The position numbers were made by a program, and so were the translations under genes. Source: Verrucomicrobia bacterium S94 (lineage in GTDB: Bacteria; Verrucomicrobiota; Kiritimatiellia; Kiritimatiellales; Pontiellaceae). Taken from it: a DNA stretch of 64,000 nt. Where the stretch lies: NCBI GenBank assembly GCA_004299845.1, contig CP036201.1:1240001-1304000 (forward strand), given 5' to 3'. Below, piece by piece: positions 1-64,000 of this stretch. The first letter of the stretch is position 1; each line of letters begins with the position of its first letter. The notes below the pieces were generated by a model that saw nothing but the letters and a program-made list of their open reading frames with translations, was not told where the DNA came from and did not search any database.

Positions 1-144
1 GACACGCTCACGAAAATCGCTACAAGATATTACGGCGATTCCGGCAAGTGGGATATTATCTACGAAGCCAACAAAGGTATGATGCGCAGTCCAGGTGACC
101 TGAGGGTGGGACAGACCTTGGTCATTCCCTCCATTCAGAACTGA
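1..144 (+). CDS. C-terminal end of a LysM-domain protein (partial)
   Basis: The reading frame is open from the first base and ends at TGA 142-144, giving 47 residues. It reads DTLTKIATRYYG, then WDIIYEAN, then LRVGQTLVIP. This is the body of a LysM domain: the DTL start, the Y/N-rich middle, and the L-x-x-GQ-x-L-x-IP end. LysM domains bind peptidoglycan or chitin N-acetylglucosamine chains, so the protein is probably exported and wall-associated. Everything before the domain lies outside the window, so the enzyme or structural part carried with it cannot be named. A strong terminator follows 27 bases after the stop. Confidence 0.85.
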   Translation, partial: DTLTKIATRYYGDSGKWDIIYEANKGMMRSPGDLRVGQTLVIPSIQN

Positions 145-170
145 TTTTACCAACTTTCGAAAATTCATAA

Positions 171-204
171 ACGGAGTCCGGATGCGGACTCCGTTGTCTG
201 TTTT
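171..204 (+). terminator. Intrinsic terminator after the LysM gene
   Basis: A perfect 10-bp stem (171-180 with 185-194) closes a GATG loop and is followed by TGTCTGTTTT. It separates the LysM gene from glycogen phosphorylase. Confidence 0.8.
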
Positions 205-290
205 CAGACTGCTTTTCCACGTGCCCGGACAATTCAGCATCCGGGTTCCGGTTTGCTGTGAATCACGACGGTCTTTTAGCTTCAACGGGC

Positions 291-319
291 TTGCATCCCA
301 TGAGGGGCTGGGCTATCAA
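291..319 (+). promoter_or_regulatory. Candidate sigma70-type promoter of glgP
   Basis: TTGCAT (291-296) and TATCAA (314-319) are separated by 17 bases, about 40 bases before the glycogen phosphorylase start. Each box matches consensus at four of six positions. This is a pattern match only. Confidence 0.35.
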
Positions 320-360
320 AGGTCTCAGTTGCAAACAAAACATGAAGGGTTAAAAATAAA

Positions 361-2832
361 ATGTCACACTTCAAAGACAACATAACCGCTGAACAACTGG
401 CCGAACGGTCCCTCTTCCACCTCAAGTACAGCCGGGGTAAAGATCTGCGCGCCGCCACCACATTCGATAAAATGATGTGTTTTTCCCATGCTGTGCGCGA
501 CATGGCTGTGGATGGGTTTATTGCAACTCAACGTCAGTATCTCGATCAGGACGTACGCCGCGTTAACTATCTTTCCATGGAATACCTGATCGGTAAAATG
601 CTTTGTAATAATGTCTATGCATTGGGCATTGAAAATATATACGGCGAGGCCCTGAAAGCCCTCAACATCACTGCAGAGGAAATTCTTGCACTTGATGTCG
701 AAGCCGGACTCGGAAACGGCGGTCTGGGGCGTCTTGCGGCCTGCTACCTCGATTCGCTGGCCACCATGGAGCTGCCAGCCTTCGGATACGGCATCCGTTA
801 TGAACACGGTATCTTTCGTCAGGAATTTGATCACGGCTGGCAGAAAGAACGGCCTGATGAATGGCTTGCCCTTGGATACCCCTGGGAACTCATCCGCCCT
901 GAATACACCCTTCCGGTCTGCGTCTACGGCCGTGTAAAGAAAAACTTCAGACCCGGCCAGGGAACGGCGGATGTCTGGGAAGACTTCCAGGTTTTTGAAG
1001 CAGTACCCTACGATGTGCCGATTATCGGATATCACGTTAATACGGTAAACATGCTTCGCCTGTGGAAATCGCAGCCTGCCGAAGGATTCCGCCTCGATGT
1101 TTTTAATCAGGGCGACTACGTGCGTGCGGTTGAGGAAAAGAACTGGGCGGAGAATGTTTCGAAGGTACTTTATCCCTCCGACTATACCTATGCCGGAAAA
1201 GAGCTGCGTCTGATTCAGGAATATTTTCTGGCTTCCTGCTCTGTGCGGGACATCATCCGCCGGTATAAAAAGAACCACAGGGATTACGCAAAATTTGCCG
1301 AGAAAAACGTAATCCAGCTCAACGACACCCACCCCACCCTGGCGATCGTTGAGCTGATGCGCGTGCTGCATGATGAAGAGCATATTCCGTGGGATGATGC
1401 ATGGGACATCACGGTCAATACCTTCTGCTATACCAACCATACGCTGCTGGCTGAAGCGCTGGAAAAATGGACGGTTGATCTACTGCAGCGGGTGTTGCCG
1501 CGCCATATGCAGATTATTTTCGAAATCAATCACCGCTTCCTGCAGAAAGTCGAACTCAACCACCCGGGCGACGGCGAACTGATGCGTAAGGTGTCGCTGA
1601 TTGAAGAAGGGCAGCATAAGCAGGTGCGCATGGCCAATCTCTGCGTGATCGGAAGTAATAAGGTCAACGGAGTATCCGCGCTCCATTCCAACCTGCTCAA
1701 AACCAACACCATGCCGGAATTCGATAAAATCTATCCCGGTAAATTCACCAATGTGACGAACGGTATTACACATCGTCGCTGGCTGATCAAAGCCAATCCG
1801 GAACTTTCTGAACTGATATCGGAAAACATCGGTGAAGACTGGAAGCTGGATCTTGCACAACTGAAAGCATTCGAGGCTTTTGCTTCAAAACGATCCGTTC
1901 AGAAAAAATTCATGGAAATCAAGCGGCAGAAAAAAGTTGAACTGTGCCAGACCATCAGGGAGCTGACCGGCTATCTGGTGAGTCCCGATTCTGTGTTTGA
2001 TGTGCAGATCAAGCGCCTGCATATGTATAAGCGCCAGCTGCTGAAGGCCATGCATATCATTCACCTCTATAACAAAATCAAGGCGAATCCGAAGACCAAT
2101 GTTCAGCCGAAAACCTTTATCTTTGCCGCCAAAGCCGCTCCGGCTTATCTGATTGCCAAGTCGGTCATTAAGCTGATCAATACCATGGCTGAAGTGATCA
2201 ACAATGATGTCGATGTGGCCGGCCGCCTTAAAGTGGTTTTCCTTCCGGATTACAATGTTTCACTTGCTGAAAAAATTATTCCGGCCGCGGACATTTCCGA
2301 ACAGATTTCCACCGCCGGACTTGAAGCCTCGGGAACCGGTAATATGAAACTGTCGCTGAACGGTGCGCTTACCGTTGGGACCTGGGATGGTGCAAACATT
2401 GAGATCGCTCAGAATGTCGGAGAAGATAATATATTCATCTTCGGTAACCGCACTGAAGATCTTGCTGAACTTTCACGCAAGGGTTACAATCCGTGGGCCT
2501 ACATGGATAAGTCCGAAGATCTGCAGGGTGTGCTGGAAGCGCTTCGGGATAACATCTTTGATCCGTCGGAGCCTGATTTGTTCAAGGATCTGTATAATGA
2601 AGTAACCGAGCACGGCGATTTCTACTACTATCTCGCCGATTACGAAGATTACATCAAATGCAACGAAGATGTGGATAAGCTCTACGCCACACCGACCAAG
2701 TGGGCGGAGAAAGCCATCCTGAACGTTGCACGCATGGGTTGGTTCTCATCCGACCGTTCCATTCAGGATTATGTCGACGATATCTGGCATCTGGAAAAAA
2801 CACCGATCGATATGAACAACGATATCTTCTAG
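361..2832 (+). CDS. glgP: Glycogen/starch/maltodextrin phosphorylase
   Basis: This 823-residue protein has the normal length for GT35 alpha-glucan phosphorylases. These enzymes release glucose-1-phosphate from glycogen or maltodextrin with phosphate, using pyridoxal phosphate. Visible family signatures are VNYLSMEYLIGK near residue 60, EAGLGNGGLGRLAACYLDS near residue 115, and the PLP site EASGTGNMK, with the PLP-binding lysine at residue 663. The protein is cytosolic, with no signal peptide. The ATG at 361 begins the conserved N-terminal stretch; the Shine-Dalgarno sequence is weak (GAAGGG). The gene stands alone between two terminators, which suggests a single-gene unit for storage-glycogen breakdown. 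The family assignment is firm, but the preferred substrate cannot be told from the sequence. Confidence 0.97.
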   Translation: MSHFKDNITAEQLAERSLFHLKYSRGKDLRAATTFDKMMCFSHAVRDMAVDGFIATQRQYLDQDVRRVNYLSMEYLIGKMLCNNVYALGIENIYGEALKALNITAEEILALDVEAGLGNGGLGRLAACYLDSLATMELPAFGYGIRYEHGIFRQEFDHGWQKERPDEWLALGYPWELIRPEYTLPVCVYGRVKKNFRPGQGTADVWEDFQVFEAVPYDVPIIGYHVNTVNMLRLWKSQPAEGFRLDVFNQGDYVRAVEEKNWAENVSKVLYPSDYTYAGKELRLIQEYFLASCSVRDIIRRYKKNHRDYAKFAEKNVIQLNDTHPTLAIVELMRVLHDEEHIPWDDAWDITVNTFCYTNHTLLAEALEKWTVDLLQRVLPRHMQIIFEINHRFLQKVELNHPGDGELMRKVSLIEEGQHKQVRMANLCVIGSNKVNGVSALHSNLLKTNTMPEFDKIYPGKFTNVTNGITHRRWLIKANPELSELISENIGEDWKLDLAQLKAFEAFASKRSVQKKFMEIKRQKKVELCQTIRELTGYLVSPDSVFDVQIKRLHMYKRQLLKAMHIIHLYNKIKANPKTNVQPKTFIFAAKAAPAYLIAKSVIKLINTMAEVINNDVDVAGRLKVVFLPDYNVSLAEKIIPAADISEQISTAGLEASGTGNMKLSLNGALTVGTWDGANIEIAQNVGEDNIFIFGNRTEDLAELSRKGYNPWAYMDKSEDLQGVLEALRDNIFDPSEPDLFKDLYNEVTEHGDFYYYLADYEDYIKCNEDVDKLYATPTKWAEKAILNVARMGWFSSDRSIQDYVDDIWHLEKTPIDMNNDIF

Positions 2833-2854
2833 CGGAATCGTTTCATTTCATTGG

Positions 2855-2884
2855 CAACGCGTCCCGGTCGGGGCGCGTTGTTTT
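2855..2884 (+). terminator. Intrinsic terminator of glgP
   Basis: An 11-bp stem with one G-T pair (2855-2865 with 2870-2880) has a four-base loop and runs into TTTT. The T tract overlaps the stop codon of the convergent helicase gene. On the opposite strand no T run follows, so it mainly serves glgP. Confidence 0.8.
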
Positions 2885-5039
2885 ATGCATATTCTTTCAG
2901 TCGTTCCGCCAGCGTAGTGACACGGTCGCGAGATTCAGCACGGATGATCGCCAGTCCGAGGGCTTTTTTGGTGCCGAGCAGAATTACGAGTTTTCTGGCG
3001 CGGGTCAGAGCTGTGTAGATCAGGCTGCGCTGCAGCAGCACAAAATGCTGGGTATGCACCGGAATCACAACACAGGGATATTCGCTGCCCTGGCTTTTGT
3101 GGATAGTGATTGCATAGGAAAGCACAAGCTCATCAAGCTCGCGGAAATCGTACACCACCCGACGTCCTTCAAAATCAACCGCCAGCTCAGAGGTTTCATG
3201 GTCTATGGCCACAATACGGCCGATATCGCCATTATAAACATCCTTATCATAATCGTTCTCCGTCTGCATCACCTTATCACCCACACGATAGGTCATGCCG
3301 AAACGCTCCACTTCATCCCCGCTTGGATTAAGCAGTGCCTGCATGGTGATATTGAGGTTGCGGGCACCCAGTTCGCCCTTCTGCATCGGAGTCAGAATCT
3401 GAATATCATCCATCGGCCGGAACCGGAATTTTTTCGGAATATGCTGCTTCACCAGTTTTCCAATAAGATTCAGTGCCTTTTCCGGCTCATCGGCTTCAAT
3501 AAAATAGCAGTCACTTTGTTCCCCTTCATCAGGAAACTCCGGTGCTTTACCCTGATTGATCAGGTGGGCAGTCGTTACAATCCGACTGCTGGCCGCCTGA
3601 CGGAACACTTCATCCAGATGAGCGACCGGCAGTGTTTTTGAACCGATAATATCCTGCAGAACACGCCCCGGTCCCACACTGGGAAGCTGATCCGCATCCC
3701 CGACAATCACTACAGCGGCATGCAGCGGTACCGCATCCATCAACTGCGCCGCAAGCACTACATCAATCATGCTCGACTCATCCACAATCAGCACATCGCA
3801 TTCCAGCGGATTTTCCGCATTATGAATAAAGCCGCCGGTACCCGGATTATATTGGAGCATCCGGTGAATGGTGCGCGCCTCCATGCCGGTTGTTTCAGCC
3901 ATACGTTTCGCCGCCCGACCTGTAGGAGCGCAAAGCTGCACCCGCATCTTCTTGGCCTTAAGAATCATCAACACTGAATTTACCAGCGTTGTTTTCCCTA
4001 CGCCCGGTCCTCCCGTGATAACCATCACTTTCGACCGTACCGACGTCCGGAGCGCATTGCGCTGAGCGTTAGCCAGTTCAATCCCGCTTTTCTGCTGTAC
4101 CCACTTCAGCGCTTTTTCAAAATCAATATCCGGACAGGGGTGGCGGCCTTTTTCCAGAGCCCGGAGTTTTTTGGCGAGTTCGATTTCTGCGAAAAACAGC
4201 TTCGGCAGATAGATCAGATCCTGTCCTTTCACATTCTGCTTCTGAATCAGGCGCTTATTTTCCAGCAGATGTTCCAGAGCATTATCGATAATATCGAGAT
4301 CAATATCGAGCAGTTCCGCCGCACGTGAAAGCAGGTCGTTGCGCACATACGCACAATGTCCGTTGGCTGTCAGTTCTCCGAGGCAGTATTCCAGGCCGGC
4401 ACGCGCACGCAGATCGGAATCCCTGGAAATTCCCAGCTTCATGGCAATCCGGTCCGCAATCAAAAAACCAATACCCTTGATGTCGCGTGCCAGACAGTAG
4501 GGATCGCGCTGTACCCGCTCAATGGCTTTGTCGCCATAGATTTTATGGATACGAAACGCCCGCGTTGTGCTGATGCCGTGGCTGAACAGAAAGGACATAA
4601 TCTGACGCACATTCCGCTGCTCATCCCACGCCTTTTTGATGTTGTCTTTCCGCTGTTTTCCAATCCCCGGAACTTTCAGCAGTTTTCCCGAGGAGTTTTC
4701 AATGACATCAAAGACATCCCGACCAAAGGCTTTCACCAGGCGTTTCGCATACTCTTTGCCGATGCCCTTCACCATATCGGAGGCCAGATATTTTTCAATG
4801 CCCTCCAGCGTATCCGGTTTAGACATCCGCAAGTGCTGTGCTTTGAACTGCCGCCCATGGCGCGGATCAACAAACCACTCCCCGTCCCCGGCCATCCATT
4901 CGCCGGGGTTCACCGCCGGTACCGTCCCCGTCACAGTCACGAGCTCTTTGTGACCACGTACTTTGACTCTTAAAACACAAAAGCCGTTTTCCTCATTCCG
5001 GAAAACGACCCGCTCAACCTGACCGTCCAGTTTATCCAT
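2883..5039 (-). CDS. recD2: RecD2-type ATP-dependent DNA helicase (SF1B)
   Basis: This 718-residue protein has the usual length of RecD2, the RecBC-independent relative of RecD. RecD2 unwinds DNA 5' to 3' and helps in repair. The N-terminal part contains an OB-like start and helix-hairpin-helix stretches (VKGIGKEYAKRLVKAFG near residue 90; KVPGIGKQRKDNI near 122). The motor carries Walker A GGPGVGKT at 343-350, the Walker B region DVLIVDESSMID at about 415-426, and the late motif HKSQGSEYP at 647-655, followed by a TALTRA segment. All catalytic motifs are intact. The gene is convergent with glgP and lies 20 bases from the small zinc-ribbon gene upstream, so the two may be co-transcribed. Confidence 0.95.
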   Translation of the reverse strand: MDKLDGQVERVVFRNEENGFCVLRVKVRGHKELVTVTGTVPAVNPGEWMAGDGEWFVDPRHGRQFKAQHLRMSKPDTLEGIEKYLASDMVKGIGKEYAKRLVKAFGRDVFDVIENSSGKLLKVPGIGKQRKDNIKKAWDEQRNVRQIMSFLFSHGISTTRAFRIHKIYGDKAIERVQRDPYCLARDIKGIGFLIADRIAMKLGISRDSDLRARAGLEYCLGELTANGHCAYVRNDLLSRAAELLDIDLDIIDNALEHLLENKRLIQKQNVKGQDLIYLPKLFFAEIELAKKLRALEKGRHPCPDIDFEKALKWVQQKSGIELANAQRNALRTSVRSKVMVITGGPGVGKTTLVNSVLMILKAKKMRVQLCAPTGRAAKRMAETTGMEARTIHRMLQYNPGTGGFIHNAENPLECDVLIVDESSMIDVVLAAQLMDAVPLHAAVVIVGDADQLPSVGPGRVLQDIIGSKTLPVAHLDEVFRQAASSRIVTTAHLINQGKAPEFPDEGEQSDCYFIEADEPEKALNLIGKLVKQHIPKKFRFRPMDDIQILTPMQKGELGARNLNITMQALLNPSGDEVERFGMTYRVGDKVMQTENDYDKDVYNGDIGRIVAIDHETSELAVDFEGRRVVYDFRELDELVLSYAITIHKSQGSEYPCVVIPVHTQHFVLLQRSLIYTALTRARKLVILLGTKKALGLAIIRAESRDRVTTLAERLKEYA

Positions 5040-5059
5040 TGAATCGTTGCAGCATGCTC

Positions 5060-5311
5060 TTAATATTTTTTTTCATACTCGCCCCTGCCGAGTTTTTTAT
5101 AAGTCGTAAAACCGGCATTTTTCGCCCGGTCGTGCAGACCGCTTTCCGATGAACCGACACAGGGTGCCGACAGACTCCTGACAACTTTTCCGCCGCAACG
5201 CGGGCAGGTTTTCATTGCAGGCGCATCAATGGATTCAACCTCCTCAAAACCTTTTCTGCAATGTCGGCAGCTTTGTCCGGGATCAACTGCGGTATATTCT
5301 CGAATCGGCAT
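5060..5311 (-). CDS. FmdB-like zinc-ribbon protein
   Basis: This small protein of 83 residues begins MPIREYTAV and has two CxxC pairs (Cys15/Cys18 and Cys35/Cys38, the second in CPRCGG). That is the layout of the FmdB/CxxC zinc-ribbon family of putative regulators. The serine-rich stretch and the tail ending in GEYEKKY are also typical of the family. A Shine-Dalgarno sequence (AAGGA) precedes the ATG at 5311. Its role is unknown; family members are annotated as regulatory on weak evidence. It lies between the helicase and the transglutaminase-like gene on the same strand. Confidence 0.75.
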   Translation of the reverse strand: MPIREYTAVDPGQSCRHCRKGFEEVESIDAPAMKTCPRCGGKVVRSLSAPCVGSSESGLHDRAKNAGFTTYKKLGRGEYEKKY

Positions 5312-5396
5312 GGGCTGTTTCCTTCCAATGATTGGAAAGTAGATATAGCACGGTCGTTACAGCTTGGAAAGTCTGTCACCCGCGTTTCTTTACCGG

Positions 5397-6469
5397 TTAT
5401 GGCATCAGTTCAAAATAGGCCATGCTTTTTTGGCGTACGTCAAAAACCCGCTCAATTCTGAAACGGCTTGCGGCACTGTAACCGATCTGCGCCCCCGGAT
5501 CGGCCGGATCGAGCGCATAGCACGGGCGATTATCAATGTATACGTAGGGTTCCACGTTCAGATCAGAATATTTTCCATCAAAACGTACCAATGCAAAAAC
5601 ATGGTCATCCGTAAATGCAATATAGGTTTTCAGGCCCACAGACTCGAGCAGTGAACAGAGCAGCAGCGTCTGGTCCTCACAGTCACCGCCCCTGAAATAA
5701 GTGTCATAATCGGATGTTTGGCATATTCCATTCCGTCATTCGGATCTGAAACATAATAGATCTCGTTGCTCACAAAACTCAGCAGGGCCTTGGCTTTTTT
5801 CAATTCGTCATCGCCGGATCCAATCACCTCACGCGTGGCCAGAATGTTAATCTGTTCATCGCGGTAATCCACCTTATTCAGGTAGTTTACATAATTCCCG
5901 GCAATCAGCATATTAGCAACATCCTGAATCGGACCAATCCGGAAAAGGGCCTGGCCGCACTGATGAATGGCATCTGTGAATTTCAGCTGGCCGTTAAGAA
6001 TCATCTCGCGGTTATAGGCTGTCACAAAGATGAATGAACATAGCACAGCCAGCGAAACCACCTGCAGCAAGGCCTTGCGGAAAATTATCAGACAGAGCAG
6101 CGTTCCTCCGTACAACGTGAACAGAGCAATCCGGTTATCATCAATCAGACCGCCCACAAAACGGAAAATAAACAGCAACAGGAGCATCAGGAAAAAACTG
6201 AGCAGATACGAGCGTAAGGGATGCTTGGATTCCACTTCTTTATGATGCTCTCTGGATGTGAAAAAAGCGGCATAAAACAGAAATCCTCCGCCGAAAAAAC
6301 CAATAATGCCGGCGGCTTTCAGCAGCAGGATATCCCAATAGATGAATGTGCATACAAAGAATGTGAAAAGATAAAGAGAAAGGATCAGAAAGGACGCCCG
6401 CTCATCGGTGGTCAGCGGACGCACTTCCCGGATGCGGCTTCTTTTTTTATTCTGTTTCTGGTCGGTCAT
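5397..6469 (-). pseudogene. Transglutaminase-like membrane protein, split by a frameshift
   Basis: Two adjacent reading frames on the minus strand form one gene. The upstream frame (from ATG 6469) encodes a charged start, about five hydrophobic membrane segments, and a soluble region up to EYAKHP. The downstream frame (to TAA at 5397) continues with YFRGGDCEDQTLLLC, then FTDDHVFALV, then YALDPADP. These provide the Cys and His (and a plausible Asp) of a transglutaminase/cysteine-protease fold. The frames meet near 5710-5712, where one missing base (CC read as C) would restore HPDYDTYFRGGDCED. The intact product would be about 357 residues. A TTG at 6508 overlaps the preceding stop, but the ATG at 6469 starts a more natural N-terminus. 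Substrate and role are unknown. The break could be a sequencing error or true decay. Confidence 0.75.
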
Positions 6470-6504
6470 GAAAATGAAGAAAAAGCCGCAATGATTGAAT
6501 GAGG

Positions 6505-7455
6505 TCAATAGATCTGGTTACGCAGGCGAAGCTCCGTCGGCCCCGGTTTCAGATAAATCTGCTGCTTCAGGTAGGGCTCATCATACTTCCGGATATAATG
6601 ATTTAGTAAAGTTACCGGCACAATGAGCGGGAAATGACCCGATTTATACGCGAAAATCGTTTCCTGAAGTTCCTGTTTTTCATCGTGGTTCAACTGCTTT
6701 TTAAAATAACCGGTCAAATGCTGCAGGACATTCACATGCTTTGCGGTCGTTGCACGCAAACGGAGCGCCGCCATCAGCATTCCAAGATATTCCTCCTGAA
6801 CCGTCGCCAGCCGCCGACCCTTCATCTCCGCCACAAGTCGTCCCATGGCGCGGTAATGTTGCACACTATGTGCCATAAGCAGGTATTTATGCTGCTCATG
6901 AAATTTAACCAGACCGCCGTGCGTACTGTTTTCCTTAAGCATCCTGCGCCATCGCTGCAGCGTAAACACCTGCTCAATAAAGCGCTCGCGAAGAAACGGA
7001 TCATTCAGCCGCCCTTCCTCCTCAACGGGAATCAGCGGAAACCTCCGCATCAGTTCGGCTGCATAAATCCCCTGCCCTTTGTTTGAAGGCATCCCTTTTG
7101 CGGAATAGACCTTCACCCGTTCCATGCCGCAACTCGGCGAACGGCTTTTCAGGATATACCCGCCGAGTTTCTCTTTTTCCAGCCCTGCAACCCGATTTCT
7201 GCAGAAGCGTTTCATCGTCTCTGTAAGGTCATCCCTGCTTCTGGTTTTCACCAGTCGCGGATCTTCCGGATTCCCTTCCAGCCGAATAGTCTCACGCGGA
7301 ATCCCCAGGCCCGCCTCGACTTCCGGACAGACCGGAACAAATTCGAACCAGTTTGAGAGGGTTCCCGTGATATAACTGTCCTGTTTATGCTGCCCGTCAA
7401 ACCGTACCTTTGCACCCAGCAGACAAGAACTGATCCCAATACGTATTTTTTCCAT
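6505..7455 (-). CDS. DUF523-DUF1722 protein (TudS/YbgA-like)
   Basis: This 316-residue protein joins two known domains. Residues 1 to about 150 form DUF523, with conserved cysteines at 11 (ISSCLLG), 43 (VCPEVEAG) and 109 (SPSCGM). In the characterised DUF523 member TudS, three such cysteines hold an iron-sulfur cluster that removes sulfur from thiouracil. Residues from about 190 to 306 form DUF1722 (YbgA-like), a helical domain of unknown role with KYLLMAHS and the YxxPY-like end typical of the family. It is cytosolic. The ATG at 7455 starts directly on the domain. It is followed by the transglutaminase-like gene, whose start region touches this stop codon, so translation may be coupled. Confidence 0.88.
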   Translation of the reverse strand: MEKIRIGISSCLLGAKVRFDGQHKQDSYITGTLSNWFEFVPVCPEVEAGLGIPRETIRLEGNPEDPRLVKTRSRDDLTETMKRFCRNRVAGLEKEKLGGYILKSRSPSCGMERVKVYSAKGMPSNKGQGIYAAELMRRFPLIPVEEEGRLNDPFLRERFIEQVFTLQRWRRMLKENSTHGGLVKFHEQHKYLLMAHSVQHYRAMGRLVAEMKGRRLATVQEEYLGMLMAALRLRATTAKHVNVLQHLTGYFKKQLNHDEKQELQETIFAYKSGHFPLIVPVTLLNHYIRKYDEPYLKQQIYLKPGPTELRLRNQIY

Positions 7456-7605
7456 ATACCGCCCCGCACAACGTTGTACTGCCCGATTCCTATTAGTCGG
7501 AGTTCGCCAGTCAAACGGCGATTTTACAGAATATTTGCCCGGAATAAAGCATCCACCTGTACGATATTCATCACCAACCCTTTTCCGAATCGGAGAACAG
7601 CGTTT

Positions 7606-8448
7606 TTACAGATCGCGCAGCATTTTCCGATAGCTCCGGGGAGAGACGCCGGTGATTTTACTGAAGAGCCGCGAAAAATAAGCAGAGCTGTGGATACCGC
7701 AATCCGCGGCTATTTCCTGAATCGTAAGATCGGTCGAGCCCAGCATCAGCTGCGCACGCTCGATGCGTTTGCGGTTAATAAACTCCACCGGCCGCACATT
7801 CATTATTCGAAAGAACAGATCTGAAAAATAGGTGGGCGTCAATCCGGTCAGATCGGCCAGTGTTTCCAGCGGAATGTCGCGTTGCATGTTTTCATCTATA
7901 TATTGAAGAACCGGTGCAAAACGACCTTCCTGCTCTTTTTCCATCAGTGTTGGTTTATGAGAATACTGCAAAAAAGAAGATGCAATCTGAAGTACAATAC
8001 CGCGCGACTCGATATTCACTGCAAGCGGAACTGCTGCATTGGCCAGACGTCCGTACGGCTCTGTATGCGGTTCAAGCAGTTCAATCAGGCGTTGAAACAG
8101 AAGCACATGATGTCCGGAAGCCTGCAGTGTCGGTTTGCAGCTGCGGAGGCTGAAAAGATCCGTGCCGGTTCCTGTGCGCAATGTGAATCCAACAAAGTAC
8201 TGAATATGCGATTCAGGACAAAAATAGTCTGCCGTCACAAAACAGGGAACAAGGTGCAGGTCGCCTGCCTGCAGCCGATGCTCGCGGCCGGAATGCCGGA
8301 TAACGGCCTCCCCCTCTGTAATGAGAAAAATACGTGAAAAAGGACTCGAAACCCGCGGATAGTTCCACTCTCTGGAAAGGCGGGAACATCCGGCTTCAAA
8401 CAGACTGAGCCGGAGTGATTCGATATGTAGGTCTTCGCTTGTTTTCAT
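7606..8448 (-). CDS. AraC-family transcriptional regulator
   Basis: This 280-residue protein has an N-terminal cupin-like ligand-binding half (TEGEAVIRHSGREHRLQAGDL near residue 50) and a C-terminal double helix-turn-helix. The second half shows IPLETLADLTGLTPTYFSDLF, IQEIAADCGIHSSAYFSRLF and a final GVSPRSYRKML, which is the AraC/XylS signature. It is divergent from the uroporphyrinogen-decarboxylase-family gene across a 129-base gap. It therefore probably controls that gene and possibly itself. The inducer is unknown; regulators of this shape commonly sense sugars or related small molecules. Confidence 0.93.
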   Translation of the reverse strand: MKTSEDLHIESLRLSLFEAGCSRLSREWNYPRVSSPFSRIFLITEGEAVIRHSGREHRLQAGDLHLVPCFVTADYFCPESHIQYFVGFTLRTGTGTDLFSLRSCKPTLQASGHHVLLFQRLIELLEPHTEPYGRLANAAVPLAVNIESRGIVLQIASSFLQYSHKPTLMEKEQEGRFAPVLQYIDENMQRDIPLETLADLTGLTPTYFSDLFFRIMNVRPVEFINRKRIERAQLMLGSTDLTIQEIAADCGIHSSAYFSRLFSKITGVSPRSYRKMLRDL

Positions 8449-8531
8449 GCGGATCCGTGATTAGTTCAAATTGAATAAATAATACATCCCCGAAGGTTTG
8501 ATAAGGCAAATCTCAATTTTGTATTCTTTAA

Positions 8532-8560
8532 TTGACTCGGTATATACACCGGGAAAATCT
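8532..8560 (+). promoter_or_regulatory. Candidate promoter with internal palindrome
   Basis: TTGACT (8532-8537) lies 17 bases before a weak -10-like AAATCT (8555-8560). The spacer contains CGGTATATACACCG (8538-8551), which is nearly its own reverse complement. It could be an operator for the divergent AraC protein or for another regulator. Confidence 0.3.
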
Positions 8561-8577
8561 AACCACGGGGAACGGAA

Positions 8578-9725
8578 ATGAGTATTGAACGGGCTAGAGC
8601 GGCAATCCATGGGGAATTAACAGACCGGATACCGCAATGGGATGTGCCGGACTGTCCGGCGCTGGCTGAACAGCTTTTTGACTATGATGTGCAGGCTGAA
8701 CCGCATCGCGCATGCATCGATATGCTGAAATATTTTGACATTGATGTAACCATCAGCAGCATTCCGGGAGATTGTGCCGAATGGAATTTTCCACTGGTCC
8801 GCTATTATGAAGATGCCACGTTTACCGATGACGCAGAGAATGAACGCTACCGCTTTCTCCCCGCGCGCCCTCCCCACGCCCATACACCTCGATGTATGAT
8901 GCTCTGGGCATGAAAGCCCACGGGGCATTCTGGGGATTTTCCCCCACACTTACAATGCAGAACCATCCCTGCTCCACACCGGAAGAGGTTCTTGACTTCA
9001 AACCACTGGAACATTTTACACAAAACCAGGAGGAGCGCATAACTTTCTTTAAAAACCACTATGCTGAAAAACAGCGGCTGCTCGGGGATTCCACCATGGT
9101 GATGGGCTGGTATTATCACACCCTCTTTATGTGGCCGGTTGAACTGTTCGGCTGGGAAAATTTTATGATGGCGGCCATGGACGATCCGAAACGTTTCGGC
9201 GAACTGATTCAGCAGTTTCTGGAGATTTCCAAGCGCGATTTTGAAGCCATCTGCTCCTCACCCGACATTGAGCTGGTGGGATGTCATGACGATCTCTGCT
9301 CCGCATCGGGACCGATGTTTCCTCCCGAATGGTATGACGAGTATATTTTCCCGCACTATAACGAGATTCTGGATATTATCCATTCAGCAGGAAAAAAGGC
9401 TTTTTACTGTTGTGACGGAAACCTGATGCCTCTGCTTGAGCGCATACGGAAATGCGACTTTGATGGTTTGGCGTGCGACGGAAACAATGATCTTGAAACC
9501 GTACTGGACGTCTGGAGCGGTAAAATTATTTTTGCCTGTATGAAAGAACCGAACATCATTAACTTCGGCTCAAAAGAAGAAATCCGGGATATGGTTCGTG
9601 AAACCGCAAAACTGGCGATTAAAGAACCCGGCTATTTTTTTTCGGCCGGCACCATGACCGGCCGAACCCCGCCCGAAAATATCCTGATTTATCAGGAAGC
9701 CGTGCGGAAGTTCGGCAGGAGATAG
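8578..9725 (+). pseudogene. Uroporphyrinogen decarboxylase-family protein, frameshifted
   Basis: Two overlapping plus-strand frames make one gene of about 382 residues. The first frame (from ATG 8578) runs MSIERARAAIHGELTDRIP to NERYRF. The second continues from about 8857 with TSMYDALGMKAHGAFWGFS and ends FGRR at the stop at 9725. This is the URO-D/MtaA-CmuA superfamily, a TIM barrel shared by heme-pathway decarboxylases and by methyltransferases serving corrinoid proteins. Members beside AraC regulators are generally not HemE, so a methyltransferase or lyase role is more likely, but that is inference. A single missing base between about 8853 and 8878 (for example in the TTT or C runs) would repair the frame. 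The break could be a sequencing error. Confidence 0.8.
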
Positions 9726-9744
9726 TTCAGGCATTAATCGGGGA

Positions 9745-11661
9745 TCAAAGGGGAACCGACCGCTGCGAAAGTTTCGGTCGGGTGGGTGTGACCCGGTCCC
9801 CTTTTTCATTGAAGTAATGCCGCCGGCCCAGCTTATCCAGCTTATGCCGTATATCGAAGAGGAACGAATGCGATTCTGAATGCTGTACAACAACCCCTCT
9901 GGAATCGGTTACCGTGATCAGATAATTTCCGCTGTAACGGACTCCGCGAATCGGCCGATCACCGGGTTTAATGGAGTAGGCCCTTGTTTTAATCGTATCT
10001 CCCAGAACCTCGAAAATCCGGCCGGGCTGCTCTGAAGGAATAAACACCTCTTCGTGCTGGTCGAGCATCACCAGCTTATCTCCATCCGTTTCCTTTCCTA
10101 TGGCATAATATTTCACGGTCAACGGATAATTGTATTCTGCCGGACTCTCCTGTTTAAGTCGTACTCCGAAAGTATTATTCACATCGGGTTCATACGTCAC
10201 CGCATCCCAGTACGGGGTGACCTCAAGCGCCGGAAGGCGACGGGTTTTTGCAATGAAATCGATATTGAATCTCGGAGGCTGTGAAAGCTCAATAAAGGCC
10301 CGGTCTTCTTCGGAGAGACTGCTCATAGGTACTTTTATATTTCTACGACCTTTTACCGGCTTAATCGTTACTGTACCTGCTATATTGGCAACATATTCAC
10401 CCTCGAAGGTCTTACCATCTGCGGTGCTCCACACCCGCGGTCCTTTATAACTTTCCAGCGAGGGTTCCGGGGCAGGTGCCGGCTCCTCCTCTTTGACATC
10501 AGCCAAATCCCCGGAAGAGGGTTCGGGGTCATCAGACGTTTTGTAATCACGGAAGATCGGTCCTGAATCCAGATCAAAATCGCCCTCATACGACCGGGCG
10601 ATGATTTCATCTTTCAGATCCTGGCTGAGTTCCTCTGTTTTAAAGACCGGCAGACAGGGGCCTCCATCAAACGGATTTTCCGGATACTCCTTACCTTCTT
10701 CTTCTACACAGAGAATAAAACAGTTCAGTCCGCCGGAAGGAACCGCAACAATAACCTCCATATTTACAGGCTCACCGGCCTTCAGCTCAATCCAGTCCCC
10801 GGCAACTGAAAAGTTTTTATCCAGGGCATATTTGCGGTACACGGAATGGTCGGAAGGATTCCATAGAGGCAGAGTCATTTGCCAAGGCGTGCCTTCAGGA
10901 TGAGCAACGACCAGGACAATCTCTTTGCCCACCCGTACAATCATCGCATTATCCCCCTGCCCCCAGAAACGGAACTTAATATCTTCCGGATAAACCAGTT
11001 CCCCTTTGTAATGCGCAAACCATCCATATCCGGGAACATCCGCTTCTCCGAAAGCCTCCGGAGCCATTGCAGCCGGCATTGTCGGGAAGGTAAAGGTCGT
11101 GGCATACAACTTCCGGGGAGACCGGTAGTATTTATTCAATACAGATGGTCTCCAGTCGTTTTTAACAAATTTAATAATGGCCTCGCAGGTCTCCTCAATG
11201 CTGATTCCCGGATTTCCAGTGCCGCTCCGCAGACGTTTTGTATCATAAAATGTACCGACAAAATCATTTCCGATACTCTGTGAGGTTCCGAAAATCGTCA
11301 GGTCACTCATATCGGGCATAATATCAAACCCGGCGACATCCCCTCCGGCAAGTCCTTCGCCAATGCCGCTCATTTCCGGAAGCTGAATATCCGGCATGCT
11401 GGCCTTCTGGACTTTCGTGACAATACGTGTAGTGGATCTCGGCTTGGCCGATTTTTTAACCTTCACCTTCGGTTTCTTCAGTTTCATTTTCGGTCGGTCA
11501 ATCGGTTTCGGAGGAACAAACTTCTTTTCCTCTTTCTGAACCACAGAGAAAACAACCAGCAAACCAGCCAATGAAAAAGCGGCTGCGTGGATAATCAAAC
11601 TGAGAACAAACCCACTGGGTGCGCCTTTATTTATCCGGGATACTTTTTTTCTTTTTTTCAT
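9745..11661 (-). CDS. Membrane-anchored TonB-like/PA14-like/SHD1 protein, copy 1
   Basis: This protein of about 638 residues starts at the last of several adjacent start codons, which best fits the GGAAGG Shine-Dalgarno and matches the paralog. One membrane helix (about residues 17-38) is followed by a Pro/Lys-rich stretch (KPIDRPKMKLKKPKVKVKK). That is the layout of the TonB N-terminus, but there is no TonB C-terminal domain. Residues of about 134-322 (FVGTFYDTKR, YYRSPRKLYAT, WFAHYKGELVYPED) look like a PA14-type sugar-binding barrel. Residues of about 408-457 (TADGKTFEGEY to VPMSSLSEEDRAFI) match SHD1. A beta-rich C-terminal domain follows. It probably sits in the inner membrane facing the periplasm. 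Its function is unknown. Confidence 0.75.
   Translation of the reverse strand: MKKRKKVSRINKGAPSGFVLSLIIHAAAFSLAGLLVVFSVVQKEEKKFVPPKPIDRPKMKLKKPKVKVKKSAKPRSTTRIVTKVQKASMPDIQLPEMSGIGEGLAGGDVAGFDIMPDMSDLTIFGTSQSIGNDFVGTFYDTKRLRSGTGNPGISIEETCEAIIKFVKNDWRPSVLNKYYRSPRKLYATTFTFPTMPAAMAPEAFGEADVPGYGWFAHYKGELVYPEDIKFRFWGQGDNAMIVRVGKEIVLVVAHPEGTPWQMTLPLWNPSDHSVYRKYALDKNFSVAGDWIELKAGEPVNMEVIVAVPSGGLNCFILCVEEEGKEYPENPFDGGPCLPVFKTEELSQDLKDEIIARSYEGDFDLDSGPIFRDYKTSDDPEPSSGDLADVKEEEPAPAPEPSLESYKGPRVWSTADGKTFEGEYVANIAGTVTIKPVKGRRNIKVPMSSLSEEDRAFIELSQPPRFNIDFIAKTRRLPALEVTPYWDAVTYEPDVNNTFGVRLKQESPAEYNYPLTVKYYAIGKETDGDKLVMLDQHEEVFIPSEQPGRIFEVLGDTIKTRAYSIKPGDRPIRGVRYSGNYLITVTDSRGVVVQHSESHSFLFDIRHKLDKLGRRHYFNEKGDRVTPTRPKLSQRSVPL
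9747..9805 (+). terminator. Possible terminator of the URO-D-family gene
   Basis: AAAGGGG (9747-9753) pairs with CCCCTTT (9798-9804), around an inner CCGACC/GGTCGG pair, and ends in TTTTT. The structure lies inside the 3' end of the convergent gene, so its role is uncertain. Confidence 0.4.
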
Positions 11662-11680
11662 CATCATCACCTTCCAACGA

Positions 11681-11736
11681 AGAGAACGTTAACATCGTCC
11701 ATGAACATAAATATGTTAACAGGCATACGATGTCAA
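11681..11736 (-). promoter_or_regulatory. Promoter and LacI-type operator of TonB-like copy 1
   Basis: Read on the minus strand, TTGACA (11736-11731) and TATTTA (11713-11708) are 17 bases apart, a good sigma70-type promoter. Just downstream of the expected start lies ATGTTAACGTTCTC (11696-11683). It has the central-CG palindromic form of LacI-family sites. The same box recurs upstream of other genes in this window. Confidence 0.6.
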
Positions 11737-11764
11737 GTCAGCTGGAAGGTAATGATAAAACAGT

Positions 11765-11811
11765 CAAGGAAGAATCAATTCCGGTGAATTTCCGGAATTG
11801 ATTCTTCCTTG
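11765..11811 (-). terminator. Long perfect hairpin between the two TonB-like paralogs
   Basis: A perfect 20-bp stem (11765-11784 with 11792-11811) has a 7-base loop. On the minus strand it is followed by TGACTGTTTTATC. It lies about 100 bases after the stop of copy 2, so it is probably that gene's terminator. GAATTTTCTTTT on the other side would allow it to act in both directions. Confidence 0.65.
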
Positions 11812-11911
11812 CGAATTTTCTTTTGATAGTCGTAATAAATGTGAGGGTTCATCGAGGATGATTGATCTCAGGAAAAGAATATATGTGAACTATTCTTCTC
11901 CTGAAAACGGA

Positions 11912-13846
11912 TCAATCCCAGAATTGTTTCGGTCGATCAAAATCATTCGGTCGCGGAGGAGATACCCGGTTGCCGGTTTTGTCAAAGTGCTTCCCAACCG
12001 GAAGGAGATCAAGGTAGGGTTTTATATCGATCAGCCAGGTTGGAGAACAGCGATACTGAATGATAACCCCTCGTTCGTCAGTGACCGTGATCAGGTGACC
12101 TCCGTATTCCACTCCGCGCAACGGAGCTCGGCCATCATCCCGAATCGCAATAACGCGAGTACGAACCGGTTCTCCCAGGAAAGAAAATTCATGATTTTCC
12201 AATTGGGAGGGAATCACGGTTTCCTCCCGGCGGTCCAGCAACACCCAGTTGTCACCGTCCACTTCAGCGCCGATTGCATAATATTTCACCGTTAACGGAT
12301 GATCATACGGTTCGCGCCCTTTCTGTTTCATCCGGACACCGAAAATATTTTCCTTGTCCGGCGGAAGCGGATCAGCATCCCAATACGGCGTAACTTCGAT
12401 GGTCGGCAGCTGTCTTGTTGTTCTCCGGAAATCAATAATGAATTCCGGAGGACTCAGCAGCTGCATTTCACTGATCGACTCCTCGGAAAGTTCTGACACC
12501 GGCACTTTGATCTGTTTACCCCGGGCCGTTTTGAATACGGCACTGTCACCCATCGTCACGGTATATTCGGCTTCCAGAACTTTGCCGTTTTTCAGCGTCC
12601 ATGCGCGTATACCGTTTTCCGGAGCAACGGTGGGTTCCACCGCGTCAGGGGGAAGTTCGATTTTTTCATACCGAAGATGTTCCGGAATTTCAGGATGCTC
12701 AACTTCAACCCAACCGCCGTTGATGTCATTGAAAACCGGCCCGCCTTCCAGCAACGCATCGGTTTCGTGCAAATGGGCCCAGATCTGCTCTTTCAGATCA
12801 AGACTCAGGCGTTCAGTTTTAAACGCATGAAGTTTAGGACCCAGCCCAAACGGATTTTTATCGTATTCTTTTCCTTCCATTTCCACACAGAGCAGAAAAC
12901 AGGTAATCCCGCCGCTCATTTCGGAAACGATCACTTCCATATCCTGAGGCTCACCCGCCTTAAGATCAATCCAGTCGCCGACGACAGCATAGTTGTTGCC
13001 TAACGGATACCGCCGGCTCATTGACGGATCAGGCGTATCCCAGAGACTCAGAAAATGCGATTCCACATTTTCATTATTTCCGTTCCAACCCGGCCACGAA
13101 GCCAGATTCACAATCTTTCCGTTGACCCGGACACAGATCAGATTGTCTCCCTGTGCCCAGAAGCGGATGCGCGCATCCTCCGGATAGACCAGCTGACCTT
13201 TATAGTGCGCAATCCAGCCGTATCCCGGAATATCCTTTTCCCCGAAAGCCTCAGGGCCCACGGTGGCCGGTACCTGCGGGAACATAAAGGTTGTGGTATA
13301 CAGCTTTCTCGGGGATTTATAATATTTGCTGAATGCAGAAGGTTTCCATCCCCGTTTCATGAAATTCAGAATAGCCTGAATGGTTTCCTCCCGGCTGATT
13401 CCAGCATTATCCGATCCATTACGGAAACGCTTAGTATCGTAAAATGTACCGACAAAATCATTACCGATACTCTGACTCGAACCGAAAATCGAAACCTCAT
13501 CCAGATCAGGCATGATGTCAAACCCGCCTATATCTCCCGCCAGCCCCGCGCCAATTCCGCTCATTTCCGGAAGCTGAATATCCGGCATACTGGCTTTCTG
13601 CACTTTGGTGACAATACGGGTGGTCGATTTGGGTCTGGCCGATTTTTTGACTTTTACCTTCGGTTTTTTCAGCTTCATTTTCGGCCGGTCAACCGGTTTC
13701 GGAGGAACGAATTTTTTCTCTTGCTTCTGAACGACATTAAAAACCACCAGCATTCCGGCAAGTAGAAAAGCCGCTGCATGAATTATAATACTGATAATAA
13801 AACCGCTCGGTGCACCTTTATTGATTTTAGCGTTTCTTTTTTTCAT
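11912..13846 (-). CDS. Membrane-anchored TonB-like/PA14-like/SHD1 protein, copy 2
   Basis: This 644-residue protein is a tandem paralog of the gene that follows it. The first 150 residues are nearly the same: a membrane helix, a Lys/Pro-rich arm, KASMPDIQLPEMSGIG, and SIGNDFVGTFYDTKR. The PA14-like region (YYKSPRKLYTT, WIAHYKGQLVYPED), an SHD1-like segment (TLKNGKVLEAEYTV to VPVSELSEESISEM) and the beta-rich end also align, with more divergence toward the C-terminus. The ATG at 13846 follows GGAGAG. The strong conservation of the anchor and arm suggests that these bind a shared partner, while the outer parts differ. The function is unknown. A canonical TonB is unlikely, because the TonB C-terminal domain is missing. 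Confidence 0.75.
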   Translation of the reverse strand: MKKRNAKINKGAPSGFIISIIIHAAAFLLAGMLVVFNVVQKQEKKFVPPKPVDRPKMKLKKPKVKVKKSARPKSTTRIVTKVQKASMPDIQLPEMSGIGAGLAGDIGGFDIMPDLDEVSIFGSSQSIGNDFVGTFYDTKRFRNGSDNAGISREETIQAILNFMKRGWKPSAFSKYYKSPRKLYTTTFMFPQVPATVGPEAFGEKDIPGYGWIAHYKGQLVYPEDARIRFWAQGDNLICVRVNGKIVNLASWPGWNGNNENVESHFLSLWDTPDPSMSRRYPLGNNYAVVGDWIDLKAGEPQDMEVIVSEMSGGITCFLLCVEMEGKEYDKNPFGLGPKLHAFKTERLSLDLKEQIWAHLHETDALLEGGPVFNDINGGWVEVEHPEIPEHLRYEKIELPPDAVEPTVAPENGIRAWTLKNGKVLEAEYTVTMGDSAVFKTARGKQIKVPVSELSEESISEMQLLSPPEFIIDFRRTTRQLPTIEVTPYWDADPLPPDKENIFGVRMKQKGREPYDHPLTVKYYAIGAEVDGDNWVLLDRREETVIPSQLENHEFSFLGEPVRTRVIAIRDDGRAPLRGVEYGGHLITVTDERGVIIQYRCSPTWLIDIKPYLDLLPVGKHFDKTGNRVSPPRPNDFDRPKQFWD

Positions 13847-13864
13847 TTCTCTACTCTCCAGAAG

Positions 13865-13916
13865 GTGAACGTTAACATAGCAAAGCCGATCTTATTCAGA
13901 ATCTATCCAAAAGCAT
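13865..13916 (-). promoter_or_regulatory. LacI-type box and CTATCC site upstream of TonB-like copy 2
   Basis: GTGAACGTTAACAT (13865-13878) is the same central-CG box found before copy 1. ATCTATCCAAAAG (13901-13913) lies further upstream and recalls the CTATCC sites near 17505, 21898, 53054 and 60830. Both lie in the 74-base gap after the Asp-box gene. Confidence 0.45.
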
Positions 13917-13920
13917 AATT

Positions 13921-16900
13921 TCAGTTTAATGTCACCTGAACCCGATAAAACCGATTGGTGGCATCCTCTCCGTCCACTATTTCAATGGGCTCACCCGTTC
14001 CCGGTATCTTTTCCCACCATGTGCTCCAGCCCTCGGTAAGGTCTTCCGAGATATCAATGCTGTACAGCCTGTTTTCAGCGGAGCCGAAAGTCAGCCGGTT
14101 GCCACTTCCGGAATCCGGAGCAAGTGCGAGGGTTAAATTAGAGGCATGATTTGCAGGGTCAGAACCGATGATATATTCCTGTCTGCTATCAAATCCGTCA
14201 TTGTCCGCATCCGCAAACATACTCATAGTCTCCTGCCCAAGCATCCAGTCCCAGAACAGTTCCGGCGGATTTCCGGTGCGAAGGCCCGATATGTCTGCCC
14301 GGAAAAATCCGGTACCATGCAGGCACATCCACAGGACATCCGGATCATGCGGATCAGGCTGAATTTTCCGTATTCCGTCCGGCTGACCATGCCGATTATT
14401 GATTTTAAACCAGTTCGCCCCGCCATCGATTGTTACGTAGGCCCCGGGATTCCGCCGACTAACCGTTGTATTGTTCTGAACACAGGCCACAATCACATCG
14501 GGATCCGCTTCAGAAGCCTCGAAATATCTGAGATACGGCATATCAAACAGTAGATGCCAGCTGGCCCCGCCGTCCTGACTCACATAGCCGCCGCCGGTTG
14601 AACCATTGTAATCTCCGCAGGCCATGTAGATATTTCCGTTGGAATGGAATTTAACATTGTTTACACTCCGGATTCCGGCCGGAATGGAAACCGGCTGCCA
14701 ATTAGCTCCACCATCGACAGTTTTATACAGCCCGCCAGCCTGACCGTTGTGCGTTTCATTCAGTGCGGCAAAAACCGTCTGGGAATCCGCCGGATCCATA
14801 GCCATACGATAAACGCTGCAACCGGCCGGAAGTCCGTTGGTAATCATACTGAAACTCAACCCGCCATCGGTGGATTTATAAATACCGTGCGGAAAGTCGT
14901 CGGATCCATCACCGAACTGACGTCCGTTATTAACAAAATTACCAGACCAGCGTTCCCACTCGGAAAATGGAATACAGAAATAGATGTTGTCTGCATTCTG
15001 ATGATCAATCATCAACGAGCGGAAATCCAGAACATCGTTGCTGCCCGGAAAACTCACTGGTGTTGATATTGAACTCCAGGTATCGCCTCCATCATCCGAA
15101 AAAAGCAGTTCCCCCCTATAATCCTGCCGGAAAGGAATCATATACACACGATTTCGATTCTGCGGATCGGTAGCGATGGTTGAAATGGAAAGCGCGCTGT
15201 TATCGGAAATACTCTGCCCCGTAAGCTGCTCCACCGCAATCGCACCCGGATAAACCAAATCCCCGTCATCGGTATTCCGCCACAGGCCATGCTCTCCGCT
15301 GCCCCAGAGATAGGTGCCCGGCGTACCGGTCTCCAGACAGAAGGTTTCTCCGGGCAGATTACTGTTTCCCCGTCCTACCCAATGACCGGAACCTGAATAG
15401 GTTTCATCGTCATCAATCTGCATCCAGCTTTCGCCGTGATCTGTTGAGCGCATCATCTGCTGAGCAAAACAGGTATAAACCTCGCCGAGCTGATTGCAGA
15501 ACACAAAGCGCGGACCGGACTGGGTCTGATCATGTTCATAATGCTCCCGGTGCACATGGGCCATCTGAACATTGGCTCCCATCGGTTGAATAGCCCGGGC
15601 ATTCCAGTAATCCGAATCCACGCCGTTCACCCAGTACTGCCCTTCACGGGCCGCAGCATACCAGTTGGTGCCTCCGTTTTGCGTCATCCAGATATTTCCC
15701 GGCGGGAACGCATAGTCGTGTTTATAGTTATGCGAGAGATAGATCCGGTTTTTATCGGTTGGGTCAACGGCAATCCGGGTGAACTGGCTGAACGTATTCG
15801 TAGGCTCATTGTATGCAGTATAAAAATCGTTGTACGACATCGTCAGTTTATTCCACCAGAGCACCGCCCTGCGGAATTTATCGCGATATCCCCAGCTGCT
15901 GATCTGCGACATATCAATGCCCAGGTCTCCGGTCAGATTTTCCCAGCTGGTCCCGCCGTCCGCACTGCGGTAAATCCCCCCTGTCGTCTGAATATCCGAC
16001 CCGACAATCTCATAGCCCGTGACGGCGAGATAATAGAGCAGAAATTCATCGCCACCGTCATAATAATATTCGAGATCACGCGGCGGGTTGGTGGTCAGTC
16101 CCCCACCGCTGACCTGTGTCCAGTTCATACCGCCGTCCGAGCTTTTGAACAATCCATACTGACAGCTGGCATAAACGGTATCCGAATTCCGGGGGTCAAC
16201 AATGATTTTACTGAAATCCTCATCGCCCTGCGGAAAGTTTATTTTTATCCAGCTCTGTCCGCCATCAGTGGATTTCCGGATATAGCCGGCGGAATAATTA
16301 CCGTCGCTGGAATAATGCAGCCCGTCTTTGGTCCAATGAGTGGATTTGATCATCCAATGCTGACCCGCGCCGATATACCACACCTGATCATTGTTCGGAT
16401 CCACCGTCAGCACACTGTGCATCTGCGAATTATCGGTTTCAATATCGAGAATAAAATCCCAGTTCAATCCCCGGTTTGTGGTGGAATAAATTCCCTCCTT
16501 CGCCATCATCAGGCCGAAATCCGGATTCTGATACGAAAATTCAATTCCGGTAATACCGCCAGGCAGCCCGTTGCCATCGGTATCTTTATACGTATGCCAG
16601 TATTCGCCACGATTTAATGTCACGTGCCCATTACCCATATCGAGCTGGTCATACATGCAGTTCGGATCCCCATTATTGATCCAGAATTTATCAATATACC
16701 CCGACATCCCCGGCCCAAAGTGCTGCCACTTCACCAACGGCGTGGATAAAACAACCTCACTTTTCAAGGTTTCAAACCAGGCCGTATCCAATGACGGCAA
16801 CGGCGAAACATCTTCTGCAGCCAGTTCAAAATGAATGTTATCAATATAAAGGTAGTCATTCAGAGCCGCCGCATTCTGATCAATTCCGATAAACGGATGC

Positions 16901-17424
16901 GCTTCATTCACATCCGTTTCTATAAAATCGGAAATAAGGCCGGTGTATTCAATATGGTGCTGTCCGGCACTCAGCGTTGCCTGACTGAAATCCGTCGGTC
17001 CGTTCCCTCCCTCGCCATTCAGTTGAAAACGCGGCTGAATATCACCGACCGCAACCGTCAGTTCTGATGGAATATAGAGATCAAATGAAAAGATATATGC
17101 ATTGGTGGACGAAAGCTGACTGAAGGTAAGTGTTGAAGAGGATCGCAGCGCAGTAAACGCATTATCCCCCGTTGATAGCCGAAGGAACCGACCCGATGCC
17201 AGCGTAAAAGCAGAGGCTGCCGCCGCATCCGTTGTTGCATCCACAATAATGCCACTACCGGTATTTGCGGTCTGCACCACCGTGCCCGCAAGCGTCTGAT
17301 TATTACCCGCTGTTTCACCCAGCACTGCGCCCTCGAAATCCTCACTCCAGATAACCTGCGCATAGATCTGTGCAGTCAGTAATGTACAGCATATTCCAAT
17401 CAAACCTGAATTCATCATAAACAC
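13921..17424 (-). CDS. Large secreted Asp-box (GH74-like) protein, copy 1
   Basis: This protein of 1167 residues has a signal peptide (residues 1-22, ending QIYAQ). Next comes a jelly-roll-like domain (FEGAVLGETAGNNQTLAG to IDNIHFEL, about residues 28-205), then a long region with about a dozen Asp-box repeats. Examples are STDGGQSWIKI, SSDGGMNWTQV, SADGGTSWENL and TVDGGANWQPV. This is the look of GH74/sialidase/Vps10 propellers. A glycoside hydrolase acting on a decorated polysaccharide is possible, but no catalytic pair can be assigned safely. The tail, from about residue 1072, reads DADNDGFDSRQEY and ends FYRVQV. The GTG at 17424 has the better Shine-Dalgarno spacing (GAGG, 6 bases); ATGs at 17418 and 17415 are alternatives. 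It is a paralog of the next gene upstream. Confidence 0.8.
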   Translation of the reverse strand: MFMMNSGLIGICCTLLTAQIYAQVIWSEDFEGAVLGETAGNNQTLAGTVVQTANTGSGIIVDATTDAAAASAFTLASGRFLRLSTGDNAFTALRSSSTLTFSQLSSTNAYIFSFDLYIPSELTVAVGDIQPRFQLNGEGGNGPTDFSQATLSAGQHHIEYTGLISDFIETDVNEAHPFIGIDQNAAALNDYLYIDNIHFELAAEDVSPLPSLDTAWFETLKSEVVLSTPLVKWQHFGPGMSGYIDKFWINNGDPNCMYDQLDMGNGHVTLNRGEYWHTYKDTDGNGLPGGITGIEFSYQNPDFGLMMAKEGIYSTTNRGLNWDFILDIETDNSQMHSVLTVDPNNDQVWYIGAGQHWMIKSTHWTKDGLHYSSDGNYSAGYIRKSTDGGQSWIKINFPQGDEDFSKIIVDPRNSDTVYASCQYGLFKSSDGGMNWTQVSGGGLTTNPPRDLEYYYDGGDEFLLYYLAVTGYEIVGSDIQTTGGIYRSADGGTSWENLTGDLGIDMSQISSWGYRDKFRRAVLWWNKLTMSYNDFYTAYNEPTNTFSQFTRIAVDPTDKNRIYLSHNYKHDYAFPPGNIWMTQNGGTNWYAAAREGQYWVNGVDSDYWNARAIQPMGANVQMAHVHREHYEHDQTQSGPRFVFCNQLGEVYTCFAQQMMRSTDHGESWMQIDDDETYSGSGHWVGRGNSNLPGETFCLETGTPGTYLWGSGEHGLWRNTDDGDLVYPGAIAVEQLTGQSISDNSALSISTIATDPQNRNRVYMIPFRQDYRGELLFSDDGGDTWSSISTPVSFPGSNDVLDFRSLMIDHQNADNIYFCIPFSEWERWSGNFVNNGRQFGDGSDDFPHGIYKSTDGGLSFSMITNGLPAGCSVYRMAMDPADSQTVFAALNETHNGQAGGLYKTVDGGANWQPVSIPAGIRSVNNVKFHSNGNIYMACGDYNGSTGGGYVSQDGGASWHLLFDMPYLRYFEASEADPDVIVACVQNNTTVSRRNPGAYVTIDGGANWFKINNRHGQPDGIRKIQPDPHDPDVLWMCLHGTGFFRADISGLRTGNPPELFWDWMLGQETMSMFADADNDGFDSRQEYIIGSDPANHASNLTLALAPDSGSGNRLTFGSAENRLYSIDISEDLTEGWSTWWEKIPGTGEPIEIVDGEDATNRFYRVQVTLN

Positions 17425-17460
17425 TCTTTTCCTCTTTTATCCGCGCGTTGCAATACTGGT

Positions 17461-17521
17461 ATTACAACCATTGTAATGTACAACAATGCTATATCGTGAA
17501 TATCTATCCGAAAGGATAGAT
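17461..17521 (-). promoter_or_regulatory. Two palindromes upstream of Asp-box copy 1
   Basis: ATTACAACCATTGTAAT (17461-17477) has perfect 7-base arms. ATCTATCC (17502-17509) pairs with GGATAGAT (17514-17521) across a four-base gap. Both lie between the two Asp-box genes and look like protein-binding sites; the second could also form a small hairpin. Confidence 0.45.
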
Positions 17522-17540
17522 CGATGCCGCGCATTGAATG

Positions 17541-20500
17541 TCAGTCGGAAATTTTAAGCTCAAGTTTGAAAAACTGCTGATTCTCTATATCCGTAACCGT
17601 ATTGGTGATTAACTGTATAACAGAATCAACTGTTCCGGTTCCGGAGACCGTATAGCCGGAACTGCTCCAGCTGTCGGAAGTCAGATTGGTTGAAGTCAAA
17701 AGTTCATAGTTCAACCCCGCTGTTTCCGCATCAACGCGTTTGCGGTACACATATGCCACCCCGGCTTCACTGCTTTCAACGGCCGGATAGATTTCGGGGT
17801 CATCCTCGATCGGATTTCCACCCAGCGCATATTCCGTAAGATTCTGCAGCCCATCCTGATCCGGATCGTCTTCAAAACCGGTTTCACTGCCGATATCCGG
17901 AAATGCACCGACCCATGCCGCGTAGTATGCTACCGGATTGGTGGAAAAATGATGCAGCTCCAGATACGGCGCAAACTCTCCGCCATTAAATTCCTTCGAA
18001 TGGATCTGCATATTCTCCTGTGAATCCGATAGCAGACCGAAGGTAAGCTGACCGTCCCCGCTGATCGAGGAAGTGACATCAATACCATACCACAGGCCTG
18101 AACCGGCAACCCGGATACTGCCGACTTCGGCCCCCAGATCATTCTTTGAATTATACGTTACCGTAGCTTCGTCCCATCCACTGGCAGCAGTATATGCCGT
18201 AATGGTGGCATTACTGAATGTTTTGCTGTGCAACCACAACACCGCATTACTCACCATTCCGTCAATCTGAGAAAGATCAAACTGGACATAGGCATGGCGC
18301 GGAAGATCCGCATCCAGTTTCAGCGCGGTATTGCTCCCGAAGTTACCGTCCGGATCGGTACCTTTCACATCCGCATCATCCATAGCGGCAAACGTTCTCG
18401 ACCACAGAACACCTGAAGGAACAGCTGCCAGATTCAGAATCGCCCGGCTGCTCTGCCCGTTTCCGTCATCGGCCTGGACCTGACACGTATACATCGTTTC
18501 TCCGTCCGCCGGTGGAGTGCCGCTGAGCGTGCCGTCTTCGGCCACATTCAGCCAGTCCGCCCCCCAGACTTTTGAATAGATGATTGCATCCCCGTTTCCA
18601 TCTGAAGCTTCGCCGGCGATGGAATCCCAATAGGCCGTTCCCGGTTCCAGATTAAACCGCTCAATCACAGAATCTGCAAACTGCGGTGCCACATTGTTCG
18701 TATCAATCAGATCAGCCCGCAGCCAGCCGCATCCCTGAGTTGAAACATAATAGCGGTCGCGAACCACCTGATCGATCGCAATATCATTCACCCGGTCCGA
18801 CTGCGGGTTTCCGGTGTTGATTTTACTCCAGCTCAAACCTCCGTCTTTCGAAAGATAAGTCCCCGGGTTCTGAATATCGGAAGTCCCCTTACTGTTCATC
18901 TGAACCAGAATAACATCCGGATCATACACAGCGGTTTTAGTCATACGCGCCCAATGCGTTTTAAAGATCTGCGACCAGCTTTCGCCGTCATCATCACTCA
19001 TCCAGACCCCGCCTTTGTCGACATCATAATCACTGTGCTTCCCGCATGAGACATACATTTTTCCATCACTGGAAAAATGCAGATCCGACACACTGTAAAT
19101 CTGTTCCGGCAGCTTTGTATACTTCGACCACGAAGCCGCATTGTCGGTCGAAATGTAGAGTCCTCCATTGTCACCATATACACAGGCATACAGGTTTGAG
19201 CTGTTTTCCGGATCCAGCCGCAGAGCAACCACATCCTCCGACGGCAACCCGTTATTGGCCCATTCCCAGCTGAGCCCGCCATCCGTACTCCGGCGTACTC
19301 CGGTTGTCAGACTGATCTGCGGATCCCAGGTATAGCCATGCACTGCAGCATCGTCCGGCACGCAGAAAAACATGTAATCGGGATCATCCGGATTTATCGT
19401 CAGACAGAGTTGATCGATACTGTCATTTTCCGACTCGCCCGGCGGCCATTCCAGCGCCACACCGTGTTCCACAAAGGTCTGTCCGCCATCGGTGGATTTA
19501 AGCAGGTCCCCGGCGGATGCCTGACGGAACTGCAAAGTATAAATAATGTTGGTATCAGTCGGATGAATCGCAACATCCGAACAGGAATATTCAGAACTGC
19601 CCATTTCCACACGCCGCGCCGCCTGGTAACCGGAACGCACGGAATCACCGCCCGGTTCAATCACCCAGAAATCATTTTCACCACTGGGCAGAAAAATCGT
19701 ATCGGGAAAACGCGGGTCCTGTTTAAGTCCGTGTCCCGGCAGATTGCTGTTCTCTGCCGCCACCCAGATTTCCGAACCCGGAGTCACTTCGATTTCATCA
19801 ATCTCCTCCCAGGTATCGCCGCCGTCCATTGAAACCACCAGCGTTTTCGCCCACTGAAACATCAGCATGGTGCCGTCGGCATTGAACTCAATAGCCGAAC
19901 CGGCCTTGCGTTCATAGGAATCACGCTGTTCCCACTTTTTCTGGCCACGCAGAAACATATTGTGTTCGGTCGGATTTCCCCGCCCTTCCCAATAGCTTTT
20001 ATGCGTTCCTTCCCAGGCGGTTCCATTGCGGAGCGTGGCATACCAGTGCGCCCCGCCGTCATCCGTCCGCCAGACCATTCCGCCTCGAAACGTTGTTGAA
20101 CCGCCGTAGTGTTTATAATCGTTGAGAATAAAGATTTTATCGGCGTCGTTCGGATCAACCCGAACCATGCTGAAATTATTCAGCAGATTTGTCGGATACA
20201 CAGTATAAACCGATTCCGCATCAGAAATGCCGAACCATTTTTTCAGCGCATTGAAATACGAAGTCTTAAACAGATAATCGGATTTCAGCACCGAAATATC
20301 CACACCGAGATCCCCGTTGATATTCTGCCACGATTCCCCTTCATCCAGACTCCGGAAAATGCCGCCGCCGGCATTGGTTACCGTATTTCCGGCATCCGCC
20401 CAGATCACCTGATCAACGGCATATAAGGTGATCTCCCCGGAGGATGAATCATAATGCATATCAAATGAACGGATTATATCATTATCGAGCCCGGCGCCCG

Positions 20501-21830
20501 TTTTATGCACCCAGACAGATCCGCCGTCCGTGGTTTTATACAGCCCATACGTGGTCGCCGCCCAGACGGTATCCGCATCTTCAGGATGAACAATAATCCG
20601 GACAATACAGGCATCCGGATTAATTCCCGCCGGGGTGATATCGCTCCAGGTCGCCCCCTGATCCTCGGTTTTCCATATTTTAGCCTCATGCCCGGAAGCG
20701 GAACCATAGCCATGAGGATTTGCTGCTGTGAAAAAATATTTATTGCGGTCATTGATGTCACCCGATCCGACATACCAGATCTGATCGTCCGTCGGCGCAA
20801 CGGCAATAGTATTCAGTCGCTTACCATCCCATATGGATTCGGTCGACGTCATGCGCGTCCAGGTTTTTCCCCGATCCGTCGTTTTATACAGTTTTGATTC
20901 CGCTTCGCGGGAACAGAATCCCAGATCCGGATGCTGCCGCGAAAAATCGGGGGAATTGATTTCACTCGGTCCACGGTCATCAAAAGCATGCCCTTTTCCA
21001 TCATAATCCAGAATACCCTCATACGTGGTGCCCCGGTCCACAGACCGATAGGCATTGCCCATGTTGGGTCCCAGAAAGACAACATCCGGATCGGTCGGAT
21101 GCCAATAGACCCGGTAATTGTTGCCTGACATACCGGGGCCGAACTGACGCCACACAATCGAAGGATCGGACTCCACCCGCTCCGTCCGCAGCGTTTCAAA
21201 CCAGGCATCATTGGGGGGCACTTCCAATGAACCGACCTCAAAACGGATATTATCCAGATATAAATAATTGGTCAAAACCGCTCCATCCTGGTCAATACCG
21301 ATAAACGGACGTGCTTCATCCACATCTGTCGTAATAAAATCGGAAATCAGCCCGCTGTATTCCACATGATGCTGACCGGCACTACCTGTCGCCTGCGAAT
21401 CATCAACCGGCCCGTTTTCTCCTGCACCGTTCAACCTGAAACGGGGCTGGATATCCCCCACAGGATTGACGACTGCTGAGGGTAGATAGAGATCAAATGA
21501 CAAGGTATACGTATTGGTGTTTGATACCTGATCAAATTCAATCGGATTCAATGAAGGACGTATTGCAGCAAAAGCATTATCATCACAGGAAAGTCGGAAA
21601 AAATTTCCCGAAGCCAGCGAAAAAGCTGCGGCCGCCGCCGGGTCCGTTGCCGCATTCACCACGGTACCGGAGGCCCCATTGGCTGTCTGAACCACGGAAC
21701 CCGCAAGTGTCTGATTATTGCCGGATACAGCGCCAACTGCGGCCGACTCGAAATCCTCTTCCCAGATCACCGCCGCCTGAATGGAAATACAGGTGGACAT
21801 CATCAGAGCTGTGTTGATGTGCAATCGCAT
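17541..21830 (-). CDS. Large secreted Asp-box (GH74-like) protein with DNRLRE domain, copy 2
   Basis: This protein of 1429 residues has a signal peptide (MRLHINTALMMSTCISIQAA). The N-terminal jelly-roll-like domain (FESAAVGAVSGNNQTLAG) and the Asp-box region (TTDRGKTWTRM, TEDQGATWSDI, TTDGGSVWVHK, SMDGGDTWEEI, STDGGLSWEWA and others, about 12 in all) match copy 1. The C-terminal half adds an Ig/cadherin-like domain (PQFADSVIERF to VQADDGNGQSSR). A DNRLRE-type domain follows (VKGTDPDGNFGSNTALKLD to HAYVQFDLS). The tail, from about residue 1322 (DPDQDGLQNLTEY), ends FFKLELKI. It is probably a surface or secreted glycan-active or glycan-binding protein; catalysis is not proven. It lies just downstream of a sulfatase operon terminator and has its own upstream boxes. 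Confidence 0.8.
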   Translation of the reverse strand: MRLHINTALMMSTCISIQAAVIWEEDFESAAVGAVSGNNQTLAGSVVQTANGASGTVVNAATDPAAAAAFSLASGNFFRLSCDDNAFAAIRPSLNPIEFDQVSNTNTYTLSFDLYLPSAVVNPVGDIQPRFRLNGAGENGPVDDSQATGSAGQHHVEYSGLISDFITTDVDEARPFIGIDQDGAVLTNYLYLDNIRFEVGSLEVPPNDAWFETLRTERVESDPSIVWRQFGPGMSGNNYRVYWHPTDPDVVFLGPNMGNAYRSVDRGTTYEGILDYDGKGHAFDDRGPSEINSPDFSRQHPDLGFCSREAESKLYKTTDRGKTWTRMTSTESIWDGKRLNTIAVAPTDDQIWYVGSGDINDRNKYFFTAANPHGYGSASGHEAKIWKTEDQGATWSDITPAGINPDACIVRIIVHPEDADTVWAATTYGLYKTTDGGSVWVHKTGAGLDNDIIRSFDMHYDSSSGEITLYAVDQVIWADAGNTVTNAGGGIFRSLDEGESWQNINGDLGVDISVLKSDYLFKTSYFNALKKWFGISDAESVYTVYPTNLLNNFSMVRVDPNDADKIFILNDYKHYGGSTTFRGGMVWRTDDGGAHWYATLRNGTAWEGTHKSYWEGRGNPTEHNMFLRGQKKWEQRDSYERKAGSAIEFNADGTMLMFQWAKTLVVSMDGGDTWEEIDEIEVTPGSEIWVAAENSNLPGHGLKQDPRFPDTIFLPSGENDFWVIEPGGDSVRSGYQAARRVEMGSSEYSCSDVAIHPTDTNIIYTLQFRQASAGDLLKSTDGGQTFVEHGVALEWPPGESENDSIDQLCLTINPDDPDYMFFCVPDDAAVHGYTWDPQISLTTGVRRSTDGGLSWEWANNGLPSEDVVALRLDPENSSNLYACVYGDNGGLYISTDNAASWSKYTKLPEQIYSVSDLHFSSDGKMYVSCGKHSDYDVDKGGVWMSDDDGESWSQIFKTHWARMTKTAVYDPDVILVQMNSKGTSDIQNPGTYLSKDGGLSWSKINTGNPQSDRVNDIAIDQVVRDRYYVSTQGCGWLRADLIDTNNVAPQFADSVIERFNLEPGTAYWDSIAGEASDGNGDAIIYSKVWGADWLNVAEDGTLSGTPPADGETMYTCQVQADDGNGQSSRAILNLAAVPSGVLWSRTFAAMDDADVKGTDPDGNFGSNTALKLDADLPRHAYVQFDLSQIDGMVSNAVLWLHSKTFSNATITAYTAASGWDEATVTYNSKNDLGAEVGSIRVAGSGLWYGIDVTSSISGDGQLTFGLLSDSQENMQIHSKEFNGGEFAPYLELHHFSTNPVAYYAAWVGAFPDIGSETGFEDDPDQDGLQNLTEYALGGNPIEDDPEIYPAVESSEAGVAYVYRKRVDAETAGLNYELLTSTNLTSDSWSSSGYTVSGTGTVDSVIQLITNTVTDIENQQFFKLELKISD

Positions 21831-21877
21831 AAATCACCCTCTTTATTTATATTTATCTACTTAGAAACAAAGTAAAT

Positions 21878-21911
21878 GTAAACGTTCACATCAACAACCT
21901 ATCCAATGGTC
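21878..21911 (-). promoter_or_regulatory. LacI-type box and CTATCC site upstream of Asp-box copy 2
   Basis: GTAAACGTTCACAT (21878-21891) is a near-palindrome centred on CG. CCTATCCAATGG (21898-21909) sits next to it. The pair repeats the arrangement seen before the TonB-like and modular secreted-protein genes. Confidence 0.45.
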
Positions 21912-21914
21912 TAT

Positions 21915-21944
21915 AAAAAAGGCGCACAGACATGCCGTGCGCCT
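21915..21944 (-). terminator. Intrinsic terminator of the sulfatase pair
   Basis: An 8-bp stem (21920-21927 with 21937-21944) is followed on the minus strand by a run of six T. It ends transcription 27 bases after the sulfatase stop at 21971. Confidence 0.75.
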
Positions 21945-21970
21945 CATATATCTCTCCAAAAAAGCTGTTC

Positions 21971-23407
21971 CTAGGGGTTAAAGGTGCTTTTGGCCTTCGG
22001 TTTATAGCCTTCCTTTTTAGCGGCTTCCGGAACAGCCTGTTCGAAAAAGGCATCCCGTTTTTTATGATAATCCTTATAGCCCAGCAACCGGCAGGCAACA
22101 TTGTCCTCATTCCATTTTTCCCACGCGGCACGCAGTGCTTCGGCACGTTCAGGCTGCTGTGCAAGCAGATCGTTGGATTCGGATACATCGTCGGGCAGAT
22201 AGTAAAGTCGCGGTCCTTTACTGTCGCGATCCTGCATATGTTTCGTTCCGTCGGAAGCCAGAACCGACCAACTGTTTCCTCCCCGCCAGAACAGTGCTTC
22301 ATGTGGAGCATCCTTTTTCCGCCCCGTCGCATACGGCAGCAGATTTACCCCCTCCATCGGTTTTCCATACAGGGGATCACCACCGGCGATTTCAACCGCC
22401 GTCCGACCGATATCCAGCGAAATGACCGGATAGCGATAGCGTTTGCCTTTCGGAAGTTTACCCGGCCAGTTTGCCATAAACGGCACATGCACACCGCCGT
22501 CGTACAAATTACCTTTCCCGCCCCGGAAAGGGCCGTTCGAAGATCCGTTCCAGCCCCCGGTTTTACCGTCCCTCGGCTGCGGACCGCCGTTATCCGCAGT
22601 GAAAAACACTAACGTGTTTTCCCGTATACCGTTTTTTTCCAAAGCCTCGATTATTTCACCGATTCCCTGATCCATTACATCAACCATAGCGCAATAAATG
22701 CGGCGCTTCCGGTCTTTAATATGTGAATAACGGGCAATATCCTCCTCCGGTGCCTGTTGCGGCGCATGCGGGCAGTTAAACGATACAAACAAGAAAAAGG
22801 GGTTGTCCCTGTTGTTTTCTACGAAACGAACCGCATCCCTGCTCAGTGCAGTCGTCAGATAACCATCAAATCCGGCCGGTTGCTTATTGCGCACCAGCCC
22901 CTGCAGATAGCCCTCTTTCACCGGAGCCGTCAGGTCAATCCGGAAATAGTCATGTCCACCGCCGAGAAAGCCGTAGAAATAGTCAAATCCACGGTTCAAT
23001 GGATGAAATCCCTCTGCGGCTCCTAAATGCCATTTACCGATTACACCGGTGGTATAGCCCACTTTCTGCAGGCGCTCCGCAAAGGTAATTTCATTGGGAT
23101 CGAGTCCCATGACCGTGTTAGCCGGATCATAGGCCGGATTGGTTTCAAATCCGAACCGGTGCTGATACCGACCGGTAACAAACGCCGCACGGCTCGGAGC
23201 ACAGAACGGATGATTGGCATACCCCTGTTCAAACACAACGCCTTCGGAAGCCAGTTGATCCAGGTTCGGGGTCTGTATCTCTTCCGACCCCGTAAACCCT
23301 GTATCTCCGAACCCCATATCATCCGCCATAATGACAACAATATTCGGTTTGTCCGCTGCGTAAACCGCTGTTGAAAGCAACGCTAACAGCAATAATCCTT
23401 TTTTCAT
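21971..23407 (-). CDS. Secreted sulfatase (CAPSR type)
   Basis: This 478-residue family S1 (formylglycine) sulfatase begins with a signal peptide ([18 protein letters not shown]). It shows the metal-binding start [15 protein letters not shown], the active-site motif CAPSR at 69-73 (the cysteine becomes formylglycine), GKWHLG near residue 125, [10 protein letters not shown], and the late metal site FFTADNGG. The enzyme removes sulfate esters from a sugar; the exact sugar and position cannot be read from the sequence. It resembles the sulfatase at 47129 in length, in the [10 protein letters not shown]-like start and in the ALFWR region. It follows the 613-residue sulfatase by 10 bases, so the two form an operon. 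Confidence 0.95.
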
Positions 23408-23417
23408 AATGTACTCC

Positions 23418-25259
23418 TTAGATTGATGGAATCAGCCGGGCCGGAATATCCAGCTTACGATCATGAGCCCCTTTGGCAAAATCAGTAATTACATAGTCAT
23501 TCGGATGTTTCCAGTCGCACTCCACCCGGCCGTCACCCAGTGTGATACGCCCCAGTTTATTTCTGAACCAGTCGGCCAGTGCAGCATATTCCGGATCATA
23601 GGCTACATTGTTCTGTTCTTTCGGATCCACACGAAGATCAAACAGAACCATTTCAACTTTTTCCCGCGGTGCTTCCAGTGCCCATTTAATATTTACACCC
23701 GGTTTATCGCCCCATTTCTCGCCGGGCTTTCCGTTCTTTTCACGGTTGCGCATAGAGAAGGCAAAGTCATCGCACCGCAAATAACAGCGAGGACCGATCA
23801 CATGGTTCATTTCGCCGATCACATAATCCCGGCTGCTTTTTCCGGAAAGCGTCTCATCCAGCGGAATACCGTCAAGATGCGCATAGGCTGCGTTTTTCAG
23901 ATCAGCCCCTCCGACCCGCAGAAACGTCGGTGCAAAATCAACAAACTCAACCCAGTCGGTACAGATCTTTCCGGCCGGCCACTTTTTCTTATCGGAAGAA
24001 ACCGCAATAACCGCACAGTGATTCGATTTATCGTACGGTGCAAATTTTGATGTTCCGCCCTGCTCGCCCAGATGCCAACCGTGGTCTCCGATCACATACA
24101 GAATCAGCCAGTCACGACCCTGATTTTCACTGTATTCTTTGAATGCTTCGACCGACTGTCCAACGAGGTGATCGCCCATGGCACAAAAAGCATAATAATC
24201 GCGAATCGACTGTTTTTTATCCTCTTCGGCCATATCCGCAAAATTGGTTTTTTTAAACCAAAGCTGCAGCTGCGGCGGGAGTTTTTCAAGTTCCTCTTTA
24301 CTGAAATCCGGAACGTGATACGGGATTTCCTTCTCTTTTGCTATGAAGAGATCGCGAAACGCTTTTGAAGGAATGATCGGGGTATGAGGAAAATGGAACC
24401 CCAGATGAACAAACAGCGGCTTGTCCGAGTCCGGTCCTGTCATTTTCGTTCCATACGGTGGGGTATATTGTCTGCCGACGTTCTGCAGAAACGCCGCCAT
24501 TGAACCGGCAATGTGACCATCCATCGTATGTTCAGTACTGGAAGGGCTCTGCCCTCCGATAATCAGACCTGAGGTATCCCGCTTATAGGCATAAAGAATA
24601 TCCAGTTTTTCCTCAGCCTCGTTCTTAACGGCCGCGTTCGCCGCATCCATTTCACCGTTAACCGGGATGTAGTAATCAAGCACCTCATCCTCAAAACGCC
24701 AACGCACTCCCGAACCGGTCTTTTTACCCTTCGCCCATTTCGTGTATTTGCTCCAGTCAGCAAGCCCGCTGTCAGTAATATCGCGCAGACTGACGTCATG
24801 CTGATAAAAATCGATTTTATCATATTTCCGCGGACTGTTTTTAAAGACGTAGTATCCGGTCTTCCCGAATGAAGCAGTCGTATACCCGAGATCCGCCATC
24901 ATCTCAGGAACAAACGGCTTACTGAATGCAGTATCACGATGCGACGTTTCAAAGCCGTAATGACCGCTGTGATGCGGATACATTCCGTAATGCATCGACG
25001 TACGGCTCGGTGCACACCCCGGCGAATTACAGTAGGCCCGCGTAAACAGAACCCCCTCTTCCGCCAGTTTATCCGTCTCCGGCGACATCACAAACCCCAG
25101 AGCGCTGTAAGGCTGCCCTGTTGTCGCCCGGTTATAGGCCTGGACGGAATCCGCCCGGTGATCGTCCGTAATGATCCAAAGTATATTAGGCTGTTCTTTC
25201 GCAGCAACAGCTCCGGCAACAGCCCATATACCCAGCGCCATTTTCAACATTGTTCTCAT
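23418..25259 (-). CDS. Secreted sulfatase (CAPSR type, long form)
   Basis: This 613-residue family S1 sulfatase has a signal peptide ([13 protein letters not shown]). Key features are [19 protein letters not shown] at 82-86 with the modified Cys82, GKTGYYVF in place of the usual GKWH, and the metal site [12 protein letters not shown]. The long form, with the TDDHR start and the GDHGW motif, is shared with the sulfatases at 39643 and 41610. These three are probably one subfamily acting on related linkages. The mature enzyme must be activated by a formylglycine-forming enzyme or anaerobic sulfatase-maturing enzyme, which is not in this window. It is the first gene of a two-sulfatase operon. Confidence 0.95.
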
Positions 25260-25431
25260 ATCGCTCCTGATAGGTTAAACCTGTAAATAGGAAACGATCA
25301 AACTGATGGATATCAGCCCGGAAAAACACCTGTCAAAAGGGCTATGTTTTGAACGGATTCACCATCCTTTACGACACCCACCCTGACGACCCGAATAAAC
25401 CAGCGCTTCTTATAAGAACCGGACTCCCATT

Positions 25432-25695
25432 CTATTCATTTAAAATTGCATTCAGTTTCCTGAGTTCCACAGCAGGAATTTTCAACACCTTACGATCATA
25501 AGTCATGAGACCGTTGATCTCTATCTCAACGTCCGTAGTTTGAGTATAAACCCCCGCCGCAATACCTTTTCGTTTCAGCTCACTTAAAAGCTCTATGGAT
25601 TTACGATACCGCTCTTTAAATTCCACAATAGTTTTCGGCAGTCCGCCATATCCCCAGTTTTTCTTCTGCTCTTTCCAGAGATGCCCCTTAACAGG
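25432..25695 (-). pseudogene. C-terminal remnant of a GH2 glycoside hydrolase
   Basis: On the minus strand the segment reads GHLWKEQKKNWGYGG, then AGVYTQTTDVEIEING, then LMTYDRKVLKIP and a stop. This is the end of the TIM barrel and the close of bacterial GH2 proteins (beta-galactosidase/glucuronidase clan). About 88 residues remain of an enzyme that is normally several hundred long. The frame stays open into the end of the oxidoreductase gene, but no GH2-like sequence is seen there. The fragment has no start signal of its own. It is best read as the scar of a deletion that removed most of a GH2 gene. Confidence 0.75.
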
Positions 25696-25726
25696 CCAGC
25701 CCCGCCCGGTCTTCAGTCGGCCACGC

Positions 25727-27160
25727 TTAAGCCATCTTATAAAACTCTTCCCATCCAGCACGAGCCGGGGGATTAAGCAACAGGTTGGCCTCATCATTTC
25801 CGATAAACTGTTTTTTAACAGGATCAAATTCCAGCTCGGTATTCATATATTGCCCGATCGTTCCCAGCGCAAGAACCTGCGACAATTTACCCGAAATACT
25901 GAAGGGAGAATTCGTCTGACCCTCGCCCTTACAAGCCCGAACAAAGGAAGAAAAATGTTTCCCGGAACCCTTATCCGCTTTGCTGCCTTCTTTTAACTCA
26001 TCATAATATCTGATGTGCTGATCTCTTGGAATCAGACGAGGAATATCTGCATGATTTCCCCGCAGAATGGCCAGGTCACCTTCATCGCTGTACAACAGGG
26101 TTCCTCCCCCATTCAAGCGCGGCCGCAGCGGTTTCCCATTCTGATCTTTTTCCCAGAATTGTTTCGGCACTTCCGGCCAGCAGTTCGGTCCGTCGTGCCA
26201 GGTCATATCAATCGCCGGGCGATTTTTCCCCCGCGCGGGAAAATGCATGGAAAGGTAGGATTCCAGCGGATAAAATATTTTATTATGGTCTTCCATATGG
26301 ATCGCTTTGATTACTGTAGGCAGTCCCATATCGAGTTTATCATGGGGAAAATCGACAATATGTGCTCCCCAGTCCCCAAGCATGCCCATACCGTATTCAT
26401 AGAATCCCCGCCAATTAAATGGATGATACAAATCATTATACGGCAGTTTTCTGCGCGGACCGCACCACAGATCGTAGGTATTCAGCGATGCCGGAACCGT
26501 ACCCTTAACCAGAGGCAGAGAAATACGTTCATTCTTTTTCATAAACCAGAGCCCCGGCGTCTTCCAGGCTGCCATCCGAGTGATTCCGTCGCACAGTCCC
26601 ATATCCACCATTTTGCTGAACAGGTTGATTCCATTACCCGTATGACCCTGATTACCCATCTGCGTCACCACACCGTATTTTTTTTCGGCACGCATGAGGA
26701 TTTCAGATTCCTCAAATGTACGCGTCAACGGTTTTTCAACATATACATGTTTACCCATCGACATCGCCAGAATGGCCGCCGGAAAATGGGAGTGATCCGG
26801 AATCGCAACACTCACCGCGTCAATATCCTTATCCATGGTTTCGAGCATCACACGGAAATCATTAAATCGCGGAACGTCGGGATAGGCCTTCACCACCGAT
26901 TTAACAGCACGCGGAAGTTCAAAATCCAAATCACAGAATGCAGCCGGCTGGGCCCCACTACCAGCAAGACTCCGAATAACATTACTGCCGCGCCCGCCCA
27001 CACCGACACATCCCAGATTGATCCGCTCACTCGGCGGCAGGCGGTCGCCCGGTTTCCTTGCGGCCGTGAGATAGGACGGCAGAAAGGCAATCCCTGATCC
27101 TAATGCTGACCGCTTGAGACAACTTCTTCTCGACTGTGTACCTTTGGTTCTTTTCTTCAT
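25727..27160 (-). CDS. Tat-exported Gfo/Idh/MocA-family oxidoreductase
   Basis: This 477-residue protein starts with a twin-arginine signal (SRRSCLKRSALGSG), so it is exported folded. The nucleotide-binding motif GCVGVGGRGS (about residues 50-59) and EKP (142-144, in HVYVEKPLTR) mark a Gfo/Idh/MocA NAD(P)-dependent dehydrogenase. The C-terminal region (WHDGPNCWPEVP, GNDEANLLLNPP) is that of the secreted form common in Planctomycetes and Verrucomicrobia. Exported members are thought to act on sugars, by oxidation or redox-assisted bond cleavage, with a tightly held cofactor. The sugar here is unknown. The GH2 remnant lies directly after its stop codon. Confidence 0.92.
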   Translation of the reverse strand: MKKRTKGTQSRRSCLKRSALGSGIAFLPSYLTAARKPGDRLPPSERINLGCVGVGGRGSNVIRSLAGSGAQPAAFCDLDFELPRAVKSVVKAYPDVPRFNDFRVMLETMDKDIDAVSVAIPDHSHFPAAILAMSMGKHVYVEKPLTRTFEESEILMRAEKKYGVVTQMGNQGHTGNGINLFSKMVDMGLCDGITRMAAWKTPGLWFMKKNERISLPLVKGTVPASLNTYDLWCGPRRKLPYNDLYHPFNWRGFYEYGMGMLGDWGAHIVDFPHDKLDMGLPTVIKAIHMEDHNKIFYPLESYLSMHFPARGKNRPAIDMTWHDGPNCWPEVPKQFWEKDQNGKPLRPRLNGGGTLLYSDEGDLAILRGNHADIPRLIPRDQHIRYYDELKEGSKADKGSGKHFSSFVRACKGEGQTNSPFSISGKLSQVLALGTIGQYMNTELEFDPVKKQFIGNDEANLLLNPPARAGWEEFYKMA

Positions 27161-27371
27161 GACTACTCTCTTTAAGTTTCCTAAATGTACTCAATACATT
27201 TGTAATGTTAGTAAATTACAGGTGACAGATGCCAACGTCTTGTAAAAACCCAGCATCCTTGTGTAATTTAAAGATTTCGGATTATCATGACTCATCTCTA
27301 CAAATTCCTCCTTCAGCAAGGCATTCTATTCAACTTGCAGACCATCAAGCAGGAATGACGAAGGGCTGCGT

Positions 27372-29495
27372 CTATTTCCTATATAACTGCTCACCCACCG
27401 CACGACTGGCTTCGATCAGCTCCGAATAAGGCGTATCGCATACATCCGTGAAACCGATCTGATAATTTTCAAAATCCCACACCCGGCCCGTTGTGGGCGA
27501 GTTGACGTATTGAAACCAATGACAACCAATCACGTTGGGATGTTTGACGCAGTCCAAAACATACTGAGAAAACGCGTCAGCCCGTTCCATCTGGTCCGCA
27601 ACAGGAACCAGACCGCCGTCAAACATACCGCGGTCCAGCGCACCGAAATGAAACTCGCCAATCAGAATCGGTTTATTGCCGGCGAGAGTAAGACGGGAAG
27701 CCTTATCAGAAAGATATCGCGCATAAATATTAAAACTCACCACGTCGGCGTATTCAATATTGGCCTGCATGACGACATCATTAATCGCCGCATGAGATCC
27801 ATGACGACAGCCCAGATAAAGATGATTCGGCGCAAACTCCTCCAAAACATCATGCACCGTTTTGAAATAGGTGCGGACAAATTTTGTGTAGAAGGCTTCC
27901 AGATCCGCACGCGCCGCCTCCAGGTCAGGCGCTTCGGTATAATCGAGCAGATCATCCCATGAGGCGTGTTCAGATTTCCAGACTGAATTCAACGCATGGA
28001 TGTCCCCATACTTTTTTTTCAGATCCGCAATAAAAACCTGTTTTGATTTCTGGTCCGCCGGCGAGCAGAGGGAAGCCACCGCAAGAGAAACCGTGTCGCC
28101 GAAACTGAGTTCATTATCCACAAAATACCCGATGCACAGCGGATCGTTTATGGTTTCGGCGATTGGATACCTCGACAGCTGCTTTTTCAGCTTCATCACG
28201 AAATCCTCATCAAAAACATCGCAGAATTTACCCCAGTGACCTTGCGATGCCTCCACCCGTTTTGACTGCGGACGAAGATAGGCCACATAAGGCAGCTTAC
28301 CTTTCAGGTAGACATCCGGTGAGCTCCAGTTTCCCAGCGTATTGATTCCCCATGCCGGCAGTCTTCTGCAGGCGGTTTCGGCAAATTCCTCCTCATAATT
28401 TTCTCCATACTTCCTTCTGGCATTAAATTTATGAAAACGGAAAGCCCGAACATCACGATTATACCAATGCGAACGTTTAAGCCCCGGTTTATAACCGAAC
28501 CAGAATTCAGCGTTTTTGGGGGTGTCCGAAGGAACACATTCGAACCAATGCTCGCGATCATCAAGAATGGTACCCGAAGAAAAACCTACGCCATCAATAC
28601 CAAGGGAGAAAAAAAGATTTCCGTCGGGATCCACAAAATACCATTTTCCTTCATATTTTTCCGTACGAAACCAGCCCGTTGCTTCAAGTCGGGGGCCGTC
28701 TTTCCAGCCTCCGAAACGGTTCCATGACGCAGGACGCCCGGCTTTATTCAAAAAAAGATCTTCTTCAATTCGCGCCTGTTTCAGCTGCTTTAGCGAATGC
28801 GTTTTTCCCGGCCAGTCCGCATGCTTAAACTGGCCGAACTCATCGATCATCGGAAAAATTTTCTTGGGAATAACCGCTTTTTTGACCCCGCGGTTTTCGT
28901 CGGGCCGCTTATTTTCAAGCTGAATTTTTCCTATTTCAAAACTCCGCGAGACACCATCCTGAATAAGATAAAAAGTAAAGGACCGCAAGTGCTCCAGGTA
29001 CAGAGCATGCCGGTTGGAAAACGGCTTACCCTGCATCCCGAAAAACTCATCAGGATTCACGCCGGGATAGTCAATATGCGGAAACAAAGGATAACGCATC
29101 CGCTTCGTTTCTCCGGCCGCCAGCGTAATGGATTTGCTCGCGGATCTCTGATTTTTATTCCCCTCAACTGCACGGCCTTCACTGTCGATACGCCAGTAGA
29201 CCGTTAACGGGACGTCGCCCGGATTAGTGATCTGCGCGGTCGCGGTTTTATAGGCAGAAGCATCCACACCTCCTCTCAGATACAACGTAATCCCCGGCCA
29301 TTTATTTACCGAACCGGTATCTACCCGCACAGCCGCACCAACATTGTTTGTCACCAGAGAAATGGAGCTGCCCTTGGCCTCGGCATTTCTAATATTGTCT
29401 GCTTCTGAAAAATCAAACAACAGTTGTTCATCCGCCGAAACCTGCAGACTTCCGACGAACAATACAGTAAAAATCCACATTCCGCATATTTTCAT
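27372..29495 (-). CDS. GH50-like (beta-agarase-type) glycoside hydrolase
   Basis: The start at 29495 (707 residues) follows AAAGGGAAAC and opens a signal peptide (MKICGMWIFTVLFVG); an ATG at 29534 would add 13 residues. An N-terminal CBM-like domain is followed by GKWYFVDPDGNLFFSLGID and AWGINTLGNWSS. The GH-A barrel then carries the candidate acid/base Glu in FVDNELSF (about residue 462) and the candidate nucleophile Glu in ILIGEFHFG (about residue 614). This pattern best matches GH50, whose known members cut agarose, though a related clan-A family is possible. Agar-like galactan is thus a candidate substrate. It follows a sulfatase gene by 39 bases, so the two are likely co-expressed. Confidence 0.8.
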   Translation of the reverse strand: MKICGMWIFTVLFVGSLQVSADEQLLFDFSEADNIRNAEAKGSSISLVTNNVGAAVRVDTGSVNKWPGITLYLRGGVDASAYKTATAQITNPGDVPLTVYWRIDSEGRAVEGNKNQRSASKSITLAAGETKRMRYPLFPHIDYPGVNPDEFFGMQGKPFSNRHALYLEHLRSFTFYLIQDGVSRSFEIGKIQLENKRPDENRGVKKAVIPKKIFPMIDEFGQFKHADWPGKTHSLKQLKQARIEEDLFLNKAGRPASWNRFGGWKDGPRLEATGWFRTEKYEGKWYFVDPDGNLFFSLGIDGVGFSSGTILDDREHWFECVPSDTPKNAEFWFGYKPGLKRSHWYNRDVRAFRFHKFNARRKYGENYEEEFAETACRRLPAWGINTLGNWSSPDVYLKGKLPYVAYLRPQSKRVEASQGHWGKFCDVFDEDFVMKLKKQLSRYPIAETINDPLCIGYFVDNELSFGDTVSLAVASLCSPADQKSKQVFIADLKKKYGDIHALNSVWKSEHASWDDLLDYTEAPDLEAARADLEAFYTKFVRTYFKTVHDVLEEFAPNHLYLGCRHGSHAAINDVVMQANIEYADVVSFNIYARYLSDKASRLTLAGNKPILIGEFHFGALDRGMFDGGLVPVADQMERADAFSQYVLDCVKHPNVIGCHWFQYVNSPTTGRVWDFENYQIGFTDVCDTPYSELIEASRAVGEQLYRK

Positions 29496-29534
29496 TCTAC
29501 AGTTTCCCTTTCTGGTCAGACCGTTTAATAGCAT

Positions 29535-31058
29535 TTATTTAAACTGATTATATTCCGGATTTACGTCAGCATGTTTAAACACCGCTTTTTCTTTCCAGAG
29601 TTCATAGGTTCCCTGCAGACTGACGGCCGGTTCCGGTTCCAGCCCTTTATCGCCATGCTGCTGCTGCCATTTCTCCAATACAGACCGGTGCTTTTTCAAT
29701 ATATCCGCATATGCCGGCAAAACCGCCAGATTGTTCGTTTGGTGTGGATCCGAGGCGAGTTCATACAGCTCTTCTTCCGGTCTTCTTCCGAACCAGTGTT
29801 CTTCCTGATATGCAGTCAGTCCGCCTTCTTCATGGAGACGGTGCATATCTTTTACCACCGGCTGCTTATCGCGGTATTGCGGCTGAGACATCGTACGTTC
29901 CGGATGATAGTTCCGGATATAACGGAACTTTTCAGAACGAACCGTTCGGATAGTATCAATCGTAAAGTCGCAACGATCCCGTGCTCCCAGAATATATTCC
30001 GCCGGTTTGTAGGCATTGCCGAACAGATTCTGACCGTCATAATAATCCGGTACATACAGGCCTCCCAAGGCAATTGTCGTGGCCGACACATCCAGTAATG
30101 AAACCAGTTCAGTACGTACGGTTCCCGCTTTTAACCAGGGATGATTTCCTGCAATTATCAGCGGTACATGCATCCCGCCCTCGTAGCAGAACTGTTTATG
30201 ACGCAAAGAGGTATTGCTGCCATGATCGGAAAAGAAAAAGACAATCGTATTGTCCAGTTCACCATCTGCCTTCAACTGATCCAGAATCTGCTGCACGCGC
30301 ACATCCGCCCCGCGGTTGGCATTGTAATGGGTTGTCCAGGCTTTGCGATGCGCCGGTGTATCCGGAAAATAGGGAGGCAGCTCCACATCATAGTCATCAA
30401 GCATTTCACCTTCGCGCACATACCGGTTATCCCAGACTTTTCCGCCGTTGATCTGCATCTGACCGAACCAAGGTTGATTTTTATCCGGCCGGTCCGACCA
30501 ATTTGCAACCGTGAAGGAAATATAATCAACCGCACGGTTTCCCTGCCAGCCATTCATCCCCGCCTTATAATCTTCCATGGTTCCTACGCTGTACAATGCA
30601 CGACGGTCATAATGAAAATTATAATCGTCTTTGCCCGAATTAAAGGTGAAGTATCCAGCTTCCCGCATTAATTCCGGCAGCGTTTTCATCCCTTCCGGCA
30701 GATAGATACGCACCGGTTCCGGAACAACTTCTCCCTCGTTTGCCCTGCTCGACCGGTGATTGTGTGTTCCGGTCGTGGTTTGCATGACTCCTGTAATCAA
30801 CGCCGAACGACTGGCGGAGCAAACGGGTGCTGTGGCAAAGGCTCTGGTGAACAGCACACCGGAATCAGCCAGCCGATCAATACTCGGTGTGTGCCCTGTA
30901 TTAACGGGATCGTTGTAACATCCCATAAAAGGAGAAAGGTCTTCCGAAATAATCCAAAGTATATTGGGCTGTTTTGCCGGCTGTTTCCCGCCGGCTAAGC
31001 CCCCCGTTGCGCTAATTATCAAAGATAATAACAAACCGATTTTCAGTACGTTCTTCAT
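29535..31058 (-). CDS. Secreted sulfatase with CSASR active-site motif
   Basis: This 507-residue sulfatase has a signal peptide (LLLSLIISATGGLA). The metal-binding start is NILWIISEDLS, and the active site is CSASR at 80-84, with Ala where most have Pro. Cys-x-Ala-x-Arg is a tolerated form of the maturation signal. FNSGKDDYNF stands in for the GKWH motif, and FFFSDHGS holds the metal ligands. SEDLSPFMGCYND and the HPER segment are typical of one S1 subfamily. The sugar target is unknown. It lies between the GH127 gene (62 bases upstream) and the GH50-like gene in one transcription unit. Confidence 0.93.
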   Translation of the reverse strand: MKNVLKIGLLLSLIISATGGLAGGKQPAKQPNILWIISEDLSPFMGCYNDPVNTGHTPSIDRLADSGVLFTRAFATAPVCSASRSALITGVMQTTTGTHNHRSSRANEGEVVPEPVRIYLPEGMKTLPELMREAGYFTFNSGKDDYNFHYDRRALYSVGTMEDYKAGMNGWQGNRAVDYISFTVANWSDRPDKNQPWFGQMQINGGKVWDNRYVREGEMLDDYDVELPPYFPDTPAHRKAWTTHYNANRGADVRVQQILDQLKADGELDNTIVFFFSDHGSNTSLRHKQFCYEGGMHVPLIIAGNHPWLKAGTVRTELVSLLDVSATTIALGGLYVPDYYDGQNLFGNAYKPAEYILGARDRCDFTIDTIRTVRSEKFRYIRNYHPERTMSQPQYRDKQPVVKDMHRLHEEGGLTAYQEEHWFGRRPEEELYELASDPHQTNNLAVLPAYADILKKHRSVLEKWQQQHGDKGLEPEPAVSLQGTYELWKEKAVFKHADVNPEYNQFK

Positions 31059-31120
31059 TTTTAGTTTCCCGTTCTTCTTGATTACAGACCGTTTCGATTT
31101 CTCGTTTTCACCGGATAGGA

Positions 31121-33136
31121 TCAGTCCTCCCAGATTACCGGAAGAAACACACTCATTTCGGCGTCACCGCGGTTGCTCCAGGCATAATAAGGAATCAACT
31201 GCGTCTTAATTTTCTGCCACTCAGGTTTCTGCACGGTGTGATACAGTCCGTTGCCATGATCCTTACGAATTCCCAGTTCTCCATTGATGGTGGTCAACCC
31301 GCCCAGCATATCGGCTTTATATTCCGGATTATACGTTCCATTGTACGGCAGATAAACATCCAGAATGGAAGTCCCTTCGGGCAGATCCGGCGATTCAACA
31401 CAATAGATGACCGGTCCGCGCTTGACGGCGAGTTGGTTGCGCACCTCTTCGATTCGCGGATGCCCTTCGACAAACCGGACGTCCATCGGCATGTCGATGC
31501 TGATAACATCTCCGGTTTTCCATGCGCGTTCAATCGTTGCATAGCTGCCGGCCGAAACATCAACCGCCTTTCCATTGATCTTGACCGTCGTCCCAACGGC
31601 CCATCCCGGAATACGCAACAGGATGCTGAATGCTTTTTCTCTGCACTGCTGAATGGTGATATTGACGGTACCCTCCCATGGATAGGCAGTTTCTTGTTTG
31701 AGTTTAATCGTGGATCCGTCGAGCAATGCCGTATTCAGTTCATTTCCACCATAGAGATTTACCGCTATGCCATTTTCCGTTTTGCAATAGGCCCAGGCGG
31801 ATGATTTAGCAATCGTTCGCACCAGATTGGGCGGACAACAGAAACATTTCAGATAGGGCTGGCGCTGCGGAAATTCAGTAACCATCTTCTTATAATTAAT
31901 GGCTCCTTTAATTTTACGGAGCGGGTTGGAATAATAATAGTGTGTGCCATCAGCACTGATGCCTGAAATACCGCTGTTATACATCACCAGCTCCATGATA
32001 TCGGCATATTTGGCTTCCCCGTGAATCCCGAGCATGCGGTAACTGAACATCGCATTGCAGATGTTGGCACAGGTTTCATTATAAGCCGTTAGATTCGGCA
32101 TCATATATTCATCAATGAAACCTTCCTCGATCTTATCCTTTCGCGATGAACGGCCATAATGGGCCTGACCCACCGCTCCGGTAACATACATCTTTTTCTG
32201 CGTCACATTGTTCCACAGCCGATCCAATGCATCAATGAGCGCCTGCTCTCCGGTTTCCGAATAAACATCGGCAGCACCCGCATAAAAATAAAGAGCCAGC
32301 ACCGCGTGCCCGACGGCTTCTGTTTCCTTTCGTAACGGAACACGCTCCTGCACCATATCGCCAATGGGATAACCCTTCGTTGTTGGAATATCCTCCATCT
32401 TATATTTACCCCGGCGATTGATAAATATTTCCGCCAGTTCAAGGTAACGCTCATCACCGACCGTGCGGTAGAGCTCCACCAATCCCATAATCTGCGTCTG
32501 GTTAAATCCGAAACGAACCACCTCCGGCCGCTCCGGTTTAAAGGTTCTATACAGCATATCCGCATGCTTTATCGCAATATCCAGAAGATTCCGCTGACCG
32601 GTTACTCGGTAGTGAATGCAGGCGGTCGTGAAAAGATGCCCGCTGTTGTACATTTCGTGATAACGACGGTTTTCATATTTATCGATATCATCCCGAATAA
32701 TAGCCGGTGTAGACAGATATCCATCAGCCTGCTGAGCCTTGCCGATCACCGCAATAATTTCATCCAACTCCTCGAGAATCTTTTGATCCCGATTGATGCC
32801 ATAAATATAAACAGACGCTTCCATCCATTTAAAAAAGTCACCATCATGCCACCACCAGCCTTTGTGATCGCCCTCCATCAGGCCGGCAGCGATTTTAAAA
32901 TTGTTGTAGCCATGGCCAATATCGCCTTTAAGAATTTCACCCATGTGCGGGACCATGACCGTTTCACACAAGCGCCATTTATCCCCCCAGAAACCATCCG
33001 TCCATCGGCAATCCCCGATATCGATACTTTTAAAAGCCACATATGGACTGTCGGCATTATTGAGTATGCCTTTTTGCTGTGCCTGCGTAGAAAATACGAG
33101 TGTAAAAATACTGATGGTCAACGTCTGCTTTTTCAT
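31121..33136 (-). CDS. GH127-family glycoside hydrolase (DUF1680)
   Basis: The start at 33136 has an excellent Shine-Dalgarno (GAGGAAATTC before ATG) and gives 671 residues with a signal peptide (TISIFTLVFSTQAQ). An earlier ATG at 33172 is less likely. The family motifs are present: ETCAN (Glu354 and Cys356) and CFCCPPN (cysteines at about 431, 433 and 434). In the structure-solved beta-L-arabinofuranosidase these residues bind zinc and supply the cysteine nucleophile. Known activities are beta-L-arabinofuranosidase and, in carrageenan loci, 3,6-anhydro-D-galactosidase. With sulfatases and a GH50-like gene alongside, the second activity is a reasonable but unproven guess. Confidence 0.93.
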   Translation of the reverse strand: MKKQTLTISIFTLVFSTQAQQKGILNNADSPYVAFKSIDIGDCRWTDGFWGDKWRLCETVMVPHMGEILKGDIGHGYNNFKIAAGLMEGDHKGWWWHDGDFFKWMEASVYIYGINRDQKILEELDEIIAVIGKAQQADGYLSTPAIIRDDIDKYENRRYHEMYNSGHLFTTACIHYRVTGQRNLLDIAIKHADMLYRTFKPERPEVVRFGFNQTQIMGLVELYRTVGDERYLELAEIFINRRGKYKMEDIPTTKGYPIGDMVQERVPLRKETEAVGHAVLALYFYAGAADVYSETGEQALIDALDRLWNNVTQKKMYVTGAVGQAHYGRSSRKDKIEEGFIDEYMMPNLTAYNETCANICNAMFSYRMLGIHGEAKYADIMELVMYNSGISGISADGTHYYYSNPLRKIKGAINYKKMVTEFPQRQPYLKCFCCPPNLVRTIAKSSAWAYCKTENGIAVNLYGGNELNTALLDGSTIKLKQETAYPWEGTVNITIQQCREKAFSILLRIPGWAVGTTVKINGKAVDVSAGSYATIERAWKTGDVISIDMPMDVRFVEGHPRIEEVRNQLAVKRGPVIYCVESPDLPEGTSILDVYLPYNGTYNPEYKADMLGGLTTINGELGIRKDHGNGLYHTVQKPEWQKIKTQLIPYYAWSNRGDAEMSVFLPVIWED

Positions 33137-33161
33137 GAATTTCCTCGTTAAACATATTGTA

Positions 33162-33212
33162 AAGGCATCCATGCGGATGCCTTATTCGGGGCTTGCCGGC
33201 ATACGCAAGCCC
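33162..33212 (-). terminator. Two hairpins before the GH127 gene
   Basis: AAGGCATCC (33162-33170) pairs with GGATGCCTT (33175-33183), and GGGCTTGC (33189-33196, 0-1 base offset) pairs with GCAAGCCC (33205-33212). They lie between the modular secreted-protein gene and GH127. They could reduce read-through or protect mRNA ends; no long T run follows on the minus strand. Confidence 0.45.
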
Positions 33213-33238
33213 GTTTTATTCCAGTGACTGGAAAAATT

Positions 33239-35206
33239 CTATTCCACTTCAATTTTCAGGAATTTCCGCTCTGCCGCTGTACCATTCAGGTTGGTATAAG
33301 CATACATCAACCCATCGGTCTCAGTGACCCGAACCGTTTCGTTGGTTGCCCAGGAATCGATGATCAGATTATCGGTGGACAGAACGTGTGCAACAACCGT
33401 GTCATCCCCCACCAGCGAGAAAATATATTCACCAGTTTCAGCATTGAACACCGGCAATATCCCCTGGTCTTCCGAACCATTTGGCGGTACGGGATCGCCT
33501 CCGAAAATATATTCACCATAATTATTCAGCCCATCGCCATCATCATCTTCGGTCGCCGTTCCCGTTACCCCTTTTTCGTCGGCCCACAAGGCATAGCTCC
33601 AATTAACAGCAGGGACATAGGTTCCGTTAATAATCCGGCTATAGAGATTGTCCAGTTCATAACCGGCAATACCATTAAATCCATCCCTGGATGCCAGCCC
33701 GAGATAAAGCTCAGCAGCTTCATATACAATGGCATTAGTCAGATCTTCCGAAAAAGTCCATGACATCTGATTCACCGGGTTGGAAACGGTGAGGCTGCAC
33801 GCCCAGACATTAACGTTCGTTGTTTTTTCCGCTACATAGATTAAGTGCAACGTGTCACTTTCCAAATCCCCCGCCACATCTGTAATATTGGTAATACCGA
33901 GTTCATTCAGGTTGATAACCCCTGCATGTGCCTCTGCGTTAACCGGATCCAGGCGGATCTTCATTCCCCCATCCGGCCAGGCACCTCCGACCCCGGTCCA
34001 ATTATCCTGTTCCAGACGAAAGCCGAGCTGATAGGCGCCAATGGCTGGATCCAGACCTTCCTCTCCCTGACCGAAACACTGTTCGGAACTGGGTGTCCCC
34101 CAATTTCCGGTATAATTATTCGTGGTTAAAATAACATCCACAAACTTCTGATCGGTCACACTGTTTTCTGCGAACATTCGATAATCCATACTGAACTCAT
34201 ACGTATCGGATATATCCATTTCCGGAATCGAATTGGTGAACAGCATACCCCGACGAACCTGATCTCGGTCTCCGGCCCATGCCGCATTGTTCGTTGAAAA
34301 ACCGGGGCGATGTTCGAGATAGTGATCGGATGAATCCGAAACACCGTTTCCATTGGTGGTAATATGGGCATAAACCCAGGCACGCAAAGGGGCTGTATGA
34401 TACTGATTCCATATCGGACCCAGCATATCCTGAAAGTCGATATCAAAAATAATATCATAATTGATATACGACCCCTCCATTGAGAAAGACTTGATCACAC
34501 GGTTTGACGTACCATTCAATGCCGAGCTGACCCCTGAAGAGATACCGGCATAGAGTACTGCGGAATCGTATAGATTCGAGGTCGAAGTCATGGTTCCGCT
34601 CAACGCATAAAGAATTGAATTCGAGGTGATGTTTTCCAACGTAATTGAATAGATCCACTCATTCTGAACTCGTCCCTTGGTCAGCGAAAAACCGAAGCCG
34701 ATTTCATCACTGTCAGGATCCACTGAACCGTTAACTCCAAACAGGTTTTCCGGAAAAAATTTCCACCCATTACTGCTCCCATCATCACTTTTCAGATTAA
34801 GCACATATTGCGAATAATTTGCTCTGCGTTCGAGGCTCAACCTGCACGGTGTTTCTCCACTCTTCGAATCATTAATTATTACGTTGAAAATCGAATTATC
34901 TCCGTTCGTTTCAACCTGTGTCCAGGAAACGATATTGGAAACAAAAAAACAGTTGTTCGATTCTGCATCGAACGATTCCGACGGAAAAGCGGCGATCCAC
35001 TGTTGAGCGGGATCATTATCAATCATGATCGAGCCGTTGTCATTTGTATTCACTGAATATGCTTCTCCGCTCCATCCCGCCTGACCGGAAAGGACCCCGT
35101 TGGTAAACCCTTCAACTTCAGAAAATTCATAGGTAATCGCTTCCGCTGATACAGAAAACGCCAGCGCAATCCCCCACGCGGCTGTTATTAGCTGCCCCTT
35201 CATCAT
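33239..35206 (-). CDS. Secreted modular protein with GQxGW module and EY tail
   Basis: This 655-residue protein has a signal peptide (GIALAFSVSAEA). The first module begins VEGFTNGVLSGQAGW (residues 31-45) and is beta-rich, like a concanavalin/LamG sheet. A second beta-rich module spans about residues 245-540. From residue 554 there is a calcium-binding-like stretch, DDDGDGLNNYGEY, and a tail ending FLKIEVE. The same opening motif and tail type occur in the proteins at 49611 and 57917. No catalytic residues are recognised, so glycan binding or surface display is the most likely role. It is divergent from the kinase at 35393, which parallels the kinase/secreted-protein neighbours elsewhere in the window. 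Confidence 0.72.
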   Translation of the reverse strand: MMKGQLITAAWGIALAFSVSAEAITYEFSEVEGFTNGVLSGQAGWSGEAYSVNTNDNGSIMIDNDPAQQWIAAFPSESFDAESNNCFFVSNIVSWTQVETNGDNSIFNVIINDSKSGETPCRLSLERRANYSQYVLNLKSDDGSSNGWKFFPENLFGVNGSVDPDSDEIGFGFSLTKGRVQNEWIYSITLENITSNSILYALSGTMTSTSNLYDSAVLYAGISSGVSSALNGTSNRVIKSFSMEGSYINYDIIFDIDFQDMLGPIWNQYHTAPLRAWVYAHITTNGNGVSDSSDHYLEHRPGFSTNNAAWAGDRDQVRRGMLFTNSIPEMDISDTYEFSMDYRMFAENSVTDQKFVDVILTTNNYTGNWGTPSSEQCFGQGEEGLDPAIGAYQLGFRLEQDNWTGVGGAWPDGGMKIRLDPVNAEAHAGVINLNELGITNITDVAGDLESDTLHLIYVAEKTTNVNVWACSLTVSNPVNQMSWTFSEDLTNAIVYEAAELYLGLASRDGFNGIAGYELDNLYSRIINGTYVPAVNWSYALWADEKGVTGTATEDDDGDGLNNYGEYIFGGDPVPPNGSEDQGILPVFNAETGEYIFSLVGDDTVVAHVLSTDNLIIDSWATNETVRVTETDGLMYAYTNLNGTAAERKFLKIEVE

Positions 35207-35230
35207 ACTGTCTCCTTTAACTGATATTAC

Positions 35231-35348
35231 GCATGTGGCCTATCACATGCGCTGATCCATATATCGTTCTGAAAGTTCTCACGGACCTCATAACGGCACA
35301 AGACGGCCAAACGTCCGTCTTGATGACCGAAACCGATCTCCTTAAAAA
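35231..35348. promoter_or_regulatory. Divergent control region with two inverted repeats
   Basis: GCATGTG/CACATGC (35231-35237 and 35244-35250) and AAGACGG/CCGTCTT (35300-35306 and 35315-35321) are perfect 7-base inverted repeats. For the kinase, TTGATG (35320-35325) and TAAAAA (35343-35348) are 17 bases apart. The region separates the secreted modular protein from the kinase/regulator operon. Confidence 0.4.
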
Positions 35349-35392
35349 ACATTGTTCTTTAATGGAATACCCTCCAAGGGCAGAATAAACGC

Positions 35393-37378
35393 ATGATTAG
35401 TTCACCATCCAGACGGTCCGGTCTCATGCTCATGCTGCTGTCGGGAATTCTTATTCCCCAGAGTGGAACAGCTTTTATCAATTCGGCCGTCTCTGCGACT
35501 GAATACAAAATTGCCGATATTCAAAATCGGCTTGAACATCTTCCCGTAACCAGCCACAGCGCATCACCATGGACCATTGGTTATCACTATCTGGATTTCG
35601 GAAAAGCCGAGCTTCCGGTGGTGATTGAGTTAACTTTCGCCGAGACTAAACCGGTTGATCTAATCGCGCTGATGCCGGTTACCTATATCAACGAACAGGG
35701 ACATCATAAACCGGCAGGATTTTCTAAACGATTTACCCTGGAACTTCTACACGCTGACGGCACATCTGAACGGGTTGCCGATTACCGAACCGAAGCCTAT
35801 CAACTTGAAGGAATTGAACCCCAGCTTTTCCATCCACAGGAAACCAACCGGTGTACAGGACTGCGCTACACGGCCTATGAACTTTCCATAAACAACCGGC
35901 TCAGGCAGCTCTCCAGAATGATTGCGTTAAATGAAATACTGGTTTTTTCCGGCCAACAGAACATCGCATTGAATGCAACCGTAAAGGCCCCGGACATCTT
36001 CCGGTTCGGAAAGTCCTGGGCCCCGGAATGCCTTACCGACGGATTTATGTTCTTCTCTCATTTGGACCAGCATGAATTTCAAGCAGAATCTTTTTTTCAT
36101 GCCTATGCCGAAGAGCTTGTGCTTACCATTGACCTCAAAACAGAAAAAACAATCGATGAATTCCGCATCTGGCCGATTCGTTTCAGTATTTTCATTCAAC
36201 CCCCCACGGTTGACGGAACCAGTTTCCCACGAAACATCCGTCTTGAAAAACTGACTTCTCCCGACGATTCGGCCCCCGAAATCATCTATCAAAGCGGCCC
36301 CGAATTACCCCGTCCGGGCTCCACGCCTTTTGAAAAACGAATCGGCCCCGCCACCGGCCGATACTTCAGAATATCCCTATCCGAGCCCCTTCCGGATTTC
36401 AGATTATCGGATGTCACACGCATTTCATTAGCCGAAATTGAACTCTGCTCTCAAGGCGAAGTCATTACCCGTGGATTACCATTAAGCGTTGAAGTGAAAA
36501 ATCCAAGTCCGAGTGAGCAGGCAAGAAACTATATAGCCGATCCCATATATCTTACCGATGGTGACAGCAATGACGGTCATATTCTTCCGCTCCGGGACTG
36601 GGTAGAACTGTTCAGGCAACGTATGATTCTGCAACGCGAACTCGCCGCGCTGGAATCGCAGCTCGATTTTGCACGCGGTCAGGACAAACGCCGAATTCAG
36701 TATCTGGCGATTGCCACATTATTTCTGATTATTTTTCTCGTCTTAATGATCTGGCTGGTCCGCTTAATTGCACATAAACGCTGGATGAAAATAAGAGATC
36801 AGATTGCTGAAGATCTGCACGATGAAGTCGGTGCCAACCTCAGCAGTATTGCTCAATCCACGGAATTAATTACCGAATCTCTTCCGGACGCTCCGCCCCG
36901 GATCAAAGAACTGCTCGGAGACACACTGAACACCGCACGTATCACAGCCGCCGAAACGCGCCAGTTTGTCCGCCTTCTGGAAAATCGCGAAACCGCAGCG
37001 GACCTTACGGAGCATATTAAAAATACGGCGCTCAGAATCCTCGGCGAAAGGACCTGTCTGTTCGATATCGACGAAACATGTTTTCTCAACCAACTGCCTC
37101 CCTCCGCAAAGTGGGACCTGATGTTTTTCATAAAGGAAACCCTGAACAACATCATTAAACACTCAGGAGCCACCCAGGTTGAAATCACATTGAAAAGTGC
37201 GGGCCCCTGTCCCCGCCTCACTATATCAGATAACGGCTGCGGCATTACCGCCGCACCCGTTTCGCTGCACCATCTCGAAAACCGGGCCAAAAGGCTGCAT
37301 GCAGAACTTGATGTTCAAACCGGAAAAAACATAGGAACCACGATTTCACTAACACTAACCCGATGGAAGATGACGTGA
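35393..37378 (+). CDS. Sensor histidine kinase with discoidin-like periplasmic domain
   Basis: This 661-residue protein has an N-terminal signal or membrane segment (LMLMLLSGILIPQSG) and a large periplasmic part to about residue 430. That part includes a stretch like an F5/8 type C (discoidin) sugar-binding fold (ALNATVKAPDIFRFGKSWAP). One membrane helix follows (437-459). The cytoplasmic part is a HisKA_3 kinase, with phospho-acceptor His476 in AEDLHDEVGANLSSI, N-box KETLNNIIKHSGA (581-593) and G-box DNGCG (613-617). It differs in its outer domain from the two other kinases of this window. It overlaps the regulator gene by 16 bases, so they are translated together. A sugar ligand is inferred, not shown. 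Confidence 0.92.
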   Translation: MISSPSRRSGLMLMLLSGILIPQSGTAFINSAVSATEYKIADIQNRLEHLPVTSHSASPWTIGYHYLDFGKAELPVVIELTFAETKPVDLIALMPVTYINEQGHHKPAGFSKRFTLELLHADGTSERVADYRTEAYQLEGIEPQLFHPQETNRCTGLRYTAYELSINNRLRQLSRMIALNEILVFSGQQNIALNATVKAPDIFRFGKSWAPECLTDGFMFFSHLDQHEFQAESFFHAYAEELVLTIDLKTEKTIDEFRIWPIRFSIFIQPPTVDGTSFPRNIRLEKLTSPDDSAPEIIYQSGPELPRPGSTPFEKRIGPATGRYFRISLSEPLPDFRLSDVTRISLAEIELCSQGEVITRGLPLSVEVKNPSPSEQARNYIADPIYLTDGDSNDGHILPLRDWVELFRQRMILQRELAALESQLDFARGQDKRRIQYLAIATLFLIIFLVLMIWLVRLIAHKRWMKIRDQIAEDLHDEVGANLSSIAQSTELITESLPDAPPRIKELLGDTLNTARITAAETRQFVRLLENRETAADLTEHIKNTALRILGERTCLFDIDETCFLNQLPPSAKWDLMFFIKETLNNIIKHSGATQVEITLKSAGPCPRLTISDNGCGITAAPVSLHHLENRAKRLHAELDVQTGKNIGTTISLTLTRWKMT

Positions 37379-38019
37379 ACGAACCCGTACAGATAACAAT
37401 TATTGAAGATAATCAGGCCTATGCTAAATCCCTTCAACAGGTGATTGACTGTACACCCGGTATGAAATTCAAACATCTGTTCAATAGCGCGGAATTATTT
37501 GCGGAATACCTAACCAGGAAGGAAATAGAGACGACCGACCTTATTCTGCTGGACCTCCATCTTCCCGGAAAAAACGGACTTACCCTCGTTCCTAGCATAC
37601 AGAATGCCCTGCCGGATGCAAAAATACTGGTTCTGACCCAGAATGATGACTATCTCACAACGCTGGAAGCCATCCGTCTGGGCGTTCATGGATATATTCT
37701 AAAAAGCTCAGCCATTTCCGACATTCGCAGTGCCATTTATGATGTACACGATGGCGGATACATTATTGACCAGCGGCTATCCGGACTGCTGCTTCACACC
37801 TTAACCGCTGAAGACGACTGTGAAAACAGAATGCTAAGCGAACGCGAAAGCCAGGCATTAAAGCTGATGGCCATGGGCTATGTCAAAAAAGAGGTCGCTG
37901 AGCAGATGGGCGTGAGCTATCGGACTGTCGCACAATATACCGAAAGAATTTACAGTAAACTGCAGGTTCCCAATATCGCCGCGGCAATCGCCACAGCCAT
38001 TCGAAAAGGTCTGATCTGA
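37363..38019 (+). CDS. NarL/LuxR-type response regulator
   Basis: This 218-residue protein has a receiver domain with an acidic pocket (TIIEDNQ) and phospho-acceptor Asp64 in LLDLHLPGKNG. The C-terminal LuxR helix-turn-helix reads LSERESQALKLMAMGY, then KKEVAEQMGVSYRTVAQYTERIYSKL. It is the partner of the overlapping kinase gene. Its probable targets are its own operon and the divergent secreted-protein gene. The recognition helix (VSYRTVAQYTERI) differs from those of the two other regulators in this window, so it likely binds a different site. Confidence 0.94.
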   Translation: MEDDVNEPVQITIIEDNQAYAKSLQQVIDCTPGMKFKHLFNSAELFAEYLTRKEIETTDLILLDLHLPGKNGLTLVPSIQNALPDAKILVLTQNDDYLTTLEAIRLGVHGYILKSSAISDIRSAIYDVHDGGYIIDQRLSGLLLHTLTAEDDCENRMLSERESQALKLMAMGYVKKEVAEQMGVSYRTVAQYTERIYSKLQVPNIAAAIATAIRKGLI

Positions 38020-38023
38020 TTCC

Positions 38024-38088
38024 GGCTCCGGCGCGTGACTCTGGAGAAAAGATCTTTTTTCTGTGGGAGTCAGCCGGAGCCCTATTTT
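38024..38088 (+). terminator. Terminator between convergent regulator and sulfatase genes
   Basis: GGCTCCGGC (38024-38032) pairs with GCCGGAGCC (38073-38081), and GACTC (38037-38041) with GAGTC (38067-38071). TATTTTCTT follows on the plus strand. The loop itself holds a near-palindrome around AAAGATCTTT. Confidence 0.7.
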
Positions 38089-38114
38089 CTTCCGGGGGTT
38101 CGTGCGTATAATTC

Positions 38115-39620
38115 TCAATTACGTCCCGGAGCGGTCGGCATACCGGACTCGATAATCTTTATGTATTCCCTGAACATTTTTTCAGCAGTCGGTCTGTACT
38201 CCGGATTATTCACCAGATCATTTTTTTCGCCGGGATCATCCTTCAGATTATAGAGCGACTTAATTTCATATTTTGTCCGCTTGAAATCGCTTTGAATGAT
38301 CAGTTTCCAGGGCATCTTCCGATACATCACTTCATGATTGGCCCCGGCCTGATTGACAAAGTATTTCCGGGGCATAAAAGTGCCCTCTCCGGTCAGCAGC
38401 GGAAGAATATTATTGGAATCCTGCGCCTGCCCTTCGGGGATTTCCGTACCGACCAATGCAGCAAAGGTTGCAACAAAATCCTGGTTTGAAACCAGCTCAT
38501 CAGAAACCCCCGGTTTTACCTTGCCCGGCCAAACCGCAAAGGTCGGCACGCGGTGCCCGCCTTCAAGCGGTGAATTTTTTGAACCGTTCCACTCCCCGCC
38601 CGGATGATAACCGATCTCTTTAGTCGCTTTTCCATCCAGCAGCCCGCCATTATCCGAAGAGAAAATAATGAGCGTATTTTCAAATTCACCGGCGGCCTTG
38701 AGCGCATCCACGATGCGCTTCACCTGCATATCCAAATCAACCACCATATCCAGATGTGCAGATACATTGCTTCCTTTCACTTTCCGTCCGTCAAACTCAT
38801 CCGTCGGCACATGCGGCAGATGAACCATCGGGGTACAATAGTACAGGAAGAAAGGTTCATCTTTTGCCGCACCGGTGTTAATGAAATCGACCGCTTTTGC
38901 AGAAAGTTTTTTTCCCAGCTCCCGTGCATCCCAGTTGGAATCACCAGGGCCGGGGCCCTTGCTGGTTACATCCAGCGGATTGATGGCATTATCTTTGTTA
39001 AAAAGCACCAGCTTTGAATCCTCGGCCCACGGATACCACTTTTCATTTTCATAGAGAAGATACAATGGCCCCTGAATGCCGCAGGGCGAAATGAAATCAT
39101 ATTCAAATCCGCAATACTTCGGTCCACTACCGGCCCACTGCGAAACATCCACCTTATCCAGAATATCCCCGGATTTTGCACCTCGATAAATGGTTTTGGT
39201 GCCGGGCACATAAAAGTCGCCGCCCAGATGCCACTTCCCGATCATGCCGGTATAATATCCGGCATCCCGCATCACACTGCCCAGCGTCACCTCACCCGGC
39301 TTAAAACCGGTCGGAGCGAACGTGCTCCAGATCCCGCCCGGCGAATAACAGCGGTAATTGTTATTCCCGCTCATCACCGCATACCGCGTCGGCGCACACA
39401 GCGCCGTCGCGGAATGACCATCGGTAAACCAGAGTCCCTGTTCAGCCAGCGCATCGATATGCGGAGTTTCCGTAAACGGTTTCGTTTTGGTGATATGCTT
39501 TGCATAGAAACTCACATCCCCCAGCCCGAGATCATCCGCAAGGATGAACACAACATTCGGTTTATCCGATGCAAACGCGGCGGAGGCAATTAACAATAAA
39601 AGCGCGGCTGTTTTTTTCAT
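38115..39620 (-). CDS. Secreted sulfatase with CAPTR motif
   Basis: This 501-residue family S1 sulfatase has a signal peptide ([17 protein letters not shown]). It shows [15 protein letters not shown], active-site CAPTR at 75-79 (Thr in place of Ser, which the maturation signal tolerates), GKWHLGGDF near residue 128, and the metal site [11 protein letters not shown]. It differs clearly from its upstream neighbours, so it probably cuts another sulfate position. It is the last gene of a six-sulfatase run on the minus strand, 22 bases after the sulfatase at 39643. The substrate is unknown. Confidence 0.95.
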
Positions 39621-39642
39621 GGTTATTTTCCCAAGGTCGAAT

Positions 39643-41460
39643 TTACAGTTTCAGTTTTTTATCGTCGGCACCCGGCGCGAAATTGCTATGGGAAACGGCC
39701 GTTCCATCTCCTTTGGCATTCCAGAGCACTTCCACGCGGTTATCGCCGATAACAATGTTAAGCAGTTTCTCTTTCATTTTCATCGCGATTTCCTGGTATT
39801 CAGGATTAAACGCCAGATTATTCAGTTCGTCCGGATCACGTTCAAGGTCATACAGCACCGGTTCAAGATCCTTATACGAAGCGTTCATGGCCCACTTCAT
39901 ATCTTTTCCGCCCATTTTATTTTTCGGGCGGGACTTGATGGAGAACATGTACCGCTTTGTACGGATGGTAGCACGCGGACCGGTCACCGCATGGCTTTCA
40001 CCGATGATGTAATCACGCTCCACCTTGCCGGCCGTTACCTGCGCAAGATCAAAACCGTCAAGATAGTCATATTCCTTCTTCGTCAGATCAGCACCGCCGG
40101 CCGCCATGCAGGTCGGAGCGATGTCCACAAATTCCGTCAGATCAGTAACCACTTTTCCGGCCGGAAATTTTGTTTTATCGGACGAGACCACAATAATCGG
40201 GTCGAGCGAATCGGTTTTCCAGGGCCCGAATTTATAAATCGATCCGTGCTCATTCAGGCGCCAGCCATGGTCGCCGCAGACATACACAATCATCCAGGGC
40301 TGTTTCTGTTTTTTTGAGTATTTCACAAAAGCCTCAACGGCCTGACCGATCAGATGATCGCCGTAGGCGCAGAACGCATAGTAATCCTGAACCATCTGCT
40401 GCTTATCTTCATCGGAATAGTGATCAGACGCCGCCTTTCTGATCAGCCCCTGAAGCTGCGGCGGCAGTTTGCCGAATTCATCCTTATCCACGTTCGGAAT
40501 TTCATATGTTTTCTTTGCAAAACGATCCCGGAACGATTTAGGCGGCAGCACCGGGGTATGCGGAAAATCATACCCGATATTGGCAAACAGCGGTTTGTCC
40601 GGATCCACACCGGTGTAGGTCTGCGAACCGATCTTCAGCGGCTTGTCCGGATTTTCCAGAAATTTAATCAGTTCCGTCGTGTAACGCCCGTCACGGCTGT
40701 CGCCGGCCGGAACAGGACAGACCCCGCCGATGATTTCACCGTAACCGTACTGTTGCTGATCCGGTGAGCTGTACTTACGCAGAATATCATATTTTTCATC
40801 AATCATCCGGCTGTGGTTTTCAAGTCCCGGAATTTTATTCAGTGCATAACCGGTATATTCCCAGGTGCCCTCCGGAGTGCGCAGCCAGTCGCAGTGGGTC
40901 GGTTCCTCAAGTTTAATGCCGTTGACTTCCGTTACGTTCCCTTTGCTCCAGTCGGTAAAGCCTTCATCAAACATTTTATGAAAACTGATATCCTGCTGGT
41001 AAATCCGGTATGTTCCAAAACGTCCGTTCGGATTGGTTGAACGAATCCGCACCCCCAGTTTACCCACATGGAACGTCTGATATCCCAGTTTCGCCATCTG
41101 TTCCGGCAATGTCGGTTTCCAATGCTCCACATTGTTGTTAAACCATTCGAATTCATAGATTCCGGAGCGGAAAGGATAGCGCCCTGTATGCATCGACGCC
41201 CGGGACGGCGCACACCCCTGCGCATGGCAATAGGTATTGATGAACGTGGTTCCCTGCTCCGCCAGTTTATCAGTATTGGGCGATTCCACATAACCGAGAG
41301 CACTCATTTCCTCACCGGTAATCATTTTATTAAACGCCCGGATCGAGTCATACCGGTGATCATCAGTAAGTACCCAGAGAATATTCGGCTGACGCGCCGC
41401 GACGGCGGACAGCGATGACAGCACGACCAATGTGAGAACTACAGTTTTTATGATCTTCAT
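39643..41460 (-). CDS. Secreted sulfatase (CAPSR, long form), copy A
   Basis: This 605-residue family S1 sulfatase has a signal peptide ([16 protein letters not shown]). It shows [24 protein letters not shown] at 83-87, FHVGKLGVR in place of GKWH, and the metal site [13 protein letters not shown]. It is plainly a paralog of the next gene upstream (41610-43430): both share [32 protein letters not shown] and YVCGDHGW. Tandem duplication with later divergence probably adapted the pair to related sulfated residues. A 149-base gap upstream could hold a promoter. Confidence 0.95.
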
Positions 41461-41609
41461 GATTTCCTCATTATGTTGCTGAATCTACCCGGCCCCTTGA
41501 CATTTCCAGGCAGCCGGCAAAACGTCAGATACTACCCGTTTCCACCGGAGCTGCTATGGCTCTAAAAGCCTACTCATGCCCGGATTTCAGGATCAGGAAC
41601 CTCCGCGTT

Positions 41610-43430
41610 TTAAAGCTTCAGTTTTTTATCATCCGCACCCGGTGCAAAATTACTTCGGTAAACCTTCGTGCCCAACGCCTTCGGGCCGCCCCAGTCAACT
41701 TCAATCCGATTGTCACCCAGCACAATGTTCAACAGCTTCTGCTGCATCGTTTCAGCAATTGCCCTGTATTCGGGATTATGTGCCAGATTGTTAAGCTCCC
41801 CTGGATCGGAAACCATATGATACAGAGCCGGATCAAGTTCCTTCCAGGATGCCGTACGAGCCCAGTCCATATTACTGCCGCGTTTTTTATCCGGCCGGGT
41901 CTGCATTGAGAATACATACTCCTTCGTCCGGATAAAGGCGCGCGGTCCCGTAACGGCATGACTCTCGCCGATCACATAATCGCGGGGCGGAATCCGGCCG
42001 GACACCATATCCGCCAGGTTATACCCATCCAGATAATCGAACCGGTCATTTTTCAGATCCGCACCGGCGGCGGCCAGACAGGTTGGTGCAATATCCACAA
42101 ACTCCATAAATTCCCGAACCACTTTCCCCGCCGGAAATTTCTTTTTATCGGAGGAGACCACGATAATCGGATTATGACTGTCGATATCCCAGGGAGTAAA
42201 TTTGGATACGGAACCGTGATCGTTCAGCTTCCATCCATGGTCGCCGCAGACATACACAATCATCCAGGGCTGCTCATGTTTTTCACTGTAGGCAATAAAG
42301 TCATCCACTGCCCGCCCCACCAGGGAATCTCCATACGCGCAGAACGCATAATAGTCCTGAATCATAGCCTGCTTTTCGGCGTCGGTAAAATGATCCGAAG
42401 CTCCCATCGTAACCGCTTTCTGCAGCTGTTTCGGCATGGATTCAAATTCCTTTCTGTTGGTTTCCGGAACCTTATACATATGTTTCCGGAAACGCGCCCG
42501 GTAGTCCGCCGGCGGCAGCACCGGGGTGTGCGGAAAATCATACCCCAGATGGGTGAACAACGGTTTTGACGGATCAACCCCCTGCACCGTCTGCGATCCC
42601 ACATGAAAGGTCTTGTTCTCATTTTTCAAATACTGTCCGAAAACCGTCGTGTACCAGCCGTCGCGCGTTTTTCCGGCCGGCTGCGAACTCACGCCGGACA
42701 GAATGGAACCGCTGTCCGGGCGTTTCGGTTTCTTTGCGTTATAGTGGCGCAGCAGATCATATTTTTTCATTGTTGCTTCCGCAGAACCGGCATATTCCGG
42801 AAAGCGTTTTTCCAACTCAAGCGAGGCATATTCAAACCGGCCTTCCGGAGTCACAAAAAAACGGACATTTTGAAGCGGCGGATTAATTTTTTTGCCTTCA
42901 AACTCGAAGAACCAGTCTTTCCCCCATCCGGTCAGACCGTCTTTAGCCATCGTCTTGAAATCCACATCAATCTGATAAAGCGGCGCTTTCTTCGTCCCGT
43001 TACCCGTAATGGTTTTCTGACGCACACCCAGTTTGCCCACATGAAAGGTCTGATAGCCCAGCGTTGCCATTTGTTCCGGCAGCGACGGTTTCCAGTGTTC
43101 CGCATTATTATTATGATATTCAAATTCATAAACTCCGGAACGGAACGGATAACGCCCGTAATGCATCGATGCCCGCGACGGCGCGCATCCCTGCGCCTGA
43201 CAGTAGGTATTGATAAATGTCGTGCCCATTTCTGCCAGCCGGTCCGTCTGCGGCGATTCCACATAGCCCAACGGGCTCATCTCTTCACCCGTCAGCATTT
43301 TATTAAATGCACGGATCGAATCATAGCGATGATCATCCGTCAGAATCCATAATACATTCGGCTTCGCCGGTTTGGCATACCCCTGAACCGCAAATGCTCC
43401 TAAAATGACGCATATCATTATCTTCTTCAT
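41610..43430 (-). CDS. Secreted sulfatase (CAPSR, long form), copy B
   Basis: The ATG at 43430 is preceded by GGAG at good spacing and opens a clear signal peptide ([19 protein letters not shown]); an ATG at 43442 would only add MERL. The 606-residue protein has [24 protein letters not shown] with Cys82, [11 protein letters not shown], and the metal site [13 protein letters not shown]. It aligns with copy A along its length; the middle part (about residues 150-260) differs most. It is therefore the likely specificity region. It lies 21 bases after the CNPSR sulfatase at 43452 and is probably co-transcribed with it. Confidence 0.95.
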
Positions 43431-43451
43431 TAGACGCTCCATCCTTCCGGA

Positions 43452-45110
43452 TTAATAAACCTTCTGATCCTTACGTTTACGGGCATAGTTCGGCCGTTTT
43501 TTCGGCTCATACTCTACACCGGGCGCATTGTATGCATCAAAATAGAGATCGTATTCGGGAAGAATCTCCAGCAGCTCTTCATATTCATCGCGATGAGCCT
43601 CAGATACCTTGCCCCAGTTTTTAATCTCATTAAAACTGATCAGATCCTCGGGATAGTCCGAAACATCCCACCATTTATCCCGGCCGTCTTTCAGCACTTT
43701 TTTACCGCGGATCAGCTGCTCCGGTCCACGCTGCGTATAGAGCCAGTCGCGGTGATCCGGCTTATCCGTAAAGAGAAACGGAACCAGGCTCTCACCATCG
43801 ATTTTATAGTCGGCCGGAATTTTATATCCAACGAGGTCGGCAATGGTCGGCAGCATATCCGCCACACTCATCAGCACATCCTGCTCCCCGTGCTTTTTCA
43901 TGCCCGGGGCATAGATGATCATCGGAATATGGCAGCCCTTCTGTTTTTCACCGCTGTTTTTACCATAGCCGCTGGTCCCGTTATCTGCGCAGACAATAAT
44001 CACCGTATTGTCTGCAATTCCCAGTTCTTCCAGTTTCTGCTGATACAGCCAGATCTGATAGTCGATATAATTGATATGGTTATGAATGCCCGGTTCCGTG
44101 ATGGTTCCATGTGCATCATACTTTCCTTTATCGCCGGTAATCCGCGGCTCTGTCCGGATATATTTTTCGCCGTCCCATTTCACAATCGGCGCATTGGGCC
44201 ATTTACATTTTCCCCATTGCTTGTAATCAGGATCCAGCCAGTTGAACGCATCATGACCGAGGTGAGTCGTATGATAGATGAAGAACGGCTTTTTCTTCTG
44301 ATGCTGACGCTCCAGAAAATTCAATGCAAAATCAAGCTCTACATCAGGCCCATAAGTACTGACTCCGAAGGTCTTTTTTGCTTCGGGGGTATTCGGCCAC
44401 CAGACGGTTTTTCCCGGAGCACTGGGATCATTCATCAGTTTAACATGCGGATTCCAATACCAGCTGTGTTGCAGGTAGGTTTCACATGGCTCATCGGTAT
44501 CTGCATTAATCAAAACCCGCTTACCATCAACCTTTTTATATTCGTGTTTAAAGTCCGCATAAGGATTATCCCGGTCGCTCAGACTCCCAGGCGTGAAGCA
44601 GCCTTCATCAAACCCGTGTTTTGCATAACTCCCGGCCATCTGCGTTTTACCGGCCCAATACGTGCCATAACCGGCATTCTGTGCCACATGGCCTATCAGC
44701 AACGGCGAACTCTGGTAGACCGGCCAGATTCCGATCCTCCCATTTTCATCCGGACCCCACCCTTTATCTTTATTGTTCCACCATTTTGTCTGATAGCCAA
44801 AGCGACCGCTCATCATCATGGCACGACTCGGGTTGCACACCGTTGCGGCCCAGGCGGTTTTAATCCAGCACCCTTCTTCCGCCAGCTTATCAATCACCGG
44901 CGTTCGAGCCCGATATTTCGGATCTGATGTATTACTGGCATCCGGAGCCGTCCAGACCGAACTTCCATACACCGGAAATTCTCGCGCACTGATATCATCC
45001 GCGAAATAGAGTATAATATTCGGTTTATCTGTTCTGGATGGCTGACTACCGAATGCCGATGAATAGGCCGCAAAAAGTGCGGCAAAAATGAAATATTTCA
45101 ACATGTTCAT
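43452..45110 (-). CDS. Secreted sulfatase with CNPSR motif, copy A
   Basis: This 552-residue sulfatase has a signal peptide (YFIFAALFAAYSSAFG). It shows NIILYFADDISAREFPVYG, CNPSR at 92-96 with formylglycine Cys92, TYWAGKTQMAGS as the GK region, and the metal site VCADNGTSGYGKNSG. It is a close paralog of the upstream gene, from the FADDISARE start to the GPEQLIRGKKVLKDGRD region. Unlike that paralog it ends shortly after KRPNYARKRKD, with no EF-hand extension. The target sugar is unknown. Nine bases separate the two genes, so they form an operon. Confidence 0.95.
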   Translation of the reverse strand: MNMLKYFIFAALFAAYSSAFGSQPSRTDKPNIILYFADDISAREFPVYGSSVWTAPDASNTSDPKYRARTPVIDKLAEEGCWIKTAWAATVCNPSRAMMMSGRFGYQTKWWNNKDKGWGPDENGRIGIWPVYQSSPLLIGHVAQNAGYGTYWAGKTQMAGSYAKHGFDEGCFTPGSLSDRDNPYADFKHEYKKVDGKRVLINADTDEPCETYLQHSWYWNPHVKLMNDPSAPGKTVWWPNTPEAKKTFGVSTYGPDVELDFALNFLERQHQKKKPFFIYHTTHLGHDAFNWLDPDYKQWGKCKWPNAPIVKWDGEKYIRTEPRITGDKGKYDAHGTITEPGIHNHINYIDYQIWLYQQKLEELGIADNTVIIVCADNGTSGYGKNSGEKQKGCHIPMIIYAPGMKKHGEQDVLMSVADMLPTIADLVGYKIPADYKIDGESLVPFLFTDKPDHRDWLYTQRGPEQLIRGKKVLKDGRDKWWDVSDYPEDLISFNEIKNWGKVSEAHRDEYEELLEILPEYDLYFDAYNAPGVEYEPKKRPNYARKRKDQKVY

Positions 45111-45119
45111 GTTCTGTTC

Positions 45120-46970
45120 CTATTTAGCGTAATATGTCTGCGTTTCCTGTCGACTCACCAGCCCATCCCGATTGGTATCCATCTTATTAAAAAGCGCTTT
45201 AACCTTTATCGGGTCATACACTTTCCCTTTCTTTTCCATTTCCGCTTTTTTGTAGGCGCTGAATGCTTCCAGCGTTTTACCCCCGGCCCTTCCTCCGGAA
45301 GATTTTCGGCCGGACTGCACTTGAGGTTCCTTCGCTTTTTTCACCGGCGGTTTTCGGGAATAACGCGGCCGTTTCGCTGGCTCATGATCCACGCCCGGAG
45401 CGTTGTATTCCTCGTAATAAAGATCATATCGCGGCAGAATCTCCTGCAGTTTTTCATATTCCTCACGATGCGCCTCGGATACTCCGCCCCAGTTTTCGAT
45501 TTTTTCAAAACTGATGAGGTCATCCGGATCGGAGGAAACATCGAACCATTCGTCCCGGCCGTCTTTCAGCACTCTTTTTCCGCGGATCAACTGTTCCGGA
45601 CCCCGTTGAGAATAGATCCAATCGCGATGCTCCGGCTTATCTGTAAAGAGAAAAGGGATCAGGCTTTCTCCATCAATTTTATAATCCGCCGGAATTTCAA
45701 ACCCGACCAGGTCGGCAATCGTGGGAAGCACATCCACCACACTCGCCAGCACATCCTGCTCGCCATGTTTTTGCATCCCCGGGGCATAAATTATGAAAGG
45801 AACATGACATCCCTTCTGTTTTTCGCCGCTGTTTTTACCGTAACCTGCACTTCCGTTATCGGCAGCAAAAATAATCACCGTATTATCCGCCACACCCATC
45901 TCCTCCAGTTTTTCACGATACTGCCAGAGCTGATAGTCGATATAATTCAGATGACTATGCATTCCCGGTTCGGTGACAGTTCCGTGGGTATCATATTTTC
46001 CTGCATCACCGGTAACCCTCGGTTCCTGCCGTGTGTAATTTTTACCGTCCCAGGAAACGATTGGTGTACCAGGCCAGCACTGGCCATTGCTTTCCGGATG
46101 AAACCAGTCCCAGGCGGCATGACCCAAATGGGTGGTATGATAGATGAAAAAGGGTTTTCCCTCGGCATGTTTGCGTTCCATGAAATCCATTGCAAATTCA
46201 ATTTCCACATCAGGACCATAGGTATGAAGCCCAAAATTCTTTATCGATTCCGGCGTATTCGGCCACCACTCAATCGGCTTTTTCGATGACGGGTGATTCA
46301 TCAGTTTCACATGCGGATACCAATACCATCCATGCTGCAGGTAGGTATCGCAGACTTTTCCCGTATCCAGACAGACCACCTTATTTTTTCCACCGATTTT
46401 CCGGTACTCATGTTTAAAATCGGTGAACGGATTATCTTTCTGTTCCAGATTACCCGGCGTGAAACAGCCCTCATCAAAACCATGCCGTGCCCAGCTTCCG
46501 GCCATCTGGGTTTTTCCTGCCCAGTAGGTTCCATAGCCGGCCTGCTGCGCAACATGGCCCAGCAATAATGGCGAACTCATATAAACCGGCCAGGTTCCCA
46601 TCTTTCCATTTTCATCCGGGCCCCAGCCCTTGTCTTTATTATTCCACCACTTGGTCTGATAGGCATAACGTCCGCTCATCATCATCGCGCGGCTCGGATT
46701 GCAGACGCATCCGGCCCAGGCTGTTTTGACCCAGCACCCTTCGGAAGCCAGCTGATCCAATACCGGCATCTTTGCACGCAACGCAGGATCCGAAGTGTCC
46801 TCACGTAATGGCCCCGTCCAGACCGAACTTCCATAGACAGGAACTTCCCGGGCACTGATATCATCCGCGAAATAAACGATAATATTCGGTTTGTTGAGCG
46901 ACCCGGTTCCGGCTTCCCCAATGGCAGCCGTCAATAACAGCGCGGTTCCAATAATCCATGATTGCTTCAT
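45120..46970 (-). CDS. Secreted sulfatase with CNPSR motif and EF-hand tail, copy B
   Basis: This 616-residue sulfatase has a signal peptide (IIGTALLLTAAIGEAG). The catalytic part has NIIVYFADDISAREVPVYG, CNPSR at 90-94, TYWAGKTQMAGS, and FAADNGSAGYGKNSG. Beyond the end of its paralog it has a basic linker (KKAKEPQVQSGRKSSGGRAG). A single EF-hand follows, NKMDTNRDGLVSRQE (about residues 595-609), and lies at the very C-terminus. The EF-hand may bind calcium for stability or mediate surface attachment, in the manner of a dockerin. That is inference from one loop only. A LacI-type half-box lies about 40 bases upstream of the start. Confidence 0.94.
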   Translation of the reverse strand: MKQSWIIGTALLLTAAIGEAGTGSLNKPNIIVYFADDISAREVPVYGSSVWTGPLREDTSDPALRAKMPVLDQLASEGCWVKTAWAGCVCNPSRAMMMSGRYAYQTKWWNNKDKGWGPDENGKMGTWPVYMSSPLLLGHVAQQAGYGTYWAGKTQMAGSWARHGFDEGCFTPGNLEQKDNPFTDFKHEYRKIGGKNKVVCLDTGKVCDTYLQHGWYWYPHVKLMNHPSSKKPIEWWPNTPESIKNFGLHTYGPDVEIEFAMDFMERKHAEGKPFFIYHTTHLGHAAWDWFHPESNGQCWPGTPIVSWDGKNYTRQEPRVTGDAGKYDTHGTVTEPGMHSHLNYIDYQLWQYREKLEEMGVADNTVIIFAADNGSAGYGKNSGEKQKGCHVPFIIYAPGMQKHGEQDVLASVVDVLPTIADLVGFEIPADYKIDGESLIPFLFTDKPEHRDWIYSQRGPEQLIRGKRVLKDGRDEWFDVSSDPDDLISFEKIENWGGVSEAHREEYEKLQEILPRYDLYYEEYNAPGVDHEPAKRPRYSRKPPVKKAKEPQVQSGRKSSGGRAGGKTLEAFSAYKKAEMEKKGKVYDPIKVKALFNKMDTNRDGLVSRQETQTYYAK

Positions 46971-47007
46971 ACGTTATCTCCCTGTAAATGAGTCGGTTTG
47001 CAGATAC

Positions 47008-47024
47008 ATGAAGATAACGCTCTC
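47008..47024 (-). promoter_or_regulatory. Possible LacI-type box upstream of the EF-hand sulfatase
   Basis: Read on the minus strand, GAGAGCGTTATCTTCAT resembles the GAGAGCGTTAACATCAT box before the modular protein gene at 52973. The orientation relative to the gene is reversed, and the palindrome is incomplete. Confidence 0.3.
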
Positions 47025-47092
47025 CTGCCCGTTTTTTGGAACAGAAAAGACCTGACTAAAAGACTATAAAACCGTGCATGACCAAACGCAGA

Positions 47093-47119
47093 AAGAGAGG
47101 CTCCCTCCCCGAGCCCCTC
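47093..47119 (-). terminator. Possible terminator of the sulfatase at 47129
   Basis: GGCTC (47099-47103) pairs with GAGCC (47111-47115), extended by GAG/CTC past one mismatch. On the minus strand TCTTTCTG follows. Confidence 0.35.
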
Positions 47120-47128
47120 CCTGAACCG

Positions 47129-48622
47129 CTAATCGATCACCAGCGGTTTTTTCTTTGCGGCTTCTTTATTCAGCTTCTTCCGAAGATCTGCATAAAATTT
47201 AAGCCGGGCCTGCTGATAGGCCCCGGCCTGCAGAAATTTATTCGGCTGATTTCCGGCATTCCATTCATTCCATAGCTTTGCCAGTTTCTTCCGCAGTTCC
47301 GGTTGCTCATCGACAATATTATTGCGTTCATAAGGATCCCGCTTCATATCGAAAAGCATCGGCTTATCACCGACCTCACTTCGCGGAAGAAGGTATTTAG
47401 CCTCCGGAGTACGGACCGCCCAGTACTGTCCATCCTGCATACGCCAAAAGAGGGCGTTATGCGGAGCCTCTTTCTTTTCTCCGGTGATATACGGAATAAG
47501 ATTCACGCCCTCAATCTCCGGCCCTGAAGTATCGCCCTTTCCCAATGCAACAACGGTTGCTGCAATATCGAGCGAAATTACCGGCAGATCATAGGTGATG
47601 CCGCCTTTCAACCCGTTCGGCCAGTGCATAATAAACGGAACATGATTCCCACCTTCCAGCATACTGCCTTTCCCGCCGCGGAAATTACCGCTGTCTCCCC
47701 AGTCATGCGATGCCCCCCGCGGCGTTCCGTAAGGACGGGCCTTATCGACAATTCCGCCGTTGTCCGACAGAAAAAAGATCACGGTGTCCTCAAACTTTCC
47801 GGAATCTTTCAGCGCTTCAACCACCATGCCGATTCCCTGGTCCATTGCATCCACCATCGCCGCATAAATCCGCCGCTCCCGATGGTCGATGTGTGCATAT
47901 TTTTCAATCAGCTCTTTCGGAGCCTCCAAAGGCGCATGCGGCGCGTTATAGGCCAGATAAAGACAAAAGGGTTTATCCGATTCGCGAACAAACTGAGCTG
48001 CTTCACGACTCAGCTGCGTCGTCAGATATTCATCAAACTCCGCCGTATTGTTGTTGCGCGACAGCGGCCAATAACCGCCTTCATTGGCCGTGTAGTGCGG
48101 CTTGCCGTTCTCAAGCTCAAGCGGAAAGGTGGTATTTACGTTTTCCGGGAAATAGGTATGGCCGCCCGACAGAAAACCGAAAAAATAATCAAATCCCCGA
48201 TTGTTCGGATGGTAAACATGCGACCCGCCAAGGTGCCATTTCCCAATCATTCCGGTACGGTATCCGGACTGCTTCAACCGTTTTGCAAAGGTCACTTCGC
48301 TCAGGGGCAGACCGCTGTACTGATCAAAAAAGGCATTGGTTAAATTAATTTCCAAACCGAATCGCGCCTGATACCGCCCTGTGATCAATCCCGCACGCGA
48401 CGGCCCGCAGTACGGATGCGTAACATAACCGTTCGCAAACTGTACCCCATCATGAGCCAGCTTATCCAGTGCCGGAGTTCTGATTTCCGTTGAACCGGTA
48501 AATCCCAGATCCGCATAACCCAGATCATCCGCAAGAATGATCAGAAAGTTCGGCCGCTCCGCAGCATAAACCGAAACCGCACAGACCGTTATCATCATCC
48601 ATTTCAAAATATGTCTCATCAT
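47129..48622 (-). CDS. Secreted sulfatase with CGPSR motif
   Basis: The start at 48622 (ATG after AAGGA, 8 bases) is favoured over a GTG two codons earlier, giving 497 residues. A signal peptide (WMMITVCAVSVYAA) is followed by NFLIILADDLGYADLG, active-site CGPSR with Cys72, and GKWHLGGSHVYHP. NRGFDYFFGFLSGGH and the metal site FFLSDNGGIVDK complete the pattern. It resembles the sulfatase at 21971 in length and in the shared LFWRM-type region, but the active-site motif differs (G for A). The sulfated sugar is not known. It is the first gene of the six-sulfatase run, 100 bases after the PEP-CTERM gene. Confidence 0.95.
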   Translation of the reverse strand: MMRHILKWMMITVCAVSVYAAERPNFLIILADDLGYADLGFTGSTEIRTPALDKLAHDGVQFANGYVTHPYCGPSRAGLITGRYQARFGLEINLTNAFFDQYSGLPLSEVTFAKRLKQSGYRTGMIGKWHLGGSHVYHPNNRGFDYFFGFLSGGHTYFPENVNTTFPLELENGKPHYTANEGGYWPLSRNNNTAEFDEYLTTQLSREAAQFVRESDKPFCLYLAYNAPHAPLEAPKELIEKYAHIDHRERRIYAAMVDAMDQGIGMVVEALKDSGKFEDTVIFFLSDNGGIVDKARPYGTPRGASHDWGDSGNFRGGKGSMLEGGNHVPFIMHWPNGLKGGITYDLPVISLDIAATVVALGKGDTSGPEIEGVNLIPYITGEKKEAPHNALFWRMQDGQYWAVRTPEAKYLLPRSEVGDKPMLFDMKRDPYERNNIVDEQPELRKKLAKLWNEWNAGNQPNKFLQAGAYQQARLKFYADLRKKLNKEAAKKKPLVID

Positions 48623-48663
48623 TTCCACTTTCCTTCATCACATACCGCCTTCAATAATCAGAC

Positions 48664-48700
48664 GCGAAAATGGCAGCAGAAACACTCTGCTGCCATTCGC
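48664..48700 (-). terminator. Hairpin after the PEP-CTERM gene
   Basis: AATGGCAGCAG (48669-48679) pairs with CTGCTGCCATT (48687-48697), extended by GCG/CGC past a small bulge. No strong T run follows on the minus strand, so some read-through into the sulfatase run is possible. Confidence 0.5.
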
Positions 48701-48722
48701 TTCACATTACTGAAAACAGGTG

Positions 48723-49490
48723 TTACACCGCAAAACGACGACGGACAACCAGGATACTTCCGCCGAACAAAGCAATCAGGCCCAAGGTCGCCGGTTCCGG
48801 AATCACAGCAATATCCACATTATCCAGATAGTATTCGCTTCCTTTGGAAGTTTCAGGAATATTCCAGTGGAACAGAACTGAATTCACAGACCCTTTATCC
48901 GTCTGGGGAGTCGTTTCCCAGACCTGGGTTTCTCCTCCGTATTCCGTCAGTGTAATTTTATACGTATCCGGATCAGCACCGTTCGGAGCATATTCACCGG
49001 TAAAACGATACCAGGTATCCTCCTTTATCGTATCTGAAAGCATAACATTACTACTGCCGTCATGATTCAGAAACTGATTGCTGTCTGTTCCTGTTTTGTT
49101 CTGAAAGAAACTCGTATTGGAACCTTTACCGGTATCCGACTGTATCTGCATATTCGCCAGAGTCGCTGCGTTTGCACTCGGGCTCATAAAATCAAATTGA
49201 ACCCTCAGGGCTTCTCCGTCACCGACACTTCCGCTGTCCATGGTGAATCTGAGATTAACCTCTCCAACGTCGGATTCATCGTACATCAGAAGCGATTTCC
49301 CCGTCGGATTGGAGGCGGCTGTAAATGCGGATTCCGTTCCGGTCGCAGCGGCATACGTATCCGCATCCGCTGTGCCCTGATAGGAAATAACCCACGCGGC
49401 ATCCATACCGCTGTCAAAATTATCCGTCAGTAGCGAGCCATGCGCCACAACTGCCGGAATAACCATGAGTGTGATCATCCAGTTCTTCAT
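48723..49490 (-). CDS. PEP-CTERM sorting-domain protein
   Basis: This 255-residue protein has an N-terminal signal peptide (MITLMVIPAVVAHG) and a beta-rich LamG-like body (LLTDNFDSGMDAAWV to EYYLDNVDIAV). The C-terminus is a complete PEP-CTERM signal: VIPEPATLGLIALFGGSIL, then RRR. In this system an exosortase cleaves at the PEP motif and hands the protein to the cell surface or matrix. No exosortase is encoded in the window. It is the only PEP-CTERM protein here, while its large neighbours use a different tail. The body probably binds carbohydrate, though no function is recognised. Confidence 0.9.
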   Translation of the reverse strand: MKNWMITLMVIPAVVAHGSLLTDNFDSGMDAAWVISYQGTADADTYAAATGTESAFTAASNPTGKSLLMYDESDVGEVNLRFTMDSGSVGDGEALRVQFDFMSPSANAATLANMQIQSDTGKGSNTSFFQNKTGTDSNQFLNHDGSSNVMLSDTIKEDTWYRFTGEYAPNGADPDTYKITLTEYGGETQVWETTPQTDKGSVNSVLFHWNIPETSKGSEYYLDNVDIAVIPEPATLGLIALFGGSILVVRRRFAV

Positions 49491-49522
49491 TATTTCTCCT
49501 TCTATTCTATGGTTAAAATAAG

Positions 49523-49600
49523 ATCCCCGCCTTGCGGCGGGGCCACTCCGTTAAGGGTGGAGTGTGATGATGAAAATGATCCTGCGCCCGAAGGCGCAGG
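49523..49600 (-). terminator. Cluster of three hairpins after the 1120-residue protein gene
   Basis: In minus-strand order these are: CCTGCGCC/GGCGCAGG (49581-49588 and 49593-49600), CACTCC/GGAGTG (49544-49549 and 49559-49564) and CCCCGCC/GGCGGGG (49525-49531 and 49536-49542). ATCTTATTTTAACC follows. The first hairpin and its flank recur after the gene at 57917. Confidence 0.6.
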
Positions 49601-49610
49601 CCGGGGCACA

Positions 49611-52600
49611 TCAGAGTTCATTAACCTTCAGATCAATGAACTTTGTTGCAGCGGTTGCCGGAATAAAGTTGGTTACGGCCTTCAAATAATAATCAATGTT
49701 GGCTTCACCGATTTTCACTACTTCCGCATCCGGTGCAAAACCGGCAGCGACCAGGTTTTCGGTGGTTTCGAGCGAATACTCAATGCCCGGTTCCGGATCG
49801 CGCAGCTCAACATTGACGAAGATGAATCCGTTGGTACCCATATATTCGGCTACAGACAACTCCGGCAGCATGCCGGGATTTTCCGGGTCATTCGGATCAC
49901 CGAGGAAAGCATATTCCTTCAGATTGCTCACCCTATCACCATCTGTATCTTCATACAGATTGGAGATACTGTTATTGGCAGCCCAGTAGTCGAGAGACGG
50001 AACAGATCCACTGACATTGACAATCAGCTGAACCGGTTTAAAACGCAGCTGTTCGTCCGAATACCAGCCGACGGCATTGATATCGGTAAATCCAAGGTTT
50101 GCCCCCGTATCGAAAGAGGAAGGCTGCCCCATCTCCGAACCGATGGTTACCGGAAGCTCACCGAAGTTCGCCTCGGCAATGTTGGGAATATGCAGAGTTC
50201 CAGTGGTGTTCCATGCCCCGCCGGTGCCGTTTCCGGCCGAGTCCTCACTGACATACCAGGTATTGCCGTTGCGGACTGCAATCTGGAACGTTCCCGAAGA
50301 AAGCAGTTTGTTCGCAATCCGCACATCCACAGCATTGGCAATGGCATCTACCGAAGCAGTCGGTTCCGCCCAGTCGGTTGACTCCACATACCACAGCAGA
50401 TCCGCACGGGGAGCCCCTCCGTTCTGTCGATACTCAAAGTTGTCTGTGGTAACGCCGTTTCCGGTATTGGCGTTGTTAAACCGATAACCAATGTCGCCCC
50501 GTCCATCTGTAATATCCGCAGCCAATGCGTCCAGCAGAGTATACGCATAGAACGTCGGTCCGTTGTATTCACTGCTGGAAATCAGCGGCGTAACGGTGTT
50601 GTCGATGTAGACAAGCGAACCGTTGGTCGTCAGCCCGTCGGTCAGCCCGAAATTAACATTCGCGCTTCCCATGTCCTCATTGACCCCGTCAAATTCCAGC
50701 ACGGTCACCGATGCAAACGGCGCTCCCGGAATTTCATCTGAATCCGCAATACCCGTATCGAAATAACCGCGAACCGTGTACCAGTTGGTTACTCCGTTGA
50801 AACGTGGAGTATCAAGAACAACGGTATCCGTTACATTTGTAACTACAATCTGTGGTCCGCCTTCGGTTTCAGCCATCAATAGGTCATAACTGTTGGCTTC
50901 CAGTGCCGCATCCCAGCTGACAGTCACACTTCGATCTCCTCCAACGGCTAACACTCCGGACGGAGGGGTCGGTACCGGAGGATAATTCGTATGGGTTACG
51001 CGCAACGATTCCAGCACAACATCCGTTTTGTTGGTATATGTACTATTGCTTTTCCAGGCATTCCTGTAATGCGACATCGTGAATTTAGAGGCGGAGCTGT
51101 CATACATGCCCGTTTTTTCCGGGCTGACGACATAGTCCAGGCTCGTATTTGTTGCCGTGGATGAACTGAGCGTAGCCTTTGCCTGATAAATACCCGGTTC
51201 ACGGGTTTTTCGGATGCTCCAGTCCAGCGTAATCGTTTCTGTGACCAGATCGTCTGCTGATACACCGTCACCCTCTTCATTTTCCGGATCCCAGCTGAGA
51301 TCTTCACGCTGAAGTTCAGCCAGCTTTGTGGTATTATCTGCATTTTCCGTTGTGAAAAGTACAGCCACATTACCGTCTGCCGCCAGACGTACCAGCATCA
51401 GTGCTTTATCGGCATCCCAGGCAATATGCGGGGAATCTTCAGCGGCGGTCGGACCGAAAGATAAGATATCGGAATTTAACAGAGTCGCCACAGACTGACC
51501 GTCTGCGGTATATCCCTGGAGCTTGAATTGAATCGTACCTTCCAGCGTATCGTCCGGATTATTATCCATCAGTTTGTCCAGATAGACAGCATTACCGAGG
51601 TAATTCGTATCCACAAATCCGTTGCCGACCGTTGAGGCTTCACCGCTGGATGAAGCATTGACGATGTTAAAAGCATTCGGATCAGAATCGGCAGAAGCCT
51701 TCCAGCCCTGCTGACCGGCCAGATCGCCGTTGGAATATCCCTCTGCAGCAGTAAAGGACGTATCGATGATCGTTCCGGTGAAGATGGCGGTCGGCGTTAC
51801 GGAAACTTCTATGGAATTGGTTGAATTTGCAAAACCGTCATAAACTGCCTGAACCGTATAGAAATACTCGGTGTTATTTACCAGACCGGTATCCACCAGA
51901 TTGGTTCCGGTCAGATTGGTGAACGCAACACCGTAAGACCCGCTCACGGTCGAACGGAATACATCGTAACTGGAAGCTTCGAGCGTACCATCCCAGCTTA
52001 ACGTAACCTGGGAATCATACGGAAGCGCAACAACATTAGTCGGAGCCACCAAATCCGGAGAAACAATTGATTTCTCCACTGAGAGGCTTTCTATATCCAT
52101 GTCGATCATGCCATTACCGAAAACAGCGTACTGCGCCGAATACGCATCCGTGTGCCGGCCCATAGCCAGAACAGGATCGGTTGCCGCATAGACTCCGGAT
52201 GCTTTATTTTTCCCGGCAGTCGATACGACACGCCCGCCCAGCCCGTTTGTGCGCACATCATCGACCCAGGCTCCGGTGTTTTTATTCGATACACTGCCCC
52301 AGGCCAGATAATTTCCGTCGGTGGTTTTGCGGATGGTCCACGACAGATGAAGCTCATCAGACTGGCAGTCGCCCGTTTGCGGATTCATACCCAGCACTTC
52401 CTGACCCGCCGGCTCTACCCAGGTATCTCCATCAGAAGGTGTCTGAAAAATACGCAGATCCGCATCCTGTTCGGAACAGAGCTGCATATCGAGCCGGTTA
52501 TTGGCCCGATAGCGCAGAAACAGCACCACATCATTCTGGTCAAACTCACTCAGCCCGTTTGTGGTTGATGAAGTTAAACCGATTGTAAAAAAGTTCGCAT

Positions 52601-52973
52601 TGGGCATGGTGCCGTTCCCAGCATACGTGCCTTGCGGAATACTGAAACTGAAATCCATCTCCCCGGTCCACTCACTGTAAAGCTCATTTCCGGCCGATGC
52701 TTCATTCAGATAGACATAACTGCCGTTCGTCGTAACCAGAAAGGCCGCATCACTGGCCGCGTCGTTGATCAGCCAGTCTGAATTATCGACAGTAAATGCA
52801 TTGGTTCCCAATTGCGGGAGACTGTTCTCATCAAACTGCTGCAGAGCGGTCCAGTTGTTCTGGCCACTGAGATCCCCGGGCGAATAACTGCCGGCAGTAC
52901 TGTCAAACAGGACCTGACCGTACGAAAGTGCAGCCATCCCCACTGCGCATGCGGCAAGTGTATATTTTCTCAT
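49611..52973 (-). CDS. Large secreted modular protein with two GQxxW modules
   Basis: This protein of 1120 residues has a signal peptide (LAACAVGMAALSYGQ). Module 1 (about 21-302) opens SYSPGDLSGQNNW. A fibronectin III-like domain follows (about 308-394; PTNVVALPYDSQVTLSW). Module 2 (about 398-675) opens EGYSNGDLAGQQGW, and a second Fn3-like domain (SGVLAVGGDRSVTVSWD) follows. Then come another beta-rich domain and, from about 1009, DTDGDRVSNLKEY with a tail ending FIDLKV. The 57917 product shares the module-2-Fn3-tail order. No enzyme signature is seen; a surface glycan-binding or scaffold role is likely. It lies just downstream of a kinase/regulator pair and has a LacI-type box before its start, so it is probably inducible. 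Confidence 0.75.
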   Translation of the reverse strand: MRKYTLAACAVGMAALSYGQVLFDSTAGSYSPGDLSGQNNWTALQQFDENSLPQLGTNAFTVDNSDWLINDAASDAAFLVTTNGSYVYLNEASAGNELYSEWTGEMDFSFSIPQGTYAGNGTMPNANFFTIGLTSSTTNGLSEFDQNDVVLFLRYRANNRLDMQLCSEQDADLRIFQTPSDGDTWVEPAGQEVLGMNPQTGDCQSDELHLSWTIRKTTDGNYLAWGSVSNKNTGAWVDDVRTNGLGGRVVSTAGKNKASGVYAATDPVLAMGRHTDAYSAQYAVFGNGMIDMDIESLSVEKSIVSPDLVAPTNVVALPYDSQVTLSWDGTLEASSYDVFRSTVSGSYGVAFTNLTGTNLVDTGLVNNTEYFYTVQAVYDGFANSTNSIEVSVTPTAIFTGTIIDTSFTAAEGYSNGDLAGQQGWKASADSDPNAFNIVNASSSGEASTVGNGFVDTNYLGNAVYLDKLMDNNPDDTLEGTIQFKLQGYTADGQSVATLLNSDILSFGPTAAEDSPHIAWDADKALMLVRLAADGNVAVLFTTENADNTTKLAELQREDLSWDPENEEGDGVSADDLVTETITLDWSIRKTREPGIYQAKATLSSSTATNTSLDYVVSPEKTGMYDSSASKFTMSHYRNAWKSNSTYTNKTDVVLESLRVTHTNYPPVPTPPSGVLAVGGDRSVTVSWDAALEANSYDLLMAETEGGPQIVVTNVTDTVVLDTPRFNGVTNWYTVRGYFDTGIADSDEIPGAPFASVTVLEFDGVNEDMGSANVNFGLTDGLTTNGSLVYIDNTVTPLISSSEYNGPTFYAYTLLDALAADITDGRGDIGYRFNNANTGNGVTTDNFEYRQNGGAPRADLLWYVESTDWAEPTASVDAIANAVDVRIANKLLSSGTFQIAVRNGNTWYVSEDSAGNGTGGAWNTTGTLHIPNIAEANFGELPVTIGSEMGQPSSFDTGANLGFTDINAVGWYSDEQLRFKPVQLIVNVSGSVPSLDYWAANNSISNLYEDTDGDRVSNLKEYAFLGDPNDPENPGMLPELSVAEYMGTNGFIFVNVELRDPEPGIEYSLETTENLVAAGFAPDAEVVKIGEANIDYYLKAVTNFIPATAATKFIDLKVNEL

Positions 52974-53011
52974 CTTTATCCTCCATTTATGTGCTTAACA
53001 CTCCCGTTTTC

Positions 53012-53068
53012 GAGAGCGTTAACATCATTTCTTACATGGAGAATAAATTGTGTCTATCTATCCGATAG
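53012..53068 (-). promoter_or_regulatory. LacI-type box and CTATCC palindrome before the 1120-residue protein gene
   Basis: GAGAGCGTTAACAT (53012-53025) matches the box before the gene at 60724. CTATCTATCCGATAG (53054-53068) contains the palindrome CTATC-C-GATAG. On the minus strand, the distance from GATAG to the end of the box (47 bases) is the same in both genes. Confidence 0.5.
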
Positions 53069-53092
53069 TTTACATGGCCGAAAGAATAGGTT

Positions 53093-53719
53093 TCAGTCGT
53101 CCAGATGAAGAATACCGCGTTTATAGGCAAAAACAACGGCCTGAGTCCGGTCAGCCGCACCGAGTTTATCGCGTAGATTGGCAATATGCAGTTTAACGGT
53201 AGCCAGAGAAATATTGAGCACATCTCCGATTTCCTTATTGCTGTTGCCGTCTGCTAATAATTTCAGCACTTCCATTTCACGACGGGTCAGATCCGGCTGT
53301 TTCAACCGGTTGTCCAGTTTGGCCGAAATCTGAGGAGGAAAATAGGTTCCTCCGGCCGCGACCTCCTGAATCGCTGCGATGACATCGCGAACTCCTCCGG
53401 CCTTTTTGGTCAGATAGCCTTTCACCCCGGCCTGCTTGGCCAGATAAATATCCTCTTCGGAATCAAAAACCGAAAGCAGAATCACTTTGGCTTCCGGATC
53501 TTCAGCCCTGATTTTTTTTGTGCATTCAATCCCGCTTTCGCCACCGGGCATCTGATAATCCATCGTAATCACGTCCGGCTTTTCCCTACGGAAAACCTCC
53601 AGCGCTTCGACACTGTTTCCAGCCTCACCGGCCACTTCCAGCTCCGGCTCGATCCCGATCGCCTCGGTCAGGCCCAAACGCATCAATGCATTATCATCCA
53701 CCACAAGAATACGAATCAT
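53093..53719 (-). CDS. NarL/LuxR-type response regulator, pair 2
   Basis: This 208-residue protein has a receiver (RILVVDDN; phospho-acceptor Asp54 in [12 protein letters not shown]; conserved Lys in GYLTKKAGG). The C-terminal LuxR helix-turn-helix reads [21 protein letters not shown], then [22 protein letters not shown]. It follows the kinase gene with a one-base gap and was surely made with it. It is a close paralog of the regulator at 60944, which pairs with a paralogous kinase. No terminator is seen between it and the modular protein gene 120 bases downstream, which is its most likely target. Confidence 0.95.
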
Positions 53720-53720
53720 A

Positions 53721-55895
53721 TCAACTCACCAGCCATTTTCTGAGCGAAGGAATCTTCAGACAAATGGAAGTTCCCTTTCCTTTTTCACTCATTACATTCA
53801 GTTCACCGTGCAACTGTTCCGCACGTTCTCTCATACCCTGCAAACCGAAATGTCCGAGTTTTACACTGCCCGATACATCAAAACCGATGCCGTCATCCTC
53901 TACAAGAATATCCAGCGCGTCGTCCTGATATTCTATCATCACACGAATTACGGAAGGAGACGCATGCCGGGCCGCATTGCTGACAGCTTCTTTAATAAAC
54001 AGCAGCAGATTCCGCTCTGCTTTCAGTTTCAGACGCACCGGATTCCCCTTGTGCTCATACTGCAGTTCCGCCCCGCATTCCCGGGCCAGCGGTTCAATAC
54101 TGATCTCCACCGCCGAGAGTAAATCCATTTTTTCCAGCAGACCGCCGCGCAGTTCGAGAATCGTTGCACGCGATTCCTGACTGCAACGCATCACCATATT
54201 TTCCACCACTTCCAGCGCACGGGAATTTTTCGCCGCCGCCTTCTCCACCTCAAACCGCTGACGTTCGATCAGGGCACCCTGCCTGTCGTTTTCCATCATC
54301 GACTCAAACTGTTCCAGGAACGCCAGCTGCTGCTCCCGGTTCAGTTCGACCAGCCGCTGACAACCGCTCAGCTGAATCGATGCCCCGGCCAGTCCCTGTT
54401 CCAGATTATCATGTAGTTCGCGTGCCATACGCGAGCGTTCCTCCATAACCGCCTCCCGCTCCACCTTTTCACTGATAATCCGGGTCTGACGCTCAACCGT
54501 TTTACGCAAAGCCGCAATCCAGATCAGAAACAGGGCGGACGATGTGACTGCACTCCCTGAAAACCAGAGCAGTCGGCGGGTATTCCACCACGGAGCCGGC
54601 GACAGCACCTCAACATCCCCCGCATCCCGCACCTCCAGCCGGAAACCGACCACATCAAGATACCAACGACGGTCAGGCCGCTTCAGAATATTACACAAAC
54701 CGGTCAGACGGAGTTCCGCCCCCGGTTCCAGCCGCTCATCATGCTGCATATCGGCAGGAAGCACCACATCGAAAACCTGTTCACCCGCCCGGCATCGCAG
54801 CAGCTGCATAGTGGAACCGTCTTCGCTGAAATATTCACTGCTGTAATCCACCAGTTCCGCTTCCACCTGAATCAGGTTAAAATTAAGGCGCGCATCAATA
54901 GGATCCTTCTGAAGATCTATGGTAATCGGTTCCAGCGGTCCCGAATGACCCAACACCTCCACTGAACCGGCAATAAAGGCCGGACTGACCGGCTGCGGAT
55001 CCACAATACCGACCACGGCAACTTCATCACCCGGTTTAACCTGCGTTGCCGGAGGTACAGATACCCGGAGCCCGGCCTTTTCGTTGCGGATAAAGATTTC
55101 GCCTTCCGCTGCATGAATAACGGTTCCAAAGGTCCGGATCGGCCGGTTCACCACCATACGGAAACGCATCAGCTCATGAATCCGGGCCTCCATCTCCACA
55201 TTCATCCGGAATTCGGTTCCCGCCTTTCTGAAATCATCGGCGGAATGTACATAAAAAATGCGATCCACCATCTGCCGGTTCAGGTTGAACACTGTCCCCG
55301 CAACGGCATTGCAGTGAACAAAACTGAAAAGATGAGATTCCAGTTTTTTCATATTCTCTTTGGAATAAGGAACCTGCAGATTGAGAATCCGAGCGTTTCG
55401 TCGGACCTCCACCTGAATAAATTTAGAATTGGCCGACCGGGTCAATGATAGTACCCGGCCGCGAACCTGAACCCAGGTTGCATCCAGGCCGGTGGAAAGA
55501 AAATCATTATTCTGCACAGGGCGCCCATCCGGAACCGGCTCATGCCCCACCACCTCAATGGATTCCGCTCGGACCGCCGGTGCAAACCCACCGGCAGTGG
55601 TAACCCCCGCAATCCGGACCAGATCACCCTGCTTCAACCCCTTAACCACAGCGGGGTCCGTCGGCCCCTCCACAAACACGCCCTCCTCTCCATCAAAAAT
55701 GAAAAGTCCGTTCTGCAGAGGATTCGTACGAACCACCTGGGCCTGCAGCTCAACCGGCCGTCCTTCGGCCGCATTTTCCGGCTTCATCCGCCGCAAACGA
55801 TATATCGAATCCAGCGCACCCTGTGCCGCCGCACCGAGTGCCAAAAAAAACATCAGAAAAAATCGAACCCCAGACCGTTTCATTGAAAAACTCAT
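53721..55895 (-). CDS. Sensor histidine kinase with OB-fold-like periplasmic repeats, pair 2
   Basis: The start is set at 55895 (724 residues; 55883 is possible), because the longer frame lacks a signal sequence and runs into the fucosidase gene. A hydrophobic start ([16 protein letters not shown]) exports a sensor of about 400 residues. It is built of repeated OB-like strands: [40 protein letters not shown] and [12 protein letters not shown]. One membrane helix (about 443-464) follows. The kinase has His495 in [15 protein letters not shown]-box [12 protein letters not shown] and G-box VEDDGIGF. It lies downstream of the GH29 gene. The ligand is unknown; a glycan fragment is a natural guess. 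Confidence 0.92.
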
Positions 55896-55954
55896 AACAG
55901 AACAATCTAGCAGGCCGGAATCCGAAGAACAAGGCAGGGGAGGTTCTTCCCCCT

Positions 55955-57433
55955 CTACTTCCGCCGAATCTTCAGAACATAGGCAAAATCGCAGGGTTTT
56001 TCTTTCGGAAATCTGACCGTCAGCGCCTCCGGCGACTGCGTCCATTCAAGAGCCTCCTCACACCCCAGAAGTTCCAGCGACTGAATATCGCCGGGATGCA
56101 GCTTTCCGGCAGAACCCAGCACCTGAACCTTAAGCTCTTCCCCGGGCCACCCCAGAACGATGGCATAGAGGATTTTTCCCTTCTGCGTGAAGCGGATATC
56201 CTCCGCGCCCCAGTGCGGAATATTTTTATCTTTCCCATCCCAGGTGCCGTGCTGATGATGCCCCGGCGAAGTTTCCTCGGTCGGCCCCTCCCCAAAATAA
56301 CTCCAGGGAACCGTATCATAAACAGCCTCCCCGTTCAGCCTCAGCCAATCCCCGAGGTCCGTGAGCTGTTTCACCTGATCCTCCGAAAATGAACCATCGG
56401 CCATTGGCGGAACACTCAGCAGAAGGCGCCCGTTTTTACTCGTAAGATCGACCAGCAGATCCACCAGATGGTTCGCCGATTTCATCGGATTATCAGGGTT
56501 ATAAAACCACGGGGTTCCCCATTCCAGATGATGGGCCATATTGATATCCGCCATCCACGGATCATACTGCAGACCGATCAGACTGCCGTTTTCAATATCG
56601 CGCATACCGATGCCGGGCGGAATATCAAACGATTTATAAATGAACTCCACCTCGCGCCCATCCGCTGCGGCCTGATTAAAGAAATAAGCTAAATGCTTCT
56701 GCTGCCACGGTTCGGGAATGGTACGGATTGCATTATCCTTTCCCGGAAGATGACGCCCCTGAACACTGCGTTTCTGTAATTCCGAACCCACGGTCCCGCC
56801 ATAGCTTGTATCCACCCAGACCATATCCGGCTCATACTTATCGATCGCTTCCTTCATACGGGCAAACCAGCCCTCCAGCAAAATCTCCGCCCGACGCCCG
56901 GCATTTGCCGTATACAGCGGTTCATCTTTTTCTCCCGCCGGATCCAGAACCAGCTTGTTTTCCGGCGAAACCTGACCCCAGATCGACCTGTTGTTATGAA
57001 ACGACATCAGTACCTTCATATCGCGTTTCCGGAGTTCGGATACCAGCTCACCGACCATATCAATTTTAGGTCCGCGCTTTGCCATCGTCCAGTCCGAGAA
57101 ATCGCTGTCCCAGTTCAGAATGCCCGATCCATGCCACGCCACCGGTCCGGCAAACTGCGCCCCCGCCTTTTCAAACAGATCGACCCATGCTGCGGCATCA
57201 AACTTTTCGCCGCGCCACATCTCAAAAGCCTCAAGACGCGAAATTTCATGCCCTTTCAGCTTTTCCGCAAGCTGAATGGTCTGCGGCCCCCAATGGCAGT
57301 AGATTCCAAACTTCATGCCGTCCATCCACTCCGGCGTCTGATGTTTCCGTAACGAGCTCCAATCGGCCTTATACGTTTCTCCGCCCGCAGTCGCTGCACA
57401 GATCAGTATCGATAACACAGTTTTGATATTCAT
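55955..57433 (-). CDS. Secreted GH29-family alpha-L-fucosidase-type enzyme
   Basis: This 492-residue protein has a signal peptide (VLSILICAATAGG). The family pattern is clear: WMDGMKFGIYCHWGP (residues 36-50), the EYEP-like YEPDMVWVDTSYG with nucleophile Asp208, and LLLSVPPMADGSF toward the end of the barrel. GH29 enzymes release alpha-L-fucose, or in some members alpha-L-galactose, by a retaining mechanism. The acid/base cannot be named from the sequence. The start lies after a gap that holds a possible LacI-type box. It is 59 bases upstream of the kinase of pair 2, so enzyme and sensor may be co-expressed, giving feedback on the sugar released. Confidence 0.93.
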   Translation of the reverse strand: MNIKTVLSILICAATAGGETYKADWSSLRKHQTPEWMDGMKFGIYCHWGPQTIQLAEKLKGHEISRLEAFEMWRGEKFDAAAWVDLFEKAGAQFAGPVAWHGSGILNWDSDFSDWTMAKRGPKIDMVGELVSELRKRDMKVLMSFHNNRSIWGQVSPENKLVLDPAGEKDEPLYTANAGRRAEILLEGWFARMKEAIDKYEPDMVWVDTSYGGTVGSELQKRSVQGRHLPGKDNAIRTIPEPWQQKHLAYFFNQAAADGREVEFIYKSFDIPPGIGMRDIENGSLIGLQYDPWMADINMAHHLEWGTPWFYNPDNPMKSANHLVDLLVDLTSKNGRLLLSVPPMADGSFSEDQVKQLTDLGDWLRLNGEAVYDTVPWSYFGEGPTEETSPGHHQHGTWDGKDKNIPHWGAEDIRFTQKGKILYAIVLGWPGEELKVQVLGSAGKLHPGDIQSLELLGCEEALEWTQSPEALTVRFPKEKPCDFAYVLKIRRK

Positions 57434-57824
57434 ACGGTGACTTTCTTTTCAGTTTAGATGACTCAATACACTCAGTTTTAACGTAACAGATTTCACGATT
57501 TCGACATCCGGATTAACCGCATTAAAAGCAGCCCCGGTGAAATCAAACACAAACGCTCCCGAAAATAATCTTTATGATAAGCCCCCGGCACCATCAATTC
57601 TCTTTTCATTGATCCAATCCGCCATTTTTATCCTGCCCGGGCTTTAAAACACATACCGGAAGGACCTATCCCTCAGGCGACAAAATAGAGCAGGCGCCGC
57701 ATATCGCACCGGTCCGGACAATCAAATACAGCCAATATCGCCCCGCCTCAGGTTCAACGTCTCATTTCAAAATACTTTTCTCTCAAATAGACGCTGCTGA
57801 ATTCCGTTTTATGCTCCTTATTTA
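57434..57824 (-). other. Upstream region of the GH29 gene, no gene seen
   Basis: No credible coding region is present in this stretch. TTTTAACGTAACAG (about 57476-57489) is a weak central-CG box close to the GH29 start, and CCTATCCCTCAGG lies near 57665. The region presumably carries the GH29 promoter. Confidence 0.4.
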
Positions 57825-57854
57825 CAAAAAAAACTGCCCCGGAATCCGGGGCAG
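57825..57854 (-). terminator. Intrinsic terminator of the 935-residue protein gene
   Basis: A perfect 9-bp GC-rich stem (57834-57842 with 57846-57854) has a 3-base loop and is followed on the minus strand by a run of T (57833-57825). Confidence 0.85.
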
Positions 57855-57916
57855 GATTTCAATAAGAATTATGTTTGATGAGAATGATCCTGCGCCGTGA
57901 AGGCGCAGGATTGAAT

Positions 57917-60724
57917 TTATGGAGTTTCTGTGATTTTCAGATCGATAAACTTCGCCGCTGCCGTAGCCGGAATGAAGTTCGTGACAGCCCGGGTATAGTA
58001 ATCGATATTTCCTTCACCGATTTTCACCACTTCATCATCCGGAGCAAATCCGACACTGACCAGATTTTCGGTGGTTTCCAGCGAATAGCTAATCCCCGAT
58101 TCCGGATCGCGCAGCTCGACACTCACAAAGATAAACCCGTTTGTACCCATGTATTCAGACGCCGTCAATTCCGGCAGGTTTTTCTGCCCTTCGTCGTTTA
58201 CCGGATCCCGGTTGAAGGCATACTCCTTAAGATTGATGACACCGTTGGTGTTATCATCCGCCATCATATCTGAAATGCCGTTCTCATTCATCCAGTATTC
58301 CGGAGAAGGAATTGATCCTTCAGCATCATAGATAAGCGTTTCAAACCGCTGGAGATCATCTTCCATGCAGTACCAGCCGATGGCATCCACATCGGTAAAC
58401 GTACTGCTGTCCGCCGTAAACGAAGAAGGTTCAACAAACGGGGTGCCCGGAATAATGGTTACGGCCGCCCAGTTTTCATCATCCACCAGATTGTCGTAGG
58501 TCACTTCGACACCGCCGTCAGACAGCGTTTCTCCGACATACCATATGCCATTGTTCCGGATCGCCAGTCGCGACTGGCCCATCAGACTTGAAAAGGTCAC
58601 AGAGTGTTTCCCTTCAGTCAGATCGATCGAGGTTTTGGGCACGGTCATATCAATGGACCGCACATATTTCAGCTGATTCATGAAGGGAGCACCGTCAAGG
58701 CCCTGCAGGTACCACTGAAAATGATCTCCGTCCACGTTGTTTCTGACATTGTACCGCCAGGTATCTCCGGTGTTCATTGTCAGATTGGAATACACACCGC
58801 TGTACTGACTCAGACCATACAGAATAACATCGGCTCCGACCCCCGGATAGAGTTCCGGCGAATAGTAGGGGTTCACATCCTCGACATATTCAACCCAGGT
58901 CATCGTACCGTTGTTGGTAACGCCGGTATCCTGATCCATCACAACGCCGCTCCAGGAGGCATCCCTTCCGTCAAAGAAAATCTGACGTATGGATGCAAAC
59001 GGAACCCCCGGAACTTCTTCGGAATCCGCAGACCCGTTTGCATAGTTTGCCCGAACTGTATAGTAATTGGTAATGCCGTTGAAACGCGGCGTATCCACAA
59101 AGAACTGATCCGTGATCCCTTCGGCAATAACCGTCTGCGGTCCACCTGCACTTTCTGCGAACAGAACATCATAACTTGTAGCTTCGAGTGCGGCATCCCA
59201 GAAAAGCTCAACCGCCCGGTCCCCCCCTTCGGCCACAACACTTTCCGGCGGGTTCGGTGCAGATATATTGTTGGTGGAGTGCGTAACATTCACGGCATGA
59301 ATTTTAACATCAATCCGTTCATCCTCCCCTTGCTGGGCTTTGTAGTAATGGCCTATCACAAAATTAACCGACGGACTGGAATAAAGCCCTTCCTTGTCAT
59401 GAATAACAGATGGGGTTACGCCTAATGTGGTGTAGTTTGTCTGTACAAATCCGGAGGTCAGATTGGAGAAGGTGGCTGTGGCCTGATAGGTTCCGATCTG
59501 CGTGGTTTTACGAATCTGCCAGTGATAGCGAATAACATCGGATTCATAATCATTTCCAGTGGGATTCGATGGCGACATCGGATTGAATCCGGATTCCTCC
59601 CCGTTTTTCAGATAGTCAAGACGGGTTTCATCCGTATCAATGCTTTCGTCTCCGAACATGGCGACCAGATTACCGAAATTGCGGACCTTCAGCGTCATAA
59701 GAGCCATATTATCATTATCTTCCAGATGCAGCGGCGCATCTTTATCGGCTGTGATACCAAAGGCCAGAACATCATAGTTTCCGATCTCACCGGTTCCGTC
59801 AGAAGTCGCCGAAATGGAGAAGTCAACATACCCTTCCCACGCATCTGCAGCGTTGTTGAGGGTATAATCCGACCAGTAAACGGCATTGCCCGTATTGGTA
59901 CTGAAATTGCCTGCGGTCGCCGTATCCGCTTCGCCGGTGGACGCGGAATTAATTACGCTGAAGGCCTGGTTTGAACTGCCGGCAACCTGCTCCCAGCCGG
60001 CCTGACCGGCAAGATCCGTATCCGAATACCCTTCCGAAGAAACAAAGCCGCTATCAATAAAAGTGCCTGACACCAGATTGGCCGGAAGTTCCACCGGAAT
60101 GATTTCCAGTTTGAGGTTATCGATCTGCATCACATCCGTATCAGGATCAAAGTTGGCTCCGTTACCCTCGATTTTAATTTTGAACGAAAGTGCGGATTCA
60201 AGCGCAATGGCAGCAGTCACACTGTTTGTCCACGAAACATGAACCACATCGCCGACTGAAGCACCTGTAAACTCTTCAAATGCGGATGAAACCAGCGTAT
60301 TTCCGCTGCCCCCGCGAAGTTCGAGTCCGATACCCGATGTACCGGCAGGCAGGGCCTGAACATACATATCGAAGGAAAAAACAACATCGTCCCCGAGAGT
60401 CAGAGATACGGCACGCGGAGCATTATCGGCAGTAAGTTCGCCGAATCCTCCCGTCGGATTATTGGTTGCGGTGGTCAGCTGCAGGACATTTGTACCCGAA
60501 GCTGAAATAAAATTTGCGTCCGGAACAACCACTTCCCCGACAGCCATATTATTAAATCGCATACCTGCATCATAAGTTTCGTTGGTCAATGACGCATTAA
60601 CGCCGAAGGCGTCCCCCTGATTGAAAGCTTCAAAATCTTCCACCAGTAATGTTACAGCAGCCGTTGCATGAACGGCCAGCCCCAGCAATGCCGAAGCCGC
60701 AATCCACATCCGTGGTATTTTCAT
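57917..60724 (-). CDS. Large secreted modular protein with GQxGW module
   Basis: This 935-residue protein has a signal peptide (ALLGLAVHATA). A jelly-roll-like first domain (about 24-210; LLVEDFEAFNQGDAF to MQIDNLKLEII) is followed by the GQxGW module (about 221-490; EGYSDTDLAGQAGW). An Fn3-like domain (PPESVVAEGGDRAVELFWD), a beta-rich domain and the tail from about residue 823 follow. The tail reads DDNTNGVINLKEY and closes with FIPATAAAKFIDLK. The last 110 residues are almost the same as in the 49611 product. No enzyme motif is seen. It lies directly downstream of the third kinase/regulator pair, behind that pair's terminator, and has its own upstream boxes. Confidence 0.75.
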   Translation of the reverse strand: MKIPRMWIAASALLGLAVHATAAVTLLVEDFEAFNQGDAFGVNASLTNETYDAGMRFNNMAVGEVVVPDANFISASGTNVLQLTTATNNPTGGFGELTADNAPRAVSLTLGDDVVFSFDMYVQALPAGTSGIGLELRGGSGNTLVSSAFEEFTGASVGDVVHVSWTNSVTAAIALESALSFKIKIEGNGANFDPDTDVMQIDNLKLEIIPVELPANLVSGTFIDSGFVSSEGYSDTDLAGQAGWEQVAGSSNQAFSVINSASTGEADTATAGNFSTNTGNAVYWSDYTLNNAADAWEGYVDFSISATSDGTGEIGNYDVLAFGITADKDAPLHLEDNDNMALMTLKVRNFGNLVAMFGDESIDTDETRLDYLKNGEESGFNPMSPSNPTGNDYESDVIRYHWQIRKTTQIGTYQATATFSNLTSGFVQTNYTTLGVTPSVIHDKEGLYSSPSVNFVIGHYYKAQQGEDERIDVKIHAVNVTHSTNNISAPNPPESVVAEGGDRAVELFWDAALEATSYDVLFAESAGGPQTVIAEGITDQFFVDTPRFNGITNYYTVRANYANGSADSEEVPGVPFASIRQIFFDGRDASWSGVVMDQDTGVTNNGTMTWVEYVEDVNPYYSPELYPGVGADVILYGLSQYSGVYSNLTMNTGDTWRYNVRNNVDGDHFQWYLQGLDGAPFMNQLKYVRSIDMTVPKTSIDLTEGKHSVTFSSLMGQSRLAIRNNGIWYVGETLSDGGVEVTYDNLVDDENWAAVTIIPGTPFVEPSSFTADSSTFTDVDAIGWYCMEDDLQRFETLIYDAEGSIPSPEYWMNENGISDMMADDNTNGVINLKEYAFNRDPVNDEGQKNLPELTASEYMGTNGFIFVSVELRDPESGISYSLETTENLVSVGFAPDDEVVKIGEGNIDYYTRAVTNFIPATAAAKFIDLKITETP

Positions 60725-60786
60725 CTCATGTCCTCCAATTAATTTATGTTCATAAAGAAGGCCTGTACCTAAGGATCTTCTTTACT

Positions 60787-60865
60787 GAGAGCGTGAACAT
60801 AATGCATCTCATAGAACATGAAATTTGACTATCTGCCTATTTGGGTATCTACCTATATGGGTAGG
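60787..60865 (-). promoter_or_regulatory. LacI-type box and CTACC/GGTAG sites before the 935-residue protein gene
   Basis: GAGAGCGTGAACAT (60787-60800) matches the box at 53012. Further upstream are TATCTGCCTAT (60830-60840) and CTACCTATATGGGTAG (60850-60865), the latter an imperfect palindrome. Spacing between the two elements is as in the 52973 gene. Confidence 0.5.
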
Positions 60866-60888
60866 ATCAGAAAAGAACCCCGGAATAC

Positions 60889-60920
60889 AAAAAAAGGCGA
60901 ACGCACAGACGGCGTTCGCC
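60889..60920 (-). terminator. Intrinsic terminator of kinase/regulator pair 3
   Basis: A perfect 9-bp stem (60896-60904 with 60912-60920) is followed on the minus strand by seven T. It isolates the operon from the secreted-protein gene downstream. Confidence 0.85.
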
Positions 60921-60943
60921 AGCAAAAATAAACGCTCCCAGCT

Positions 60944-61570
60944 CTAGATATGCAGAATCCCCTTTTTATAGGCCAGCACAACGGCCTGGGTCCGGTCAAC
61001 CGCTCCCAGTTTTTCACGAAGGTTCGACAGATGCAGCTTCACGGTTACATCGGAAATGCCCAGAATCTCAGCCATCTCCTTGTTCGTATTCCCTTCCGCC
61101 AGTAATTTGAGAATTTCCATCTCCCGCTTTGTTAAATCCGGCTGTTTCAGGCGATCCTCAAGTTTCCGCGCAATGACCGGAGGAAAATAGTCTCCTCCGA
61201 GGGCAACATTGCGAATCGCCTCCAGCAGCTCGTCTGCATCACCGGATTTCTTGGTCAGATATCCTTTAACCCCCGCACGCACGGCCTGCCAGACATCCTC
61301 CTCGGAATCGAATACGGAAAGAAGGATTATTCTGGCTTCGGGAAGCTGCTCCAGAATCTTGCGGCAGGTAACCACACCGTTATCGCCCGGCATCTGATAA
61401 TCCATGGTAATTACATCGGGCGTTTCCTGCTTAATGAAATCAAGCGCTTCCTCACCACTGGCCGCCTCACCGATCACTTTCAGGTCCGGCTCGATTTCAA
61501 GACTGCCGATCAATCCTCTGCGCATCAGCTGATTGTCATCCACGACCAGAATTCTGATTATATCATTCAT
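60944..61570 (-). CDS. NarL/LuxR-type response regulator, pair 3
   Basis: The ATG at 61570 follows GGAAG at good spacing, begins two bases after the kinase stop, and gives 208 residues, the same length as the pair 2 regulator. An ATG at 61585 would overlap the kinase gene. The receiver shows RILVVDDN, phospho-acceptor Asp57 in [11 protein letters not shown] and GYLTKKSG. The LuxR domain reads LTKREMEILKLLAEGNTNKEM, then AEILGISDVTVKLHLSNLREKL. It closely matches the pair 2 regulator, including most of the recognition helix (VTVKLHLSNLREKL against [14 protein letters not shown]). The two may therefore bind related sites, and cross-regulation is possible. Confidence 0.95.
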   Translation of the reverse strand: MNDIIRILVVDDNQLMRRGLIGSLEIEPDLKVIGEAASGEEALDFIKQETPDVITMDYQMPGDNGVVTCRKILEQLPEARIILLSVFDSEEDVWQAVRAGVKGYLTKKSGDADELLEAIRNVALGGDYFPPVIARKLEDRLKQPDLTKREMEILKLLAEGNTNKEMAEILGISDVTVKLHLSNLREKLGAVDRTQAVVLAYKKGILHI

Positions 61571-61572
61571 AT

Positions 61573-63759
61573 CTATTTCTTCCATTCCTTCAGGGAATCG
61601 AGTCGGCCTGTAACCACTGTACCGGAACCGACCGTACTGACAATTTTCAACGTTCCCTTAATACGGCTCATTCGCTCCTGCATACCCTGCAGTCCGAAGT
61701 GTCCATATTTTCCGCCTTGTTCCACCGGGAAACCGCATCCGTCATCCGCAATAGATACAGTTAAACCGTCCGTAAAATCCAGCATGACATGAATTGTATC
61801 CGGTTCTGCGTGCCGCACTGCATTTGAAACCGCTTCCCGGATCAGCAGTAGAAGGTTGCGCTCCGCAACATGCTGCAGCCGGCACATTTCTCCTGTCACA
61901 GAGAGGTCACAGTGAATTCCCTGCTCCTCCCTGATTTTCTCCAGCGTCAACTGGACGGCTTCAACAAGATTCATTTTTTCCAGCAATCCGCCCCGAAGGT
62001 CCAGAATTGAAAGGCGGGATTCATTTGAACAGAATTTAAGAATATCCTCTACGACCTTCAGCGCCTTTTTGTTCCGTATCGAATCCGCCGCCAGTTCCAG
62101 TTCCAGTTTACGCAAATACTCCTTCTGCTCGTCAGCTCGGTCGCACTCAAGAGCCTGCCGAATCAAACCGGCATGTTTTTCAAAGCCCATTTTCTGCAGA
62201 CGCCGGCAGCCGCCCAGCTGGAGAATGGAACCGGTCAATCCCTGTTCAAGATTATCATGCAACTCCCGGGCAACGCGCTGGCGCTCGTTCAGAACCGATT
62301 CCTGTTCTATTTTTTCAGCAATCACAGCGGTCTGTCTGGTCACCGTGCGCCGCAGCATATTCGTCCAGATCAGAATCAGCACAAAAGCTCCGCCCAGTAT
62401 GCCCAGCACAAGAATCAGCCGCTCCGCTGTCCACCAGGGTGCCGGAGCCAGAATTTCGATATCACCGGCATTGCGCGGCTGAATCCAGAACCAGTCGACA
62501 TACAATCGCCACTGCCGCTCCGTACTCCGCAGCAGATTGCATATCCCGGTCACCCTCACTTCAGCTCCGGCTTTCAGCGCATTCATATTCGGAAATTCAG
62601 ACGGCAGCTTCACGGTGAACAGATGCTTATCCAGCCGGCAGACCAGTGTGTGTTCGATCAACCCGGTCGCCAGGCCAAACGACTCGGAAATATCCACCAC
62701 CTCGGCCTCCAGCTGAACCAGCTCATAATTCAGATAGGCATCCGGCCACGTATCCCATCGTTGCCGCAACGCGGCATCCAGCAGCATCGGAACCGGTTCC
62801 GGCGCCTTCTCCGATTCTATTTTCCGAATCCTGCGGGCCAGAAAAGACGGACTGATCGGACCATGACGGGCAAATCCCTCCAGCTCCACCATATCACCGA
62901 CCCTCACTTCCGGAATCTCCCGGACGGTCGCCTTCAGACATGCTTTCTCACCACGCAGAAAAATCTGATTCTCACCAATGGCCGTGACGGTCCCGTAGGT
63001 CATCACCGGATAACGAAGGTCTACACCGCTTCTCGCCAATTCATGTATCGGCCTCGGCACTCGTCCTTTTTCACCGTGACGATTGTCGATCACCTTAAAA
63101 TCCTCTGCAGAATCGACATGCAGCGTGCGACCCACCAACTGACGATCGGTATTGTACTGGGTACCGGCCACAGCATTAAACTGCACCCGCGAAAACATCA
63201 GCTCCTTAACCCGGTTTTCCGCCGCCTCCGACCACGGAAGCAAAACGCTGAGCAGCGCATTATGAAACTCCAGGTCCAGCACCATGCAGTCATAAATCAT
63301 TTCCCCGCCGGTTATCCTCCGCATCGAAACAAGACGCCCCTTAATGGAAATCCAGTCGGCATCGTTCATCGGAGAAAAAGTTTCAAATGCATAAAACGGA
63401 CGGCCTTCAGGCCGTTGCGCGCGTCCTCGCACCGAAATGGTTTCAGCCAGAATCGACGGTGTAAATTCTCCTTTACGGGTAACGCCTTCGACCTCGACCA
63501 GCTGCCCCGCGGAAAAGCGGTCAGGATCCAGATTGCCGGCCGGCCGCATCACAAATATACAGCGTTCACCACTGCGCAGAAAAAAGGAGCCCTGTTCCGG
63601 ATTTTTCCAGACAATCTGCCCTTCAATTTTTACCGGGAGCGCCTTTTCAGCGTGCTCAGGCGGAAGGTTCCGAATCTCCTCGATACTGGATACCGGCACA
63701 TAGGACAAAGCGGAAGCAGTCACCGACAGCATCAGACTTAAAATTGCTATATACACCAT
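61573..63759 (-). CDS. Sensor histidine kinase with OB-fold-like periplasmic repeats, pair 3
   Basis: This 728-residue paralog of the pair 2 kinase has a signal or anchor segment (YIAILSLMLSVTASA). An exported sensor of about 420 residues with OB-like repeats follows (EGQIVWKNPEQGSFFLR, GQLVEVEGVT, KGRLVSMRRI, GDMVELEGFARHG), and one membrane helix spans about 446-466. The kinase has His501 in [15 protein letters not shown]-box REAVSNAVRHAEP and G-box IADDGCGF. Both kinases share the APWW motif just before the membrane helix, while the outer domains differ much more than the kinase parts. That fits recognition of different ligands. The gene precedes its regulator by two bases and probably has its promoter in the 63760-63901 gap. 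Confidence 0.92.
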   Translation of the reverse strand: MVYIAILSLMLSVTASALSYVPVSSIEEIRNLPPEHAEKALPVKIEGQIVWKNPEQGSFFLRSGERCIFVMRPAGNLDPDRFSAGQLVEVEGVTRKGEFTPSILAETISVRGRAQRPEGRPFYAFETFSPMNDADWISIKGRLVSMRRITGGEMIYDCMVLDLEFHNALLSVLLPWSEAAENRVKELMFSRVQFNAVAGTQYNTDRQLVGRTLHVDSAEDFKVIDNRHGEKGRVPRPIHELARSGVDLRYPVMTYGTVTAIGENQIFLRGEKACLKATVREIPEVRVGDMVELEGFARHGPISPSFLARRIRKIESEKAPEPVPMLLDAALRQRWDTWPDAYLNYELVQLEAEVVDISESFGLATGLIEHTLVCRLDKHLFTVKLPSEFPNMNALKAGAEVRVTGICNLLRSTERQWRLYVDWFWIQPRNAGDIEILAPAPWWTAERLILVLGILGGAFVLILIWTNMLRRTVTRQTAVIAEKIEQESVLNERQRVARELHDNLEQGLTGSILQLGGCRRLQKMGFEKHAGLIRQALECDRADEQKEYLRKLELELAADSIRNKKALKVVEDILKFCSNESRLSILDLRGGLLEKMNLVEAVQLTLEKIREEQGIHCDLSVTGEMCRLQHVAERNLLLLIREAVSNAVRHAEPDTIHVMLDFTDGLTVSIADDGCGFPVEQGGKYGHFGLQGMQERMSRIKGTLKIVSTVGSGTVVTGRLDSLKEWKK

Positions 63760-63901
63760 TTCCCCGTTTCAGATTACCGTCTTCCAGACCGGACAGATTC
63801 TCTCTGCCGGAAAGACGTGAAACGGAAACTATGCCCAACCCCTTTGAAGTCTGCAATACATTGATGTCCGGATGCAGGAACACCGCCCGGCAATATAAAT
63901 C

Positions 63902-64000
63902 CTAATCCGGAGTCAGTTCGCTGCGCTTCAGCGTGATCGAATAGACTTCGCGGCCCGATTCATGAATCAGACGCATTGTCACTTCGGGATCGGCTTTTGC
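63902..64000 (-). CDS. C-terminal end of an unidentified protein (partial)
   Basis: On the minus strand an open frame runs from the window edge to TAG at 63902-63904. It reads EVTMRLIHESGREVYSITL, then KRSELTPD. Codon use looks like that of the neighbours, and the alternating beta-strand pattern suggests the last strands of a beta-rich domain. The protein cannot be identified from 32 residues. Confidence 0.55.
   Translation of the reverse strand, partial: AKADPEVTMRLIHESGREVYSITLKRSELTPD

Follow-up and report, generated by a model that had tools for sequence, protein, structure and literature searches.

The window analysed here, a 64,000-nucleotide stretch of the genome of Verrucomicrobia bacterium S94, contains two tandem genes on the minus strand (9745..11670 and 11912..13846), which raise the question of what a protein that starts like TonB, the arm by which energy is carried across the double membrane of bacteria, may do when it ends in quite different domains. 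The gene products, protein 1 (638-641 aa depending on the start codon) and protein 2 (644 aa), share 57% identity across an alignment of 643 positions. Both begin with a membrane helix and a Lys/Pro arm, continue with a PA14-type and an SHD1 domain, as anticipated in the preliminary description, and close with an Ig-like end. Both lack a TonB domain: TonB_C gave no Pfam match in the window proteins, and a search of the whole genome with PF03544 led to five places, all of them elsewhere. Upstream neighbours on the same strand encode a secreted BNR/Sortilin-Vps10 propeller protein (13921..17424), a BNR propeller with CBM96 (17541..21830) and two sulfatases (21971..25259). A short repeat, GTTAACGTTC, located upstream of both window genes was rejected as a candidate feature, since the other paralogues do not have it upstream.

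In both proteins a strongly hydrophobic single helix (approximately residues 16-40; 11536..11610 in protein 1 and 13727..13801 in protein 2) leads directly into an arm rich in Lys/Arg/Pro, which has 18 K+R and 8 P in 60 residues. The helix carries the motif S-x3-H, in the form of SLIIH in protein 1 and SIIIH (S19-x3-H23) in protein 2, which is the part of TonB and TolA that touches ExbB or TolQ (PMC12215075). Of the full SHLS motif, the Ser-His half alone is present in the PA14 arms. In the homologues His was found in 63/63 and Ser in 60/63 cases, and this invariance of His holds for arms with a full N-half profile, no matter whether they are linked to motor genes. An inner-membrane anchor with a TonB-like arm, as proposed earlier, is supported, and the case is strengthened by the S-x3-H motif and by the motor genes near relatives that are described below. 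A cleaved signal peptide is an unlikely interpretation of the helix, given the charged arm right after it and the invariant buried His, and is further disfavoured by the contrast with separately encoded SHD1 halves, which start with ordinary signal-peptide-like sequences.

The arm and the segment after it lie at 11365..11535 in protein 1 and at 13556..13726 (residues 41-97) in protein 2; those of protein 2 are 94-95% conserved among the paralogues of this genome. The arm is the most conserved segment of the family, and the heads drift. Between proteins 1 and 2, identity amounts to 88% in the arm and 100% in residues 75-97; beyond these it is 69% for the Gly-rich linker, 60% for the PA14 domain, 36% for SHD1 and 51% for the C-terminal part. 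The claim that the arm and the next 60 residues are almost unchanged between the copies thus holds for the arm but not for the extent, as near-identity stops at about residue 97. Silent changes were encountered at 33-53% of the identical residues in the arm segments, compared to 43-74% elsewhere. Since the arm has accumulated silent changes at about the same rate as other parts, its preservation is due to selection rather than to recent copying, and recent gene conversion was discarded as the cause of its identity, as silent-site differences there are not clearly reduced.

Assignment of the first head domain (10633..11283 in protein 1, by alignment to protein 2; approximately residues 124-345, 12812..13477, in protein 2) relies on predicted structures. 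When the window proteins were searched with PF07691 in a single-sequence HMM search, no PA14 match was obtained, nor did a PDB-sequence profile search yield one; at family level, with E values up to 0.1, PF07691 matched 7/38 N-halves, the best with 1.4e-5 (L094, 25.4 bits with a cut-off of 24). The AlphaFold2 model of the homologue L097, which is cleaner and 51% identical to the window protein in this region, showed a Z of 11.4 to 6m8m with 154 residues aligned, and its match list consists mostly of PA14 domains. The model of the window protein reached Z values of 6.5-7.6 to PA14 domains, its PA14 region being of low confidence (pLDDT of about 60 or below). A search of viral contigs for extra homologues for structure prediction provided none. 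Structure prediction thus agrees with the PA14-like barrel proposed from the sequence. With the PA14 lectins (RTX adhesin 6m8m, MpAFP 5j6y, Flo5, Epa1) the window proteins share the predicted fold; they differ in an identity of only about 8-16%, in the fusion to a TonB-like arm and in not keeping an Asp-Asp pair. At the candidate Ca-lectin site, which may correspond to that of Flo5, this pair occurs in 20/38 members and is replaced by Asp-Asn in both window proteins. The PA14 head may bind glycans, as the preliminary description suggested for the device as a whole.

The SHD1 domain (10279..10443 in protein 1, by alignment; approximately residues 411-465, 12452..12616, in protein 2) was weakly detected in a single-sequence HMM search of the window proteins (E = 0.094). 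However, at family level the profile matched 23/34 C-halves (best 3.5e-10), and the SHD1 domain of Sla1 (2hbp) was recovered with an E of 2.2e-6 by profile and a Z of 9.7 by AlphaFold2 structure, so that fold and family profile agree on the SHD1 domain first suggested from the sequence. The C-terminal end (9772..10278 in protein 1, by alignment; approximately residues 466-630, 11957..12451, in protein 2) is predicted to form an Ig-like beta-sandwich. In some relatives the protein is split and the SHD1 half is encoded separately with a signal-peptide-like N-terminus, for which reason the SHD1 half is likely to be periplasmic. Within the genomes sampled, this half seems confined to Kiritimatiellales.

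What might drive such an arm? The preliminary description had called for a look at ExbB/ExbD genes near homologues, and homologues were found behind ExbB-ExbD-ExbD at roughly twelve loci, which are spread over several families of the phylum: these genes lie upstream at L087, L088, L097, L108, L109, L160, L096/L121 and L120, one gene further up at L094, also at L206, L207 and L212, and 2.2 kb away at L211. The order in the operon of relatives is TPR, TPR, ExbB, ExbD, ExbD, arm. In the S94 genome itself no ExbB/ExbD genes are linked to arms, and the closest-related motor, present as a single copy, is separated by 486 kb from the arm nearest to it; coupling in trans is therefore assumed. This motor (1737-1738 kb) is the one closest to the PA14-linked motors, its ExbB being 83% and 78% identical to those of L097 and L160, respectively, and its ExbDs 67-77% identical. 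Its ortholog (ExbB 72-95% identical) occurs once in 17/18 genomes of the genus, and G184 and G188 are the only ones in which it adjoins an arm. Behind three arm-less motors tblastn detected no arm remnant. In a tree of N-halves, motor-linked and orphan copies are not separated and supported branches force at least four label changes, from which we conclude that linkage to the motor changed repeatedly. Motor coupling of the arms is well supported by sequence, and they would be in physical contact with the motor. With TonB of the E. coli type the arms have in common the Ser-x3-His helix, the Lys/Pro arm and, in relatives, the ExbB/ExbD partner, whereas they differ in having no TonB_C, two different ExbDs and no linked TonB-dependent receptor.

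About nine PA14 arms are dispersed in the S94 genome, mostly amid sulfatase and glycosidase genes, and neighbours of the paralogues encode GH16, sulfatase, GLAA-B galactosidase, GH2, a porphyranase-like protein and CBM6. A sulfatase gene is located within 5 kb at 4/7 arm loci, when 0.86 would be expected (P about 0.006-0.013); a test on an 11-kb sulfatase distance was not significant under rotation (P 0.11). No linked outer-membrane partner was found, none of the five Plug genes of the whole genome being near arms.

We regard it as probable that the proteins are proton-motive-force-coupled, TonB/TolA-like transducers with PA14-type, SHD1 and Ig-like heads, several of them per motor, which probably act in capture or import of polysaccharide. 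The N-terminal helix would dock with its S-x3-H onto the ExbB-ExbD-ExbD proton motor, the Lys/Pro arm would extend into the periplasm, and the head would probably grip either the polysaccharide itself or a partner of its import that resides in the outer membrane or periplasm, on which the motor could then pull. The motor at 1737-1738 kb would be common to the roughly nine PA14 arms that left the motor operon and mostly joined different polysaccharide loci, presumably with one arm per substrate. Transport and its direction are inferred. We put forward only tentatively that, in Verrucomicrobiota/Kiritimatiellota, one ExbB-ExbD-ExbD motor and a set of interchangeable arms that bind glycans, each polysaccharide locus having its own, might pull polysaccharides into the periplasm by an active uptake route that is neither SusCD nor classical TonB-receptor. 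How large sulfated polysaccharides are taken up in this group is still poorly understood, and the S94 genome has about 80 sulfatase matches but no more than five plug genes of TonB receptors. A motor-driven lectin-fold arm, multiplied and mostly placed amid degradation genes, is a concrete candidate, open to testing, for the energised step that is missing, and the relatives behind motor genes suggest powered polysaccharide handling in Verrucomicrobiota. For the Akkermansia mucin-uptake loci, of which MUL2 is pilus-based and MUL1 is described as Sus-like, periplasmic glycan accumulation has been proposed (PMC13174399); these belong to the same phylum and were compared by description only.

The distance of the arms from the motor in their own genome and their position amid secreted sulfatases and glycosidases would also suit passive, inner-membrane-anchored posts for glycan binding or enzyme docking, with a motor no longer used and the arm as a spacer. 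In line with such a scaffold, some relatives have lost His, namely L096/L120, which lie behind ExbBDD, L095/L118, which have Asn, and the L200-L205 group. However, a scaffold has no need for a buried His and a Ser conserved to this degree, the His is present in all arms that show a full N-half profile, a spacer is not expected to be the most conserved segment, and nearly all genomes of the genus retain the motor ortholog with no arm linked to it. We therefore consider a scaffold unlikely. A transducer for envelope maintenance or surface movement, similar to Tol-Pal or Agl-Glt/Nfs, whose PA14 head would grip peptidoglycan or some exported polymer instead of a nutrient, is suggested by the TPR, TPR, ExbB, ExbD, ExbD, arm operon of relatives, which recalls Agl-Glt/Nfs, and would fit a paralogue at 542 kb that lies amid housekeeping genes, more than 30 kb from any sulfatase; this is rather improbable, as most of the expanded copies reside in polysaccharide-degradation loci. 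In Myxococcus the single proton motor AglRQS serves two paralogous transducer complexes that are associated with glycans, with gliding or spore-coat assembly as the output (PMC3858216), and the likeness to the arms, one motor with several paralogous transducers, is drawn from the literature. The best structural matches include 6qdi and 6qe7, the PA14 domains of an anti-sigma factor domain-containing protein of C. clariflavum, which would speak for a transmembrane sugar sensor like clostridial anti-sigma factors with PA14 sensor domains. Such a sensor is very improbable, as it would not be expected to have a TonB-like arm or ExbBD synteny, and the roughly 15 residues preceding the helix leave no cytoplasmic signalling domain.

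Although the domain order had been called unusual, it is not rare, relatives of the N-half being present in 109/388 genomes sampled from the phylum. The favoured reading as force transducers has a precedent in the vWA transducers of the PVC group, published in 2025 (Mol Biol Evol, msaf138, PMC12204202). These were first seen in Tichowtungia aerotolerans, are of unknown function according to that paper, and possess an SHLS-type helix, a disordered arm that is rich in Pro and about 100 residues long, and a gene position behind TPR-tolQ-tolR-tolR; PA14 and SLA1/SHD1 are not mentioned there. Similarly, the PA14 arms have the Ser-His of the SHLS-type helix, the arm, a non-TonB head and, in relatives, the motor synteny, and several homologues of the PA14-type arm even carry vWA-like heads. 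In contrast, the window proteins combine PA14, SHD1 and Ig-like domains in their head, the SHD1 half may also occur as a secreted protein of its own, and each genome has many dispersed PA14 copies, which lie mostly in polysaccharide loci, and a single motor that is not linked to them. In the literature searched, no description of PA14 with ExbB/ExbD in this phylum was found. The recently described non-TonB force transducers are extended from vWA to at least PA14, and the same arm elsewhere bears squalene-cyclase-like heads, which are signs of a third type.

The two tandem proteins are encoded on the minus strand by ORFs at 9745-11670 (protein 1) and 11912-13846 (protein 2) and are 57% identical. 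As the preliminary description had it, both begin like TonB: hydrophobicity and composition bear out a single strong hydrophobic helix near the N-terminus, unmatched by any other segment, and a Lys/Pro arm. Pfam and NCBIfam searches with the single sequences were near blind, giving almost no domain matches, and family-level and structural tests were therefore needed. Among aligned homologues, SHD1 was matched in 23 of 34 C-halves (SHD1 and Ig-like end) and PA14 in 7 of 38 N-halves (helix, arm and PA14), and a C-half profile retrieved the solved Sla1 SHD1 domain 2hbp (E 2.2e-6).

An AlphaFold2 model of the window protein, built on an alignment of only two relatives, was confident for residues 411-630 of the C-half (mostly pLDDT 80-90) and poor in the PA14 region (about 60 or below). 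With this model, Foldseek placed the PA14-bearing GH3 beta-glucosidases 3ac0 and 7pjj among the top PDB matches, with an anti-sigma PA14 protein and protective antigen lower in the list, and VIA-align matched the SHD1 domain 2hbp (Z 9.7, 61 of 66 residues), PA14 domains (Z 6.5-7.6) and, in agreement with the beta-rich end noted earlier, Ig-like sandwiches (Z about 6.9). A cleaner PA14 model (core pLDDT about 65-80) was obtained from the domain of the L097 homologue folded alone, which is 51% identical in this region; it matched the PA14 sugar-binding domain 6m8m best (Z 11.4 over 154 residues), and most of the matches below that were PA14 domains as well. The predicted PA14-type and SHD1 folds are taken as established for the family, the window protein's own PA14 model being weak.

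All 63 homologues whose N-half is complete have the helix His, and 60 of them have a Ser four residues ahead of it. Ser-x3-His is the portion of TonB and TolA observed touching ExbB/TolQ (PMC12215075); of the full SHLS motif, the arm family has this half alone and lacks the Leu and Ser that follow. Averaged over columns, conservation among the S94 paralogues reaches 0.94-0.95 in residues 41-97, against 0.84 in the helix and 0.63 in PA14. The arm shows no clear deficit of silent differences between proteins 1 and 2, and its conservation is therefore ascribed to purifying selection.

Proximity of ExbB/ExbD genes to homologues, raised in the preliminary description, holds for many relatives, where motor genes lie directly ahead of arms, but not for S94 itself, where none is close to an arm. 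Arms stand directly 3' of ExbB-ExbD-ExbD at two loci in genome G081, at single loci in G052, G141, G184 (same genus), G178 and G134, and in Kiritimatiellales record JAIPJC010000025 (L097). In G006 a vWA-headed arm comes first after the motor and the PA14 arm next. In the wider phylum the arrangement recurs directly in G305, G223 and G309, and at 2.2 kb in G360. TPR proteins lie upstream at most motor-linked loci of relatives. By eye, both arms of G006 (L094:7654-10195) have a SAM-like N-terminus ahead of the Ser-x3-His helix.

The S94 motor at 1737-1738 kb, which has no arm gene behind it, is nearest to the PA14-linked motors (ExbB 83% identical to L097 and 78% to L160; ExbDs 67-77%). When orthologs were defined by at least 72% ExbB identity in 18 genus genomes, this motor was single-copy in 17, with G184 and G188 the only genomes where an arm adjoins it, while most genomes held at least six arms among the matches listed. 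The simplest reading of these gene counts is one motor serving many arms. The Myxococcus Agl motor, common to the Glt and Nfs complexes (PMC3858216), offers a precedent for a single motor driving several glycan-associated transducers, as proposed here. Elsewhere in S94, the ExbB gene (2169653-2170431, L099) of an arm-less ExbB-ExbD-ExbD cluster is split between two frames, probably by frameshift or assembly error, and directly behind a fourth such cluster lies a protein of 501 aa (3496100-3497605, L101:9100-10605) whose helix carries SVLLH.

From the observed folds, motif, synteny and counts, we consider it reasonably probable that the PA14 arms are motor-coupled transducers with a glycan-binding-type head, probably for polysaccharide capture or import. 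Docking on the motor is suggested by sequence, and sugar binding, transport direction and substrate are likewise putative assignments. The chief rival, a passive scaffold, appears unlikely. Weighing against motor coupling are several PA14-headed relatives: L096 and L120 lie behind ExbB-ExbD-ExbD despite a His-less helix, L095 and L118 have Asn instead, and His is also absent in L116 and L200-L205; against a glycan-binding head, the candidate Asp-Asp pair in PA14 is DN in both window proteins. A further weak point is that no outer-membrane partner was found. As motor-coupled transducers, the PA14 arms would offer a candidate, open to testing, for the energised step of polysaccharide handling, which is poorly understood in the phylum. 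Their architecture is real, well conserved and a variant of a class described only recently: in 2025, vWA-headed transducers encoded behind TPR-tolQ-tolR-tolR were published from the same bacterial group (PMC12204202), with no mention of PA14 or SLA1/SHD1. The principle is therefore known; what is new is the head, the expansion in copy number and where the genes lie in the genome.

The window pair closes a run of genes on one strand; upstream of it in this run lie two sulfatases and a pair of secreted BNR propeller proteins, one of which carries CBM96. Other paralogues neighbour GH16, sulfatase, GLAA-B, GH2, porphyranase-like and CBM6 proteins, and the 542-kb copy sits among housekeeping genes. 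A sulfatase lies within 5 kb at 4 of 7 arm loci (expected 0.86; P 0.006 under random placement and 0.013 under rotation). With a distance of 11 kb, rotation gave a non-significant P of 0.11. None of the five TonB-receptor plug genes of S94 is near an arm. Both window genes are preceded at short distance by GTTAACGTTC (11670-11720; 13846-13890), a possible shared operator that was not seen upstream of other paralogues. At 8578-9725, a uroporphyrinogen-decarboxylase-family gene is split into overlapping ORFs of 111 and 277 aa, probably by a frameshift; the gene was not seen at the corresponding position in G061 (L092), judged by synteny.

In the sister family and some S94 copies, N-half and C-half are two adjacent genes, which by fusion logic ties them functionally; the separate C-halves start with signal-peptide-like sequence, and SHD1 is therefore placed in the periplasm. 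The same arm also carries vWA-like heads (e.g. L084, by a weak profile match, and L082, L107 and L110, judged by eye) and a squalene-cyclase-like toroid on Ser-x3-His arms (L093:9554-12832 and, by similarity, L117:8404-8805), which stand in tandem in G031 and represent a third kind of head. A similar arm without His occurs on a long protein of G180 (L112:7933-8259 frame), which by eye resembles a YfbK-type vWA protein with a terminal LysM. Secreted proteins at L208, L209 and L215 consist of little beyond the same PA14-type domain and lack helix and arm. A further fused S94 paralogue (41939-43812; L009, L010, L077:9873-11830) changes frame near residue 216, so that either the gene is broken or the assembly is wrong there.
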